From assembly GCF_026262505.1 (NCBI RefSeq), contig NC_067203.1, forward strand, positions 22,549,411 through 22,613,410: a stretch of DNA of 64,000 nucleotides. The letters are read 5' to 3'. Both the position numbers and the translations under genes were made by a program. A model generated the notes under the pieces. The model saw only the letters and a list, made by a program, of their open reading frames with translations. It made no database searches and was not told the DNA's origin. This DNA is from Trichomonas vaginalis G3. Taxonomy: Eukaryota; Parabasalia; Trichomonadida; Trichomonadidae. This document shows, piece after piece, positions 1 through 64,000 of this stretch (its first letter is position 1; each line of letters starts with the position of its first letter).

Positions 1-64
1 AATTGACATTCGCGAATGATAATAGTAAATTTACGATATTTATGGGCTGTTAAGTAATTTTAAC

Positions 65-2070
65 AAAGGGTTTCGTTTTGCGAAAAAAACGTACAATACG
101 CAATTTCGCTAAAAAAACATTTAGCTAGCAATTTCGACCTTTGACTCCACTCAAGACGTCACTTTTTTAATTTTGCGGTATCATATTTTTGGAAAATCTT
201 TATGAATATTATATAAAAAGTCTCTTTAATATCTATATTTCATATTTTTATCGATTTTTAAAGTTTTTGCGAAAAGTATTCAATTATTTTTGCTATTTGG
301 TCGGGTAGATGTCAGATTTGCGACATTTTCTGATATGATATTCAGATTCTACGTTGATAATAATGCTTATAGAACCCTCTTGCTATTGTGTCAAAATTGC
401 GAAACCGATAGCAAAAATATCTCGCAATATCAAAATTGAGATATTGAGTGAATTATGCATTATAGAGATTAAAAATCTGATTTGTGAAACATCTCATCAG
501 TTTCTAGCTAATTCAAAAATCTTTACTATCTTATTCGATTAAAATGAAAAGGGAATAGTTTCATTATGCTTTAAATGACAGCCTTATAATATAATCATAG
601 TTTTCGCTCAATATGCAGCATTTTTTTTTCGAAATCTATGGTCAATATCCTAAATACTGATTGCTTTGCATTCATATCTCTTACATTTTCTATACCCACA
701 CCACTATTCATTGCTATTCCTATCTTTTTCATTTTTGTTTGTTTCTCGTAATTTCTCAAAAAACATGATAACTTGATATTTGTAAATATCATACTTTATA
801 ACGTAAATAAGAACTTGACCTATTAAGAAAAGCAGTAATGAAAAGAAAATCTGAAATTCATAAAAATTACAAGTTTCTGATGACAATTAGCTTAATTGTT
901 GCATGCTAAGATCAGTCATAATGTAAACCTCTCAATTTTATTGTCGTGGGAAGTATCTCAATTCCTTCAAAAAAATTGAAAAACTATTTAATTTTAAAAA
1001 TATAATACTTTTAATTAGTTAATTAATTGGAGATATTTTTTAAAAATCACTTTTGATAATACTTTTGAGAACTTTAATTAAAAAAATATATTCAAAAATA
1101 TCCAGGATATCAAGAGGGAATTGTTCCTTATGAGGTATATAGTTATGATGTATACCTCATAAGGAACAATTTCCTCCTTAAAATGAGAAAACTTGTTCGA
1201 AATTGTTTATCATTTCGAACAAGTTTTCTCGTTTTTAATAAGAAACTAAAGGCTATGAGGCACTGATTATATATTAGTGCCTCATAGCCTTTAGTTTCTA
1301 ATAGATAGCTGGGAAACTTTCTCCAAATGATAAGTTATTCAGAGAAAGTTTCCCAGCTATCAAGAGGGAATTGTTCATTATGAGGTATATAGTTATGATG
1401 TATACATCATAAGGAACAATTCCCTCATTAAAATCCTAGACATTTTTATACTTATTAATCAACCATTCAAAATCATATTCCTCTGAAAAGTTATTTTATT
1501 AAAAATTTAGAATTTTAATAAATATAGAGTTTTAATTTCATACAATACCTATATATTTTCAATAATGGAATTTGAAAACCATTCTCAAAAGTTCTCAGAA
1601 AACCTTTTTTTCATTAATTTTAAGAAATCCGAGTATTAAATTAAGTGATAAATTCGTTTGACACTACTTTAATTTTTAAATTCAAAAAATTATATGTGCT
1701 TCTTAAAATGACTCAAAAAAATTTATTATAAAATAATATATAATATTAAAAATCCCACAACATTTTTTTACTTTACATAATCGTACTTCCTCGACGATTA
1801 ATTTCCACTCAATTTCTATCGTTGACCGAACTTAGCATGCAACATAATTAAACCAGGTACAAGATTATATAATTGTATTTTCTATCCAATTATCCATATA
1901 ATATCTTATCCAGAAAAAATAACTTCATCAATACCAAATGATTTTTTAACTAGTAAATAAAGTATTTTCTTTACACACACATTGTATATCATAGTTTTTT
2001 TTTTGGTTTCGCAAAACATCCAAAAACAAATATGCTATAAAAGTGACAATTTTAGCAAAACGAAACCCTT
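65..2070. mobile_element. Non-coding DNA transposon with TIRs (Mutator-like, non-autonomous)
   Basis: The left end reads AAAGGGTTTCGTTTTGCGAA (65-84) and the right end (about 2052-2070) is its near-perfect reverse complement, GCAAAACGAAACCCTT. The bases just outside are a direct repeat, ATTTTAAC, at 57-64 and 2071-2078, giving an 8-bp target-site duplication (9 bp with one mismatch depending on the boundary). No convincing ORF lies inside; the 60-65 residue frames at 354-542, 595-792 and 704-886 are low-complexity. Terminal repeats of about 18 bp with an 8-9 bp duplication fit Mutator-like elements, which are known in Trichomonas, but without a transposase the superfamily is inferred. A five-hairpin array occupies the middle. 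Confidence 0.7.
1114..1426. repeat. Array of five perfect or near-perfect hairpins
   Basis: Five inverted repeats stand side by side: 1114-1176 (26-bp stem with one G-T pair), 1185-1230 (19 bp, extendable outward), 1241-1299 (24-bp perfect stem), 1304-1361 (20 bp) and 1364-1426 (26 bp with two mismatches). Loops are 8-18 nt. The first and fifth are direct repeats of each other at 250 bp spacing, differing at a few bases; the three between are unrelated in sequence. Preservation of pairing in different sequences suggests selection on structure or a history of fold-back duplications. Confidence 0.85.
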
Positions 2071-2774
2071 ATTTTAACTATGGCTGAAGCTAATTTTAGT
2101 AAAATCAAATGTATCTTGTCGTTGACTAGTGTTTGCAAATTACAGTTCTGGTGAGAACTCATGTATTATGTATATGGATTATAAACATGGGAATTTTCAT
2201 CTTTAAAACATCAAATCTAAATATTCCAACACAAATTTCAAACGGCAACGTATTGATTTCATAGAACCAATATAATATTTTATAGATGGATGTCTGTACT
2301 TTTGAGCTCAAATGCCAAAAGATTTAGAATTTAAATTTAAAATTTTTGTCCGATTATGATTACCGATAATAATCACAATTAGTGATTTATCTGTTCGAAT
2401 CTTAGGGCATATTTTGAATTGCATGACTTCTTCATTGATATTGAAAATGCTCGAAGTTGCTATTGTTGAAGAATTCAAATCGATATTCTCCAAAATGATT
2501 TTGTACAGTAAACAATTGACTTGCATATGAAATCATAAAATAATCGGGCGAATAAAAATTGTTTGAATTTTTCCATACATAATATGCTATTTAGAATTTA
2601 TAAATACATCTCATGAGTAAATTACGAGTAGTTCATTTAACAAATCAAGAAACTAACCACGAATAACTCGAACTTTTTTCGTGCAATGATATATATATAT
2701 CAAATTTCAAAGACTGTCGTGTTACTTAGTTCTTTATGTAAGTGCTCCTAGAAATAACGTTAAATGATGTCTTT

Positions 2775-2894
2775 ATGAAAAGCAATATTGATTATAGGAG
2801 GAGTTCTTTTCGAAGAGCTTCATTTGAGACATCATATAAATATATATAAGGAGCTCTCCGAAAAGAACTTCTCTTGTAATCAATAATATTTCAT
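2775..2894. repeat. Imperfect hairpin, about 45-nt arms
   Basis: The arm starting ATGAAA at 2775 and containing AGTTCTTTTCG pairs with the arm at about 2850-2894 containing CGAAAAGAACT and ending TTTCAT. A handful of mismatches and G-T pairs occur along the stem, and about 28 nt separate the arms. It is not related in sequence to the hairpin array upstream. Confidence 0.75.
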
Positions 2895-3360
2895 ATATAT
2901 GTGAATTTACTTTTCCGATGTTATTTAGGTTGTTTGGAAAGTGAATTCTAGAATATTGGTACTTTTGAATAATAAAACTTTTTGAAAATTACTTCAAACA
3001 TATATTTATTTAATTTGAACTAAAGAATCATAATAAGTTTATAACTTCACAAAAAAGAATGCAAAACCTGATTCAACTCATTCGAATAAAAAGGAACATA
3101 ATATGTTTGTTTAAAAATAGTCTAAGTTTCTGTGTGAATATCTTATTGCTTACAACTTTACTATTGTTATTGTGTCATTCCATGTCTATGAACTTAATCA
3201 AAAATAATACTAAAATACTACTTTTAATAACATTAAAAAAGAGTGACGACTTTTACAAAATGAGAATTGATTCAAAGAAAAAAACTTTCCCAATGCATAT
3301 GATATTCTCCCTTATACTTAATTCGTTTTGTAGCTTAATTATTTGTTTATCCTCTATAAT

Positions 3361-3365
3361 TCATA
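3361..3365 (+). promoter_or_regulatory. Initiator-like element (TCATA)
   Basis: TCATA fits the trichomonad initiator consensus TCA(+1)Y(T/A). Its A is 22 bp upstream of the ATG at 3385, close to the short 5' leaders typical of this organism. The motif is short and could occur by chance. Confidence 0.45.
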
Positions 3366-3384
3366 TTTTGGTGGTGGCAAATTA

Positions 3385-4734
3385 ATGTCTTCTCACTCCA
3401 TTTGTCCAAATAAATACAGTGAACTGCGAAATAACTACAAACACTACATAGATTTGTATACTGCTTTGTATCAGTTAAAAACGGAAAAAGAAGATGATTT
3501 AAACTCAATTTACAATCTAATTAAAGCAGAATTGATTGATTCCAAGAAATATCTCCCTACAAATATGGTAAAAGATATTTTAGATATCATTCCGTATAAT
3601 AATCGCTATGCAAAGTCATATTTAATTCTTGCTAAACGCGTAATTGATTATTATCATGTCAAAGTGGTCATCGATGTTGATGTTATTTCAAAATACCTGT
3701 TTTATAAAGAATATGGAATCAAATTAGACAATTCTTCGGATTTCGAAAAATTGAAATTTGAAAAACTAGATATTCATTCAGAAAATACGATTTACAGAGC
3801 AATTATGGATAACGATCTACAAAAATTCATCTCATTCACTGAACAGAAAGGATTTTATAAAAATAAAAGAATTCTAAGTAAATTATATCCATTAAGTTTC
3901 GAAGGATTTTCATTGCTTGAATTATGTTGTTACCATGGAGCAGTTGATTGTTTCAAGTTATTAAGAACAAAATTTAATTCAGAAATAACTGAAACATGTC
4001 TTAGATTTTCATTTTTAGGAGGAAATCAAGAGATCATGAACGAATGTTTGAAATATCAAAAACCAAATGAAAAATGTATGATCCATGCAATTATTTCACA
4101 TAACATTGATTTTGTTACATTCTTGATGAATGAATACAATATAGAGATTGATTTAAATGAATGCGGATTTCATAAAAATCTTGAAGCATTTTTAGTTTAT
4201 TTCGATCAAACTAATAATATTAACAAATGCTTTCTTTATTCATTGTTGTTTAGTATTCCATCCCTTTGTGAATATTTCCTTTCACATGGTGCAAATATCA
4301 ATGAAAAAGATAAATTAAGAAGAACTGCTCTTTTCTTTGCAGCATGTACAAATAGTAAAGAAACAGCCGAAGTTCTTATTTCACATGGTGCAAATATCAA
4401 TGAAAAGGATGGAGGTGGGAGAACTGCTCTTCATATTGCAGTAGAAAATAATAATAAAGAAACAGCCGAATTTCTTATTTCAAATGGTTCAAATATCGAT
4501 GAAAAAGATCAATATGGAAAAACTGCTCTTTGCCTTGCAGCAATTAGAAATAGTAAAGAAACCGCTGAACTTCTTATTTCACATGGTGCAAATATCAATG
4601 AAAAGGATGGAAATGGGAGAACTGCTCTTTGCTTTGCAGCAGAAAATAATAGTAAAGAAACAGCCGAACTCCTTATTTCACATGGTGCAAATATCAATGA
4701 AAAAATAAATGCAGAAAATATCAAAATTAAATAA
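3385..4734 (+). CDS. Ankyrin repeat protein (DUF3447 type)
   Basis: 449-residue protein, probably a scaffold for protein-protein contacts; partner unknown. The N-terminal third begins MSSHSICPNKYSELRNNY and continues with YNNRYAKSYL, typical of the very large trichomonad DUF3447/ankyrin family. From about residue 290 it has four 33-residue ankyrin repeats plus a partial fifth, each with a LISHGANINEKD helix-loop signature. The repeats are also nearly identical in DNA, so they were duplicated or homogenised recently. The frame stays open 14 codons upstream, but ATG 3385 is preferred: it gives the family N-terminus and lies 22 bp after an initiator. No signal peptide or membrane segment is seen. 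It ends in a short Lys/Asn tail. It lies outside the Mavericks and is an ordinary host gene. Confidence 0.92.
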   Translation: MSSHSICPNKYSELRNNYKHYIDLYTALYQLKTEKEDDLNSIYNLIKAELIDSKKYLPTNMVKDILDIIPYNNRYAKSYLILAKRVIDYYHVKVVIDVDVISKYLFYKEYGIKLDNSSDFEKLKFEKLDIHSENTIYRAIMDNDLQKFISFTEQKGFYKNKRILSKLYPLSFEGFSLLELCCYHGAVDCFKLLRTKFNSEITETCLRFSFLGGNQEIMNECLKYQKPNEKCMIHAIISHNIDFVTFLMNEYNIEIDLNECGFHKNLEAFLVYFDQTNNINKCFLYSLLFSIPSLCEYFLSHGANINEKDKLRRTALFFAACTNSKETAEVLISHGANINEKDGGGRTALHIAVENNNKETAEFLISNGSNIDEKDQYGKTALCLAAIRNSKETAELLISHGANINEKDGNGRTALCFAAENNSKETAELLISHGANINEKINAENIKIK

Positions 4735-5204
4735 TAAAAAAAAGATAGTTATTAAAGCAAATAAACAAATAAATTATTGCAATAAACAGTTTTTCTGAAG
4801 TATGCTAATAAATGGCCTTCATATTCATTTTAAATAACATTATCATAATGAATATAATAGTCAAAGACGTATTTCCTCTTTAATTAATCATTAATTAAAT
4901 AAAAAAAAGGTATTTTAAGAATATATGACTATATATTGGATTCCAAAACAGAAGAATTATATGCATCATGCCAAAAAAAAACGAAGATAAAGAAAAATAA
5001 TTACGCGTTTACTTTTTACTAAACAAAATTTAATAAATTCATTTTCTAAGGTCTAAATTTGTATGATTAGACGTAATCTTCATTTTATTTTCGAAATAGT
5101 TTTGAAAAATAAAATTAAAAGAAAATTGTAGTTGAATTCGCTTGGATTTTATAAATGCATTGGAATCCCTAACATATTCTTAAATGGTTATTAGTTTTGG
5201 GGTA
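4735..5204. other. Intergenic, nothing recognised
   Basis: AT-rich sequence with poly-A runs after the ankyrin stop. No ORF, repeat or RNA gene was recognised. Confidence 0.6.
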
Positions 5205-5570
5205 TCAATTAGATTGGGAATCTCCCCTTTGTCTTGTCTGGAATTGTTCTTTAAATATTTGTAAGTCTATTTGTTTTCTGACTGCTTCCTGATAGCACTG
5301 ATATCCATTATCAAAAATCCACTTCAATATATCTTCAACTTTCTTCAATTTCGGATTGAATTCAGGTAATTCGCTGAATTCTTGATACAAACGTTTAAGA
5401 GCTACGGCACTTAGACCAGCCTCAAGAATTTGTAGAGGATAGAAATATTGTTCATAAATTTTATTAACTTGAATGAAACTTATTAATTCAGCTCTAGCCT
5501 CTGTATTTTTACATACATCATCAAATTTCTTTTCATTGAAAAATTTCTTTTGTTGCACTCCTCTATCCAT
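5205..5570 (-). CDS. Hypothetical protein, 121 residues
   Basis: The ORF is intact and its composition is protein-like: charged helices and a central segment YFYPLQILEAGLSAVALKRLYQEF. It is soluble, with no signal peptide or transmembrane segment. The start ATG (5568-5570) is the first in the frame; no good TCAYW initiator sits just upstream. It lies about 180 bp from the left end of the Maverick, so it could be a complete small host gene or the 5' part of a gene cut by old insertions. The family is not recognised. Confidence 0.5.
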   Translation of the reverse strand: MDRGVQQKKFFNEKKFDDVCKNTEARAELISFIQVNKIYEQYFYPLQILEAGLSAVALKRLYQEFSELPEFNPKLKKVEDILKWIFDNGYQCYQEAVRKQIDLQIFKEQFQTRQRGDSQSN

Positions 5571-5754
5571 TTATTTCCCTATGTAAAATTTTCCACTGAA
5601 AAAGTTTAAGTCAAGGACCATTTTTGAAAGGGTCTGGCCGTCAGAAATATATCAGATTGGATAGAATGATAGAATTAGCTAGTTATATATATATATATTA
5701 ATTCTAAATATCTTATTTATTAGAATATCAAAAAAAAAAAAAAAAAAAAAAGGT
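5571..5754. other. Left flank of Maverick E1 with poly-A tract
   Basis: Non-coding. It contains an alternating TA run near 5684-5697 and an uninterrupted run of about 22 A (roughly 5730-5751) that abuts the GC-rich Maverick terminus. A-tracts at this edge may be a target preference or replication slippage. Confidence 0.6.
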
Positions 5755-5900
5755 AGTGGGGCCTCCAGGCGCGTTGCGCCCTCTAGCCCTGAAGTTTTTT
5801 TTTTCTTGGGATGGGCCTCCAGGCACTTCGTGCCTGGAGGCCCATCCCAAGACCCAAGAGGAGGACCGAACCCCAGCCGACCAGCCGTTGACTTTTTTGT
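5755..5900 (+). repeat. Terminal inverted repeat region of E1
   Basis: GC-rich terminus AGTGGGGCCTCCAGG followed by the small hairpin GGCGC-GTT-GCGCC (5768-5780) and CTCTAGCC. The same block, with compensating changes in the hairpin, recurs at 38398-38422, 38492-38525, 59848-59878 and 59946-59976. After the fold-back insert comes a block shared with E2, E3 and E4, beginning ACCCAAGAGGAGGACCGAAC. Confidence 0.85.
5805..5851. repeat. Perfect 22-bp fold-back inside the terminus
   Basis: CTTGGGATGGGCCTCCAGGC plus two more bases (5805-5826), a TTC loop and the exact reverse complement (5830-5851). The stem contains a second copy of the terminal CCTCCAGGCAC sequence, as if two Maverick ends had met head to head. 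It is absent from the other termini in the window. Confidence 0.9.
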
Positions 5901-5927
5901 TTCGCTTTTCACAAATTATATATGTTT

Positions 5928-5960
5928 TGTCACTTTTCTGTCACTTTTCTGTCACTTTTC
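5928..5960 (+). repeat. Three tandem TGTCACTTTTC units upstream of the methyltransferase
   Basis: Three exact 11-bp repeats end 30 bp before the methyltransferase ATG. Each contains TCACT, which fits the host initiator consensus TCAYW. Other copies of the element have one to two units here. Role as promoter is inferred. Confidence 0.6.
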
Positions 5961-5990
5961 AGGAAAAAACATTTTTATTATTATATATAA

Positions 5991-6809
5991 ATGAATTTTA
6001 CAAAACCACCGTTACCGTTCTTTGGAAATAAGAGTAGATGTAAAGATATTCTATTGAGAGAACTTAAGAAACTACCGAATGGTCTAACATTTGTAGATTT
6101 GTTCGGTGGAAGTTTCTATATATCCCATTTGTGCCATACAATATTCCCAGACTCAAAGATTATATGCAATGACTTCGACAACTATATGGACCGTCTCAAA
6201 CATATACCAGACACAAACAATATATTGAAAGAGTTAAAAGAAAAGATACCTATAGGTAAGATGGAACGTATACCATTAGATAAGAAAAATATTGTGAGAG
6301 AGGTTTTGAAAAAAGCAGAATATATAGACTGGGATAGTATATCTGCTAGACTATTATATAGTGGTGCTATAAGAGTTCATGACATTGAAACACTTATGTC
6401 AAAAGTTTTATATCTTAACTATACAAATGTTTTCAAAGAGGACATAGAAAAATATATTGAGGGTATAGAGTTTGTGAGATGTCGTTGGACAGAGTTGTAT
6501 GAAAAATATAAAGACAAGGAAAATGTTTTCTTTATAGTGGACCCGCCGTTCTATAACACATGGGATTTTCAATACCAAGTAGACTGGACTTTGAGAGACT
6601 CTTTAGAAACTTTAGACGTTTTACATAACCATCCATGCTTTTACTTTACATCCGATAAAAGTGGTTTGGAAACCGTTATGAGATGGTTAGAGGACATACA
6701 TGACTATGAGTTTAGATATGACAAGATAGAATATGAGAGAGGTCCTATAAACCGGAGAAAGTGTCATAACAAAGAAATTTTATTAGTAAGTAAATGTGGT
6801 TTGAAATAG
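5991..6809 (+). CDS. DNA N6-adenine methyltransferase (D12/Dam-like)
   Basis: Intact 272-residue enzyme predicted to methylate adenine in DNA using S-adenosylmethionine. The order is that of the D12 class: an N-terminal FFGNKSR loop (residues 10-16, cf. the GGK loop of Dam), SAM motif FVDLFGGS (34-41), then the catalytic motif DPPF (184-187) in a VDPPFYNTWDF context. The aromatic after DPP is F rather than the usual Y. N6-adenine methylation and Maverick-type methyltransferases are known in Trichomonas. It is the first gene inside the terminus, with TTTTTA 14 bp before the ATG. Degraded copies lie at 37327-38170, 38711-39534, 58845-59661 and 60194-61008; this is the only intact one here. Self-marking of element DNA or host epigenetic effects are both possible. 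Confidence 0.93.
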   Translation: MNFTKPPLPFFGNKSRCKDILLRELKKLPNGLTFVDLFGGSFYISHLCHTIFPDSKIICNDFDNYMDRLKHIPDTNNILKELKEKIPIGKMERIPLDKKNIVREVLKKAEYIDWDSISARLLYSGAIRVHDIETLMSKVLYLNYTNVFKEDIEKYIEGIEFVRCRWTELYEKYKDKENVFFIVDPPFYNTWDFQYQVDWTLRDSLETLDVLHNHPCFYFTSDKSGLETVMRWLEDIHDYEFRYDKIEYERGPINRRKCHNKEILLVSKCGLK

Positions 6810-6925
6810 GACTACTTGTTTTAGGTTTTTTCCATTGTGTCATTTATTTATTTGACGTGGCAGAAAAGTACAGAGAATATGAAGATGAACCAATGCCTGC
6901 AAATGTTCAGCATATGTACTCGTAA
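6794..6925 (+). CDS. 43-residue single-pass membrane microprotein
   Basis: The ATG lies inside the last codons of the methyltransferase and the frames overlap by 16 bp. The product starts MWFEIGLLVLGFFHCVIYLF, a hydrophobic stretch of about 20 residues, followed by an acidic tail (KYREYEDEP) and a MYS end. A TTTTA motif ends 12 bp before the ATG, the spacing seen at other Maverick genes, which supports real expression. Homologous stretches with frameshifts occur at 37205-37339 and 60993-61126. Function unknown; a small membrane protein suits a virion or cell-membrane role (inference). Confidence 0.55.
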   Translation: MWFEIGLLVLGFFHCVIYLFDVAEKYREYEDEPMPANVQHMYS

Positions 6926-6948
6926 GAGATATTTTTATCTAATATTAA

Positions 6949-7311
6949 ATGGACGCACAGAACTTAGCGAATGCACATCAACCTGGACAACCAAACCCAG
7001 AGAATATTCCAAATGAAGTTAGAATACAAACTGCAATGGCAAACTATGGTCAAGTGCCAACAGATGTACAAATGCAAACTGCCATGTCAAATGACGCTGC
7101 GTTAGGTTTGCCACCATGGTATGCAAATATGAGATGGAAAGAGTTTTATACAAACCCTGAAGTGGGATATAAACAACTCTATGCAGATGACGCGAACACA
7201 GGAGTTGACCCAGAATATGTTTTCTACCAGAGGAGAAATAGAATGTATGAGCTCCAGTTAAAAAATGCTATGGAACTCAGAAGGAAACGTAAGAGACTAG
7301 GCGGACATTAG
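6949..7311 (+). CDS. Conserved Maverick protein MDAQ, 120 residues
   Basis: Intact ORF. The N-terminal half is polar with two related segments (RIQTAMANYGQVPTD and MQTAMSNDAALG); the middle is aromatic (PPWYANMRWKEFYTNPEVGY); the C-terminus is basic (RRKRKRLGGH), like a nucleic-acid-binding tail. Promoter motif TTTTTA at 6932-6937. In E3 its first 100 or so codons are fused to PolB, with the basic tail lost. Copies: 36836-37182, 39660 onward, 58706 downward and 61150-61511. The family is unknown; a core or DNA-associated virion protein is a guess. Confidence 0.8.
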   Translation: MDAQNLANAHQPGQPNPENIPNEVRIQTAMANYGQVPTDVQMQTAMSNDAALGLPPWYANMRWKEFYTNPEVGYKQLYADDANTGVDPEYVFYQRRNRMYELQLKNAMELRRKRKRLGGH

Positions 7312-7329
7312 ATTTTTACATATAGTAAA

Positions 7330-7572
7330 ATGGGTTTCTTCAGTAGTATTGGAAACTTCTTTCGAAATGTTGGAAGAGGTATATGGAATGGCGTCAAAAC
7401 CGTAGGAAGAGGAATTTGGAACGGAGTCAAAAATATTGGTAAAAGAGTAGGTCAGTTCGTTGGTATTATACCTAAAGACCCTGAACCAGAAGAGCAAGCT
7501 CCTGTTATACAACAGCCTGAACCTGCACCACAGTCTAGTTGGCAACCAAATCCAACACCTCAACCGTATTAA
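7330..7572 (+). CDS. Small amphipathic protein, possible membrane-active virion protein
   Basis: 80 residues. The N-terminal MGFFSS matches the N-myristoylation pattern (Gly2, Ser6). Then follows a basic amphipathic region with two near-repeats, GRGIWNGVKTV and GRGIWNGVKNI, and a Pro/Gln/Glu-rich tail ending TPQPY. It looks like a membrane-interacting helix with a disordered tail, comparable in type to the lytic or minor capsid proteins of non-enveloped DNA viruses; that comparison is by character only. TTTTTA (7313-7318) is 12 bp upstream. It ends 12 bp before the convergent gene 7585-8424. Intact in E4 (61530-61772), broken in E2 (36573-36814). Confidence 0.75.
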   Translation: MGFFSSIGNFFRNVGRGIWNGVKTVGRGIWNGVKNIGKRVGQFVGIIPKDPEPEEQAPVIQQPEPAPQSSWQPNPTPQPY

Positions 7573-7584
7573 AAAATTATATTT

Positions 7585-8424
7585 TTACGTTCGATAGTAG
7601 TTGTATATGAAACTAAGTTCTAAGTAAAACGCATGGTATAATGGAATTATTCTCTTTCTTCCATCTGTTGTAAACCATACTTGAAAGTCTGAAATACTTC
7701 CACTTGGTGGTTCATATAGCTTTGTAGGTTTTTCGTAAAAGTCATTTGCCAAGCATAAAAAAGAGTTTTGGGCGCCAGAAAATGAAGCATGAACGATAAT
7801 AGCATCTGGGTCGAAAACATTTTCATATGTTCCATTAGGGTTTTCGACTTCATAAAAGTCCGGGTGTACTGGATATGCTGCAGGCTGATTTAACATCCTC
7901 ATAAATCTATACCATGCCAAGTTGTTATATTTTGTAGAAATATAAACGTTTTCTCCAAGGTCTTCTATTCTATTGATTTTAACAGTTGCATTTTTCCTGT
8001 CATATATAATATCGAGATGGTACTCTCCCTCGTCAATGTTATACTGGTTTGCATATTCGATATAGATGTCGTTTATTTTTTCTTGAAAAGCTTGAAGAGT
8101 TGTTTCTAAGTTTACAAGCAAATTCACTTGTAAAAGTTTTCCCTGTTCAAATTTCTCATACGTACGTTTTTCTTTGTTATAGTATCGAACTTCAAAACCG
8201 ACTGTAAATGGGAAACCATGTATGGCTTCTGAAATGAACTTCATTCTACGAAAGCCAATAGCTTTTGTGACAGATGGGTCTCTTAACCATCTTAACGGGT
8301 AGTCAAAACGATAGCCTTCATGCTTTACGGTCTCTGTCTCAAACTTTTGACCGACATTCGTAAAAAGTTCATCTAATGGTTTAGTTGTAGCAACTCTTGA
8401 ATTTTCTTTTTCTATTGAAAGCAT
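7585..8424 (-). CDS. Maverick structural protein candidate, 279 residues (paralogue A)
   Basis: Intact ORF on the minus strand. No catalytic motif is seen; it is rich in aromatic beta-type segments such as YRFDYPLRWL and SDFQVWFTTDG, and ends in ELSFIYNYYRT. It is a clear paralogue of the gene at 12786-13664: both share FTN.G, FDYP.RWL..PS..KAIGFRR, NVFDP, HASFS..NSFLC and SDFQVWFTT.G. A duplicated beta-rich protein in a virus-like element suggests a capsid component such as penton or minor capsid (inference). It diverges from the fibre gene across an 18-bp shared promoter, which fits joint expression and perhaps a penton-fibre partnership. E2 and E4 copies read four codons further at the end because of one extra G. 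Confidence 0.75.
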   Translation of the reverse strand: MLSIEKENSRVATTKPLDELFTNVGQKFETETVKHEGYRFDYPLRWLRDPSVTKAIGFRRMKFISEAIHGFPFTVGFEVRYYNKEKRTYEKFEQGKLLQVNLLVNLETTLQAFQEKINDIYIEYANQYNIDEGEYHLDIIYDRKNATVKINRIEDLGENVYISTKYNNLAWYRFMRMLNQPAAYPVHPDFYEVENPNGTYENVFDPDAIIVHASFSGAQNSFLCLANDFYEKPTKLYEPPSGSISDFQVWFTTDGRKRIIPLYHAFYLELSFIYNYYRT

Positions 8425-8442
8425 ATTTTATCTAGAATAAAA
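8425..8442. promoter_or_regulatory. 18-bp bidirectional promoter
   Basis: ATTTTATCTAGAATAAAA is all that separates two divergent start codons. It is a near-palindrome around CTAG, so each strand presents a T-run plus TTTA/TTTTTA 13-14 bp before its ATG. The same 18 bp are preserved in E2 (35712-35729) and E4 (62625-62642). Confidence 0.7.
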
Positions 8443-9840
8443 ATGTCAAATGAAACAGCGTCTATGAGAGAAATACAACACAACCGACAACTCATTATAC
8501 AAGCTCTAAATAAGAACACAACAAACTTTTCAAACTATTCTAAGATATCTGAGTCATTGAAAGAAGGAAACTTAAAACTGACTTTAAACCCAATGACAGA
8601 TGAGTTTCTGTTTCAAGACAATAAGAACCATACTGTTTGTATAAATCCAACAAAAGGAACTTTAAACGAGAAACCTATAAATGAACTTCTTTTGAAAGCA
8701 GATGTTGACAACAAAGCTGACAAAACATATGTCATTGAAAAAGTTCAAGAAGAACATGACAGAGCAGATGCAACATATGCAACAAAAGATGACGTTGAAA
8801 ATAAAGCTGACAAAGAAACTGTAGATATGTTGGCACAAACGGTTTCAAGTCATGACAGAGCTTTAATGGAAGATGGACAACAGTTGAAAGAGCTTGAGAA
8901 AGGTGTTACAGAGTTAAGGAATACAAAAGCAGACTCGACATGGATAGCTGGATATGTAGATGCAACAAAAGAATATATTTTCAAATGGACAGAAGGAACA
9001 TATCCACAAAAACAGCATACACATTCTATATCTGATATTACAAACTTACAAGAAACCTTAAACAGTAAAAGTGACGTTGGACATACACATACATCTTCTG
9101 AAATAACAGACTTAAACGTTAGCCTTGAAAAGAAAGCAGACAAGAACCATACACATACAAGTTTTACAACTGTTACTATAGAAAGTATTGAAGGAACGGT
9201 TGAAGAAACTGGTGGGGATGTATTATATTGTAAACCTCCTAACTTTCCACAAGGTTTAACATCGGATGACGACATAACGACGATGAGAAACATTAGATGT
9301 AAAGATGTTTATGTCATGAAGGATGAAAATAACGTTAAATTCACTGCTCAAGATTTATATGAGAAGAAAGCAGACAAAACAGAGCTTCAAACATTAAAGA
9401 CGGAAATACTTCAAACATTATATCCTATAGGCTCTATTTATACGTCAATGAACTCTACCAGACCAGAAGTAGTACTTGGTTTTGGAACTTGGACTCAAAT
9501 AGTCGACAGGTTTTTGTATTGTGCAAACTCTTCAAAGGAAACAGGTGGAAGTAAAACGATTTCAGGTGAAAATTTACCTGCACACAGTCACTACATAGAT
9601 TTAAGTACATCTCAAGCAGGTTGGCATAAGCATAGATTTTGGGATTGGTCAGCAATGAAAAAAGGTAAAGGATATGATGTTAAAGACGAAGTTCAGTTTG
9701 CTATAAATTGTTTCTGGGGTAACACTCAGGGAGATGGAAACCATACACATCGCGTTTCAGGGTATACGCAAACAACGGGACAAAGTAAAGAATACATGCC
9801 ACCTTACATGACAGTTTACGCATGGTATAGAAATGCTTAG
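8443..9840 (+). CDS. Phage tail-fibre-like attachment protein
   Basis: Intact 465 residues, probably a trimeric fibre. Order: helical N-terminal region (1-80), repeated KADK.YV / ADATYATK segments (80-150), shaft repeats with HTHSISDITNLQETLNSKSD (about 190-235), a middle domain, then a C-terminal phage collar/fibre-tip domain from about residue 326 (YPIGSIYTSMNSTRPE, FGTWTQI, GGSKTISGENLPAHSH, ending MPPYMTVYAW). Several HxH pairs (AHSH, WHKH, NHTH) resemble the metal-binding histidines of phage T4 fibre tips. The likely role is cell attachment. E2 and E4 versions have a longer shaft of seven or eight 66-bp repeats and an extra domain missing here, so E1 looks like a shortened variant. Its stop overlaps the convergent integrase stop. 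Confidence 0.88.
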   Translation: MSNETASMREIQHNRQLIIQALNKNTTNFSNYSKISESLKEGNLKLTLNPMTDEFLFQDNKNHTVCINPTKGTLNEKPINELLLKADVDNKADKTYVIEKVQEEHDRADATYATKDDVENKADKETVDMLAQTVSSHDRALMEDGQQLKELEKGVTELRNTKADSTWIAGYVDATKEYIFKWTEGTYPQKQHTHSISDITNLQETLNSKSDVGHTHTSSEITDLNVSLEKKADKNHTHTSFTTVTIESIEGTVEETGGDVLYCKPPNFPQGLTSDDDITTMRNIRCKDVYVMKDENNVKFTAQDLYEKKADKTELQTLKTEILQTLYPIGSIYTSMNSTRPEVVLGFGTWTQIVDRFLYCANSSKETGGSKTISGENLPAHSHYIDLSTSQAGWHKHRFWDWSAMKKGKGYDVKDEVQFAINCFWGNTQGDGNHTHRVSGYTQTTGQSKEYMPPYMTVYAWYRNA

Positions 9841-10785
9841 TCGTCATTTTCAACTTCTTTAGCATATTCGTCAGGAGTTGTCTTATATTTGTTAGGAACT
9901 GTCTTTGAAAGTATACCACCTTGAACTTTGACAAGTTTGAAACGAGGTCTGACAATAGTAGTTTTATCTTCTGCTTGCAGTGTGTACATTTTGCCATGTT
10001 TGCCTAAAACTTCATAATATTCTCTTGTATACTTTCTTCATTTTTACGAACACGAACGTGAGTACCTGTCGAGTTCCCATTGTTGTCATAGTCAATAGTA
10101 TTTTCATATGGGTCGCGTTTAGGTATTTCTATTTTTACTTTGTCACCTTTCTGAAGTTTGAAGCCCGGCATTCTTTCTTGTTTGTCTCTTTGACTAAATT
10201 ATTAAATATATAGTCTTTCTCTAAGTCGGGGTTGTTTTCATTTCTTCGGGGAGTGGTTTCCCAAACCTTTTGTTTACGGCTATTGTAAATATTTAAAACT
10301 TGTCTCATCTTTGCATGGAGAAGTCTATATTTGTCGTCATATGACATTTTTTGCTCTTCACACCTTGTGTTGGTTAAGTCTCTTAACATTTTTTTATACA
10401 TCCGTCAATGACACCAAGAGCAGAATGTTTTGGTCGACAATGAAATATTGGTTTACATTTTTTGAACGCAGATAGTTTTTTACATCGTCTGATTTGAAAG
10501 AACTTTCACAGTCAGATGTTAGTTTTGTTGGATGGTATTTGTCAACGAATATTGTCAAAGCTGCTAAGATATCTAAAATATTTTTGGACTGTAATGGTAT
10601 GGCTTCACAGTATCTTGTGTTTTGACCGACAAATATTAGCCAGTATGGTGGTCCATCTGTTCTAACTCTCGGAATGTTTTCCAAGATATCCATAAACCAA
10701 GCATTTGGTGTTGAACTAAAGATTTTTACCATGAGTGCTTTCTTTGTCGCTTTAGAAACATAGGGTCCTTGTTTGGATTCGTCAT
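9837..10785 (-). pseudogene. Retroviral-type integrase, frameshifted
   Basis: Maverick integrase that would insert the element. The core is visible in two frames: first acidic residue in WFMDILENIP, second in LTSDCESSF, and a downstream helix with GVIDG where a third acidic residue is expected. The C-terminal part (EVLGKHGKMYTLQAEDKTT, then a basic RPRFKL segment) resembles the retroelement integrase C-terminal domain. The reading frame is broken near the start (a CCC run one base shorter than in the E2 copy, 32758-33720), again near 10400, and near 10030-10120. Breaks differ between the two copies. The start is 17 bp from the divergent gene at 10803. Confidence 0.85.
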
Positions 10786-10802
10786 TTTTTAACCCATAAG
10801 AA
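10786..10802. promoter_or_regulatory. 17-bp bidirectional promoter between integrase and MGLF gene
   Basis: TTTTTAACCCATAAGAA, together with one more T on the left, gives a T-run plus A 12 bp before the plus-strand ATG. On the minus strand the reading TTTCTTA falls 12 bp before the integrase ATG. The spacing matches the element-wide motif. Confidence 0.6.
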
Positions 10803-11204
10803 ATGGGTTTATTTGGCGCGTTAGCAGGAGTTGCATCCAGATTTTTACCCGCAGTGGGAACAATAGCCAGAGGTGTATTTGGAGTTGGAAGGAAGATTTT
10901 GAGTACATTAGGTATACTGAAAGAGAAAGCACAACCTATTATACAAACTGTACAGAAAGGTTGGGATGTAGCACGAGATGCAACAAATCTTATTCCAAAT
11001 CCTGAAACAAGAGGAAAAGTTCAAGGATGGATGGACAATGTAGGAAGACAAGCAGGAAACTATTATAACAAAGCAAATGACTACTATAACCAAGCAGGAC
11101 ACTATATGGACCAAGGTGAAAGATTCTTTAACAGAGGATATAACCATGCACAACAGTGGGTAAACAATAACCAACCTCAACCGCCTCAAACGTGGGGAAT
11201 GTAA
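10803..11204 (+). CDS. Gly-rich amphipathic protein, possible minor virion protein
   Basis: Intact 133 residues. It starts MGLFGALAGVASRFLPAVG, a strongly amphipathic, membrane-seeking segment with Gly2 and Ala6 (weaker myristoylation pattern than the MGFF gene). The C-terminal half is polar and aromatic with YYNKANDYYNQAGHY repeats and ends in QPQPPQTWGM. It is similar in plan to the 80-residue protein at 7330, and may be a second membrane-active or cement protein (inference). E2 copy at 32347-32740 is frameshifted. Confidence 0.75.
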   Translation: MGLFGALAGVASRFLPAVGTIARGVFGVGRKILSTLGILKEKAQPIIQTVQKGWDVARDATNLIPNPETRGKVQGWMDNVGRQAGNYYNKANDYYNQAGHYMDQGERFFNRGYNHAQQWVNNNQPQPPQTWGM

Positions 11205-11223
11205 AGTTTTTTACTGAGATGAA

Positions 11224-11376
11224 ATGAACAATACAGCATTGAGACAAATGGGTTCAAGATGGATTTGTCGACTTCCAGCAGTTACACAACGTGTTTGTCA
11301 AGTTCTTCCTATACCTCAGGAAGTTTTAGACCGACTTAAAAAACAACAACAACCAGTTGAAAACAAACCAAACTAA
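11224..11376 (+). CDS. 50-residue basic protein
   Basis: Short ORF MNNTALRQMGSRWICRLP... ending PVENKPN, with two cysteines and many Arg/Gln. It is preceded by the same 19 bp as the next gene, TTTTTACTGAGATGAAATG, with the second ATG used; this duplicated leader argues that it is a real gene. A homologous frame occurs in E2 at 32177-32327. Function unknown; perhaps a minor virion or DNA-binding peptide. Confidence 0.6.
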   Translation: MNNTALRQMGSRWICRLPAVTQRVCQVLPIPQEVLDRLKKQQQPVENKPN

Positions 11377-11394
11377 AATTTTTACTGAGATGAA

Positions 11395-11979
11395 ATGACC
11401 GAAGAAGTTGAAACGGTAGATTTGACACCACAAACAAAAAGTTCAGAACCATTGTCAAAACCTGTCAAAGAACTTACAGATGAAGAGAAAAATTCAATAA
11501 TAGAAAGTGCCAGGTCTGGAAATACAAACCCTAACTACAAAGTCACTTTTCATAAAAATGGAACGGCTAGTATCTCAAAAAAGAAACAGACTCTCACAAA
11601 TAAAATATTGAAGTCTGAAGGAGCTTTCGAGACAACAGATGGAAAAGTTTACTTCACTGACCAACAGTTCATTATAGAACATCTCATTGACTTAGAGTCA
11701 AAATATTCTAAACTTTACAACAAACACAAAAAGTTGAAAGGAAAACAAAAACAAATGGCATATGATATTTATGAAGATGTTGACGACACAACTGTTCCTG
11801 CAAGTGAGGTAAAGTCAGCGGAACCGAAAAGTGACGAAAAACCGATAGAAGAAGAGAAACCAAAAACTGAAGATAAACCAAAACCAAAGTTTAGTTTCCA
11901 AACTAAACCAAGTCAACCTTCATTAGCTGGTATGGGTTGGCGTCAAAGACTTATGGCAGCAGGCGGTTATGTAAAGTAA
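11395..11979 (+). CDS. Conserved Maverick protein, coiled coil and acidic/proline tail
   Basis: Intact 194 residues. The N-terminal 40 are acidic and disordered; residues 40-90 form a small domain (KVTFHKNGTASISKKKQT, FETTDGKVYFTDQQF); residues 95-120 are a lysine-rich coiled coil (YSKLYNKHKKLKGKQKQ); then comes a Glu/Lys/Pro linker and a conserved C-terminus WRQRLMAAGGYVK. Leader TTTTTACTGAGATGAAATG. The E2 copy is 31577-32158. The plan (helix plus disordered tail plus conserved C-terminal peptide) would suit a scaffolding or capsid-assembly protein, but no family is recognised. Confidence 0.75.
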   Translation: MTEEVETVDLTPQTKSSEPLSKPVKELTDEEKNSIIESARSGNTNPNYKVTFHKNGTASISKKKQTLTNKILKSEGAFETTDGKVYFTDQQFIIEHLIDLESKYSKLYNKHKKLKGKQKQMAYDIYEDVDDTTVPASEVKSAEPKSDEKPIEEEKPKTEDKPKPKFSFQTKPSQPSLAGMGWRQRLMAAGGYVK

Positions 11980-12012
11980 AGAGAAAAAAAATATTTTTTT
12001 ATTTTTATAAAA

Positions 12013-12730
12013 ATGCCCCCATATAGAATGGATAGAAAATCTGCTAGAATAAAAGCAGAGTTGCAAAGTTATGGTTGGAGAGTTTCGAAGAATTTTAAAT
12101 ATAGGAAGGGAAGACCCATAAAAGTCTATGACAAATTGTCTGGTCTTCGCTACGAAATGGATTTGGAAACAGCACGTGCAAATTATCCAAACAGACTAGA
12201 GAGGTTAGAAGAAGAACGTCTTATGGACATGCCTTTCGATGTTAGTGAACCTCAAGTTGAGGGACACGACGCTTTGCAGATTCTACTGGAAACATGACGA
12301 ACAATTGCATCCTTTGAGAAGGAAAAAAGGAAAAGGTGAAGACACACATGCTCCCATGGAAAGAACAAGATATGCATATGAGAAGTACCGTGAAGTTAGA
12401 AGTCAAATTACATCTGGTAGAACCTTTACAGTAAACTTTGACGAAGGAAAGAACAAAGAAGGCTTCATGGGAGTACTTGCTGCAATTCAAGATGGAAATA
12501 AGAAAGGACACAATCTCAGATTGACTATAACAGATTTGGATAGTCACATTTACTATGCACATGGCAATGTCACAACAGCCGCACAACTTCTTGACGCTTT
12601 CAAGACTACAAAGAGAGAACAAATGGTTGACTCCGACTCAGACATTTTGAATGCAATTGAAGGAATTGCAAGTGTCAAGTTCGAATGGTACCAACCTAAC
12701 CCTCAAGCAGTCAGACAACATGTTTGTTAG
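12013..12730 (+). pseudogene. PolB N-terminal remnant
   Basis: Two overlapping frames form one gene: MPPYRMDRKSARIKAELQSY (12013-12297) and, after a frameshift near 12290, RYAYEKYREVRSQITSGRTF onward to 12730. The second part (HIYYAHGN, LLDAFKTTKREQMVDSDSD, FEWYQPNPQAVRQH) is the same protein as the N-terminal part of the polymerase in E3 (40000-40140 and 58230-58420). At about 12720 the match stops abruptly and the reading enters sequence homologous to the HNH nuclease (LLDEKYE at 12725-12745). So the catalytic part of PolB and most of the HNH gene were deleted. A T-run plus A at 12001 sits 12 bp before the ATG. Confidence 0.8.
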
Positions 12731-12785
12731 ATGAGAAATATGAAGTAAAAACGTTTTTAAAACAATATATTTTTACATATATTAA

Positions 12786-13664
12786 ATGCTTCAGGTTGAA
12801 AACAAAGAACAAAAGTAGCAGATACAAAACCGTTAGACTATATCTTTACAAATGCTGGTATGACTATTTCAGATGAAGAAAATTTCATCCCGAGCTTACA
12901 GGTTTGACTATCCAGTTCGTTGGCTTCAAAGTCCTTCAGATGCAAAGGCAATAGGATTTAGAAGAGTTTTGTTTTCAAATAGAACTAACGCATTTATGTT
13001 CGCAGTATATTTTCATGGGCAGTATAAAGGTTCTGATGGTCTAATAGACAAATTTGACGAAATGAGGATCTTTACAGTTCGTTCAGACGAAAGTCTTGAG
13101 AAAACTCTAAATGACTTTCAAACTCAAATAAACAAATATTATTGGGAATTTCAAGAAAAATACGACTCTTTACTAAATGGAACATACTATCTGAAACTAG
13201 AATATGACAAGATGAACTCAACCGTTTCATTTCAAAAGATTGAAATTAACCCTCCAAGAGATACAGAGTTTTTATTTTGGCAAGTAGACAAACGTTCTTG
13301 GGCACAATTTCTTCGGTTACTAAACCAGAACGAACCATTACCACCAGATGGTCCATTTAAATTTATACTTCCACCAGCAGATTTGACAGTTTATAGAAAC
13401 GTGTTTGACCCTCAAAATGTTATGTGTCATGCAAGTTTCAGTTCAAGCAACAATAGTTTTCTATGTATCGGTAAGGACTTTTATGACTTTGCTTCTAAAT
13501 TCTACGAACCACCTAGTAACAGTTTCTCTGACTTTCAAGTTTGGTTCACAACAAATGGTGTGCAGCATATTATACCATTGTACTATGACTTTTTATCTCG
13601 AATTGTCTTTCATATACAACTACGGAAAAGTGCTGAAAAAGTATTGAAAATATATTTTAGGTGA
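12786..13664 (+). pseudogene. Maverick structural protein candidate, paralogue B, frameshifted
   Basis: Paralogue of the gene at 7585-8424 and orthologue of 30585-31439 and 42245-43102. The natural start is the ATG at 12786 (MLQVE), 11 bp after TTTTTA, but the frame breaks within ten codons; it is open from 12873 to 13664. Near 13590 an extra T shifts the C-terminus away from the YLELSFIYNYGK ending seen in E3. The core YRFDYPVRWLQSPS, NVFDPQNVMCHASFS and SDFQVWFTTNG is intact. Role inferred as a capsid component. Confidence 0.75.
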
Positions 13665-14848
13665 AGTGGTGCGATCTCACCTCTTTTTTCACCTGTTTTC
13701 ACCCGTTGAATTTTCATGAATTTCCTTAAGATAGAAAAAAAGTGAGTTAAAATGAGATGTTTACTGAGGGGGTCCCTCGGTCCCTCGGTCCCTCGGTCAA
13801 CTAACATCTTTTTGAAAATGGTGACAACATGACATTTTGACAACAGTCGGGAAAATGTCAGACTTCTTCATCGTAACGAGTGTAAATGAACCAAAAATAT
13901 ATTTTAGGTGAAGAGGTGAGATCTCACCTCTTTTCTCACCTCTTTTCTCACCCTCTTGAATTTTCATGAATTTCCTTAAGATAGAAAAAAAGTGAGTTAA
14001 AATGAGATGTTTACTGAAGGGGTCCCTCGGTCCCTCGGTCCCTCGGTCAACTAACATCTTTTTGAAAATGGTGACAACATGACATTTTGACAACAGTCGG
14101 GAAAATGTCAAGACTTCTTCATCGTAACGAGTGTAAATGAACCAAAAATATATTTTAGGTGAAGAGGTGAGATCTCACCTCTTTTCTCACCTCTTTTCTC
14201 ACCCGTTGAATTTTGTTGCTGAATTCGGCAAAAATATATTTTAGGGTAGATGGTTTTTAGGTGTCACCAGGTCCCTCGGTTAAACGAACTTCTCTGAAAA
14301 AATGAGACAACATGACATTTTGACAACAACACAGGAAATAAACTTCTTCGTATATGTTTTGTCATGATTTCATCGTAATGAGCGTAAATCAGACAAAAAT
14401 ATATTTTAGGTGATGTGGTGAGATCTCACCTCTTTTTTCACCTGTTTTCTCACCCGTTGAATTTTGTATAAAAAAGCAACCGTCGAAATTCCGGCGGTTG
14501 CTATATTCTTCACAAAATGCTTGTTTTGAGGTCGAGCCACTTTTGGCTCCATCGTATTCTTTCAACCAAAATTCTTGAGTTTTGTTCTGAATTCAATAAA
14601 AATATATTTTAGGTGAAGAGGTGAGATCTCACCTGTTTTCTCACCTCTTTTCTCACCTCTTTTCTACCATCGTAGAAAACACACAAAACTCTTGAATTTT
14701 GTTGTTCCCGGACCAAAAAATATATTTTAGGTGAAGAGGTGAGATCTCACCTGTTTTCTCACCTCTTTTCTCACCCGTTGAATTTTCCCGAAATAAAAAA
14801 TAAAGTTAGTTTTTTTAAAAAAATATTTTTTATTTTTATTGTAAGAAC
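13665..14848. repeat. Non-coding mosaic of palindromic modules
   Basis: No gene. A 252-bp block occurs twice in tandem (about 13650-13901 and 13902-14155), then in shortened forms. Each block contains the palindrome GGTGAGATCTCACC (or GGTGCGATCTCACC), two or three TTTTCTCACCTC repeats, ATATATTTTAGGTGAAG, an octamer array CCCTCGGT and a GACAACATGACATTTTGACA segment. A fragment of a KilA-N gene with its NRRNSGG-coding palindrome lies at 14476-14501. Poly-T/A stretches before 14849 are the promoter of the next gene. Confidence 0.8.
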
Positions 14849-15763
14849 ATGTTAGCAACAACAGCACCAAACTCGTTAGTCATGAACCCAACATCTATGT
14901 TAGTAGAGATGAAAAGCTTCATTCCTTCTTCATATACTTTCGAAACAGAAATCCAGAAGATAAAGCAGGAACTTCTCCAAGGAGATTTAGACTGCACTGC
15001 AAAAGATGAAACAAATGAAGAATATCTTTATGAAATGCAGGATATTCTTGACCATCTACCTAAACTTCCTGAAATACAACAACAAAAGCTCACTATTCCA
15101 GAATTCGATGAAATAGAAGTCAAAGCAACTGACTCAGTAGAAATAAAGAAGTTCATTCGTAAGGTAAACTATGAGTTTCTAGGATTTCATTGCAACCACA
15201 AAGTCATGGACAAAGATTGCGACATGGTATATAAGAATATTTCTGACATATATAAATCGGAGGAGTTTAAGACCTACGACAACTTTGTTTCGTTAGTTGC
15301 TGAATGTGTATGGCAGATAAGAGATAAAGATAGAAGAGGTAAGGTATGGAACGAACAAATAAAACCCGCAACTTTTGAGTTAAAGAAAACCATTGACGCT
15401 ATAGTTGTACTTGCAGGTCAAATTTCAATGTACAATGCTAAAATGAACCCACAATGTTCTAAATGTAAAGCAGCAATAAGGAAATATAACTACTCCGTCA
15501 AAGAGATAGAACGTATGCGAAACGACTATGCTGACTTAAAGAAAGAAGCAGAGAAACCAGCAGAAAATAAAATGGACATGTTAGAATTTCTGAACAAAAA
15601 CTATCCAACAGCTGACGATTTCCTTCTTTCAGATGTCAAGAAGAAATATAAAGATACATTCAATATTGTGAAAACTTTTGACATACTGACAGAGGAAATA
15701 GAAGCTACAAAATTGTTTAGAATTTCAAATATACATCGTACAATTCATGTAAAACGCTTATAA
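14849..15763 (+). CDS. Conserved Maverick protein, 304 residues, unknown function
   Basis: Intact ORF. It is mostly helical and acidic/lysine-rich, with a cysteine/histidine cluster (FHCNHKVMDKDC, residues about 112-123) and a later CSKCKAA pair (about 207-213) that could bind a metal, then a charged coiled coil (VKEIERMRNDYADLKKEAEK). No known fold is recognised. TTTTTA at 14833-14838 is 11 bp upstream. A diverged homologue is in E3 (45035-45922) and a frameshifted copy in E2 (27364-28283), so three of the four Maverick segments keep it. It lies between two non-coding repeat mosaics. Confidence 0.8.
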   Translation: MLATTAPNSLVMNPTSMLVEMKSFIPSSYTFETEIQKIKQELLQGDLDCTAKDETNEEYLYEMQDILDHLPKLPEIQQQKLTIPEFDEIEVKATDSVEIKKFIRKVNYEFLGFHCNHKVMDKDCDMVYKNISDIYKSEEFKTYDNFVSLVAECVWQIRDKDRRGKVWNEQIKPATFELKKTIDAIVVLAGQISMYNAKMNPQCSKCKAAIRKYNYSVKEIERMRNDYADLKKEAEKPAENKMDMLEFLNKNYPTADDFLLSDVKKKYKDTFNIVKTFDILTEEIEATKLFRISNIHRTIHVKRL

Positions 15764-16532
15764 AAAAAAGAGGTGAGAAAAGAGGTGAGAAAACAGGTGA
15801 GATCGCACCTCTTCACCTAAACATTATTTTTGCTGAGTAAAATGACCAAATTTCATTATATAACTGTTATTTTTTACGAAGAGAACTTTGACACTTCGTA
15901 AAAAAAATCCCTGAAATCATATCTTTTATACAAAATTCAAGAGGTGAAAAAAAAGGTGAAAAAACAGGTGAGATCGCACCTCTTCACCTAAACATTATTT
16001 TTGTCTGATTTACGCTCATTGACGAAGAAGTCTTGACAAAACATATACGAAGAAGTTTATTTCCTGTGTTGTTGTCTAAATGTCATGTTGTCACTATTTT
16101 CAAAAAGATGTTAGTTGACCGAGGGACCGAGGGACCGAGGGACCTGGTGACACCTAAAAACCATCTACCCTAAAATCGTGAAAAAATGACTAAATTTCAT
16201 TATATAACTGTTATTTTTTTACGAAGAGAACTTTAACACTTCGTAAAAAAATCCCTGAAATCATATCTTTTATACATGAAAATCGTAAAAAATTGCGATT
16301 TAGACTTTTTTTGGTCTTGCATAAAACTCATGAAAATCGTAAAAAAAATGACCAAATTTCATTATATAACTGTTATTTTTTTACCAAGTGAACTTTAACA
16401 CTTCGTAAAAAAATCCCTGAAATCATATCTTTTATACATGAAAATCGTGAATTTCCTTAAGATACAAAATAGAAAAAATAAAGTTAGTTTTTTAAAAAAT
16501 ATTTTTTTTATTTTGTATGTAAGAAACAGAAA
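15764..16532. repeat. Non-coding repeats with TTACGAAG hairpins
   Basis: After the gene come inverted copies of the AGGTGAG palindrome module (15770-15825, 15942-15995). A block with TTTCATTATATAACTGTTA, the hairpin TTTTTTACGAAG...CTTCGTAAAAAA and ATCCCTGAAATCATATC is repeated at about 15841, 16186 and 16348. The hairpins lie near 15870-15907, 16215-16251 and (imperfect) 16377-16412. No ORF. Similar sequence follows the N gap (26480-26740) in inverted orientation. Confidence 0.8.
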
Positions 16533-17147
16533 ATGACAAACATTGAGTTTGAAACAGTTAAAAAGATAGACAATGACACCAAAGTGGTTAGAATTGGTGA
16601 TTTAAACGTAAGATACTCAAAGAAATACAACAAATATTCTTTGTCAGACATTATATCTCCATCTGGAAAGAAAACATCCCACGACTGGGTTAGAATTGCT
16701 TCTACTCAGAAAATTTTGACAAGAAATCCTGAGCTTATGATATCGGTAAGATTCTATGGAACTACAGCATATCTTATAGACAAAAGTCTTATACCAATAG
16801 TTTTGTTATGGATTGACCCAGTTGTTGGATATAACTTCATAACATATGGTTCATTCGATACGGAACGTTGCAGTGAAGGCTTACTTTACATCGTTCAGAA
16901 ACCGAAGGACTTCAATACAAAGAGATATAAGATAGGAAGAACATATAATATAACTCTAAGATATGACAGTATAGTCAATAGAGTCAAGGTTGTGTTTGTT
17001 AACGATATGAGAGCTGCAGAAACAGAACTACTTGAAAAGTTTGAGAAAATGTATGGTGCTCCCACGAAAGGTAAAGAAACGTTTGAAGTAGATGAGATAG
17101 GTAAAGCTATAAAATTATTTGACGAAGTTGCTGAAAAATACATGTAA
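16533..17147 (+). CDS. KilA-N / T5orf172 (GIY-YIG-like) DNA-binding protein
   Basis: Intact 204 residues. The N-terminal half has a KilA-N type DNA-binding region (YSLSDIISPSGKKTSHDWVR, about residues 35-54). From about residue 115 comes a T5orf172/MUG113 domain, a relative of GIY-YIG nucleases: LLYIVQ, then YKIGRT, LRYDS, and ETELLEKFEK. This domain pair is typical of large DNA viruses and phages and suggests regulation or nicking of DNA; the active-site set was not checked beyond these motifs. The ATG follows ATTTTGTATGTAAGAAACAG, a leader shared with the KilA-N gene of E2 (before 29997). It ends about 105 bp before the satellite. Confidence 0.82.
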   Translation: MTNIEFETVKKIDNDTKVVRIGDLNVRYSKKYNKYSLSDIISPSGKKTSHDWVRIASTQKILTRNPELMISVRFYGTTAYLIDKSLIPIVLLWIDPVVGYNFITYGSFDTERCSEGLLYIVQKPKDFNTKRYKIGRTYNITLRYDSIVNRVKVVFVNDMRAAETELLEKFEKMYGAPTKGKETFEVDEIGKAIKLFDEVAEKYM

Positions 17148-17252
17148 AGCGTTTATTTTTACGCTTGACTTCAGATGGCTCAGGTAGTTCCTAACTAGCT
17201 CATTTATCTCTATAAGGTAGATTGCCTCATCTGCTGGGTCTATGTCGGTCAT
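17148..17252 (-). pseudogene. 5' stump of the gene that is complete at 43216-43581
   Basis: Reading leftward from the ATG at 17252 gives MTDIDPADEAIYLIEINELV, matching the start of the intact E3 protein (MVEVEPTDEAIYLIELNELV). Similarity ends after about 25 codons, where the frame runs into the 3' end of the KilA-N gene. The rest has been deleted. The 22-bp satellite begins 2 bp upstream of this ATG. Confidence 0.75.
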
Positions 17253-17253
17253 T

Positions 17254-20200
17254 GTTTCAAGACAAGTCTTTTACTTTTTCAAGACAAGTCTTTTACTTTT
17301 TCAAGACAAGTCTTTTACTTTTTCAAGACAAGTCTTTCTTTTTCAAGACAAGTCTTTTACTTTTTCAAGACAAGTCTTTTACTTTTTCAAGACAAGTCTT
17401 TTACTTTTTCAAGACAAGTCTTTTACTTTTTCAAGACAAGTCTTTTACTTTTTCAAGACAAGTCTTTTACTTTTTCAAGACAAGTCTTTTACTTTTTCAA
17501 GACAAGTCTTTTACTTTTTCAAGACAAGTCTTTTACTTTTTCAAGACAAGTCTTTTACTTTTTCAAGACAAGTCTTTTACTTTTTCAAGACAAGTCTTTT
17601 ACTTTTTCAAGACAAGTCTTTTACTTTTTCAAGACAAGTCTTTTACTTTTTCAAGACAAGTCTTTTACTTTTTCAAGACAAGTCTTTTACTTTTTCAAGA
17701 CAAGTCTTTTACTTTTTCAAGACAAGTCTTTTACTTTTTCAAGACAAGTCTTTTACTTTTTCAAGACAAGTCTTTTACTTTTTCAAGACAAGTCTTTTAC
17801 TTTTTCAAGACAAGTCTTTTACTTTTTCAAGACAAGTCTTTTACTTTTTCAAGACAAGTCTTTTACTTTTTCAAGACAAGTCTTTTACTTTTTCAAGACA
17901 AGTCTTTTACTTTTTCAAGACAAGTCTTTTACTTTTTCAAGACAAGTCTTTTACTTTTTCAAGACAAGTCTTTTACTTTTTCAAGACAAGTCTTTTACTT
18001 TTTCAAGACAAGTCTTTTACTTTTTCAAGACAAGTCTTTTACTTTTTCAAGACAAGTCTTTTACTTTTTCAAGACAAGTCTTTTACTTTTTCAAGACAAG
18101 TCTTTTACTTTTTCAAGACAAGTCTTTTACTTTTTCAAGACAAGTCTTTTACTTTTTCAAGACAAGTCTTTTACTTTTTCAAGACAAGTCTTTTACTTTT
18201 TCAAGACAAGTCTTTTACTTTTTCAAGACAAGTCTTTTACTTTTTCAAGACAAGTCTTTTACTTTTTCAAGACAAGTCTTTTACTTTTTCAAGACAAGTC
18301 TTTTACTTTTTCAAGACAAGTCTTTTACTTTTTCAAGACAAGTCTTTTACTTTTTCAAGACAAGTCTTTTACTTTTTCAAGACAAGTCTTTTACTTTTTC
18401 AAGACAAGTCTTTTACTTTTTCAAGACAAGTCTTTTACTTTTTCAAGACAAGTCTTTTACTTTTTCAAGACAAGTCTTTTACTTTTTCAAGACAAGTCTT
18501 TTACTTTTTCAAGACAAGTCTTTTACTTTTTCAAGACAAGTCTTTTACTTTTTCAAGACAAGTCTTTTACTTTTTCAAGACAAGTCTTTTACTTTTTCAA
18601 GACAAGTCTTTTACTTTTTCAAGACAAGTCTTTTACTTTTTCAAGACAAGTCTTTTACTTTTTCAAGACAAGTCTTTTACTTTTTCAAGACAAGTCTTTT
18701 ACTTTTTCAAGACAAGTCTTTTACTTTTTCAAGACAAGTCTTTTACTTTTTCAAGACAAGTCTTTTACTTTTTCAAGACAAGTCTTTTACTTTTTCAAGA
18801 CAAGTCTTTTACTTTTTCAAGACAAGTCTTTTACTTTTTCAAGACAAGTCTTTTACTTTTTCAAGACAAGTCTTTTACTTTTTCAAGACAAGTCTTTTAC
18901 TTTTTCAAGACAAGTCTTTTACTTTTTCAAGACAAGTCTTTTACTTTTTCAAGACAAGTCTTTTACTTTTTCAAGACAAGTCTTTTACTTTTTCAAGACA
19001 AGTCTTTTACTTTTTCAAGACAAGTCTTTTACTTTTTCAAGACAAGTCTTTTACTTTTTCAAGACAAGTCTTTTACTTTTTCAAGACAAGTCTTTTACTT
19101 TTTCAAGACAAGTCTTTTACTTTTTCAAGACAAGTCTTTTACTTTTTCAAGACAAGTCTTTTACTTTTTCAAGACAAGTCTTTTACTTTTTCAAGACAAG
19201 TCTTTTACTTTTTCAAGACAAGTCTTTTACTTTTTCAAGACAAGTCTTTTACTTTTTCAAGACAAGTCTTTTACTTTTTCAAGACAAGTCTTTTACTTTT
19301 TCAAGACAAGTCTTTTACTTTTTCAAGACAAGTCTTTTACTTTTTCAAGACAAGTCTTTTACTTTTTCAAGACAAGTCTTTTACTTTTTCAAGACAAGTC
19401 TTTTACTTTTTCAAGACAAGTCTTTTACTTTTTCAAGACAAGTCTTTTACTTTTTCAAGACAAGTCTTTTACTTTTTCAAGACAAGTCTTTTACTTTTTC
19501 AAGACAAGTCTTTTACTTTTTCAAGACAAGTCTTTTACTTTTTCAAGACAAGTCTTTTACTTTTTCAAGACAAGTCTTTTACTTTTTCAAGACAAGTCTT
19601 TTACTTTTTCAAGACAAGTCTTTTACTTTTTCAAGACAAGTCTTTTACTTTTTCAAGACAAGTCTTTTACTTTTTCAAGACAAGTCTTTTACTTTTTCAA
19701 GACAAGTCTTTTACTTTTTCAAGACAAGTCTTTTACTTTTTCAAGACAAGTCTTTTACTTTTTCAAGACAAGTCTTTTACTTTTTCAAGACAAGTCTTTT
19801 ACTTTTTCAAGACAAGTCTTTTACTTTTTCAAGACAAGTCTTTTACTTTTTCAAGACAAGTCTTTTACTTTTTCAAGACAAGTCTTTTACTTTTTCAAGA
19901 CAAGTCTTTTACTTTTTCAAGACAAGTCTTTTACTTTTTCAAGACAAGTCTTTTACTTTTTCAAGACAAGTCTTTTACTTTTTCAAGACAAGTCTTTTAC
20001 TTTTTCAAGACAAGTCTTTTACTTTTTCAAGACAAGTCTTTTACTTTTTCAAGACAAGTCTTTTACTTTTTCAAGACAAGTCTTTTACTTTTTCAAGACA
20101 AGTCTTTTACTTTTTCAAGACAAGTCTTTTACTTTTTCAAGACAAGTCTTTTACTTTTTCAAGACAAGTCTTTTACTTTTTCAAGACAAGTCTTTTACTT

Positions 20201-23200
20201 TTTCAAGACAAGTCTTTTACTTTTTCAAGACAAGTCTTTTACTTTTTCAAGACAAGTCTTTTACTTTTTCAAGACAAGTCTTTTACTTTTTCAAGACAAG
20301 TCTTTTACTTTTTCAAGACAAGTCTTTTACTTTTTCAAGACAAGTCTTTTACTTTTTCAAGACAAGTCTTTTACTTTTTCAAGACAAGTCTTTTACTTTT
20401 TCAAGACAAGTCTTTTACTTTTTCAAGACAAGTCTTTTACTTTTTCAAGACAAGTCTTTTACTTTTTCAAGACAAGTCTTTTACTTTTTCAAGACAAGTC
20501 TTTTACTTTTTCAAGACAAGTCTTTTACTTTTTCAAGACAAGTCTTTTACTTTTTCAAGACAAGTCTTTTACTTTTTCAAGACAAGTCTTTTACTTTTTC
20601 AAGACAAGTCTTTTACTTTTTCAAGACAAGTCTTTTACTTTTTCAAGACAAGTCTTTTACTTTTTCAAGACAAGTCTTTTACTTTTTCAAGACAAGTCTT
20701 TTACTTTTTCAAGACAAGTCTTTTACTTTTTCAAGACAAGTCTTTTACTTTTTCAAGACAAGTCTTTTACTTTTTCAAGACAAGTCTTTTACTTTTTCAA
20801 GACAAGTCTTTTACTTTTTCAAGACAAGTCTTTTACTTTTTCAAGACAAGTCTTTTACTTTTTCAAGACAAGTCTTTTACTTTTTCAAGACAAGTCTTTT
20901 ACTTTTTCAAGACAAGTCTTTTACTTTTTCAAGACAAGTCTTTTACTTTTTCAAGACAAGTCTTTTACTTTTTCAAGACAAGTCTTTTACTTTTTCAAGA
21001 CAAGTCTTTTACTTTTTCAAGACAAGTCTTTTACTTTTTCAAGACAAGTCTTTTACTTTTTCAAGACAAGTCTTTTACTTTTTCAAGACAAGTCTTTTAC
21101 TTTTTCAAGACAAGTCTTTTACTTTTTCAAGACAAGTCTTTTACTTTTTCAAGACAAGTCTTTTACTTTTTCAAGACAAGTCTTTTACTTTTTCAAGACA
21201 AGTCTTTTACTTTTTCAAGACAAGTCTTTTACTTTTTCAAGACAAGTCTTTTACTTTTTCAAGACAAGTCTTTTACTTTTTCAAGACAAGTCTTTTACTT
21301 TTTCAAGACAAGTCTTTTACTTTTTCAAGACAAGTCTTTTACTTTTTCAAGACAAGTCTTTTACTTTTTCAAGACAAGTCTTTTACTTTTTCAAGACAAG
21401 TCTTTTACTTTTTCAAGACAAGTCTTTTACTTTTTCAAGACAAGTCTTTTACTTTTTCAAGACAAGTCTTTTACTTTTTCAAGACAAGTCTTTTACTTTT
21501 TCAAGACAAGTCTTTTACTTTTTCAAGACAAGTCTTTTACTTTTTCAAGACAAGTCTTTTACTTTTTCAAGACAAGTCTTTTACTTTTTCAAGACAAGTC
21601 TTTTACTTTTTCAAGACAAGTCTTTTACTTTTTCAAGACAAGTCTTTTACTTTTTCAAGACAAGTCTTTTACTTTTTCAAGACAAGTCTTTTACTTTTTC
21701 AAGACAAGTCTTTTACTTTTTCAAGACAAGTCTTTTACTTTTTCAAGACAAGTCTTTTACTTTTTCAAGACAAGTCTTTTACTTTTTCAAGACAAGTCTT
21801 TTACTTTTTCAAGACAAGTCTTTTACTTTTTCAAGACAAGTCTTTTACTTTTTCAAGACAAGTCTTTTACTTTTTCAAGACAAGTCTTTTACTTTTTCAA
21901 GACAAGTCTTTTACTTTTTCAAGACAAGTCTTTTACTTTTTCAAGACAAGTCTTTTACTTTTTCAAGACAAGTCTTTTACTTTTTCAAGACAAGTCTTTT
22001 ACTTTTTCAAGACAAGTCTTTTACTTTTTCAAGACAAGTCTTTTACTTTTTCAAGACAAGTCTTTTACTTTTTCAAGACAAGTCTTTTACTTTTTCAAGA
22101 CAAGTCTTTTACTTTTTCAAGACAAGTCTTTTACTTTTTCAAGACAAGTCTTTTACTTTTTCAAGACAAGTCTTTTACTTTTTCAAGACAAGTCTTTTAC
22201 TTTTTCAAGACAAGTCTTTTACTTTTTCAAGACAAGTCTTTTACTTTTTCAAGACAAGTCTTTTACTTTTTCAAGACAAGTCTTTTACTTTTTCAAGACA
22301 AGTCTTTTACTTTTTCAAGACAAGTCTTTTACTTTTTCAAGACAAGTCTTTTACTTTTTCAAGACAAGTCTTTTACTTTTTCAAGACAAGTCTTTTACTT
22401 TTTCAAGACAAGTCTTTTACTTTTTCAAGACAAGTCTTTTACTTTTTCAAGACAAGTCTTTTACTTTTTCAAGACAAGTCTTTTACTTTTTCAAGACAAG
22501 TCTTTTACTTTTTCAAGACAAGTCTTTTACTTTTTCAAGACAAGTCTTTTACTTTTTCAAGACAAGTCTTTTACTTTTTCAAGACAAGTCTTTTACTTTT
22601 TCAAGACAAGTCTTTTACTTTTTCAAGACAAGTCTTTTACTTTTTCAAGACAAGTCTTTTACTTTTTCAAGACAAGTCTTTTACTTTTCAAGACAAGTCT
22701 TTTACTTTTTCAAGACAAGTCTTTTACTTTTTCAAGACAAGTCTTTTACTTTTTCAAGACAAGTCTTTTACTTTTTCAAGACAAGTCTTTTACTTTTTCA
22801 AGACAAGTCTTTTACTTTTTCAAGACAAGTCTTTTACTTTTTCAAGACAAGTCTTTTACTTTTTCAAGACAAGTCTTTTACTTTTTCAAGACAAGTCTTT
22901 TACTTTTTCAAGACAAGTCTTTTACTTTTTCAAGACAAGTCTTTTACTTTTTCAAGACAAGTCTTTTACTTTTTCAAGACAAGTCTTTTACTTTTTCAAG
23001 ACAAGTCTTTTACTTTTTCAAGACAAGTCTTTTACTTTTTCAAGACAAGTCTTTTACTTTTTCAAGACAAGTCTTTTACTTTTTCAAGACAAGTCTTTTA
23101 CTTTTTCAAGACAAGTCTTTTACTTTTTCAAGACAAGTCTTTTACTTTTTCAAGACAAGTCTTTTACTTTTTCAAGACAAGTCTTTTACTTTTTCAAGAC

Positions 23201-26200
23201 AAGTCTTTTACTTTTTCAAGACAAGTCTTTTACTTTTTCAAGACAAGTCTTTTACTTTTTCAAGACAAGTCTTTTACTTTTTCAAGACAAGTCTTTTACT
23301 TTTTCAAGACAAGTCTTTTACTTTTCAAGACAAGTCTTTTACTTTTTCAAGACAAGTCTTTTACTTTTTCAAGACAAGTCTTTTACTTTTTCAAGACAAG
23401 TCTTTTACTTTTTCAAGACAAGTCTTTTACTTTTTCAAGACAAGTCTTTTACTTTTTCAAGACAAGTCTTTTACTTTTTCAAGACAAGTCTTTTACTTTT
23501 TCAAGACAAGTCTTTTACTTTTTCAAGACAAGTCTTTTACTTTTTCAAGACAAGTCTTTTACTTTTTCAAGACAAGTCTTTTACTTTTTCAAGACAAGTC
23601 TTTTACTTTTTCAAGACAAGTCTTTTACTTTTTCAAGACAAGTCTTTTACTTTTTCAAGACAAGTCTTTTACTTTTTCAAGACAAGTCTTTTACTTTTTC
23701 AAGACAAGTCTTTTCTTTTTCAAGACAAGTCTTTTACTTTTTCAAGACAAGTCTTTTACTTTTTCAAGACAAGTCTTTTACTTTTTCAAGACAAGTCTTT
23801 TACTTTTCAAGACAAGTCTTTTACTTTTTCAAGACAAGTCTTTTACTTTTTTCAAGACAAGTCTTTTACTTTTTCAAGACAAGTCTTTTACTTTTTCAAG
23901 ACAAGTCTTTTACTTTTTCAAGACAAGTCTTTTACTTTTTCAAGACAAGTCTTTTACTTTTTCAAGACAAGTCTTTTACTTTTTCAAGACAAGTCTTTTA
24001 CTTTTTCAAGACAAGTCTTTTACTTTTTCAAGACAAGTCTTTTACTTTTTCAAGACAAGTCTTTTACTTTTTCAAGACAAGTCTTTTACTTTTTCAAGAC
24101 AAGTCTTTTACTTTTTCAAGACAAGTCTTTTACTTTTTCAAGACAAGTCTTTTACTTTTTCAAGACAAGTCTTTTACTTTTTCAAGACAAGTCTTTTACT
24201 TTTTCAAGACAAGTCTTTTACTTTTTCAAGACAAGTCTTTTACTTTTTCAAGACAAGTCTTTTACTTTTTCAAGACAAGTCTTTTACTTTTTCAAGACAA
24301 GTCTTTTACTTTTTCAAGACAAGTCTTTTACTTTTTCAAGACAAGTCTTTTACTTTTTCAAGACAAGTCTTTTACTTTTTCAAGACAAGTCTTTTACTTT
24401 TTCAAGACAAGTCTTTTACTTTTTCAAGACAAGTCTTTTACTTTTTCAAGACAAGTCTTTTACTTTTTCAAGACAAGTCTTTTACTTTTTCAAGACAAGT
24501 CTTTTACTTTTTCAAGACAAGTCTTTTACTTTTTCAAGACAAGTCTTTTACTTTTTCAAGACAAGTCTTTTACTTTTTCAAGACAAGTCTTTTACTTTTT
24601 CAAGACAAGTCTTTTACTTTTTCAAGACAAGTCTTTTACTTTTTCAAGACAAGTCTTTTACTTTTTCAAGACAAGTCTTTTACTTTTTCAAGACAAGTCT
24701 TTTACTTTTTCAAGACAAGTCTTTTACTTTTTCAAGACAAGTCTTTTACTTTTTCAAGACAAGTCTTTTACTTTTTCAAGACAAGTCTTTTACTTTTTCA
24801 AGACAAGTCTTTTACTTTTTCAAGACAAGTCTTTTACTTTTTCAAGACAAGTCTTTTACTTTTTCAAGACAAGTCTTTTACTTTTTCAAGACAAGTCTTT
24901 ACTTTTTCAAGACAAGTCTTTTACTTTTTCAAGACAAGTCTTTTACTTTTTCAAGACAAGTCTTTTACTTTTTCAAGACAAGTCTTTTACTTTTTCAAGA
25001 CAAGTCTTTTACTTTTTCAAGACAAGTCTTTTACTTTTTCAAGACAAGTCTTTTACTTTTTCAAGACAAGTCTTTTACTTTTTCAAGACAAGTCTTTTAC
25101 TTTTTCAAGACAAGTCTTTTACTTTTTCAAGACAAGTCTTTTACTTTTTCAAGACAAGTCTTTTACTTTTTCAAGACAAGTCTTTTACTTTTTCAAGACA
25201 AGTCTTTTACTTTTTCAAGACAAGTCTTTTACTTTTTCAAGACAAGTCTTTTACTTTTTCAAGACAAGTCTTTTACTTTTTCAAGACAAGTCTTTTACTT
25301 TTTCAAGACAAGTCTTTTACTTTTTCAAGACAAGTCTTTTACTTTTTCAAGACAAGTCTTTTACTTTTTCAAGACAAGTCTTTTACTTTTTCAAGACAAG
25401 TCTTTTACTTTTTCAAGACAAGTCTTTTACTTTTTCAAGACAAGTCTTTTACTTTTTCAAGACAAGTCTTTTACTTTTTCAAGACAAGTCTTTTACTTTT
25501 TCAAGACAAGTCTTTTACTTTTTCAAGACAAGTCTTTTACTTTTTCAAGACAAGTCTTTTACTTTTTCAAGACAAGTCTTTTACTTTTTCAAGACAAGTC
25601 TTTTACTTTTTCAAGACAAGTCTTTTACTTTTTCAAGACAAGTCTTTTACTTTTTCAAGACAAGTCTTTTACTTTTTCAAGACAAGTCTTTTACTTTTTC
25701 AAGACAAGTCTTTTACTTTTTCAAGACAAGTCTTTTACTTTTTCAAGACAAGTCTTTTACTTTTTCAAGACAAGTCTTTTACTTTTTCAAGACAAGTCTT
25801 TTACTTTTTCAAGACAAGTCTTTTACTTTTTCAAGACAAGTCTTTTACTTTTTCAAGACAAGTCTTTTACTTTTTCAAGACAAGTCTTTTACTTTTTCAA
25901 GACAAGTCTTTTACTTTTTCAAGACAAGTCTTTTACTTTTTCAAGACAAGTCTTTTACTTTTTCAAGACAAGTCTTTTACTTTTTCAAGACAAGTCTTTT
26001 ACTTTTTCAAGACAAGTCTTTTACTTTTTCAAGACAAGTCTTTTACTTTTTCAAAGCAAGTCTTTTACTTTTTCAAGACAAGTCTTTTTACTTTTTCAAG
26101 ACAAGTCTTTTACTTTTTCAAGACAAGTCTTTTACTTTTTCAAGACAAGTCTTTTACTTTTTCAAGACAAGTCTTTTACTTTTTCAAGACAAGTCTTTTA

Positions 26201-26414
26201 CTTTTTCAAGACAAGTCTTTTACTTTTTCAAGACAAGTCTTTTACTTTTTCAAGACAAGTCTTTTACTTTTTCAAGACAAGTCTTTTACTTTTTCAAGAC
26301 AAGTCTTTTACTTTTTCAAGACAAGTCTTTTACTTTTTCAAGACAAGTCTTTTACTTTTTCAAGACAAGTCTTTTACTTTTTCAAGACAAGTCTTTTACT
26401 TTTTCAAGACAAGT
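17254..26414. repeat. Satellite: about 415 copies of a 22-bp unit
   Basis: Unit core TTTTTCAAGACAAGTCTTTT plus two bases, period 22. The first 5.4 kb is essentially uniform after one short unit near 17332; single-base length variants then occur near 22685, 23320, 23710, 23805, 23850, 24895 and 26085, and one base swap near 26055. Each unit holds the inverted repeat AAGAC-AA-GTCTT. The array ends at an N gap, so its true size is unknown. All three plus frames are open only because the unit has no stop on this strand and 22 is not a multiple of 3. Confidence 0.97.
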
Positions 26415-26439
26415 NNNNNNNNNNNNNNNNNNNNNNNNN
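26415..26439. other. Assembly gap, 25 N
   Basis: 25 consecutive N at the end of the satellite. Sequence to the right begins with inverted-orientation Maverick repeats. Gap size and join are not supported by sequence. Confidence 0.99.
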
Positions 26440-27363
26440 AGACCAGGTTTTTTTCCCTACTCGCAATTTTTACGATTTTCATGTATAAAAGATATGATTT
26501 CAGGGATTTTTTTACGAAGTGTTTAAAGTTCACTTGGTAAAAAAATAACAGTTATATAATGAAATTTAGTCATTTTTTCACGATTTTCATGTGTTTTATG
26601 CAAGACCAAAAAAAGTCTAAATCGCAATTTTTACGATTTTCATGTATAAGATATGATTTCAGGGATTTTTTACAAAGTGTTAAAGTTCACTTGGTAAAAA
26701 TATAACATAATATAATGAATATGGTCATTTTTTCACGATTTAGGGTAGATGGTTTTTAGGTGTCACCAGGTCCCTCGGCCCTCGGTCAACAACATCTTTT
26801 TGAAAATGGTGACAACATGACATTTTGACAACAACACAGGAAATAAACTTCTTCGTATATGTTTTGTCAAAACTTCATCGAAATGAGTGTATATGTTTTG
26901 TTCATGATTTCATCGTAATGAGTGTAAATGAACCAAAAATATATTTTAGGTGAAGAGGTGAGATCTCACCCGTTTTCTCACCTGTTTCCCACCTCTTGAA
27001 TTTTCATTGGATTTCATCGTACATGTTTTGTCAAAACTTCTTCGTACATGTTTTGTCAAGATCTTCGTATATGTTTTTGTCATGATTTCATCGAAATGAG
27101 TGTAAATGTTTTGTCAAACATGAGCGTAAATACAGACAAAAATATATTTTAGGTGAAGAGGTGGGAGATCTCACCTGTTTTTTTGCACCTGTTTTCTCAC
27201 CTCTTGAATTTTCATGACTTCTTCGTAGATGTTTTGTCAAGACTTCATCGTACATGTTTTGTCAAGACTTCATCGCAAATGAGCGGTAAATGAAACCAAA
27301 AATATATTTTAGGTGAAGAGGTGCGAATCTCACCTGTTTTTTCACCTGTTTTCACCTCTTTTT
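26440..27363. repeat. Non-coding repeat mosaic of E2
   Basis: Inverted counterpart of 15764-16532 and 13665-14848: TTACGAAG-type blocks (26480-26740), CCCTCGGT units, GGTGAGATCTCACC palindromes (about 26955, 27165) and repeated CATCGTA...GTTTTGTCA segments. No gene. Confidence 0.75.
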
Positions 27364-28283
27364 TTATAAGCGTTTTACATGAATTGTACGATGTATATTT
27401 GAAATTCTAAACAATTTTGTGGCTTCTATTTCTTCTGTCAGTATGTCAAAAGTTTTCACAATATTGAATGTATCTTTATATTTCTTTCTTGACATCTGAA
27501 AGAAGGAAATCGTCCAGCAGTTGGATAGTTTTTGTTTAGAAATGCCAATTGTCCATTTTATCTTCTGCTGGCTTTCTCTGCTTCTGTCTTAAGTCTGCAT
27601 AGTCGTTTCGCATACGTTCTATCTCTTTGACGGAGTAGTTATATTTCCTCATTGCTGCTTTACATTTAGAACATTGTGGTGTCATTTTAGCATTGTACAT
27701 TGAAATTTGACCTGCAAGTACAACTATAGCGTCAATGGTTTTCTTTAACTCAAAAGTTGCGGGTTTTATTTGTTCGTTCCATATTTTACATCTTCTATCT
27801 TTATCTCTTATCTGCCATACACCATTCAGCAACTAACGAAACAAAGTTGTCGTAGTCTTAAATTCTTCAGATTTTATATATGTCAGAGATGTTCTTATAT
27901 ACCATGTCGCAGTCTTTGTCCATGGACTTTGTGGTGCAATGAAATCCAAAAAACTCATTAGTTTACCTTTCGTATGAACTTCTTTATTTCTACCGAGTCG
28001 GTTGTCTGACTTCTATTTCATCGAATTCAGGAATAGGTGAGCTTTTGTTGTTGTATTTCAGGAAGTTTAGGTAGATGGTCAATAATATCCTGCATTTCAT
28101 AAAATATTCTTCATGTGTTTCATCTTTTGCAGTTGCAATCTAAATCTCCTTGGAGAAGTTTCCTGCTTTATCTTCTGGATTTCTGTTTTCGAAAGTATAT
28201 GAAGAAGGAATGAAGCTTTTCATCTCTACTAACATTGAAGTTGGGTTCATGACTAACGAGTTTGGTGCTGTTGTTGCTAACAT
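27364..28283 (-). pseudogene. Copy of the 304-residue conserved protein, frameshifted
   Basis: Inverted copy of 14849-15763 with the same start (MLATTAPNS) and end (IHRTIHVKRL). Several one-base indels break the frame; the longest open piece is 27536-27832, which keeps CSKCKAAMRKYNYSVKEIER. Confidence 0.8.
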
Positions 28284-29339
28284 GTTCTTACAATAAAAAT
28301 AAAAAATTATTTGTAAAAAACTAACTTATTTTTTATTTCGGGAAAATTCATGAGTTTTGGTTGAAAAAACGTGGAGCCAAAAGTGGCTCGACCTCAAAAC
28401 AAGCATTTGTGAAGAATATACCAACCGCCGGAATTCCGGCGGTTGCTTTTTATACAAAATTCAACGGGTGACAAAACATATACGATGAAGTCATGACAAA
28501 ACATGTACGATGAAACCTTGACAAAAACATATACGATGAAGTCATGACAAAACATGTTACGATGAAACCTTGACAAAACATATACGAAGAACCTTGACAA
28601 ACATGTACGATGAAACCTTGACAAAACATTTACGAAGAAGAATCATAAAATTCAACAGGTAAAAAACAGCAGTGAAAAAGGAGGTGAGATCGCACCTCTC
28701 ACCTAAACTTTATTTTTGGGTCCTTACGCTCATTACGATGAAGAAGTCTTGACAAAAACATTACGATGAAACCTTGACAAAACATATACGATGAAACCTT
28801 GACAAAACATATACGATGAAACCTTGAAAAAACATATACGAAGAAGGCTTTGACAAACATTTACGATGAAACCTTGACAAAACATTTACGAAGAAGTCTT
28901 GACAAAAAATTTACGAGAAGTTCATGACAAAACATTTACGAAGAAAGAGTTATTTCCTGGACTGTTGTCAAAATGTCATGGGTCACACTTTTCAGAAAGG
29001 TTAAAATGACCGAGGGACCGAGGGACCTGGTGACACCTTCATTCTTCAAAACATATACGATGAAGTCTTGACAAAACAAGCATTTTGTGAAGAATATACC
29101 AACCGCCGGAATTCCGGCGGTTGCTTTTATACAAAATTCAACGGGTGACAAAACATTTTACGAAGAAGTCTTGACAAAACATATACGAAGAAGTTTATTT
29201 CCTGTTGTGTTGTCAAAATGTCATGTTGTGCACACTTTTTCAGAGAAGTTCGTTTAACCGAGGGACCTGGTGACACCTAAAAACCATTCTACCCTAAAAA
29301 TATATTTTTGCCGAATTCAATAAAAATAAATGGTTCATT
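28284..29339. repeat. Non-coding region with direct-repeat array and KilA-N fragments
   Basis: Contains two NRRNSGG-coding palindromes (about 28423-28448 and 29099-29124), AGGTGAG palindrome modules (28682-28715) and, between 28470 and 28960, more than a dozen copies of a 25-30 bp repeat of the form ACAAAACATATACGATGAA with a CCTTG or GTCTTG linker. CCGAGGGA octamers lie near 29010-29025 and 29260. No gene. Confidence 0.75.
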
Positions 29340-29997
29340 TACTCACAATATTTTTGTACAAAACGACCCCAAACTTTTAACTTCTTTTCTGCACTTCAAA
29401 TGCTATCTTAGCGAGTTCATATTCTCTAAATTCTCTCTTTAAATTCTGCTTTCCCATTGGTCTAGTTCGTATGGAGAATCTTTAATAACCATAACACATC
29501 TCATGTTCATGTTCTATTTGTTTTTCATCATTTTTCTAACTTCTTGTTCGAACAAAAAGTTTAGCATTCTCTACTGTATCTTCCAGTTCTTCTTCATCTA
29601 ATTTCTCATCAACTTTCGTGCTATGAGATCCATAATTTTTCCAACTGCTATGCAATATTTTGGAGAAGCCCACATTGCTATATAGTTTATAAGTCTTGGG
29701 TCTACATACGTTCCTCTAACCTGTTTGATTTCATCTGGAATTCCTGCATGAATTTTGTATAAAAACCAACCGCCGGAATTCCGGCGGTTGCTATATTCTT
29801 CACAAAATGCCTTATAATACTCTTCCCAACTTATTTTCCAACAAACTTTCTAAAGTCTTTTCCTAAACTCTGACACATATTTGTTACATTATATAACCAT
29901 CCTTGTCTCTACGTAAGACTTCAATACCGTTGTAAGTGCCTTTTGTGAATGTTTCGCCATTAGATTTGTTCGTGAACGTTTTTGCTTCGACTGACAT
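29340..29997 (-). pseudogene. KilA-N domain protein, degraded
   Basis: Starts MSVEAKTFTNKSNGETFTKG; then NGIEVLRRDKDGYI opens a KilA-N domain, and later pieces in shifted frames read WEEYYKAFCEEYSN, KQVRGTYVDPRLINYIAMW and SPKYCIAVGKIMDLIA, all typical of KilA-N proteins of viruses. An embedded palindrome at about 29768-29791 is part of the coding sequence (NRRNSGG). The leader TTTTGTATGTAAGAACAG is shared with 16533. Not present in E1 except as fragments. Confidence 0.75.
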
Positions 29998-30584
29998 TCT
30001 GTTCTTACATACAAAATAAAAAATATTTTTTTTAAAAACCAACTTTTTTTTTATTTCGGGAAAATTCATGAAAATTCAACGGGTGAAAAAACAGGTGAAA
30101 AAAAAGTGAGATCTCACCTCTTCACCTAAAATATATTTTTGCCGAATTCAGAACAAAACTCAGAGTTTTGGTTGAAAAAACAGGTGGAGCCAAAAGTGGC
30201 TCGACCTCAAAAACAAGGCATTTTGAAAGATATAGCAACCGCCGGAATTCGGCGCGTTGGTTTTTATACAAAATTCAACGGGTGAAAAATTAGGTGAAAA
30301 CAGGTGAGATCTCACCTCTTCACCTAAAATATATTTTTGGTTCATTTACACTCGTTACGATGAAGAAGTCTTGACATTTTCCCGACTGTTGTCAAAATGT
30401 CATGTTGTCACCATTTTCAAAAGATGTTAGTTGACGAGGGACCGAGGGACCGAGGGACCCCCTCAGTAAACATCTCATTTTAACTCACTTTTTTCTATCT
30501 TAAGGAAATTCATGAAAATTCAACGGTGAAAAAACAGGTGAAAAAAGAGGTGAGTATCTCACACTTTCACCTAAAATATATTTT
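29998..30584. repeat. Non-coding repeat mosaic
   Basis: Promoter-like TTTTTT/AAAA stretch before the KilA-N start, three GGTGAGATCTCACC-type modules (about 30105, 30305, 30540), one KilA-N-derived palindrome fragment (about 30236-30258), CCGAGGGA octamers (30433-30460) and segments shared with 13730-14100 in inverted form. Confidence 0.75.
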
Positions 30585-31439
30585 TCAATATTTTCAGCAC
30601 TTTTCCGTAGTTGTATATGAAAGGACAATTCGAGATAAAAGTCATAGTACAATGGTATTATATGCTGCACACCATTTGTGTGAACCAAACTTGAAAGTCA
30701 GAGAAAATGTTACTAGGTGGTTCGTAGAATTTAGAAGCAAAGTCATAAAGTCCTTACCGATACATAGAAAACTATTGTTGCTTGAACTGAAACTTGCATG
30801 ACACATAACATTTTGAGGGTCAAACACGTTTCTATAAACTGTCAAATCTGCTGGTGAAGTATAAATTTAAATGGACCATTCTGGTGGTAATGGTTCTTCT
30901 GGTTTAGTAACCGAAGAAATTGTGCCCAAGAACGTTTGTCACTTTCCAAAATAAAAACTCTGTATCTCTTGGAGGGTTAATTTCAAATCTTTTTGAAATG
31001 GAAACGGTGGAGTTCATCTTGTCATATTCTAGTTTCAGATAGTATGTTCCATTTAGTAAAGAGTCGTATTTTTCTTGAAATTCCCAATAGTATTTGTTCA
31101 TTTGAGTTTGAAAGTCATTTAGAGTTTTCTCAGACTTTCGTCTGAACGAACTGTAAAGATCCTCATTTCATCAAATTTGTCTATAAGACCATCAGAACTT
31201 TTATACTGCCCATGAAATATACTGCGAACATAAACGCGTTAGTTCTATTTGAAAACAAAACTCTTCTAAATCCTATTGCCTTTGCATCTGAAGGACTTGA
31301 AGCCAACGAACTGATAGTCAAACCTGTATGTTCGGGATGAAATTTCTTCATCTGAAATAGTCATACCAGCATTTGTAAAGATATAGTCTAACGGTTTTGT
31401 ATCTGCTACTTTTTGTTCTTGTTTTTCAACCTGAAGCAT
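30585..31439 (-). pseudogene. Structural protein paralogue B, frameshifted copy
   Basis: Inverted copy of 12786-13664. The N-terminus MLQVEKQEQKVADTKPLDYI is intact here, unlike in E1, but later indels split it (open pieces 30642-30845 and 30904-31101). Confidence 0.75.
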
Positions 31440-31576
31440 TTAATATATGTAAAAATATATGTTTAAAAAACGTTTTTACTCATATTTCTCATCTAACAAA
31501 ACATTTTGTCTGACGGTCTTCTCAACAAACTCAGGCGTACATTTCAAATAAAAATAAAAAAAATATTTTTTTCTCT
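31440..31576 (-). pseudogene. HNH nuclease remnant
   Basis: A start resembling the E3 HNH gene (ATG near 31530, MYA.EFVEK) runs within about 50 bp into LLDEKYE and a stop. The nuclease centre is deleted. TTTTTA motifs of the flanking genes lie on both sides. Confidence 0.55.
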
Positions 31577-32158
31577 TTACTTTACATAACCGCCTGAGCC
31601 ATAAGTCTTTGGACGCCAACCCATACCAGCTAATGAAGTTTGACTGTTAGTTTTTTGGAAACTAAACTTTGGTTTTGGTTTATCTTCAGTTTTGGTTTTT
31701 CTTCTTCTATCGGTTTTTCGTCACTTTTCGGTTCCGCTGACTTTACCTCACCTGCAGAATAGTTGTGTCGTCAACATCTTCATAAATACATATGCCATTT
31801 GTTTTTGTTTTCCTTTCAACTTTTTTGTTTGTTGTAAAAGTTTAAATATTTCGACTCTAAAGTCAATGAGATGTTCAATAATGAACTGTTGGTCAGTGAA
31901 GTAAACTTTCCATCTGTTGTCTCGAAAGCTCCTTCAGACTTCAATATTTTATTTGTGAGAGTCCTGTTCTTTTTTGAGATACTAGCCGTTCCATTTTTAT
32001 GAAAAAGTGACTTTGTTAGTTAGGGTTTGTATTTCCAGACCTGGCACTTTCTATTATTGTGAATTTTTTCTTCATCTGTAAGTTCTTTGACAGGTTTTGA
32101 CAATGGTTCTGAACTTTGTTTTGTGTGTCAAATCTACCGTTTCAACTTCTTCGGTCAT
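31577..32158 (-). pseudogene. Copy of the coiled-coil/proline-tail protein, frameshifted
   Basis: Inverted copy of 11395-11979, with the C-terminal end WRPKTYGSGGYVK-like (changed from WRQRLMAAGGYVK) and several indels through the body. Confidence 0.7.
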
Positions 32159-32176
32159 TTCATCTCAGTAAAAATT

Positions 32177-32327
32177 TTAGTTTGGTTTGTTTTCAACTGG
32201 TTGTTGTGTTTTTTAAGTCGGTCTAAAACTTCCTGAGTATAGGAAGAACTTGACAAACACGTTGTGTAACTGCTGGAAGTCACGACAATCCATCTTGAAC
32301 CCATTGTCTCAATGCTGTATTGTTCAT
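32177..32327 (-). pseudogene. Copy of the 50-residue basic protein
   Basis: Inverted counterpart of 11224-11376, with the same start MNNTALRQ and end ENKPN. Small substitutions and an indel lie in the middle. Confidence 0.55.
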
Positions 32328-32346
32328 TTCATCTCAATAAAAAACT

Positions 32347-32740
32347 TTACATTCCCCACGTTTAGGCGGTTGAGGTTGGTTATTGTTTACCCACTGTTGT
32401 GCATGGTTATATCCTCTGTAAAGAATCTTTACCTTGGTCCATATAGTGTCCGCTTGGTTATAGTAGTCATTTGCTTTGTTATAATAGTTTCCTGCTTGTC
32501 TTCCTACATTGTCCATCCATCCTTGAACTTTCCTCTTGTTTCAGGATTTGGAATAAGATTTGTTGGCATCTCGTGCTACATCCCACCTTTCTGTACAGTT
32601 TGTATAATAGGTGTGCTTTCTCTTTAAGTATACCTAATGTACTCAAAATCTTCCTTCCAACCCAAATACACCTCTGGCTATTGTTCCCACTGCGGCAAAA
32701 ATCTAGATGCAACTCCTGCTAACGCGCCAAATAAACCCAT
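32347..32740 (-). pseudogene. Copy of the MGLF amphipathic protein, frameshifted
   Basis: Inverted copy of 10803-11204. The pieces MDNVGRQAGNYYNKANDYYN (32334-32516) and GRKILSTLGILKEKA (32479-32712) are in different frames. Confidence 0.7.
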
Positions 32741-32757
32741 TTCTTATGGGTTAAAAA

Positions 32758-33720
32758 ATGACGAATCCAAACAAGGACCCCTATGTTTCTAAAGCGACAA
32801 AGAAAGCACTCATGGTAAAAATCTTTAGTTCAACACCAAATGCTTGGTTTATGGATATCTTGGAAAACATTCCGAGTTAGAGAAGATGGACCACCATACT
32901 GGCCTAATATTTGTCGGTCAAAACACAAGATACTGTGAAGCCATACCATTACAGTCCAAAAATATTTAGATATCTTAGCAGCTTTGACAAATTTGTTGAC
33001 AAATACCATCCAACAAAACTGACATCTGGACTGTGAAAAGTTCTTTCAAATCAGACGATGTAAAAAACTATCTGCGTTCAAAAAATGTAAACCATATTTC
33101 ATTGTCGACCAAAACCATTCTGCTCTTGGTGTCATTGACGGATGTATAAAAATGTTAAGAGACTTAAACCAACCACAAGGTGGTGAAGAAATGAAATGTC
33201 ATATGACGGACAAATATAGACACTTCTCCCAGGCAAAGATGAGACAAGTTTTAAATAATTTACAATAACCGTAAACAAAAAGAGTTTTGGGAAACCACTC
33301 CCCCAAGAAAATGAAAAACAACCCTGACTTAGAGAAAGACTATATATTTAATAATTTAGTCAAAAAGAACCAACAAGAAAGAATGCCGGGCTTCAAACTT
33401 TAGAAAGGTGACAAAGTAAAAATAGAATACCTAAACGCGACCCATATGAAAATAATACTAGACTATGACAACAATGGGAACTCGACAGGTACTCACGTTC
33501 GTGTTCGTAAAAATAGAAGAAAGTATACAAGGAATATTTATGAAGTTTTAGGCAAACATGGCAAAATGTACAGACTGCAAGCAGAAGATAAAACTACTAT
33601 TGTCAGACCTTCGTTTCAAACTTGTCAAAGTTCAAGGTGGTATACTTTCAAAGACAGTTTCCTAACAAATATAAGACAACTCCTGACGAATATGCTAAAG
33701 AAGTTGAAAATGACGACTAA
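32758..33720 (+). pseudogene. Retroviral-type integrase, second broken copy
   Basis: Counterpart of 9837-10785. The start (MTNPNKDPYVSKATKK) is in frame here, whereas E1 has lost a base at this point. Later indels break the core (WFMDILENIP present; the VDKYHPTKLTSD region shifted). C-terminal pieces EVLGKHGKMYRLQAEDKTT and TRVRVRKNRRKYTR-like text are readable. The stop converges with the fibre gene. Confidence 0.8.
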
Positions 33721-35711
33721 GCAATTCTATACCATGCGTAAACTGTCATGTAAGGTGGCATGTAGTCTTTACTTTGTGCCCGTTGTTTGCGTATATCCTG
33801 AAACGAAATGTGTATGGTTTCCTTCTCCCTGAGTGTCCCCCAGTAACAATTTATAGCAAACTTAACGTCGTCTTTAACATCATATCCTTTACCTTTTGTC
33901 ATTCCTGACCAATCCCAATATCTATGCTTATGCCAAACTGCTTGAGATGTACTTAAATCTATGTATGACTGTGTGCAGGTAAATTTTCACCTGAAATCGT
34001 TTTACTTCCACCTGTTTCCTTTGAAGAGTTTGCACAATACAAAAACCTGTCGACTATTTGTTCCCATGCACCAAACACCAAACATTACTTGAGGACCTCT
34101 TGCTTCCATAATGTATAAATAGAACCTACTGGTTCATTAAATCAAACATATGAGACATTACAGGATTGTCTCTTTTGAACTTAAAATATAGTGCAACTAT
34201 TTCAGGTTTCTTCTGGTTTGTGTCAGAATATTTTTTATAATATAATCTTATGTTTCAGGGTAGGTAAAATCTTGACTATAATATTTATTTCTGTCATCTA
34301 TATAATAGTATTCATTCTCGTTTTTTCTATTGCATTATATCTTTTATATCTATAAAAATCTAAATATAATGTAGCTTTTGTTCATCAATTGTGTGTTCTG
34401 TTGTCATCTCCATAGTCATAATAGTATGGTGCTTAGTCGTGGTGTACATGTCAGGCAATGTCATATCTGTCATTTCATAAACTCGGAAATATTTCTTTTG
34501 TTCGTCTCCATATAAGTTTAAGTAGCAGTTGTTTGTCTAATGGAATTTTAACTTGGTTACCATCGTTCTTTTTATAGCTTACATACATTTCATTGTTATT
34601 TTTCGGAATGAGTTTATTACCGTATTACCATTTTTTAAGGAATGTACAAACTGCCATCTAAAATATTTTTTTCTTCATTGAAAGAAAATCACCAACAATA
34701 GTTTCATATTTTTTGTTCCAACTAAACTTTGGTATATTTCATTGACATATGTTTTATCTGCTTTATTTTCAAGGCTAACGTTTAAGTCTGTTATTTCAGA
34801 AATGTATGTGTATGTCCAACGGCACTTTTCCTGTTTAAGGTTTCTTGTAAGTTTGCAATATTTGCAATGGTATGTGTATGTCCAACGTCACTTTTCCTTT
34901 TTAAGGTTTCTTGTAAGTTTGCAATATTTGCAATGTATGTGTATGTCCAACGTCACTTTTCCTGTTTAAAGTTAGTTGTAAGTTTGCAATATTTGCAATG
35001 GTATGTGTATGTCCAACGGCACTTTTCCTGTTTAAGGTTTCTTGTAAGTTTGCAATATTTGCAATGGTATGTGTATGTCCAACGGCACTTTTCTGTTAAG
35101 TTTCTTGTAAGTTTGCAATATTTGCAATGTATGTGTATGTCCAACGTCACTTTTCCTGTTTAAAGTTAGTTGTAAGTTTGTAATATTTGCAATGTATGTG
35201 TATGTCAACGGCACTTTTCCTGTTTAAGGTTTCTTGTAAGTTTGCAATATTTGCAATGGTATGTGTATGAGTCTTTTTAGAATATTCGTTTTCAGCTCTT
35301 GTCACTTCACTTGACATTTTATTGTCAACATATGTTTTGTCTGCTAGTTCAGGATGAGTATGTTCTTTTGTTGCTTAAGCTTTGTCAGCTCTTTCTTTTC
35401 TTTTTGCTATTGCATCGTCTACATATGTTTTGTCTGCTTTGTTGTCAACATCTGCTTTCAAAAGAAGTTCAGATATAGGTTTCTCGTTTAAAGTTCCTTT
35501 TGTTGGATTTATACAAACAGTATGGTTCTTATTGTCTTGAAACAGAAACTCATATGTCATGGGTTTAAAGTCAGTTTTAAGTTTCCTTCTTTCAATGACT
35601 CAGATATCTTAGAATAGTTTGAAAAAGTTTGTTGTGTTCTTATTTAGAGCTTGTATAATGAGTTGTCGGTTGTGTTTGTATTTCTCTCATAGACGCTGTT
35701 TCATTTGACAT
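33717..35711 (-). pseudogene. Fibre protein, long form, frameshifted
   Basis: Inverted fibre gene. From its start it has the conserved N-terminus, then about eight 66-bp shaft repeats (34800-35265, HTHTIANIANLQETLNRKSD type), then a domain also present in E4 (about 34200-34740) and the phage collar/tip at 33717-34110. So this copy has both modules that are separate or partial in E1 and E4. Many one-base indels. Confidence 0.8.
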
Positions 35712-35729
35712 TTTTATTCTAGATAAAAT

Positions 35730-36568
35730 ATGCTTTCAATAGAAAAAGAAAATTCAAAGTTGCTACAACTAAACCATTTAGATGAACTTTTTACGAATGT
35801 CGGTCAAAAGTTTGAGACAGAGACCGTAAAGCATGAAGGCTATCGTTTGACTACCCGTTAAGATGGTTAAGAGACCCATCTGTCACAAAAGCTATTGGCT
35901 TTCGTAGAATGAAGTTCATTTCAAAGCCATACATGGTTTCCCATTTACAGTCGGTTTTGAAGTTCGATACTATAACAAAGAAAAACGTACGTATGAGAAT
36001 TTGAACGGGGAAAACTTTTACAAGTGAATTTGCTTGTTAAACTTAGAAACAACTCTTCAAGCTTTTCAAGAAAAAATAAACGACATCTATATCGAATATG
36101 CAAACCAGTATAACATTGCAGAGGAGAGTACCATCTCGATATTATATATGACAGGAAAAATGCAACTGTTAAAATCAATAGAATAGAAGACCTTGGAGAA
36201 AACGTTTTATTCTACAAAATATAACAACTTGGCATGGTATAGATTTATGAGGATGTAAATCAGCCTGCAGAATATCCAGTACACCCGGACTTTTATGAAG
36301 TCGAAAACCCTAATGGAACATATGAAAATGTTTTCGACTCAGATGCTATTATAGTTCATCTTCATTTTCTGGTGCACAAAACTCTTTTTTATGCTTGGCA
36401 AATGACTTTTACGAAAAAACCTACAAAGTTATACGAACCACAAGTAAGTATTTCAGACTTTCAAGTATGGTTTACAACAGATGGAAGAAAGAGAATAGTT
36501 CCATTATACCATGCGTTTTACTTAGAACTTTTTTCATATACAACTACTATCGAACGGTAAAAATATAA
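35730..36568 (+). pseudogene. Structural protein paralogue A, frameshifted copy
   Basis: Counterpart of 7585-8424, divergent from the fibre gene across the same 18-bp promoter (35712-35729). At least seven indels. The end reads four codons beyond the E1 stop because of one additional G. Confidence 0.75.
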
Positions 36569-36572
36569 TTTT

Positions 36573-36814
36573 TTAATACGGTTGAGGTGTTGGATTTGGT
36601 TGCCAACTAGACTTGTGGTGCAGGTTCAGGCTGTTGTATAACAGGGGCTTGTTCTTCTGTTCAGGGTCTTTAGGTATAATACCAACGAACTGACCTACTT
36701 TTTACCAATATTTTTGACACCGTTCCAAATTCCTCTTCTACGTTTTTATTCCATTCATTTATACCTCTTTCCAACATTTCGAAAGAAGTTTCCTATTCTT
36801 CCAAAGAAACCCAT
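36573..36814 (-). pseudogene. MGFF amphipathic protein, broken copy
   Basis: Inverted copy of 7330-7572, start MGFFGRIGNFFRNV. Indels lie near 36700-36770; the Pro/Gln tail is partly preserved. Confidence 0.65.
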
Positions 36815-36835
36815 TTTACTATATGTAAAAATCTA

Positions 36836-37182
36836 GATCTGCCGTAGTCTCTTACGTTTCTGTATGTTCCATAGCATTCTTTAACTGGAGCTCATACATT
36901 CTGTTTCTCCTCTGGTAGAAAAATATTCTGGGTCAACTCCTGTGTCGCGTCATCTGCATAAAGTTGTTTATATCCCACTTCAGGGTTTGTATAAAACTCT
37001 TCATACTCATATTTGCATACATGGTGGCAAACTAACGCAGCGTCATTGACATGGCAGTTTGCATTTTCATCTGTTGGCACTTGACCATAGTTTGCCATTG
37101 CAGTTTGTATTCTAACTTCATTTGGAATATTCTCTGGGTTGGTTCCAGGTTGCTGTGCATTCGCTAAGTTCTGTGCGTCCAT
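36836..37182 (-). pseudogene. MDAQ protein, broken copy
   Basis: Inverted copy of 6949-7311. The start MDAQNLANAQQPGTNPENIP is readable; several indels; the end is altered near 36836. Confidence 0.7.
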
Positions 37183-37204
37183 TTAATATTAGATAAAAAT
37201 TCTC

Positions 37205-37339
37205 TTACGAGTACATATATGGACATTTGCAGGCATTGGTTCATCTTCATATTCTCTGTACTTTTCGCCACGTCAAATAAATAAATGACAACAATGGAAA
37301 AAACCTAAAAACAAGTTATCCTTTACTATCAAACCACAT
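37205..37339 (-). pseudogene. Membrane microprotein, broken copy
   Basis: Inverted counterpart of 6794-6925: start codon at 37337-37339, and a same-position stop near 37205. Indels fall in the T-rich membrane segment. Confidence 0.45.
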
Positions 37340-38170
37340 TACTACTAGTGAAAATTCTTTTGTTATACACTTTTCTTAGTTTTAGTTTACTCTCTCATAT
37401 ATTCTTATCTTTTGTTCATATTCAACTTCATAGTCATGTATGTCCTTCTAACCATCTCATAACGGTTTCCAAACCACTTTTTATCGGATGTAAAGTAAAA
37501 GGATGGATGGTTATGTATAACGTCTAAAGTTTCTAAAGAGTCTCCAAAGTCCAGTCTACTTGGTATTTGAAAATTCCATGTGTTATAGAACGCGGTCCAC
37601 TATAAAGAAAACATTTTCCTTGTCTTTATATTTTTCATACAACTCTGTCCAATGATCATCTCACAAACTCTATACCCTCAATATATTTTTCTATGTCCTC
37701 TTGAAAACATTTGTATAGTTGAGATATAAAACTTTTGACATAAGTGTTTCATGTCATGAACTTATACACACTAAAATAGTCTAAGACATATACTTATCTA
37801 TCCCAGTCATATAGTTTTCTTTTCAATATCCATATCTTGCATCCCTATATATTATGTTCTTTACTATCTTTTACTCTTTATAATTTTTATTTTATCCTTT
37901 CTTATTAGGTATCTTTTCTTTTAACTTTTCGATATGTATATTTTGTGTCTTATTATGTTTGAGACGTTCCATATATGTTTGCTCGAAGTCATTGCCTATA
38001 AATCTTTAGTCTGGGATATTGTTTTTATGGCACAAATGGGATATATAGAAACTTTCCACCGAACAAATCTACAAATGTTAGACATCGTAGTTTCTTAAGT
38101 TCTCTCAAATAATATCTTGTAATCTACTCTTTTCCAAAGAACGCGTAACGGTGGTTTTTGTAAAATTCAT
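37327..38170 (-). pseudogene. Adenine methyltransferase, degraded copy
   Basis: Inverted copy of 5991-6809 with the same start (MNFTKTTVTR-like after an indel). More substitutions and indels than the other copies; about 37780-37990 is hard to align. Confidence 0.75.
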
Positions 38171-38422
38171 TTATATATAATAATAAAAAATGTTTTTTCC
38201 TGGAAAAGTGACAGAGAAAGTGACAAAACATGAAAACATTATATAATTTGTGAAAAGCGACACATTATATAATGTTTTCGACCCAGAAGAAGGCTTCTCA
38301 AAGTATACTTCCTTGGAACGCCTGTAACTTTTCCTGTAGCGACGATAGACCCTTACTTGTCCGGACAAAGTTATACTAAACATCTTCAGGGCTAGAGGGC
38401 ACGAAGTGCCTGGAGGCCCCAC
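38171..38422 (-). repeat. Terminus of E2
   Basis: Read leftward: GTGGGGCCTCCAGGCACTTC, hairpin GGCAC-TTC-GTGCC (38398-38410 on this strand), CTCTAGCCCTGAAG, and a 100-bp subterminal block shared with E4 (59985-60110). Confidence 0.8.
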
Positions 38423-38491
38423 ATACCTGACCTTAGGGGTTTATCAATAATACTCCATAACGATATTCTGAATGCTAAATGAGGTCAGGTG
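38423..38491. other. Spacer between two facing Maverick ends (junction J1)
   Basis: 69 bp starting ATACCTGACC and ending GAGGTCAGGTG. The ends are inverted repeats of each other (ACCTGACC / GGTCAGGT). The same spacer, in inverted orientation, is at 59879-59945. Confidence 0.8.
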
Positions 38492-41250
38492 AGTGGGGCT
38501 TCCAGGCGCGTTGCGCCCTCTAGCCCATAAGAAATTTTGCCCAAGACCCAAGAGGAGGACCGAACCCCAGCCGACCAGCCGGTGACAAAACCAAAACCGT
38601 TGTTATTTACATCATATTAATGGCGTCACTTTTTGTGTCACTTTTCACAAATTATATATGTTTTCATGTTTTGTCACTTTTCGGGTAAAATTTTTTATTA
38701 TTATATATAAATGAATTTTACAAAACCACCGTTACCGTTCTTTGGAAATAAGAGTAGATGTAAAGATATTATATTGAGAACTTAAGAAACTACCGAATGT
38801 CTAACATTTGGAGATTTGTTCGGTGGAAGTTTCTATATATCCCATTTAGTCATACCGTATTTCCTGACTCAAAGATTATATGCAATGAATTCGACAACAT
38901 ATGGACCGTCTCAAACATATCCAGACACAAACAATATATTGAAAGATATAAAAGAAAAAAATACCTATAGTAAGATGGAACGTTATACCATTAGATAAGA
39001 AAATATTGTGAGAGAGTTTTGAAAAAAAGCAGAATAATTAGACTGGGATAGTATATCTGCTAGACTATTATATAGTGGTGCTATAAGAGTTCATGACATT
39101 GAAAACACTTATGTCAAAAGTTTTATATCTTAACTATACAAATGTTTTCAAAGAGGACATAGAAAAATATATTGAGGGTATAGAGTTTGTGAGATGTCAT
39201 TGGACAGAGTTGTATGAAAAATATAAAGACAAGGAAAATGTTTTCTTTATAGTGGACCGCCGTTCTATAACACATGGGATTTTCAATACCAAGTAGACTG
39301 GACTTTGAGAGACTCTTTTAGAAACTTTAGACGTTATACATAACCATCCATGCTTTTACTTTACATCCGATAAAAGTGGTTTGGAAACCGTTATGAGATG
39401 GTTAGAGGACATACATGACTATAGTTTTATATATGACAAGATAGAATATGAGAAAGGTCCTATAAACTGGAGAAAGTGTCACAATAAAGAAATTTTATTA
39501 GTAAGTAAATGTGGTTTGAAATAGGACTACTTGTTTAGGTTTTCCATTGTGTCATTTATTTATTTGACGTGGCAGAAAAGTACAGAGAATATGAAGATGA
39601 ACCAATGCCTCAAATGTTCAGCATATGTACTCGTAAGAGATATTTTTATCTAATATTAAATGGACGCACAGAACTTAGCGAATGCACAGCAACCTGGACA
39701 CAAACCCAGAGAATATTCCAATGAAGTTAGAATACAAACTGCAATGGCAAACTATGGTCAAGTTGCCAACAGATGTACAAATGCAAACTGCCATGTCAAA
39801 TGACGCTGCGTTAGGTTTGCCACCATGGTATGCAAATATGAGATGGAAAGAGGTTTATACAAACCCTGAAGTGGGATATAAACAACTTTATGCAGATGAC
39901 GCAACACAGGAGTTGACCCAGAATATTGTTTCTTCTACCAGAGGAGAAACAGAATGTATTTGGATGGTCACATTTACTATGCACATGGCAATGAACAAAC
40001 AGCCCGCAAAACTTCTTGACGCTTTCAAGACTACAAAGAGAGAACAAATGGTTGACTCCGACTCAGACATTTGAATGCAATTGAAGGAATTGCAAGTGTC
40101 AAGGTCGAATGGTACCAACCTAACCCTCAAGCAGTCAGACAACATGCTGGATACTTCCCGTTCATAAATAAGTCTGACATTGACTTGACAAGGTATGGAA
40201 TTTACAATTCAATTGAAACAATTGTCAACGAACCTTGCATTCTTACATGTCTCAGGAACTCTGGTCTTGTTTCAGAAGAGAAGATGAAGTATCTTGAGTC
40301 ATGTGTGAAGACAAGTACATTCTCAGAGGTCAATGCAAAAATTGCACCGTTGGCAAATGTCAATATCCGATTAACATACCTACAGCTAAAGGTTCTTCAC
40401 ATGACGACTATTGTTGTTGACAAAGACTTACCATGGTTGAAGATTGTAATTGTCCACAACACTTCATGTTGAACGAAAGTCTTACAAACCCATTCTTTGG
40501 TAAAGATAAGTGCAACATTGTCAGAGCTGTAAACATTCTTTTCGAGAAAGGTTGTTGAGTACACAATTCCAGATGACAAGCTGACAGAAACTTTTGTACC
40601 AAAAGACGAAACAAACTTTTCATTGTTAGCAAGACCAAAAGTTGTTCCAGACAAAAGTTCTAGTACAAAAGAAGTACACAGTTCCACAAGGGGTTGGTAT
40701 GTTCGTGTCACAACCTGAACCAGAAGAACTTCCAATGAGGTTGCAAAGAACTTCAAGATGCTATAAACAAACTTCCATTGAGACATCCAATTGACGTCTC
40801 AAATTGTATTGGAGAGCATCTGAGTTAGGTCAGAAGGTTTTATATGAAACAGGTTGCTCGACGATGTTTATGAGATAACAGGAGAAGTTTCTCAGAAGAT
40901 AAGAGACTCACTTGAATTTCCACCAAACTGGACCAATTGGTTTGCGACAAGTTCGACTTAGATGAAAAGATATACTATGTCGAACCTTAACGCTGCATAC
41001 ATGAGGTTTGTCCAATATATTCCGACTGGAATTCCAAACGAAGAATGTGAGTTCCCGGGAAGGAACTATACAGTTGGAAAAGTCATACAACAAACTGTAT
41101 GATATTAGGAAAGCTTCCAAACCCCAAACTCTGCAATGACACCCAAATTGCTATGAATTCGACATGGGGATATTCCCATTAAGAAACCTCAAGAGGAGAA
41201 ATAAACATTATGAGAAGGTCGAACAACTTTGTTGAAAGGTTTTCTCTTTG
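38492..41250 (+). repeat. Left long terminal inverted repeat of E3
   Basis: Matches 57135-59878 in inverted orientation, including methyltransferase, MDAQ-PolB fusion and PolB through motif A. Similarity stops right after GAAAGGTTTTCTCT (about 41237-41250). Confidence 0.8.
38711..39534 (+). pseudogene. Adenine methyltransferase, frameshifted copy
   Basis: Same start and stop as 5991-6809. One-base indels near 38780, 38850, 38910, 39000, 39105, 39258 (inside the DPPF motif region) and 39318 break the frame. Confidence 0.8.
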
Positions 41251-41593
41251 TTTTGAAGTACGAATTCACTCAAGGTCAAAGTGGCTTAGTAACCACATTA
41301 AAAACCTATTGTCGAACATTGGTCTTACCCTCTTTTCGCAAAGGCAGTCCTTGACAACTACAACAAATTCTTCTCCGAAGTCAAATCCAAAGTGAAGGTT
41401 TACTATGACAACATGACGCACTCATGACGAACGAAGAAGGCTATAACAAAACTCATTGAAATGGGAATGGTCGGTGAAAAGATGGGCTGTTTTAAAGCTA
41501 GATAAGGTATTTTCCGAAGTTCATGTCCTCTCCAAGCGTAAGTACTGGGGCATACTTGAAGACGGCACAGAAATAAAACATTGCATGAAGTAA
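39660..41593 (+). pseudogene. MDAQ-PolB fusion: family B DNA polymerase
   Basis: Replicative, presumably protein-primed polymerase of Mavericks. The N-terminal 100 or so codons are the MDAQ protein; at about 39955 the text switches to PolB (HIYYAHGN). Then come FPFINKSDIDLTRYGIYNSI, a NEPC...L segment, a polymerase motif A region (about 40975-41010; readable in frame in the right copy as YYVDLNAAYMRF), and a motif C-like YYDN..ALMTNEEG region near 41397-41440 split by a missing base. The C-terminus is RKYWGILEDGTEIKHCMK. At least ten indels. The right inverted repeat holds the same gene cut before motif C. Confidence 0.8.
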
Positions 41594-41634
41594 AAACGTT
41601 TTTTAAAAAAGTGACTTTTTTTATTTTATTTGAA

Positions 41635-42244
41635 ATGTACGCTGAGTTTGTTGGAGAAGACCGTTGGGAAACTTGTTTGTTAGATGAGAAATATGAAATT
41701 CACTGTTGTGAGTCATTTGAAGTCAGAAACAAAAAGACAAAAAGAGTTTTAGCGAATGGGAGCGAAATGACGGATATGCTATTATGAAGATGGGTGGAAA
41801 ACACTATTTAAACATGTTGTCATTGTAACTCATTTTATACTGAATCCTAACAATTTACCTTTTGTAGACCATATAAACCATATAAGAAACGACAAATAGA
41901 CTTGAAAACTTACGTTGGGTCACTCGTTCTGAAAACAATAGACAAGGCGAATATTTGGAGATATTGTATTCGAATTTGTCGACGAACTAAAGAAAGAAAC
42001 AATTGAAATTACAGACTATGGCAAGCATACGTTTGAGTTTTAACTACTAATAGCGAAGAACAAGACTCTTTCTATTTTATACCGGCGTAAACTATAGGAA
42101 ATTACAAGTATATTTTATCTAAGGCGGGCTATGCTTATGTAAACACTAGAGATACAGATGGAAAATACGTTCAAATACTTCTTAACAAATTCAAGAAGCT
42201 ATATGGCATACATTTTAAAACAATATATTTTTTACATATATTAA
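41635..42244 (+). pseudogene. HNH homing-type endonuclease, degraded
   Basis: Starts MYAEFVGEDRWETCLLDEKY. Pieces in shifted frames carry the HNH_3 pattern: NNLPFVDHINHIRND followed, one frame away, by ENLRWVTRSENN. The C-terminal part reads AYVNTRDTDGKYVQILLNKF. At least four indels; exact end uncertain. The family cuts DNA with one metal ion; in mobile DNA it often aids spread or recombination. Confidence 0.72.
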
Positions 42245-43102
42245 ATGCTTCAGGTTGAAAAACAAAGAACAAAAGTAGCAGATACAAACCGTTAGACTAT
42301 ATCTTTACAAATGCTGGTAGGACTATTTCAGATGAAGAAATTTCATCCCGAGCATACAGGTTTGACTATCCAATTCGTTGGCTTCAAAGTCCTTCAGATG
42401 CAAAGGCAATAGGATTTAGAAGAGTTTTTGTTTCAAATAGAACTAACGCATTTATGTTCGCAGTATATTTTTCATGGGCAGTATGAAGGTCCTGGTGGTC
42501 TAATAGACAAATTTGACGAAATGAGAATCTTTACAGTTCGTTCAGACGAAAGTCTTGAGAAAACTCTAGATGACTTTCAAACTCAAATGAACAAATATTA
42601 TTGGGAATTTAAGAAAAATACGACTCTTTACTAAATGGAACATACTATCTGAAACTAGAATATGACAAGATGAACTCCACCGTTTCATTTCAAAAGATTG
42701 AAATTAACCCTCCAAGAGATACAGAGTTTTTATTTTGGGAAGTAGACAAACGTTCTTGGGCACAATTTCTTCGGTTACTAAACCAGAACGAACTTACCAC
42801 CAGATGGTCCATTTAAATTTATACTTCCACCAGCAGATTTGATGGTTTATAGAAACGTGTTTGACCCTCAAAATGTATGTGTCATGCAAGTTTCAGTTCA
42901 AGCAACAATAGTTTTTCTATGTATTGGTAAGGACCTTTATGACTTTGCTTCTAAATTCTACCGAACCACTAGTAACAGTTTCTCTGACTTTCAAGTTTGG
43001 TTCACAACAAATGGTGTGCAACATATTATTCCATTGTACTATGACTTTTATCTCGAATTGTCTTTCATATATAACTACGGAAAAGTGCTGAAAAAGTATT
43101 GA
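42245..43102 (+). pseudogene. Structural protein paralogue B, E3 copy
   Basis: Start MLQVEKQ after TTTTTTACATATATTAA, and the natural C-terminus LELSFIYNYGKVLKKY is in frame. Indels near 42275-42475, 42610, 42795 and 42873 break the body. It is homologous to 12786-13664 and 30585-31439. Confidence 0.78.
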
Positions 43103-43215
43103 ATGTGAAGATATTAGAAAATAACATTTTTTCTAACATCGTAGAAAACTCATGAAAACAATTTATTTTTGACACTTTCACAAAAAACATAAAAAAGTGA
43201 GTTAAAATGAGATGT
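43103..43215. other. Short non-coding spacer
   Basis: Between convergent genes; contains AAAAAGTGAGTTAAAATGAG, shared with 13735-13765. No other signal. Confidence 0.5.
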
Positions 43216-43581
43216 TTACTGAACTGGTTGGATGTCGCCTTCTGAGGTTATGTAGAACGGCTGACCCGAGAAGTGGAACAGTGCTCTGAGAATTTGTATA
43301 ATTCGTGGAATTGGACTCTCTCTGTTTGGAAGTTGTATCCATGGGCGCTTTGCAAAGAACTTGAGAAGAGCTTCTTTCTTTGCTTGCTTTATGTCGTCGA
43401 AAGGAGTGCCTTCTGGTACCTCAATTGGAATTCCAGTCGAAATCTCGAGCTGAAGTGTAGACTTTCCCGTTATCCAACCGTTAACAAGCTTGCCTTTTAC
43501 ATTCTGCCTGAGGAAGTCTTTAACAAGCTCGTTAAGTTCAATGAGGTAAATTGCCTCGTCAGTAGGTTCGACCTCGACCAT
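43216..43581 (-). CDS. Conserved Maverick protein MVEVEP, 121 residues
   Basis: One of the few intact ORFs in E3, which suggests a recent or accurate copy. It has an acidic N-terminus (MVEVEPTDEAIYLIELNELV), then a mixed alpha/beta region with GWITGKSTLQLEISTGIPI and a helix KQAKKEALLKFFAKRPW, ending in TSEGDIQPVQ. There is no known family or catalytic motif. Its upstream region is the 21-bp tandem array; the homologous stump in E1 (17148-17252) has the 22-bp satellite at the same place. This fixed link suggests that the gene or its control region works with the repeats (inference), for example as a repeat-binding initiator. Confidence 0.75.
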   Translation of the reverse strand: MVEVEPTDEAIYLIELNELVKDFLRQNVKGKLVNGWITGKSTLQLEISTGIPIEVPEGTPFDDIKQAKKEALLKFFAKRPWIQLPNRESPIPRIIQILRALFHFSGQPFYITSEGDIQPVQ

Positions 43582-43582
43582 T

Positions 43583-43960
43583 GCTACTGTCAGTAAAAGT
43601 ACTGCTACTGTCAGAAAAAGTACTGCTACTGTCAGTAAAAGTACTGCTACTGTCAGTAAAAGTACTGCTACTGTCAGTAAAAGTACTGCTACTGTCAGTA
43701 AAAAGGAAAATTTGAGAGGGTTTTCGACGATAAAGTACTGCTACTGTCAGTAAAAGTACTGCTACTGTCAGTAAAAGTACTGCTACTGTCAGTAAAAGTA
43801 CTGCTACTGTCAGTAAAAGTACTGCTACTGTCAGTAAAAGTACTGCTACTGTCAGTAAAAGTACTGCTACTGTCAGTAAAAGTACTGCTACTGTCAGTAA
43901 AAGTACTGCTACTGTCAGTAAAAGTACTGCTACTGTCAGTAAAAGTACTGCTAGTAGCAG
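43583..43960. repeat. 21-bp tandem array, 16 units
   Basis: Unit core GCTACTGTCAGTAAAAGTAC, period 21: six units (43583-43697), a 35-bp interruption (GAAAATTTGAGAGGG...), then ten units to 43960. Each unit holds the inverted repeat TACTG-T-CAGTA. The array fills the gap between divergent genes 43216-43581 and 44002-44340. Confidence 0.95.
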
Positions 43961-44001
43961 AGATTTTTATCGTTGTGGTCCGACGGTTAAGCCACAAACG
44001 G

Positions 44002-44340
44002 ATGACTGACGTCCCACCAACCGAGTCCATTCCCAAACCAGAGGAACCTAAAGAACCACAACAGTCTCCTCAGCAACTTCAGTTCCAGCAAGTACCTCCG
44101 AATTACTACCAATTTCCACCTCAAGGTTACTACCCACCACAAGGCTTCCCGAACTACCCTCCTCAGCCTATGCCTTACTTCCCCAACCCTTGGTTGTTCC
44201 AGCAAGCTCCACCCCAGCAATTCCAATTCCAATCTCAATCGAAGAGAGACCAAGACTTCGAAGAAGGTCTGAACCGCTTACGCAAAGAGTATGCTACAGC
44301 TCCAATTGAGAGAAAGTTGTTCCCGGACCAAAAAATATAA
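44002..44340 (+). CDS. Pro/Gln-rich protein, 112 residues
   Basis: The ATG at 44002 (MTDVPPTESIPK) is chosen over the earlier non-ATG opening. Low complexity: PPQGYYPPQGFPNYPPQPMP, QFQ repeats, then a charged tail DFEEGLNRLRKEYATAPIE. Probably disordered; no family. TTTTTA lies near 43963, further away than usual. The last bases, GTTCCCGGACCAAAAAATAT, also occur in E1 at 14703-14723 next to a palindrome module, so its 3' end has been copied into the E1 mosaic. Confidence 0.65.
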   Translation: MTDVPPTESIPKPEEPKEPQQSPQQLQFQQVPPNYYQFPPQGYYPPQGFPNYPPQPMPYFPNPWLFQQAPPQQFQFQSQSKRDQDFEEGLNRLRKEYATAPIERKLFPDQKI

Positions 44341-45034
44341 TTTAGGTGAAGAGGTGAGATTTCACCTCTTTTTTCACCTGTTTTTTCACCCTCTTGAATT
44401 TTCATGAATTTTATATATTAATGTTTTCGTTAAGCCACTTTGTGCCGTCAGTCAGTCAGTCAGTTTAGGAAAGACTTTAGAAAGTTGTTGGAAAATAAGT
44501 CCTGGGAAGAGTATTATAAGGCATTTTGTGAAGAATATAGCAACCACCGGAATTCGGACTGTTGCTTTTTATACAAAATTCATGCAGGAAATTCTTGAGT
44601 TTTGGTTGAAAGAATACGGTGGAGCCAAAAGTGGCTCAACCTCAAAACAAGCATTTTATGAGCTTACTAAGGGCGTTATAAATGAATTCAAAGGTATTTA
44701 CATACATCCTGACCTCGTTCATTTTGTTGCTGAATTCAGCAAAAATAATGTTTAGGGTAGATGGTTAGATCTAACCTCATTTCTACCCTCTTGAATTTTC
44801 ATGAATTTTCATGAATTTTCATGAATTTTATATATTAATGTTTTCGTTAAGCCACTTTGTGCCGTCAGTCAGTCAATGAAATTTACACCAAAAATAATGT
44901 TTAGGTGAAGAGGTGAAATCTCACCTCTTTTTTCACCTGTTTTTTCACCCTCATGAATTTTCATGAATTTCCTTAAGATAGAAAAAATAAAGTTAGTTTT
45001 ATTTTTATTTATTTTTTTATTTTGTATAAAAGAT
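44341..45034. repeat. Palindrome modules and a KilA-N gene fragment
   Basis: GGTGAGATTTCACC (44353-44366), a GTCAGTCAGTCAGT run (44448 onward), then a KilA-N remnant at about 44463-44757: SWEEYYKAFCEEYSN, a decayed NRRNSGG palindrome (44540-44566), then KGVINEFKGIYIHPDLVHFV. After its stop follows GGTTAGATCTAACC, a changed palindrome that still pairs, and another module at 44903-44930. Repeated TTCATGAATTTTCATGAATT lies at 44795-44830. Confidence 0.75.
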
Positions 45035-45922
45035 ATGATTTCAACAATCGGCACAACAACAATTCAAACAACTACAGCACCAAACTCGTTAGTCATGAAT
45101 CCTACGTCAATGTTGGTAGAGATGAAAAGCTTTATTCCTTCTTCATATACTTTTGAAACAGAAATCCAGAAGATAAAGCAAGAACTTTTAACAAGTAATT
45201 TAGACTGTAGTGCGAAAGATGAAACAAATGAACAGTATCTTTATGAAATGGAGGACCTCATCGACCATTTGCCTAAACTACCTGAAATTCATCAGCAAAA
45301 ACTAACTATTCCTGAATTCGACGAAATTGAAGTCAAAGCAACTGACTCAGTAGAAATTAAGAAATTCATACGTAAAGTAAATTATGAATTCCTTGGTTTT
45401 CATTGCAACCATAAAGTTATGGACAAAGATTGCGACATGGTATATAAGAACATCTCTGACATATATAAATCTGGGGAGTTTAAGACATACGACAACTTTG
45501 TTTCATTAGTTGCAAAATGTGTATGGCAGATAAGAGATAAAGACAGAAGAGGTAAGGTATGGAATGAACAGATAAAACCAACTGCTTCAGATTTAAAGAA
45601 AGCCATTGACGCCTTAGTTGTTCTAGCTGGTAATGTTTCAATGTATAACGCAAAAACGATGCCGCAATGTTCAAAATGTAAGGCAGCAATAAGAAAATAT
45701 AACTACTCAGTCAAAGAGATAGAAAGAATGCGAAACGACTATGCAGACTTAAAGAAAGAAGCAGAAAAGCCAGCAGAAAATTAAATGGACATGTTAGCAT
45801 TTCTGAACAAAAACTATCCAACTGCTGACGATTTCCTTCTATCTGACGTCAAGAAGAAGTATAAAGAAACCTTCGGCATTGTTAAAACATTCGATGTACT
45901 AAAAGAAGAAATAGAAGAATAG
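45035..45922 (+). CDS. Homologue of the 304-residue conserved protein, with internal stop
   Basis: MISTIGTTTIQTTTAPNSLV start, then colinear with 14849-15763 including FHCNHKVMDKDC and CSKCKAAIRKYNY. At 45782-45784 a single A-to-T change turns the lysine codon of E1 into TAA; the frame resumes at once with ATG (MDMLAFLNKNYPTADDF) and runs to 45922, after which a frameshift precedes the conserved NIHRTIHVKRL ending. Many third-position differences from E1 show an older split than among the other copies, with protein sequence conserved, so selection acted on it. Confidence 0.75.
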
Positions 45923-46300
45923 AAGCTACGAAATTGTTTAGGATTTCAAATATACATCGTACAATTCATGTAAAACGCTTGTGAAAAAAGAGGTGAAATC
46001 TCACCTCTTCACCTAAAATATATTTTTATTGAATTCAGCACAAAATTCTGAGTAAAATAATTTTTAGGGCATGTGTCAAACCGTTGAGTTTTCACAAATT
46101 TTAAAAAATAACATTTACCATGTAAAACGCTTGTGAAAAAAGAGGTGAAAAAACAGGTGAAAAAAGAGGTGAAATCTCACCTCTTCACCTAAATTATATT
46201 TTTGCTGAAAAATGACTAAATTTCATGAATTTTCATAAAAGATAAAAATAAAGTTAGTTTTTATTTTTTCTAATTTTTTATCTTGTATGTAAGAACAGTA
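45923..46300. repeat. Non-coding, palindrome modules
   Basis: Two modules GGTGAAATCTCACC (45992-46005, 46165-46178) and poly-T promoter-like sequence before 46301. The last codons of the former gene (to about 45982) are also here. Confidence 0.65.
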
Positions 46301-46627
46301 ATGTCAACATCAGAGAACACAACAACAGTTATAGTCCATGAAGCTATAAATGAAGAATACGAGTAACAATACAGTATAACAAACAGTTACATCTCATTCG
46401 TTCAGTCAAAGACGATATATGTAACCAAATGCAAAGTATAATGAATGCTCTTCGTTCTACAAAGCAAGCATAATCATTGTTTTGAAAATACCAGACAGAC
46501 AAAAGAACTTTTAGAAGAATTTCCTCATATGATTGCTTCCCTCGAAAACACGAGAGAAGAGTTCGTACGAAAATCGTCAGAATTTGTCCTCCGGTTTGGA
46601 AATGGTTTTATATCAATAGACTTTTAG
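46301..46627 (+). pseudogene. Unknown small gene, degraded
   Basis: Starts MSTSENTTTVIVHEAINEEY after a TATGTAAGAACAGTA leader like those at 14840 and 16520, stops early, then continues in another frame to RFGNGFISIDF. No family recognised. Confidence 0.45.
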
Positions 46628-46686
46628 TAAAACGCTGTAGCCAATGTGGGGCTTCCCTCGTTTATGCTGTCTTTTATATTTTCATG

Positions 46687-47182
46687 ATGTTTAGAATGAA
46701 CCTATATAAAGCCGAGACAGTGGGAGAGATGGAACAACAAGCTTGGAAGCAAAAGACAAAAGCATTCATGAAAAGAATACCACGTTCGGTACCAAAAGTA
46801 AGGAAAAGAACTATAAGTATATGATTATACTGGAAGAATAATGTGAAGACACAGAAGATATGGTTATGTTGCATTTAGTCAGAATAAAAACAACAAAAAG
46901 CTTTTACGACCTTGCTAAGATTTACAAATCTGACAGAAATTGGTTCTATCGCGAAAAACTTACCGATTTCAATGACTCCCAAATGAAGATGTGAAACAAA
47001 TAGTTCAAGATACGTTACCTCAAACACACTATGATATTAAAGGTTGTACAATACTTAACATTCAAAGAAGACTTAACAGTTACTGGAAGAAGAATATAAG
47101 CAGTCAAGTCATTTCTTTGTACATCCTATCAACTAACAAGTGTATGAGTGGTAGATGCCACTCCTTTTTTTTCAAGTCTTGA
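46687..47182 (+). pseudogene. Unknown gene, degraded
   Basis: Pieces MFRMNLYKAETVGEMEQQAW, basic KRIPRSVPKVRKRT and KTTKSFYDLAKIYKSDRNW lie in shifting frames. Basic composition; no family recognised. It converges with the ATPase. Confidence 0.4.
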
Positions 47183-48032
47183 CATTTACAATTGAAACTT
47201 TGTTCGCATAGATATGAATTCTGAAGAAGTATGTAGGGTCTTGGTATGACTTTGTCACTCCTCCATAGTTCATGTCTGTCAAACTTATTCCTGCCATGGA
47301 CTCTTTCATAAGTTCCATGAAATCGTCTTCGACAATCCGGGGAAAAGTATTATGTCAGTAAGTATTTGTTTACATCCTTACTATAAACTCTTTGCTGTCT
47401 GTAACCAATATTACGACGAGATGTTAAAGTGTCTGAGCTTCTTAAGAATTCGACACATATCTTGTTCTCTTTTCTTTAAACAAAGGATGAAGAAGGCAAA
47501 TCATCTAAAGATAGAAGACATCTATGAGGGTAAGTCTTCCTTCGTAAGATTGCAATTTCTTCGAAATGTATTCTATCTCTTTTCTGTTTGTTTCTGAAGT
47601 GTTTTCTTTCTCTAATATTCTCTGCATTTCCTCATTTTAGGTCTTTAAAACTTAGAATTTATATACTCATTTATAGCATTACTACTTCAAAACTCTTCTT
47701 TGGTACTTCTTTATCCAATCTAAACATCAGTAATCCTTATATACATACTAAACTCGACTTCTTTATAATATCTTTGAACGAATTGACGGTTGGTCAATTG
47801 ACCGGAAGTACTAAAAGTACATACTAACTCATGAATGGGTTCTTCTCATCTAGTTCTTGTTGTTGTGCAGCATTTTAAGATAAAGTGAAAGTCTTACCAG
47901 ACCCAGGTGGTGGCAATTAGACCTGTTATACCATTTCTGAGCAAATAAGAACTGTGTCTGTTATAGGCTTTATCTGAGCATTTTTCTAACTTCACCTTGT
48001 TCTTCTTTCAAAACATTCTCAATTTTGTCATG
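47172..48032 (-). pseudogene. Genome-packaging ATPase (FtsK/HerA, A32-like), frameshifted
   Basis: Maverick packaging motor that would drive DNA into capsids. Walker A PPGSGKTFT is readable at 47888-47911 on the minus strand. Downstream pieces FSTSGQLTNRQFVQ and KKREQDMCRILKKLRHFNIS fit the Polinton ATPase layout, with the second just before the sensor strand. The C-terminal part is YANKVSIVNVKT. Length (about 285 codons) suits the family. At least eight indels. Start MTKIENVL-like at 48032, 59 bp from the divergent gene at 48092. Confidence 0.72.
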
Positions 48033-48091
48033 TCAGCAAACTTTTTTCTAACATTATTTTTAGAAAAATTAAAATTTTTTTCTTTAGAAAA

Positions 48092-48538
48092 ATGTCTAGC
48101 GATTCGCTATCTATATTCGAGACAAACTTTTGACAGCAAACCATCTGTCGACACATAAATCTTACATAGTGTAAACAAGAAAGGTGAATTTGTTCTAAAG
48201 TTCTTGTTTCTGGGGAATATGACAAGACATAAACCATTACAGAGAGAGTCTTAAAATTTGTCAATGACAGACTTGTTGACAGAGATGACGCGCATCTGGA
48301 AAGATGAAGTCCAACAAAATTCTTAGAATGCAAAGAAGACACATGCCTGTTCTTGAAGATGAAATAGAAACAGGAATAGATGAGCTATTAAAGGAACAAA
48401 GAACTTTTACACAAATATGGTTCTGAGAAATTTGACGTACTCCACCAGAAAAGAAGAAGAAAGAAAAGAAAGAGAAAAAAAGAAGAGAGAGAAAGAACCT
48501 GAACCAGTTCCAGAGAAGGGGAGATATGGACATGTAAA
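48092..48538 (+). pseudogene. Unknown gene with lysine-rich tail, degraded
   Basis: Starts MSSDSLSIFETNF; later pieces VLKFVNDRLVDRDDAHLER and GIDELLKEQRTFTQIW; ends with a long basic helix of Lys/Arg/Glu (about 48450-48500) and EPVPEKGRYGH. No family recognised. Divergent from the ATPase. Confidence 0.45.
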
Positions 48539-48549
48539 AATAAAATTTA

Positions 48550-48940
48550 TTTTAGAACATTTCTGGGTCAATGTCAATGTTTCTCTTCCTCTTTAGGAGT
48601 AATACACTGGCTTAGACTCTAAAATCTTTTACCCAATTTACCTTGAACTTCACAACTTTAGACTCATAATATTCATGTCGTCTGTCTTCTTTGGTTCATA
48701 AGGTTATAACAAGTTTGTATGCTTTGCCTTCTTTAAGGTTTGAGAACCTTCTGTCAAAACTTTCTTTGACTGTAACAAACCTTCTATGTTAAGTCTTCAA
48801 TTTCGCCACCATTTTTAGTCACAATAGCAAACTTAACTAGGTTCGATGTTCCAAACTTGCTGAATGAAGACTTTTCAAATGGTAGAACGTAAAACATTCA
48901 AATATGTGAATGGGTCTAGTTCTTCTTTAAGTCCTGACAT
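48550..48940 (-). pseudogene. Unknown gene, degraded
   Basis: Start MSGLKEELDPFTYLNV at 48940; later frames are broken. About 130 codons. No motif recognised. Confidence 0.35.
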
Positions 48941-49006
48941 GTACTTGTTACTGAGATGAATTTGTCATCTTTTCATATCGGATAAAAAAATATTTTTTTT
49001 TAAATT

Positions 49007-50233
49007 TACTCAGAAAAATTTTCTTTGTATATACACCATTCCTGTAACGTCTAAAAGACTTTGACATTTGCCAAGAATGTTCGTTTAGAACTGCATATAA
49101 CCATATCTTTGACAATATTGTTTTATATCCAAATGACTTTTCATCTAAAAACAAAGTCAGTTTCATCTATGAACAGTTCATATACACTCTTGGTTTGCTT
49201 TCTAACAATGTTTGTCTCTCTTCGGTATGTGGAATTTGTCTTGGATTGAACTTTGAAAATATCTAATGTCATGAAATATGAGAACAAGTGGTTGTAAAAG
49301 TCAGATGTCAAAGTTTCTGCTAAGTCGTCAAAATTTCTGTATCTTGCATATGAGAATCTGACGTTCTGACAACTACATATCTTTCTGTCAGAACTTCTAA
49401 CTTCATCGGAACAGCATTGTTTTGAACCATAATGAAATTTTGCAACATTTTCCAAATCTTTTGTCTTTATATTTCTTTAACAACTCCAACTTTGTCTGTT
49501 ATAAGGACTCTCTTCAAAGCATCTGAGTTTCAAAACTTTTGTTGTATCTATACTTTGAAGTTCATTGCAAACTATAAGTTTCATATTCTCTATTGAAGAG
49601 TTAAATTTTACCGCAGATGTTTTCTAAGTTTGTCATATTAGGGTTCGATAACCTTCTAACAGTTTGCACAAAATATCTGTAAAGAAGTATTCTTACCTGT
49701 TCCTTGTTTTCCAATTATAATGAGAGCAGTTTCATTTTTAGCACATTGGATGTTGTAAGATGTTTGCAAACCAACATAAGATATACTCATAAACCTTTTC
49801 GTTTCCATTGCATATAATTTCTTTGACATGGTCTAACAAGCTTCTATAATACTTGTTCCATTCTCTTGTTCGTTATTTATATCCAGTGAAGATAGAATAG
49901 AAGTTTGGAGAAGGTGTATAGAACGTTTATACCTCGAACTGAAAAATCTTCTAACTTTGGACAATAAGATATCCCAGAGCAATCTAACATCTTGCATTCC
50001 AAACTTGAACACTTTTATTTTCTTAAGTTTGTCTACATTCTTGTTCAGAACTATTGTTGCTCTTGGTGTTGTTAAGACAACATCCCATTCTTCATGACAT
50101 AACATTCTGGGGCAAGAGTCAACATAAATGACTACCGTTTCAAATTCTCGACTGCTTTGTTAATGTCTCGAAATGGACACATATTTCTGAAATGTTTGGA
50201 AGTCATAAAAATTGAAACATCTATTCTGTACAT
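49007..50233 (-). pseudogene. SF3 helicase (DUF5906 / D5-like), frameshifted
   Basis: Replicative helicase of viral type. In order on the minus strand: MYRIDVSIFMTSKHFRNMCP start; Walker A ALIIIGKQGTGKN (49693-49725); Walker B-like KLIVCNELQ in another frame; LITDKVGVVKE; and a sensor segment FIMVQNNAVPMKLEVLTERY with the final YNHLFSYFMTLDI. This order and spacing are those of SF3 helicases with the GxxGxGKN loop. About 400 codons, several indels. TTTTTA-rich leader before the ATG. Such helicases are common in large DNA viruses; with PolB it would form the replication module. Confidence 0.75.
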
Positions 50234-50239
50234 TTTTAT

Positions 50240-51687
50240 AAAAATAAAAAAATATTTTTTTTTTCTTGAGCTATTTGTTGCATTTGTTTGGCATTTGTTG
50301 TTCTTGAGCTATTGTTGTTGAAGTTGTTCTTGTAATACAATACTTTCACCAGTTGCATCTTCCAATTCGAAACTTTCTGCCGTCATTGACAAATACATAG
50401 GACATAAAAGTTTTACAGGAACAAAGTTTGCGTCAACTATGTCCAACGTTATACTTGCCAAAGTGTTTGAGTTCACTAAGGTTGAAAAATTCCGCATCGA
50501 TGAACAATAGGCAAACCAGCAGAGAAAGTATTGTTTATACGCATAAGTATCTTTTGGTCATAATAGTTTTTCTGTCGCATTCGAATAAACACTTTGAACC
50601 TAAGTCATGAAAATATATAAGATTGAGGTGTGCTTAATTGTCAATGGAATAGACATTCCTTGTATGAACCTTTTTCCCCTGTTATAGGAACTGTGTGTAA
50701 AGAAACCAGAAATAAGTTTGTATTATAGCTCATATCTGTTTATAATAAACTTCAGTCGGACATTCCAAACATAATGAAACCTGGCTCTAGTTGCAGCACA
50801 TGTTACACCCGTCCTTAAAGTAATTAAATAAGTCAAGCATAAACCGTTGGTGGTATATCTGAGTAAGTATCTTCAAAGAGATAATTTTTTACATTCACAA
50901 CATAAAATCTTTGGATGTCAAAAACGAGCAAAACCCTTTAGTCGTCATTAGTGTTTAAGGTTTAGTTTACCAATATCGTCCTTGGAGGATTTCGTTAAGT
51001 TTGTTGTTTATAAGAATATATGCTCAGGTGTTAGTTCGTAATAGTATATACATTATATTTCTGCCATTACTTAGCAAAATAAATTTTAATGAAATGTTGT
51101 GAGTCGCCAAATATTTTTATAACGTCTGGGAACTATATTTAAGTTCAACGTTTCAACCATCCTTTTTTTTCATAACGTATATCTTGTTCAAGTTGACATT
51201 AATATAACACGACAGCAACAATGTCTGAAGTTCTATTTTCTTTGATGTTTATATCGTCTGCCTCTGTCAAAAGTTTTCCAATAGTTCTTTTCAAAACTTC
51301 ATGAGGTGCAATACATTATGAGTTCACTTTTACAGGGTTGTTTCGATCGCAAGTTTAACATTATAACTTTAAAGCTTGACAAAATCTTCTCCTGAGTTTG
51401 AAGTCTTGTCTTTTCAGTTGTTGGTAGATGTCCTTTCGAATAATCTTGGCAACAGAAATTAAGTTCCTGTCTAACATTCAAGGATATGTTGTGTTCTTTA
51501 CAGGAACAATTGTTATACCATCCTTCGTCTTCGTATTGGTTTTCCCCATCCTTCAACATCTCTTCCCTTTGACCATTGACAATAACACTTTGCTGTTTCT
51601 TTGAGTTGGTTGAAATTTAACTTCACTCTGCACACGCCATTAAACCTTTTTGAAAACACTGTACGTTCTATTTTTCGGAAAGAACAT
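50240..51687 (-). pseudogene. Unknown gene with Gln-rich C-terminus, degraded
   Basis: Start at 51687 (MFFPKNRTYS), 12 bp after TTTTTA and 18 bp from the divergent ATG at 51706. Readable pieces: LLTEADDINIKENRTSDIVA and KVSNWKMQLVKVLYYK; the end is Gln/Asn-rich. About 480 codons with many breaks. No family recognised; possibly structural. Confidence 0.45.
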
Positions 51688-51705
51688 TTTTATTAGCATA
51701 AAAAG
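51688..51705. promoter_or_regulatory. 18-bp bidirectional promoter in E3
   Basis: TTTTTATTAGCATAAAAA separates divergent ATGs at 51687 (minus) and 51706 (plus) and gives a T-run plus A on both strands, 12-13 bp from each ATG. It is not the same sequence as 8425-8442 but has the same length and layout. Confidence 0.6.
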
Positions 51706-52004
51706 ATGGACGTATTCGGATATCTTTCGAATTGGAAAGGCAAGAACAAAGTTTAAATCCCACCAAAACAATAAAATAAATTGACAGATAATAGTTCTTT
51801 AAACAAACAAATGGAAATATGTTATAGAATAGCAGTCTTTGCTGAAACTAAAAATATTTTCAAAGCAAAGAAAGTTGGTATAACTGAAATGGTGAAAGTT
51901 CTTGGAAGCAAGACAAAACTATAACAAAAACTTACAGCATTTTCTAAAGGAAAGTTATAATACAATTTATGTCAAAACTGCGTACTGCACATCAATTTGA
52001 CGGA
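51706..52004 (+). pseudogene. Unknown small gene, degraded
   Basis: MDVFGYLSNWKGKNKV then a stop; a later frame reads MEICYRIAVFAETKNIFKAK and VGITEMVKVLGSKTKL. Possibly a 90-100 residue protein with a frameshift. No family recognised. Confidence 0.4.
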
Positions 52005-52096
52005 GAGAAGTCAGTTCAAGAACTTACTGACCTGCTGGCCACAATCTGCTCGATGGAAGTCTGTCGTTTTGCCAATCTGAAGCGCCCCAGCAGGTT

Positions 52097-53700
52097 TCAT
52101 CGAAACGAATCTTCAAAAGAGCATCTTCCGTGAAAATCTATATTGTTTTTGTAAACTTCTTTGCTCTCATTCAATCTGAACGTCAGTCTTGTCACCAGTA
52201 TATTGTAATTTGAGCGTACCAACAGTTTGAAATCACCCCATAAAGTCTTCTGAGTCAGAAATGGAATGCCAGCCAAAAGTTTAGAACGGTCTCCATTTGG
52301 ATATGAGTTTTTTGACCTCTCCTGTATGAGCCATACTTTCACATTTGGCATAATAAGAAATTTGCATTTCAGGGTTAATGGTTGTTAGTGAGTTGTTGTT
52401 TAAAGTTCATAGCATCTAATGATCAAGTTGTAATGATCCTCATATCCTCACTGTAGAAATATTCTTTCCTTGGATAATATTTGCCATCTAATGTTTAATG
52501 AAGTTTAATACCAGGGTGTGTAGAAACAAGAATAGTCATTTTATAGTTCGGTCTGAACAGTACAAACATAGTATTCTGCGATGTTTCATTGCAGTTGTTA
52601 ACAAATATCTGGTTCTTGCACTACGCGGTACCTGGATTTTGGTTTCCAACTTCACCTGCAAGTTTTGAACAGATATTTGGTTGTATTAGGGAACATAAGT
52701 GGACTGCATATAATTTGGCAGTAAAGCATTTGAAATATCTGGGTCCAACATATAAGACTGTAAGTCTGTTTTATTCTCTGTCATTCAACTGTTCGCAAAT
52801 GTAAACTTTAACTGTGTCCCCAAGCAAGTTCAGCAGCATTGAAAATAATAGTTTACTATCATTGTTGAAGTTTGAGAAACCAAAAGTCTAAGTCAACTTT
52901 GTCTTTGCAAAATTCGGCGAATGACGTTTGATTTGTTCCTTACGTCTGTAATAGTGGACAAAAAAAAAAAATTTGGGGGTTTTTTCTTGTGTTGGGGGTT
53001 TTGGCAATGACTAAGTTATTTTTGCTTAGTAAGTTCAATAGAAATTTTTCCTGCCCAGTTTGCAAGTATCTTAAAAACCTGAGAATGAGGAAAGATGACA
53101 AAGGAACTATAAGTTTCAGTTTTACTTTGGTTACTGCTGCTGCAGTTTGTCCAGAAAAGGTTAACATACTCCTGGAACGTTAGGGTCAAGTCTTCTTAAT
53201 TTTTCTCAATGGTGGGCAATACTGGTCTGTTTTTGTTCTCTAGCTTGTGGTTTTTACTGAGTTTCCTCAAAGCGAACCATTCATAAGTTTGCCCATGTTA
53301 TGTTTGAACTAAGTCAGAGTTAGATATATCTTATATTCCCATGAAAACTTCTGGAGCATATTGGTATCCGACATAAGAAAATTCTATTGCACCTTTCTTG
53401 TCAGAACAACTTGCAGAAGGTTTTTTATTTCAATGGTCTTGTTCCACTAATAAGACTGAGTTGTCAAATAGATAATAATATGAACCTTCGCAAGCAATAT
53501 CTACTGTTGTTGAAAACTTCTCGCAAACTCACCTACGTTTTCCATAAGAAACAGCGAGTTTGTATATTCGTAAAAGTTCCAGGAACTATTTTCTGGACCT
53601 TCATAATAGGGCAATTGGTCCGCAAAATTCGTTATACCATTCGGAACATTTCGTTCATGGCATCCAAAACTGTTTGGCGTTATATTCTGAGGGCGTACAT
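52097..53700 (-). pseudogene. Large gene, possible major capsid protein, degraded
   Basis: Start at 53700 after TTTTTACCATTATGAA, closely like the leader TTTTTACTGAGATGAA of E1 genes. Pieces: ITNFADQLPYYEGPENSSWN, FYEYTNSLFLMENVGEFARS, SYVGYQYAPEVFMGI, YICEQLNDRE and a C-terminal SKEVYKNNIDFHGRCSFED. About 530 codons, near the size of Maverick major capsid proteins, and beta-rich. No diagnostic motif was recognised, so the capsid role rests on size, place and character. Confidence 0.4.
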
Positions 53701-53729
53701 TTCATAATGGTAAAAATATAGAATAGTGG

Positions 53730-56700
53730 ATTTTAATATGTCAAAATAGAACCGCACTCGCCCAAGCTTTACTTTCTTCCTGACCTGAGTTTTTAACTGA
53801 ATCTTTAAACTCTTCTTTTTCCTTCATTGCCCACTACTTTCACTAGATGAAGTTACTTCTTCACTACTTTCACTTTGTTTCACTCTTCTCTTCCTTCTTT
53901 GGTGTCGCTTTTGGTAACTTGCCCCTCTTGCTTCAAGTTGTAGCATCTTTGCCTCATGTTCACGCTAGTCAGTTGTATTAATTCCCATTGTCCTTTTGCC
54001 TTTGGGCTCTGGTCGCCCGATCTTCAGGTTTTTAACCTATATCCTAGAAGATTTTGGTCATAGTTTTGTTTTGAGTCTTCGCTTATTGTTTGCATGACTC
54101 TTTCCTGAGTTTCCCGGTTCAAGTCTTCAAACAGAGCTTGTCCATATGGATAAGCTCGTTTCCAAATATATGTTTTGGGTAGCATTCTGGTTTTCTTTCC
54201 ACTGTAAACCAATAATATCTTTTGTGAATGGGAAAGCTTTCCCAACGTTTTGTCATGTCTTGGCCGTCGATTTTATTTCTGTAGTGGTTTTATTTGTCAT
54301 GGAAACATGTTTTTCATACTAACATTTCATTTGGTACTGTCCATTTGAGTTTTTTCTTAAATAATTCATCCCTTCTCAGTCATTGTCTGCAAAGTAAGTT
54401 TTTATGAATTTTGCAAACTTTCGTTTTGCAAGGTCATGTTACATAGGTTCTCTTCTCTCTCTGCCCTAACTTTTTCTCTAAACTCTTCAACCAAATATAC
54501 CATCTCTATGGTTCTCTGTGTAGTTCTTTTGAGATAAAATGTTCTAGAACGTCAGGTGTTATATTTTCCCTCAGCCATGTTCATTTCATACCGTCCAAAA
54601 TATCTGCATCTTCATATCTTTCATGGCATTAAGCCGCGCTGAAAAATACCAGCTATATCTGGGGTTCACCATTCAATTCCATTGCGTCTAACAACTTCTT
54701 GGATTGAGGTTGGTAAAGTTTATGAACCACCTATCCGGATTAGCTTTTATGCCCATCTCATTGTATTCATAGTCTGCAGAAACAAAAGTAGGTTTGTTTC
54801 GCATATTGGTTTAGGTCTGGAATGAACCTTAACCAAATGTTTCATTTTCTTATAATGTTTTTGTTGATTAACCTTTTATTTTCACGAGGTTCAGCCAAGT
54901 TGAACGTTATATGGTCGTTAAGTAAAAAGGATTATTGGTATTGCGTCATTTTCTTTCAGTACTTCCATTCTATGCTGAATATTTTCAATCTGATGTTGGA
55001 GTCTTTTGTATGTCGGTGAACATTTCATTCGATATCCTTCTACTATGTCAGCCGGAATTTTTCTTAGATCTTGGAAAGATTCCAATATTCACCTCATACT
55101 CTTTGTTGAGGGTCAATGATTTTTCGGCTGTTCCAAATCTTCATCTAGTTTCTGTGCAGTTAGTTTTTCCCAAAGGGAGGGACTTGGTTTTGTTTCCTTC
55201 AGGCTCTTTCTTTGCTGTTTGTGCTGAACCTATTTCTTCCATGTCGGTTGGTATCCTGAACTTCTTTCCTGTTGAGTTTTTTCTTGTATTTCCTCATCTG
55301 CTGGTATTTCATATATTCCGAGAACCGTTTTTAACAAAAGTTCCTATCTAAGGTCATCCGGACTCATAACCTTTCTTCTTTTCGTTCCGTCTCTATTTTT
55401 TTACGGGCGTTTCATGAAGAGAGTTGAATTTATCATTTACTCTGACATCAAATATTCGGAGTAAATCAATACCATGTCATTTGGATGATATGCTATTAAA
55501 TCATATCACTTTGCGAGTTTGTATTTTCCAGTTGAAGACTTTATATCCGTTTTATCTGAACCATAAAAGCTAAATAGGTTCGGGTTCAGTTATTTCTTTC
55601 CTTGAAGCTTTCTAATAGCTTCTATATATCTGTCACTAAAAGTCAAGAGTACTGGGTAACATAATCTTCCTTTAAGCATTTTTAAGAATTCTTTGGTTTC
55701 CTTTTTCTCTACTTCTTTTATGTCTTGCTCTGTTGTAGTGCTGTGGCAGGGTTTTGAACTGTTGGTTGCTGTGCAGGGTTTTTGAACTGTTTGGTTGCTG
55801 TGGCAGGGTTTTGAACTGTTTGGTTGCTGTGCAGGGTTTTGAACTGTTGGTTTGCTAAGGCTGGATTTTGAAACTGTTGTTGTTGTGCAGGGTTTTTGAA
55901 CTGTTGGTTTTGGTTGTTGTGCAGGGTTTGAACTGTTGGTTTTTGGGTTGTTGTTGTTGTGCAGGGTATTTGAAACTGTTGGTTTTGGTTGTTGTTTGTG
56001 GTGCTGGATTTTGAACTGTTGTTGTTGTGGTTGGTTTTGGTGCATGCCCTGTGGTCTATGTCCATGTGCACGATGTAAATGTTTTAGGTAGTCTGGTGCA
56101 GGTGCCTTTCTCTTGGAGGGTTTGGTGGTATATAAGTTCCCACCAGCTGGCAACATATGTTCCATCTGCAGCATAGTGTCCCTACCTGAACTTTTCGGTC
56201 TTAAAGAAAGCCCAATTACTAGGTCTGTTTTGGTCTTGTTGTAAACTCTTTTTCTGACTTTCCACAACAGTTGCTGCTCTTAACGGCGTCATAGGCAACT
56301 TTGAAACTGCCTGTCTCGTTGCTGCATCTGTTATTTTCGTCATATTTTGTGCTACTTCTCTTAACTCTTTGTGAAACCTTACAGACTTCAAGTTTCCTTT
56401 CCCAGATGAGAAGTCGTTCAACTAGTTTCACCTTCTATGAAGAGCTTCGAAGGCAATTCTTAAAGTCAGCATTCATTAAAGCTTCATTTTGAACTGTCCT
56501 TCATCCGCTTGTATTTTTGTCCTTATTGACCCTAATAAAGTTGGGCTGCTTTAGCGTTGGGCTTGTGGCATTAACCAGTCATTATTAGCTTTTATATATA
56601 TCTGCGCTTTTCATTGCCATTTTGCATGGCTGCCGGTCGTTTAATTTTTTAAACTTGTTCCTTGTGCTAAGTTTTCATAACTGTACGGTTTTGGTTTTGC

Positions 56701-57135
56701 AACTGTAAAAGTTTTTCTGCCTTTACATTTGCTTCAACTTCTTTTTATACTCAATCGCTATCCATATATGTCCTTCAGGGCTTTTTTGTTTTATCTCTTC
56801 ATCTTTCAAGGTACTTTAATCATTGAGTAGTTATGGTTTTTCCCAAATTTATGACATCTTGTCATTTTTGCTACTTCTGCTGCTTTTCCCCTGACACTTT
56901 TTTCGCACCATATTCCTTCTGTACTTAGTTCTTTCAGTTTGTTCTTCTTTCTTTCTTTTCTTACGTTTAACTCAATTGAGTTTTCTTTGTCTGTCTGGTC
57001 CATATTCAACATAGTTTCTTTTCGTTTCACTTATTTGTTTCTGTATGTCTTATGTTTTGACTTTTTTGCAGCATCTGTTTTAATTTTTGATTTTTGGAGT
57101 GAACTCAAATCATTTGACTTTGAGGTTATAGAGAA
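53730..57135 (-). pseudogene. Very large degraded coding region, unknown
   Basis: Frames shift repeatedly but the minus strand stays coding-like. In order from 57135: a basic helical part (NVRKERKKNKLKELSTEGIW), FHKELREVAQNMTKITDAAT, AVSKLPMTPLRAATVVESQK, a Gln/Asn/Pro low-complexity block with repeated QNPAQQ-type units (55740-56040), FLKMLKGRLCYPVLLTFSDR, AYHPNDMVLIYSEYLMSE, KTVLGIYEIPADEE, and WKRAYPYGQALFEDLNRETQ near 54130. It may be one protein over 1000 residues or two. PolB sequence of the right repeat runs straight into it at about 57135. Confidence 0.4.
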
Positions 57136-57139
57136 AACC

Positions 57140-58706
57140 TTTCAACAAAGTTGTCGACCTTCTCATAATGTTTTACTCTTCATCTCTTGAGGTTTCTTAA
57201 TGGAATATCCCATGTCGAATTCATAAGCAATTTGGGTGTGCATTGCAAGTTTGGGGTTTGAAGCTTTCCTAATATCATACAGTTGTTGTATGACTTTTCC
57301 AACTGTATAGTTTCCTTCCGGGAACTCACCATCTTCGTTTGGAATTCCAGTCGGATATATTGGACAAACCTCATGTATGCAGCGTTAAGGTCGACATAGT
57401 ATATCTTTCATCTGAGTCGAACTTGTCGCAACAATTGGTCCAGTTTGTGGAAATTCAAGTGAGTCTTTATCTTCTGAGAAACTTCTCCTGTTATCTCATA
57501 AACAGTCGAAGGCAACCTGTTTCATATAAAACCTTCTGACCTAACTCAGATGCTCTCCAATACAATTTGACGTCAATTGGATGTCTCAATGGAAGTTTGT
57601 TTATAGCATCTTGAAGTTCTTTGCAACCTCATTGGAAGTTCTTCTGGTTCAGGTTGGTATCCGAACATACCAACCCTTGTGGAACTGTGTACTTCTTTTG
57701 TACTAGAACTTTGTCTGGAACAACTTTTGGTCTTGCTAACAATGAAAGTTTGTTTCGTCTTTTGGTACAAAAGTTTCTGTCAGCTTGTCATCTGGAATTG
57801 GTTCCAACAAACCTTTCTCGAAAAGAATGTTTACAGCTCTGACAATGTTGCACTTACTTTTACCAAAGAATGGGTTTGTAAGACTTTCGTTCAACATGAA
57901 GTGGTTGTGGACAATTACAATCTTCAACCATGGTAAGTCTTTGTCAACAACATAGTCGTCATGTGAAGAACCTTTAGCTGTAGGTATGTTGACTCGGATA
58001 TTGACATTTGCCAACGGTGCAATTTTTGCCAATTGACCTCTGAGAATGTACCTTGTCTTCACACATGACTCAAGATACTTCATCTTCTCTTCTGAACAAG
58101 ACCAGAGTTCCTGAGACATGTAAGAATGCAAGGTTCGTTGACAATTGTTTCAATTGAATTGTAAATTCCATACCTTGTCAAGTCAATGTCAGACTTATTT
58201 ATGAACGGGAAGTATCCAGCATGTTGTCTGACTGCTTGAGGGTTAGGTTGGTACCATTCGAACTTGACACTTGCAATTCCTTCAATTGCATTCAAAATGT
58301 CTGAGTCGGAGTCAACCATTTGTTCTCTCTTTGTAGTCTTGAAAGCGTCAAGAAGTTTTGCGGCTGTTTGTTCATTGCCATGTGCATAGTAAATGTGACC
58401 ATCCAAATACATTCTGTTTCTCCTCTGGTAGAAAACATATTCTGGGTCAACTCCTGTGTTCGCGTCATCTGCATAAAGTTGTTTATATCCCACTTCAGGG
58501 TTTGTATAAAACTCTTTCCATCTCATATTTGCATACCATGGTGGCAAACCTAACGCAGCGTCATTTGACATGGCAGTTTGCATTTGTACATCTGTTGGCA
58601 CTTGACCATAGTTTGCCATTGCAGTTTGTATTCTAACTTCATTTGGAATATTCTCTGGGTTTGGTTGTCCAGGTTGCTGTGCATTCGCTAAGTTCTGTGC
58701 GTCCAT
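57140..58706 (-). pseudogene. MDAQ-PolB fusion, truncated before motif C
   Basis: Start MDAQNLANAQQPGQPNPENI at 58706; the fusion point near 58410 (RRNRMY then LDGHIYYAHG) is identical to the left copy. Open to 58080, then frameshifts; the motif A stretch YYVDLNAAYMRF (57366-57401) is in frame. The gene ends at the repeat boundary near 57140, so this copy cannot make a catalytic polymerase. Confidence 0.8.
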
Positions 58707-58719
58707 TTAATATTAGATA

Positions 58720-58860
58720 AAAATATCTCTTACGAGTACATATGCTGAACATTTGCAGGCATTGGTTCATCTTCATATTCTCTGTACTTTTCTGCCACGT
58801 CAAATAAATAAATGACACAATGGAAAAAACTAAAACAAGTAGTCCTATTTCAAACCACAT
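58720..58860 (-). pseudogene. Membrane microprotein, E3 right copy
   Basis: Same start MWFEIGLLVLVF overlapping the methyltransferase end; indels in T-runs alter the frame after the membrane segment. Confidence 0.4.
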
Positions 58861-59661
58861 TTACTTACTAATAAAATTTCTTTATTGTGACACTTTCTCC
58901 AGTTTATAGGACCTTTCTCATATTCTATCTTGTCATATATAAACTCATAGTCATGTATGTCCTCTAACCATCTCATAACGGTTTCCAAACCACTTTTATC
59001 GATGTAAAGTAAAAGCATGGATGGTTATGTATAACGTCTAAAGTTTCTAAAGAGTCTCTCAAAGTCCAGTCTACTTGGTATTGAAAATCCATGTGTTATA
59101 GAACGGCGGTCCACTATAAAGAAAACATTTTCCTTGTCTTTATATTTTTCATACAACTCTGTCCAATGACATCTCACAAACTCTATACCCTCAATATATT
59201 TTTCTATGTCCTCTTTGAAAAACATTTGTATAGTTAAGATATAAAACTTTTGACATAAGTGTTTCAATGTCATGAACTCTTATAGCACCACTATATAATA
59301 GTCTAGCAGATATACTATCCCAGTCTATATATTCTGCTTTTTTTCAAAACCTCTCTCACAATATTTTTCTTATCTAATGGTATACGTTCCATCTTACCTA
59401 TAGGTATCTTTTCTTTTAACTCTTTCAATATATTGTTTGTGTCTGGAATATGTTTGAGACGGTCCATATAGTTGTCGAAGTCATTGCATATAATCTTTGA
59501 GTCAGGAAATACGGTATGACATAAATGGGATATATAGAAACTTCCACCGAACAATCTCCAAATGTTAGACATTCGGTAGTTTTCTTAAGTTCTCTCAATA
59601 TAATATCTTTACATCTACTCTTATTTCCAAAGAACGGTAACGGTGGTTTTGTAAAATTCAT
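58845..59661 (-). pseudogene. Adenine methyltransferase, frameshifted copy
   Basis: Inverted copy of 5991-6809. Three main open pieces (59425-59661, 59315-59572, 59025-59273). The DPPF region is broken by one base near 59108. Confidence 0.8.
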
Positions 59662-59878
59662 TTATATATAATAATAAAAATTTTACCCGAAAAGTGACAA
59701 AACATGAAAACATATATAATTTGTGAAAAGTGACACAAAAAGTGACGCCATTAATATGATGTAAATAACAACGGTTTTTGGTTTTGTCACCGGCTGGTCG
59801 GCTGGGGTTCGGTCCTCCTCTTGGGTCTTGGGCAAAATTTCTTATGGCTAGAGGGGCAACGCCCCTGGAAGCCCCACT

Positions 59879-59945
59879 CACGTGACTCATTTAGCATTCA
59901 GAATATCGTTATGGAGTATTATTGATAAACCCTAAGGTCAGGTAT
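59879..59945. other. Spacer between two facing Maverick ends (junction J2)
   Basis: Reverse complement of 38423-38491 with a few base differences (for example GAGTCACGTGAG in place of GAGGTCAGGTGAG). So E3 is flanked by inverted copies of one spacer. Confidence 0.8.
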
Positions 59946-60193
59946 GTGGGGCCTCCAGGCACTTCGTGCCTCTAGCCCTGAAGATGTTTAGTATAACTTT
60001 TGTCCGGACAAGTAAGGGTCTATCGTCGCTACAGGAAAAGTTACAGGCGTTTCCAAGGAAGTATACTTTGAGAAGCTTCTTCTGGGTCGAAAACATTATA
60101 TAATGTGTCGCTTTTCACAAATTATATATGTTTTCATGTTTTGTCACTTTTCTGTCACTTTTCAGGAAAAAACATTTTTATTATTATATATAA

Positions 60194-61008
60194 ATGAATT
60201 TTACAAAAACCACCGTTACCGTTCTTTGGAAATAAGAGTAGATGTAAAGATATTATATTGAGAGAACTTAAGAAACTACCGAATGGTCTAACATTTGTAG
60301 ATTTGTTCGGTGGAAGTTTCTATATATCCCATTTGTGCCATACAATATTCCCAGACTCAAAGATTATATGCAATGACTTCGACAACTATATGGACCGTCT
60401 CAAACATATACAGACACAAACAATATATTGAAAGAGTTAAAAGAAAAGATACCTATAGGTAAGATGGAACGTATACATTAGATAAGAAAAATATTGTGAG
60501 AGAGGTTTTGAAAAAAGCAGAATATATAGACTGGGATAGTATATCTGCTAGACTATTATATAGTGGTGCTATAAGAGTTCATGACATTGAAACACTTATG
60601 TCAAAAGTTTTATATCTCAACTATACAAATGTTTTCAAAGAGGACATAGAAAATATATTGAGGGTATAGAGTTTGTGAGATGTCATTGGACAGAGTTGTA
60701 TGAAAAATATAAAGACAAGGAAAATGTTTTCTTTATAGTGGACCCGCCGTTCTATAAACATGGGATTTTCATACCAAGTAGACTGGACTTTGAGAGACTC
60801 TTTAGAAACTTTAGACGTTATACATAACCATCCATGCTTTTACTTTACATCCGATAAAAGTGGTTTGGAAACCGTTATGAGATGGTTAGAGGACATACAT
60901 GACTATGAGTTTAGATATGACAAGATAGAATATGAGAGAGGTCCTATAAACTGGAGAAAGTGTCATAACAAAGAAATTTTACTAGTAAGTAAATGTGGTT
61001 TGAAATAG
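60194..61008 (+). pseudogene. Adenine methyltransferase, E4 copy
   Basis: An extra A near 60205 breaks the frame after four codons; further losses at about 60410, 60477, 60650, 60758 (inside the DPPF region) and 60770. The C-terminal 82 residues are open (60760-61008). Confidence 0.8.
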
Positions 61009-61126
61009 GACTACTTGTTTTTAGGTTTTTTTCCATTGTGTCATTTATTTATTTGACGTGGCAGAAAAGTACAGAGAATATGAAGATGAACCAATGCCTG
61101 CAAATGTCCAGTATATGTACTCGTAA
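60993..61126 (+). pseudogene. Membrane microprotein, E4 copy
   Basis: MWFEIGLLVF then a frameshift in a run of T; the stop position is the same as in E1. Confidence 0.4.
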
Positions 61127-61149
61127 GAGATATTTTTATCTAATATTAA

Positions 61150-61511
61150 ATGGACGCACAGAACTTAGCGAATGCACAGCAACCTGGACAACCAAACCCA
61201 GAGAATATTCAAATGAAGTTAGAATACAAACTGCAATGGCAAACTATGGTCAAGTGCCAACAGATGTACAAATGCAAACTGCCATGTCAAATGACGCTGC
61301 GTTAGGTTTGCCACATGGTATGCAAATATGAGATGGAAAGAGTTTTATACAAACCCTGAAGTGGGATATAAACAACTTTATGCAGATGACGCGAACAACA
61401 GGAGTTGACCCAGAATATGTTTTCTACCAGAGGAGAAACAGAATGTATGAGCTCCAGTTAAAGAATGCTATGGAACTCAACAGGAAACGTAAGAGACTAG
61501 GCGGACATTAG
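61150..61511 (+). pseudogene. MDAQ protein, E4 copy
   Basis: Like 6949-7311, but three one-base losses or gains (near 61210, 61313, 61395) break the frame. It keeps the natural basic C-terminus (RKRLGGH), so there is no PolB fusion in E4. Confidence 0.75.
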
Positions 61512-61529
61512 ATTTTTACATATAGTAAA

Positions 61530-61772
61530 ATGGGTTTCTTTGGAAGAATAGGAAACTTCTTTCGAAATGTTGGAAGAGGTATATGGAATGGAATAAAAAC
61601 CGTAGGAAGAGGAATTTGGAACGGTGTCAAAAATATTGGTAAAAGAGTAGGTCAGTTCGTTGGTATTATACCTAAAGACCCTGAACCAGAAGAACAAGCC
61701 CCTGTTATACAACAGCCTGAACCTGCACCACAGTCTAGTTGGCAACCAAATCCAACACCTCAACCGTATTAA
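61530..61772 (+). CDS. MGFF amphipathic protein, intact E4 copy
   Basis: 80 residues, starting MGFFGRIGNFFRNVGRGIWN; differs from the E1 protein at a few positions in the first 30 residues and is identical in the Pro/Gln tail. Gly2 is kept, but residue 6 is Arg instead of Ser, which weakens the myristoylation pattern. Same promoter as in E1. Confidence 0.75.
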   Translation: MGFFGRIGNFFRNVGRGIWNGIKTVGRGIWNGVKNIGKRVGQFVGIIPKDPEPEEQAPVIQQPEPAPQSSWQPNPTPQPY

Positions 61773-61776
61773 AAAA

Positions 61777-62624
61777 TTATATTTTTACCGTTCGATAGTA
61801 GTTGTATATGAAACTAAGTTCTAAGTAAAACGCATGGTATAATGGAACTATTCTCTTTCTTCCATCTGTTGTAAACCATACTTGAAAGTCTGAAATACTT
61901 CCACTTGGTGGTTCGTATAACTTTGTAGGTTTTTCGTAAAAGTCATTTGCCAAGCATAAAAAAGAGTTTTGTGCACCAGAAAATGAAGCATGAACTATAA
62001 TAGCATCTGAGTCGAAAACATTTTCATATGTTCATTAGGGTTTTCGACTTCATAAAAGTCCGGGTGTACTGGATATTCTGCAGGCTGATTTAACATCCTC
62101 ATAAATCTATACCATGCCAAGTTGTTATATTTTGTAGAAATATAAACGTTTTTCCAAGGTCTTCTATTCTTATTGATTTTAACAGTTGCATTTTTCCTGT
62201 CATATATAATATCGAGATGGTACTCTCCCTCGTCAATGTTATACTGGTTTGCATATTCGATATAGATGTCGTTTATTTTTTCTTGAAAAGCTTGAAGAGT
62301 TGTTTCTAAGTTTACAAGCAAATTCACTTGTAAAAGTTTTCCCCGTTCAAATTTCTCATACGTACGTTTTTCTTTGTTATAGTATCGAACTTCAAAACCG
62401 ACTGTAAATGGGAAACCATGTATGGCTTCTGAAATGAACTTCATTCTACGAAAGCCAATAGCTTTTGTGACAGATGGGTCTCTTAACCATCTTAACGGGT
62501 AGTCAAAACGATAGCCTTCATGCTTTACGGTCTCTGTCTCAAACTTTTGACCGACATTCGTAAAAAGTTCATCTAATGGTTTAGTTGTAGCAACTCTTGA
62601 ATTTTCTTTTTCTATTGAAAGCAT
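61777..62624 (-). pseudogene. Structural protein paralogue A, E4 copy
   Basis: Open from 62624 to 61995 with one compensated indel region near 62150-62170 and a lost C near 62034 that shifts the C-terminus. Otherwise nearly identical to 7585-8424. Confidence 0.75.
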
Positions 62625-62642
62625 ATTTTATCTAGAATAAAA

Positions 62643-64000
62643 ATGTCAAATGAAACAGCGTCTATGAGAGAAATACAACACAACCGACAACTCATTATAC
62701 AAGCTCTAAATAAGAACACAACAAACTTTTCAAACTATTCTAAGATATCTGAGTCATTGAAAGAAGGAAACTTAAAACTGACTTTAAACCCAATGACAGA
62801 TGAGTTTCTGTTTCAAGACAATAAGAACCATACTGTTTGTATAAATCCAACAAAAGGAACTTTAAACGAGAAACCTATATCTGAACTTCTTTTGAAAGCA
62901 GATGTTGACAACAAAGCAGACAAAACATATGTAGACGATGCAATAGCAAAAGAAGAAGAAAGAGCTGACAAAGCTTATGCAACAAAAGAACATACTCATC
63001 CTGAACTAGCAGACAAAACATATGTTGACAATAAAATGTCAAGTGAAGTGACAAGAGCTGAAAACGAATATTCTAAAAAGACTCATACACATACCATTGC
63101 AAATATTGCAAACTTACAAGAAACCTTAAACAGGAAAAGTGCCGTTGGACATACACATACCATTGCAAATATTACAAACTTACAACTAACTTTAAACAGG
63201 AAAAGTGACGTTGGACATACACATACCATTGCAAATATTGCAAACTTACAAGAAACCTTAAACAGGAAAAGTGCCGTTGGACATACACATACCATTGCAA
63301 ATATTGCAAACTTACAAGAAACCTTAAACAGGAAAAGTGCCGTTGGACATACACATACCATTGCAAATATTGCAAACTTACAACTAACTTTAAACAGGAA
63401 AAGTGACGTTGGACATACACATACCATTGCAAATATTGCAAACTTACAAGAAACCTTAAACAGGAAAAGTGACGTTGGACATACACATACCATTGCAAAT
63501 ATTGCAAACTTACAAGAAACCTTAAACAGGAAAAGTGCCGTTGGACATACACATACATCTTCTGAAATAACAGACTTAAACGTTAGCCTTGAAAATAAAG
63601 CAGATAAAACATATGTCAATGAAATATACCAAAGTTTAGTTGGAACAAAAAATATTGAAACTATTGTTGGTGACTTTTCTTTCAATGAAGAAAACAAATA
63701 TTTTAGATGGCAGTTTGTACATTCCTTAAAAATGGTATACGGTATAAACTCATTCCGAAAAATAACAATGAAATGTATGTAAGCTATAAAAAGAACGATG
63801 GTACACAAGTTAAAGTTCCATTAGACAACAACTGCTACTTAAACTTATATGGAGACGAACAAAAGAAATATTTCCGAGTTTATGAAATGACAGATATGAC
63901 ATTGCCTGACCCAGCTCCAGCACCATACTATTATGACTATGGAGATGACAACAGAACACCACATGTAGATGAACAAAAGCTAACATTATATTTAGATTTT
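62643..64000 (+). CDS. Fibre protein, long-shaft form, runs off the window
   Basis: N-terminus nearly identical to 8443-9840 (first 85 residues). Then KADKTYVDDAIAKEEERADK and EHTHPELADKTYVDNKMS, then seven 66-bp shaft repeats (about 63082-63545; HTHTIANIANLQETLNRKSA units, some with QLTLNRKSD), HTHTSSEITDLNVSLENKAD, and a different head beginning TYVNEIYQSLVGTKNIETIV. A single-base indel near 63765 ends the frame at 63782; the reading continues in another frame (YKKNDGTQVKVPLDNN...) to the window edge. E2 shows that this head is followed by the phage collar/tip. Confidence 0.85.

Follow-up and report, generated by a model that had tools for sequence, protein, structure and literature searches.

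Maverick elements, which are virus-like, were reportedly first described by Pritham et al. in 2007. In Trichomonas vaginalis, they account for ~73 Mb of the genome and carry KilA-N, primase, ATPase, PolB, and integrase genes, as given in PMC7845603 (genes in its Table 2). According to the same paper, only 25 of the 38,656 ORFs annotated as transposon ORFs (from Mavericks and Tvmar1 mariners) exceeded an expression threshold in RNA-seq of strain G3. Among the open-access papers listed, none describes internal array types in T. vaginalis Mavericks in its title or the opening of its abstract; CRISPR-like sequences in this organism are, by its title, the subject of PMC10696477.

Two systems outside this group resemble the locus reported here. 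In iteron plasmids and chromids, such as Vibrio cholerae ori2-min/ori2-inc (PMC6090056), direct repeats lie near a gene and a further array has a possible titration or copy-control role. The Cluster A mycobacteriophages have a repressor with operators and stoperators: there are many site copies per element, several specificities among relatives, and some sites away from promoters (PMC6550527). Specifically, we found direct repeats about two helical turns apart (21-22 bp), as in iteron replicons, and an array in a divergent regulatory region, as in repressor/operator cassettes. The systems also differ. The T. vaginalis array lies in an integrated element of a eukaryote, and family, PDB, and fold searches (the latter with a medium-confidence model) found no initiator homologue for the adjacent gene. 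In the phages, each site is 13 bp long and the sites are scattered across the genome (PMC6550527); by the title of PMC9283540, they are asymmetric, whereas the Maverick sites are 21-22 bp and in tandem. Finally, no repressor domain was recognised in the 121-aa Maverick protein.

The E3 array and its Maverick-like surroundings

The window is the whole 64,000-nt stretch of T. vaginalis G3 DNA that was analysed (contig NC_067203.1, here C1); genome-wide counts cover the 180.9-Mb assembly. The E3 array comprises 16 units of 21 bp, each with ≤5 mismatches, and has a TRF score of 469-591 over 43582-43953. A block of six units (43582-43707; starts 43582 to 43687) and one of ten (43739-43948; starts 43739 to 43928) are separated by a 31-bp spacer. 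The sixth unit is imperfect, with 4 mismatches, and is overlapped by 3 bp by the type A core. The dyad TACTG-N-CAGTA occurs at 15 places within the array, and the window contains no further copy whose central base is A or T. Genome-wide, the unit gave 1852+1865 matches (≤2 mismatches) as compared to 1 and 0 for the reversed pattern, so the array is not due to chance. It abuts the start codon (43581, minus) of the 121-aa gene, and is thus directly upstream of an intact homologue as the initial annotation had it, and lies 5' of the divergent proline/glutamine-rich (PQ) gene (Table 1).

Table 1. Features of the E1 and E3 regions, in window positions
Feature	Position	Strand	Remarks
T5orf172-domain gene	16533..17147	+	3' end borders E1 module 2
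Stump of homologous gene	17163..17252	-	MTDIDPADEAIYLIEINELVRNYLSHLKS; ends at module-2 junction
E1 type C array (gene-less module 2)	17255..26414	-	22 bp, ~416 copies
121-aa MVEVEP gene	43216..43581	-	Mosaic family; named relatives all Trichomonas vaginalis
Type A array (module 1)	43582..43953	-	21-bp units, two blocks; divergent intergenic region
Central core of type A array	43705..43732	-	TATCGTCGAAAACCCTCTCAAATTTTCC read on minus strand
Divergent PQ-rich gene	44002..44340	+	112 aa; shorter than the 192-aa copy in L043
KilA-N homologue in E3	46280..47074	+	tblastn
A32-like ATPase homologue in E3	47187..48156	-	tblastn, several frames
D5-like primase-helicase homologue in E3	49002..50233	-	tblastn, several frames

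The 121-aa protein gave no significant match in Pfam, PHROGs, NCBIfam, PDB, or a fold search; specifically, family searches revealed no significant match to a DNA-binding domain, and the fold search, based on a model of medium confidence (pLDDT 71), returned nothing at E ≤ 0.001. Its family is a mosaic with few alleles per block; the named homologues carry TVAGG3_ or TVAG_ locus tags, which belong to strain G3. Along the proteins (43216-43581; P0004-P0066), the allele blocks are combined in shuffled order, a pattern that points to frequent recombination among element copies. One database protein, P0043, translates a type A array as VLLLTVA heptads, which is likely an annotation artefact.

The elements that carry the arrays are Maverick-like. 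Around a type C array (L097, L098; array types are described below), the ORFs include a D5-like primase-helicase (DUF5906 1.5e-23, VapE-like 1.9e-11; PDB primase 6k9e, 3.2e-18) and, as expected of a Maverick, an A32-like packaging ATPase above the curated cut-off (Pox_A32 4.6e-07). The same surroundings encode KilA-N (1.2e-23), T5orf172, and HNH proteins and a Gp10_C/phage-tail-repeat protein. A 247-aa ORF resembled the retroviral-type integrase rve only at E 0.17, below the curated cut-off. A 717-aa ORF (L098:1832-3985, minus) had no Pfam or PDB match; as judged by eye, it has PolB-like motifs and may be a family B DNA polymerase. In E3, homologues of the KilA-N, ATPase, primase-helicase, and polymerase-like genes share 34-58% protein identity per tblastn piece with the type C element and stand in the same relation to the array. 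The KilA-N, D5-like, and A32-like genes around the array thus constitute the likeness to T. vaginalis Mavericks/Polintons.

Other repeats were observed in the window. Fibre-like genes matching phage-tail-repeat and Gp10_C contain 66-bp coding repeats (22 residues), with ~7 copies each at 34804-35269 and 63084-63556 and fewer in the gene at 8443-9840. Tandem repeats of 99 bp (33 residues) at 4280-4718 are presumably ankyrin-like, as judged by eye. The palindromic stretch AGGTGAAGAGGTGAGATCTCACCTC and its variants occur in several intergenic copies (13613-16003, 26902-30585, and 44298-46204).

Array types, their relatedness, and their linkage to the adjacent genes

Homologues of the 121-aa gene were collected by protein searches in separate rounds (30 + 30 + 16), giving 76 loci that are mainly the best-scoring, as each search scored 150 of 1292-1884 first-look candidates. 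Within 420 bp upstream, at least two array units were present at 75 of these 76 fetched loci; L016 has one. The initial annotation had stated that its proposal would fail if most homologues had no upstream array; this is not the case.

At the level of the sequence, the location of the arrays, their four types, and their shared plan are evident, as are the gene-less second copy and the mosaic junctions considered below. Type A has a 21-bp unit and lies upstream of genes starting MVEVEP. Type B has a unit of ~22 bp with GGAA...TTCC arms and lies upstream of MEELGMQER or MEGLGMPEG starts. Type C, whose 22-bp unit also makes up the E1 satellite, lies upstream of MTDIDP starts, and type D, with a different 22-bp unit, lies upstream of MDNIEP starts. 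A further tag, MELDPL, was found in two protein clusters, P0007 and P0047. Autocorrelation peaked at 21 bp for A and at 22 bp for B, C, and D, in agreement with the claim of about two-turn periods, and the arrays of E3 (type A) and E1 (type C) indeed differ.

The four types occupy one divergent position and mostly follow the plan array/AT-rich core/array. At the type C and D loci that were read, the array fills the gap between two divergent start codons. After removal of near-duplicates, our set had 86 rows, of which 29 were of type A, 23 of type B, 8 of type C, and 26 of type D; eight of the rows are stumps of the gene-less copy, or module 2. The exact core string was present in 77 of the 86; the core is truly absent from the type A arrays L015, L027, and L039, and present with small changes in L017 and L094. 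Genome-wide, with ≤3 mismatches, we counted 393 A, 970 B, 105 C, and 214 D cores (0 for the reversed-pattern controls), although the total of ~1,680 is not a strict count of arrays as some contain several cores. The C cores were exact over 30 bp in 93 of 105 cases. One type A array (G000:C1:26219367-26220224) has eight exact cores at short intervals, which is internal amplification of the core plus units.

The types were compared using shuffles of the consensus units, in all rotations and both orientations. The p values were 0.003 for A/D, 0.01 for C/D, 0.027 for A/C and B/C, 0.03 for A/B, and 0.26 for B/D. By orientation, C/D was best in the same orientation (0.0025) and A/D (0.003) and A/C (0.009) in the opposite one. 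For the central spacers, the better orientation gave 0.004 for A/B and B/D and 0.0125 for B/C (all opposite), 0.0075 for C/D (same), 0.067 for A/C, and 0.20 for A/D. All these values are uncorrected for six comparisons, take no account of low complexity, and are based on one AT-rich, near-palindromic sequence per type; as the cores are near-palindromes, the relative orientation of the types is ambiguous. Common ancestry is likely for several of the cores and for the C and D units; for the remaining units and cores, the comparisons are suggestive of it. The assertion that the arrays share no sequence is therefore doubtful given the C/D, A/D, and A/C unit values and the likeness of several cores, although for A and C, the pair of types present in the window, the similarity is weak. 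Similarly, independent birth of the arrays is unlikely: the types share position and plan, and several cores and the C/D units look related. We infer a common ancestry of all types and exchange of the arrays as cassettes.

Palindromic half-sites are poor evidence in this respect. When units of types A, B, and C were shuffled, 15-17% contained a dyad with 5-bp arms, and the type D unit has none; the 5-bp inverted half-sites highlighted in the initial annotation are thus no evidence on their own. The 7-bp arms of type B are unusual, being matched by 0.4% of shuffles.

Array type matched the class of the N-terminal tag in 85 of the 86 rows, the exception being L102, a stump with no tag readable in frame. 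Each tag class goes with one array type, and two classes go with type B. This link is established at the sequence level, as is a partial link with residues 19-37. The tag linkage is physical: tags lie within ~30 bp of the array, and dead stumps keep the pairing. With the tag as a proxy for the array, residue variation was analyzed in 64 proteins, 52 clusters with a readable tag (12 dropped). The tag explained 0.55-1.0 of the variation at residues 2-7, 0.23-0.34 at variable positions 11-18, and 0.19-0.77 at residues 19-37, with a peak at 25 and 29. After residue 40, 36 of the 48 variable positions were below 0.25 and the other 12 were at 0.29-0.45. Some mosaics with open frames break the rule: P0008, P0010, and P0024 have a D tag with A/B-like residues 19-37, P0050 has a C tag with D-like residues 19-37, and locus L044 behaves likewise. 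Accordingly, the proposed co-variation of array and protein holds for the tag and partly for residues 19-37, but the former reflects physical linkage and the latter has recombinants.

On the other side of the array, the commonest PQ start, MSDVPPTESIPKPEEP, was found with all types (A 13/25, B 6/16, C 2/7, D 13/29). The PQ and 121-aa starts are equally close to the array. The asymmetry in linkage between the two sides may be a lead; the samples differ, the loci having mostly been obtained with 121-aa queries.

A gene-less second copy of the array

We also examined 14 loci: 13 around type B cores, of which 10 were chosen for a nearby array, and one of type D. In 12 of these, the array lacks its genes and adjoins the 3' end of the A32-like ATPase gene; the other flank is the 3' end of KilA-N (11 loci) or T5orf172 (L104). 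The two exceptions are L110, a type B locus with readable genes, and L109, the type D locus, in which the 5' part of the gene was unmatched. A type C locus, L041, is a thirteenth gene-less case. Of the 13 gene-less cases, 12 have a readable PQ gene start and 12, all except L102, have a match to the start of the 121-aa gene.

The 3' stump of module 2 terminates at the junction GAGCCATCTGAAGTCAAGC. This sequence fits a type C gene (codons for ...LSHLKS) joined to sequence that forms the end of the ATPase gene. This fit suggests a single founding event with a type C module as its source, probably followed by exchange of the arrays. The junction occurs at 490 places genome-wide (246+244, ≤3 mismatches; control, 0).

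The E1 satellite belongs to this class. The order is T5orf172, the junction at 17163 (minus), the stump, ~416 type C units, and 25 N (26415-26439), a run that could represent either a gap in the assembly or withheld sequence. None of the four cores is present in the E1 array (17255-26414). The 9-kb satellite, composed of near-identical 22-bp units, grew out of the element's array. The initial annotation had placed the E1 array at the same gene position as that of E3, but the E1 stump ends at GAGCCATCTGAAGTCAAGC, the marker of the gene-less second copy of the module. That junction also rules out E1 as a decayed version of the E3 site.

In the 12 module-2 B loci, mean pairwise divergence was 0.071 on the PQ stump side, 0.050 in the 121-aa stump, 0.052 in the core flank, 0.041 at the KilA end (10 loci), and 0.016 at the A32 end. 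These arrays contain 4-16 B units. The units had 3.21 mismatches each in module 2 and 3.15 in module 1. Purifying selection on the module-2 arrays was not demonstrable in these 12 B loci, whose cores had been sampled by exact match.

Array spacing was evaluated using the exact-core places listed for contig C1 and for C2 up to 4.73 Mb, which yielded 192 merged arrays; pairs were counted in every order. Nineteen pairs fell within 3-6.5 kb (actual range, 3.4-6.0 kb) as compared to 4.4 ± 2.0 under uniform random placement, an expectation that ignores the clustering of elements. All 19 were on the same strand. There were four pairs at <3 kb (two on the same strand), one at 6.5-10 kb, and three at 10-20 kb, of which none shared a strand. 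With upstream and downstream defined by the direction of the 121-aa gene, the exact junction was found in seven of the 19 upstream members, and three of the remaining 12 (L041, L102, and L105) were confirmed as module 2 by reading; the others are presumably module 2 as well, with less confidence for that at C2:3935265, where a junction is on the opposite side of the array. Twelve of the 47 listed junctions are followed at 2.8-6.5 kb by a listed array, of type D in seven cases, A in four, and C in one; 17 of the 47 have no exact core beside them. At G000:C1:5246528-5248111 and C2:3933932-3938710, a type C array lies only 1.3-1.6 kb beyond a module-2 junction, a departure from the usual 3.4-6.0-kb spacing.

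The upstream members were of type B (15) or C (4) and the downstream members of type A (11), D (7), or B (1), such that the types differed in 18 of the 19 pairs. These counts cover exact cores only, and gene-bearing B arrays may occur in lineages without module 2. Moreover, like-type pairs may delete the intervening genes by recombination, which is a simpler reading of the unlike pairs. For these reasons, we do not read selection for difference into the counts.

In six module-2 loci, the 3' part of the A32 gene (115-128 C-terminal residues) is 99-100% identical at the protein level to that of the type C element. The partners of L099, L100, and L101 are of type A and those of L103, L104, and L106 are of type D; L045, the type A array paired with L101, has no adjacent 121-aa gene. 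The A32 match was lower in L102, L107, and L108 (57-100% per piece). Almost the same A32 3' part thus goes with type A partners at some loci and type D partners at others, so array type moves independently of that gene. The idea that array type is part of the element backbone is unsupported for the same reason.

Possible roles of the array

The reading that we favour, at a probability of about 0.42, is that the array is a set of cis-acting, iterated binding sites, that a factor of the element reads its own array type, and that the types are swapped as cassettes. The 21-22-bp sites, usually arranged in two blocks on either side of an AT-rich and near-palindromic core, would be in helical phase and part of the divergent promoter shared by the PQ-rich and 121-aa genes. 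An element-encoded DNA-binding factor would recognise its own type and control the element, in the manner of operators or copy-control iterons; the leading candidate is the 121-aa protein, acting through its first third. The gene-less copy 3.4-6.0 kb away would be a further docking site, and the types would have diverged from a common ancestor and been exchanged between elements as cassettes. Protein binding, the identity of the protein, its specificity for type, and an output in transcription or copy-number control are thus presumed. This reading is supported by the arrays at 75 of 76 homologue loci, by the plan and periods common to the four types, by the likeness of some units and cores, by the gene-less copy with its same-strand pairs, and by the B units of module 2 being no more decayed than those of module 1. 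Further support comes from type following the tag and partly residues 19-37, whereas the commonest PQ start goes with all types, and from the unlike partners of near-identical A32 3' parts. It is weakened by the lack of a DNA-binding match in the 121-aa protein in family searches and of a fold match with the medium-confidence model, by the type A arrays without a core, and by recombinant proteins whose residues 19-37 are the wrong ones for their tag. The failure to demonstrate purifying selection on module 2, in a sample with exact cores, and the comparison of types by single sequences also count against it. Moreover, with only 25 of 38,656 transposon ORFs above an expression threshold, the element genes may hardly be made.

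The main rival is neutral turnover, in which a repeat-prone promoter region undergoes slippage and gene conversion in recently amplified elements and the arrays have no function. It would account for the unrestrained expansion in E1, with ~416 copies and no core, and for variable unit numbers (4-16 B units per module-2 array) and arrays without a core. Consistent with it, dead stumps (0.050-0.071) and the core flank (0.052) diverge similarly, and the genes look mostly silent (PMC7845603). However, one plan and 21-22-bp periods are kept across four types, and an array is present at 75 of 76 homologues. The exactness of 93 of the 105 C cores argues in the same direction, although recent amplification would have the same effect. 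On balance, we consider neutral turnover unlikely but a serious competitor.

A role as a replication origin or packaging site, used by the primase-helicase or the packaging ATPase, appears improbable. The type C element does encode both a D5-like primase-helicase and an A32-like ATPase, the AT-rich near-palindromic core between direct repeats has the form of an unwinding or processing site flanked by iterons, and the gene-less copy lies between convergent genes. Nevertheless, near-identical A32 3' parts accompany module-1 arrays of different type. Moreover, protein-primed elements of this group probably start replication at their ends and would need no internal origin. Slightly less probable still is that the array is bound by a transcription factor of the host and serves as an enhancer or as a promoter for both directions, with repeats adding strength and types following host factors. 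The array fills the gap between divergent start codons at the type C and D loci read, as such a promoter would, but the gene-less copy lies between convergent 3' ends, where a promoter would serve no intact gene, and four recognition types in one host genome are hard to attribute to host factors. Finally, the array could be read as a coding repeat that would extend the 121-aa protein at its N-terminus by VLLLTVA heptads: in many type A copies, the gene's frame stays open into the repeats (open frames of up to 513 aa), and P0043 reads through them. We reject this reading because the 52-bp step across the spacer breaks the frame and because the 22-bp periods of types B, C, and D cannot code for a regular repeat.

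Under the binding-site reading, a broader possibility, which we regard as doubtful, is that Mavericks have a specificity system with at least four recognition groups in one nucleus, defined by an exchangeable array together with the N-terminal third of the 121-aa protein, and that many elements carry two unlike arrays. If such groups were real, they might be a mobile-element analogue, in a eukaryote, of plasmid incompatibility groups or phage immunity groups. As judged from their sequences, the clusters of sites suggest on-board docking sites for a protein, and the array types appear to have been swapped between Maverick elements. An array that switches type while keeping its plan, and that has a gene-less copy, offers a concrete cis element together with a candidate for the protein that binds it, a combination that can be tested in the tube.
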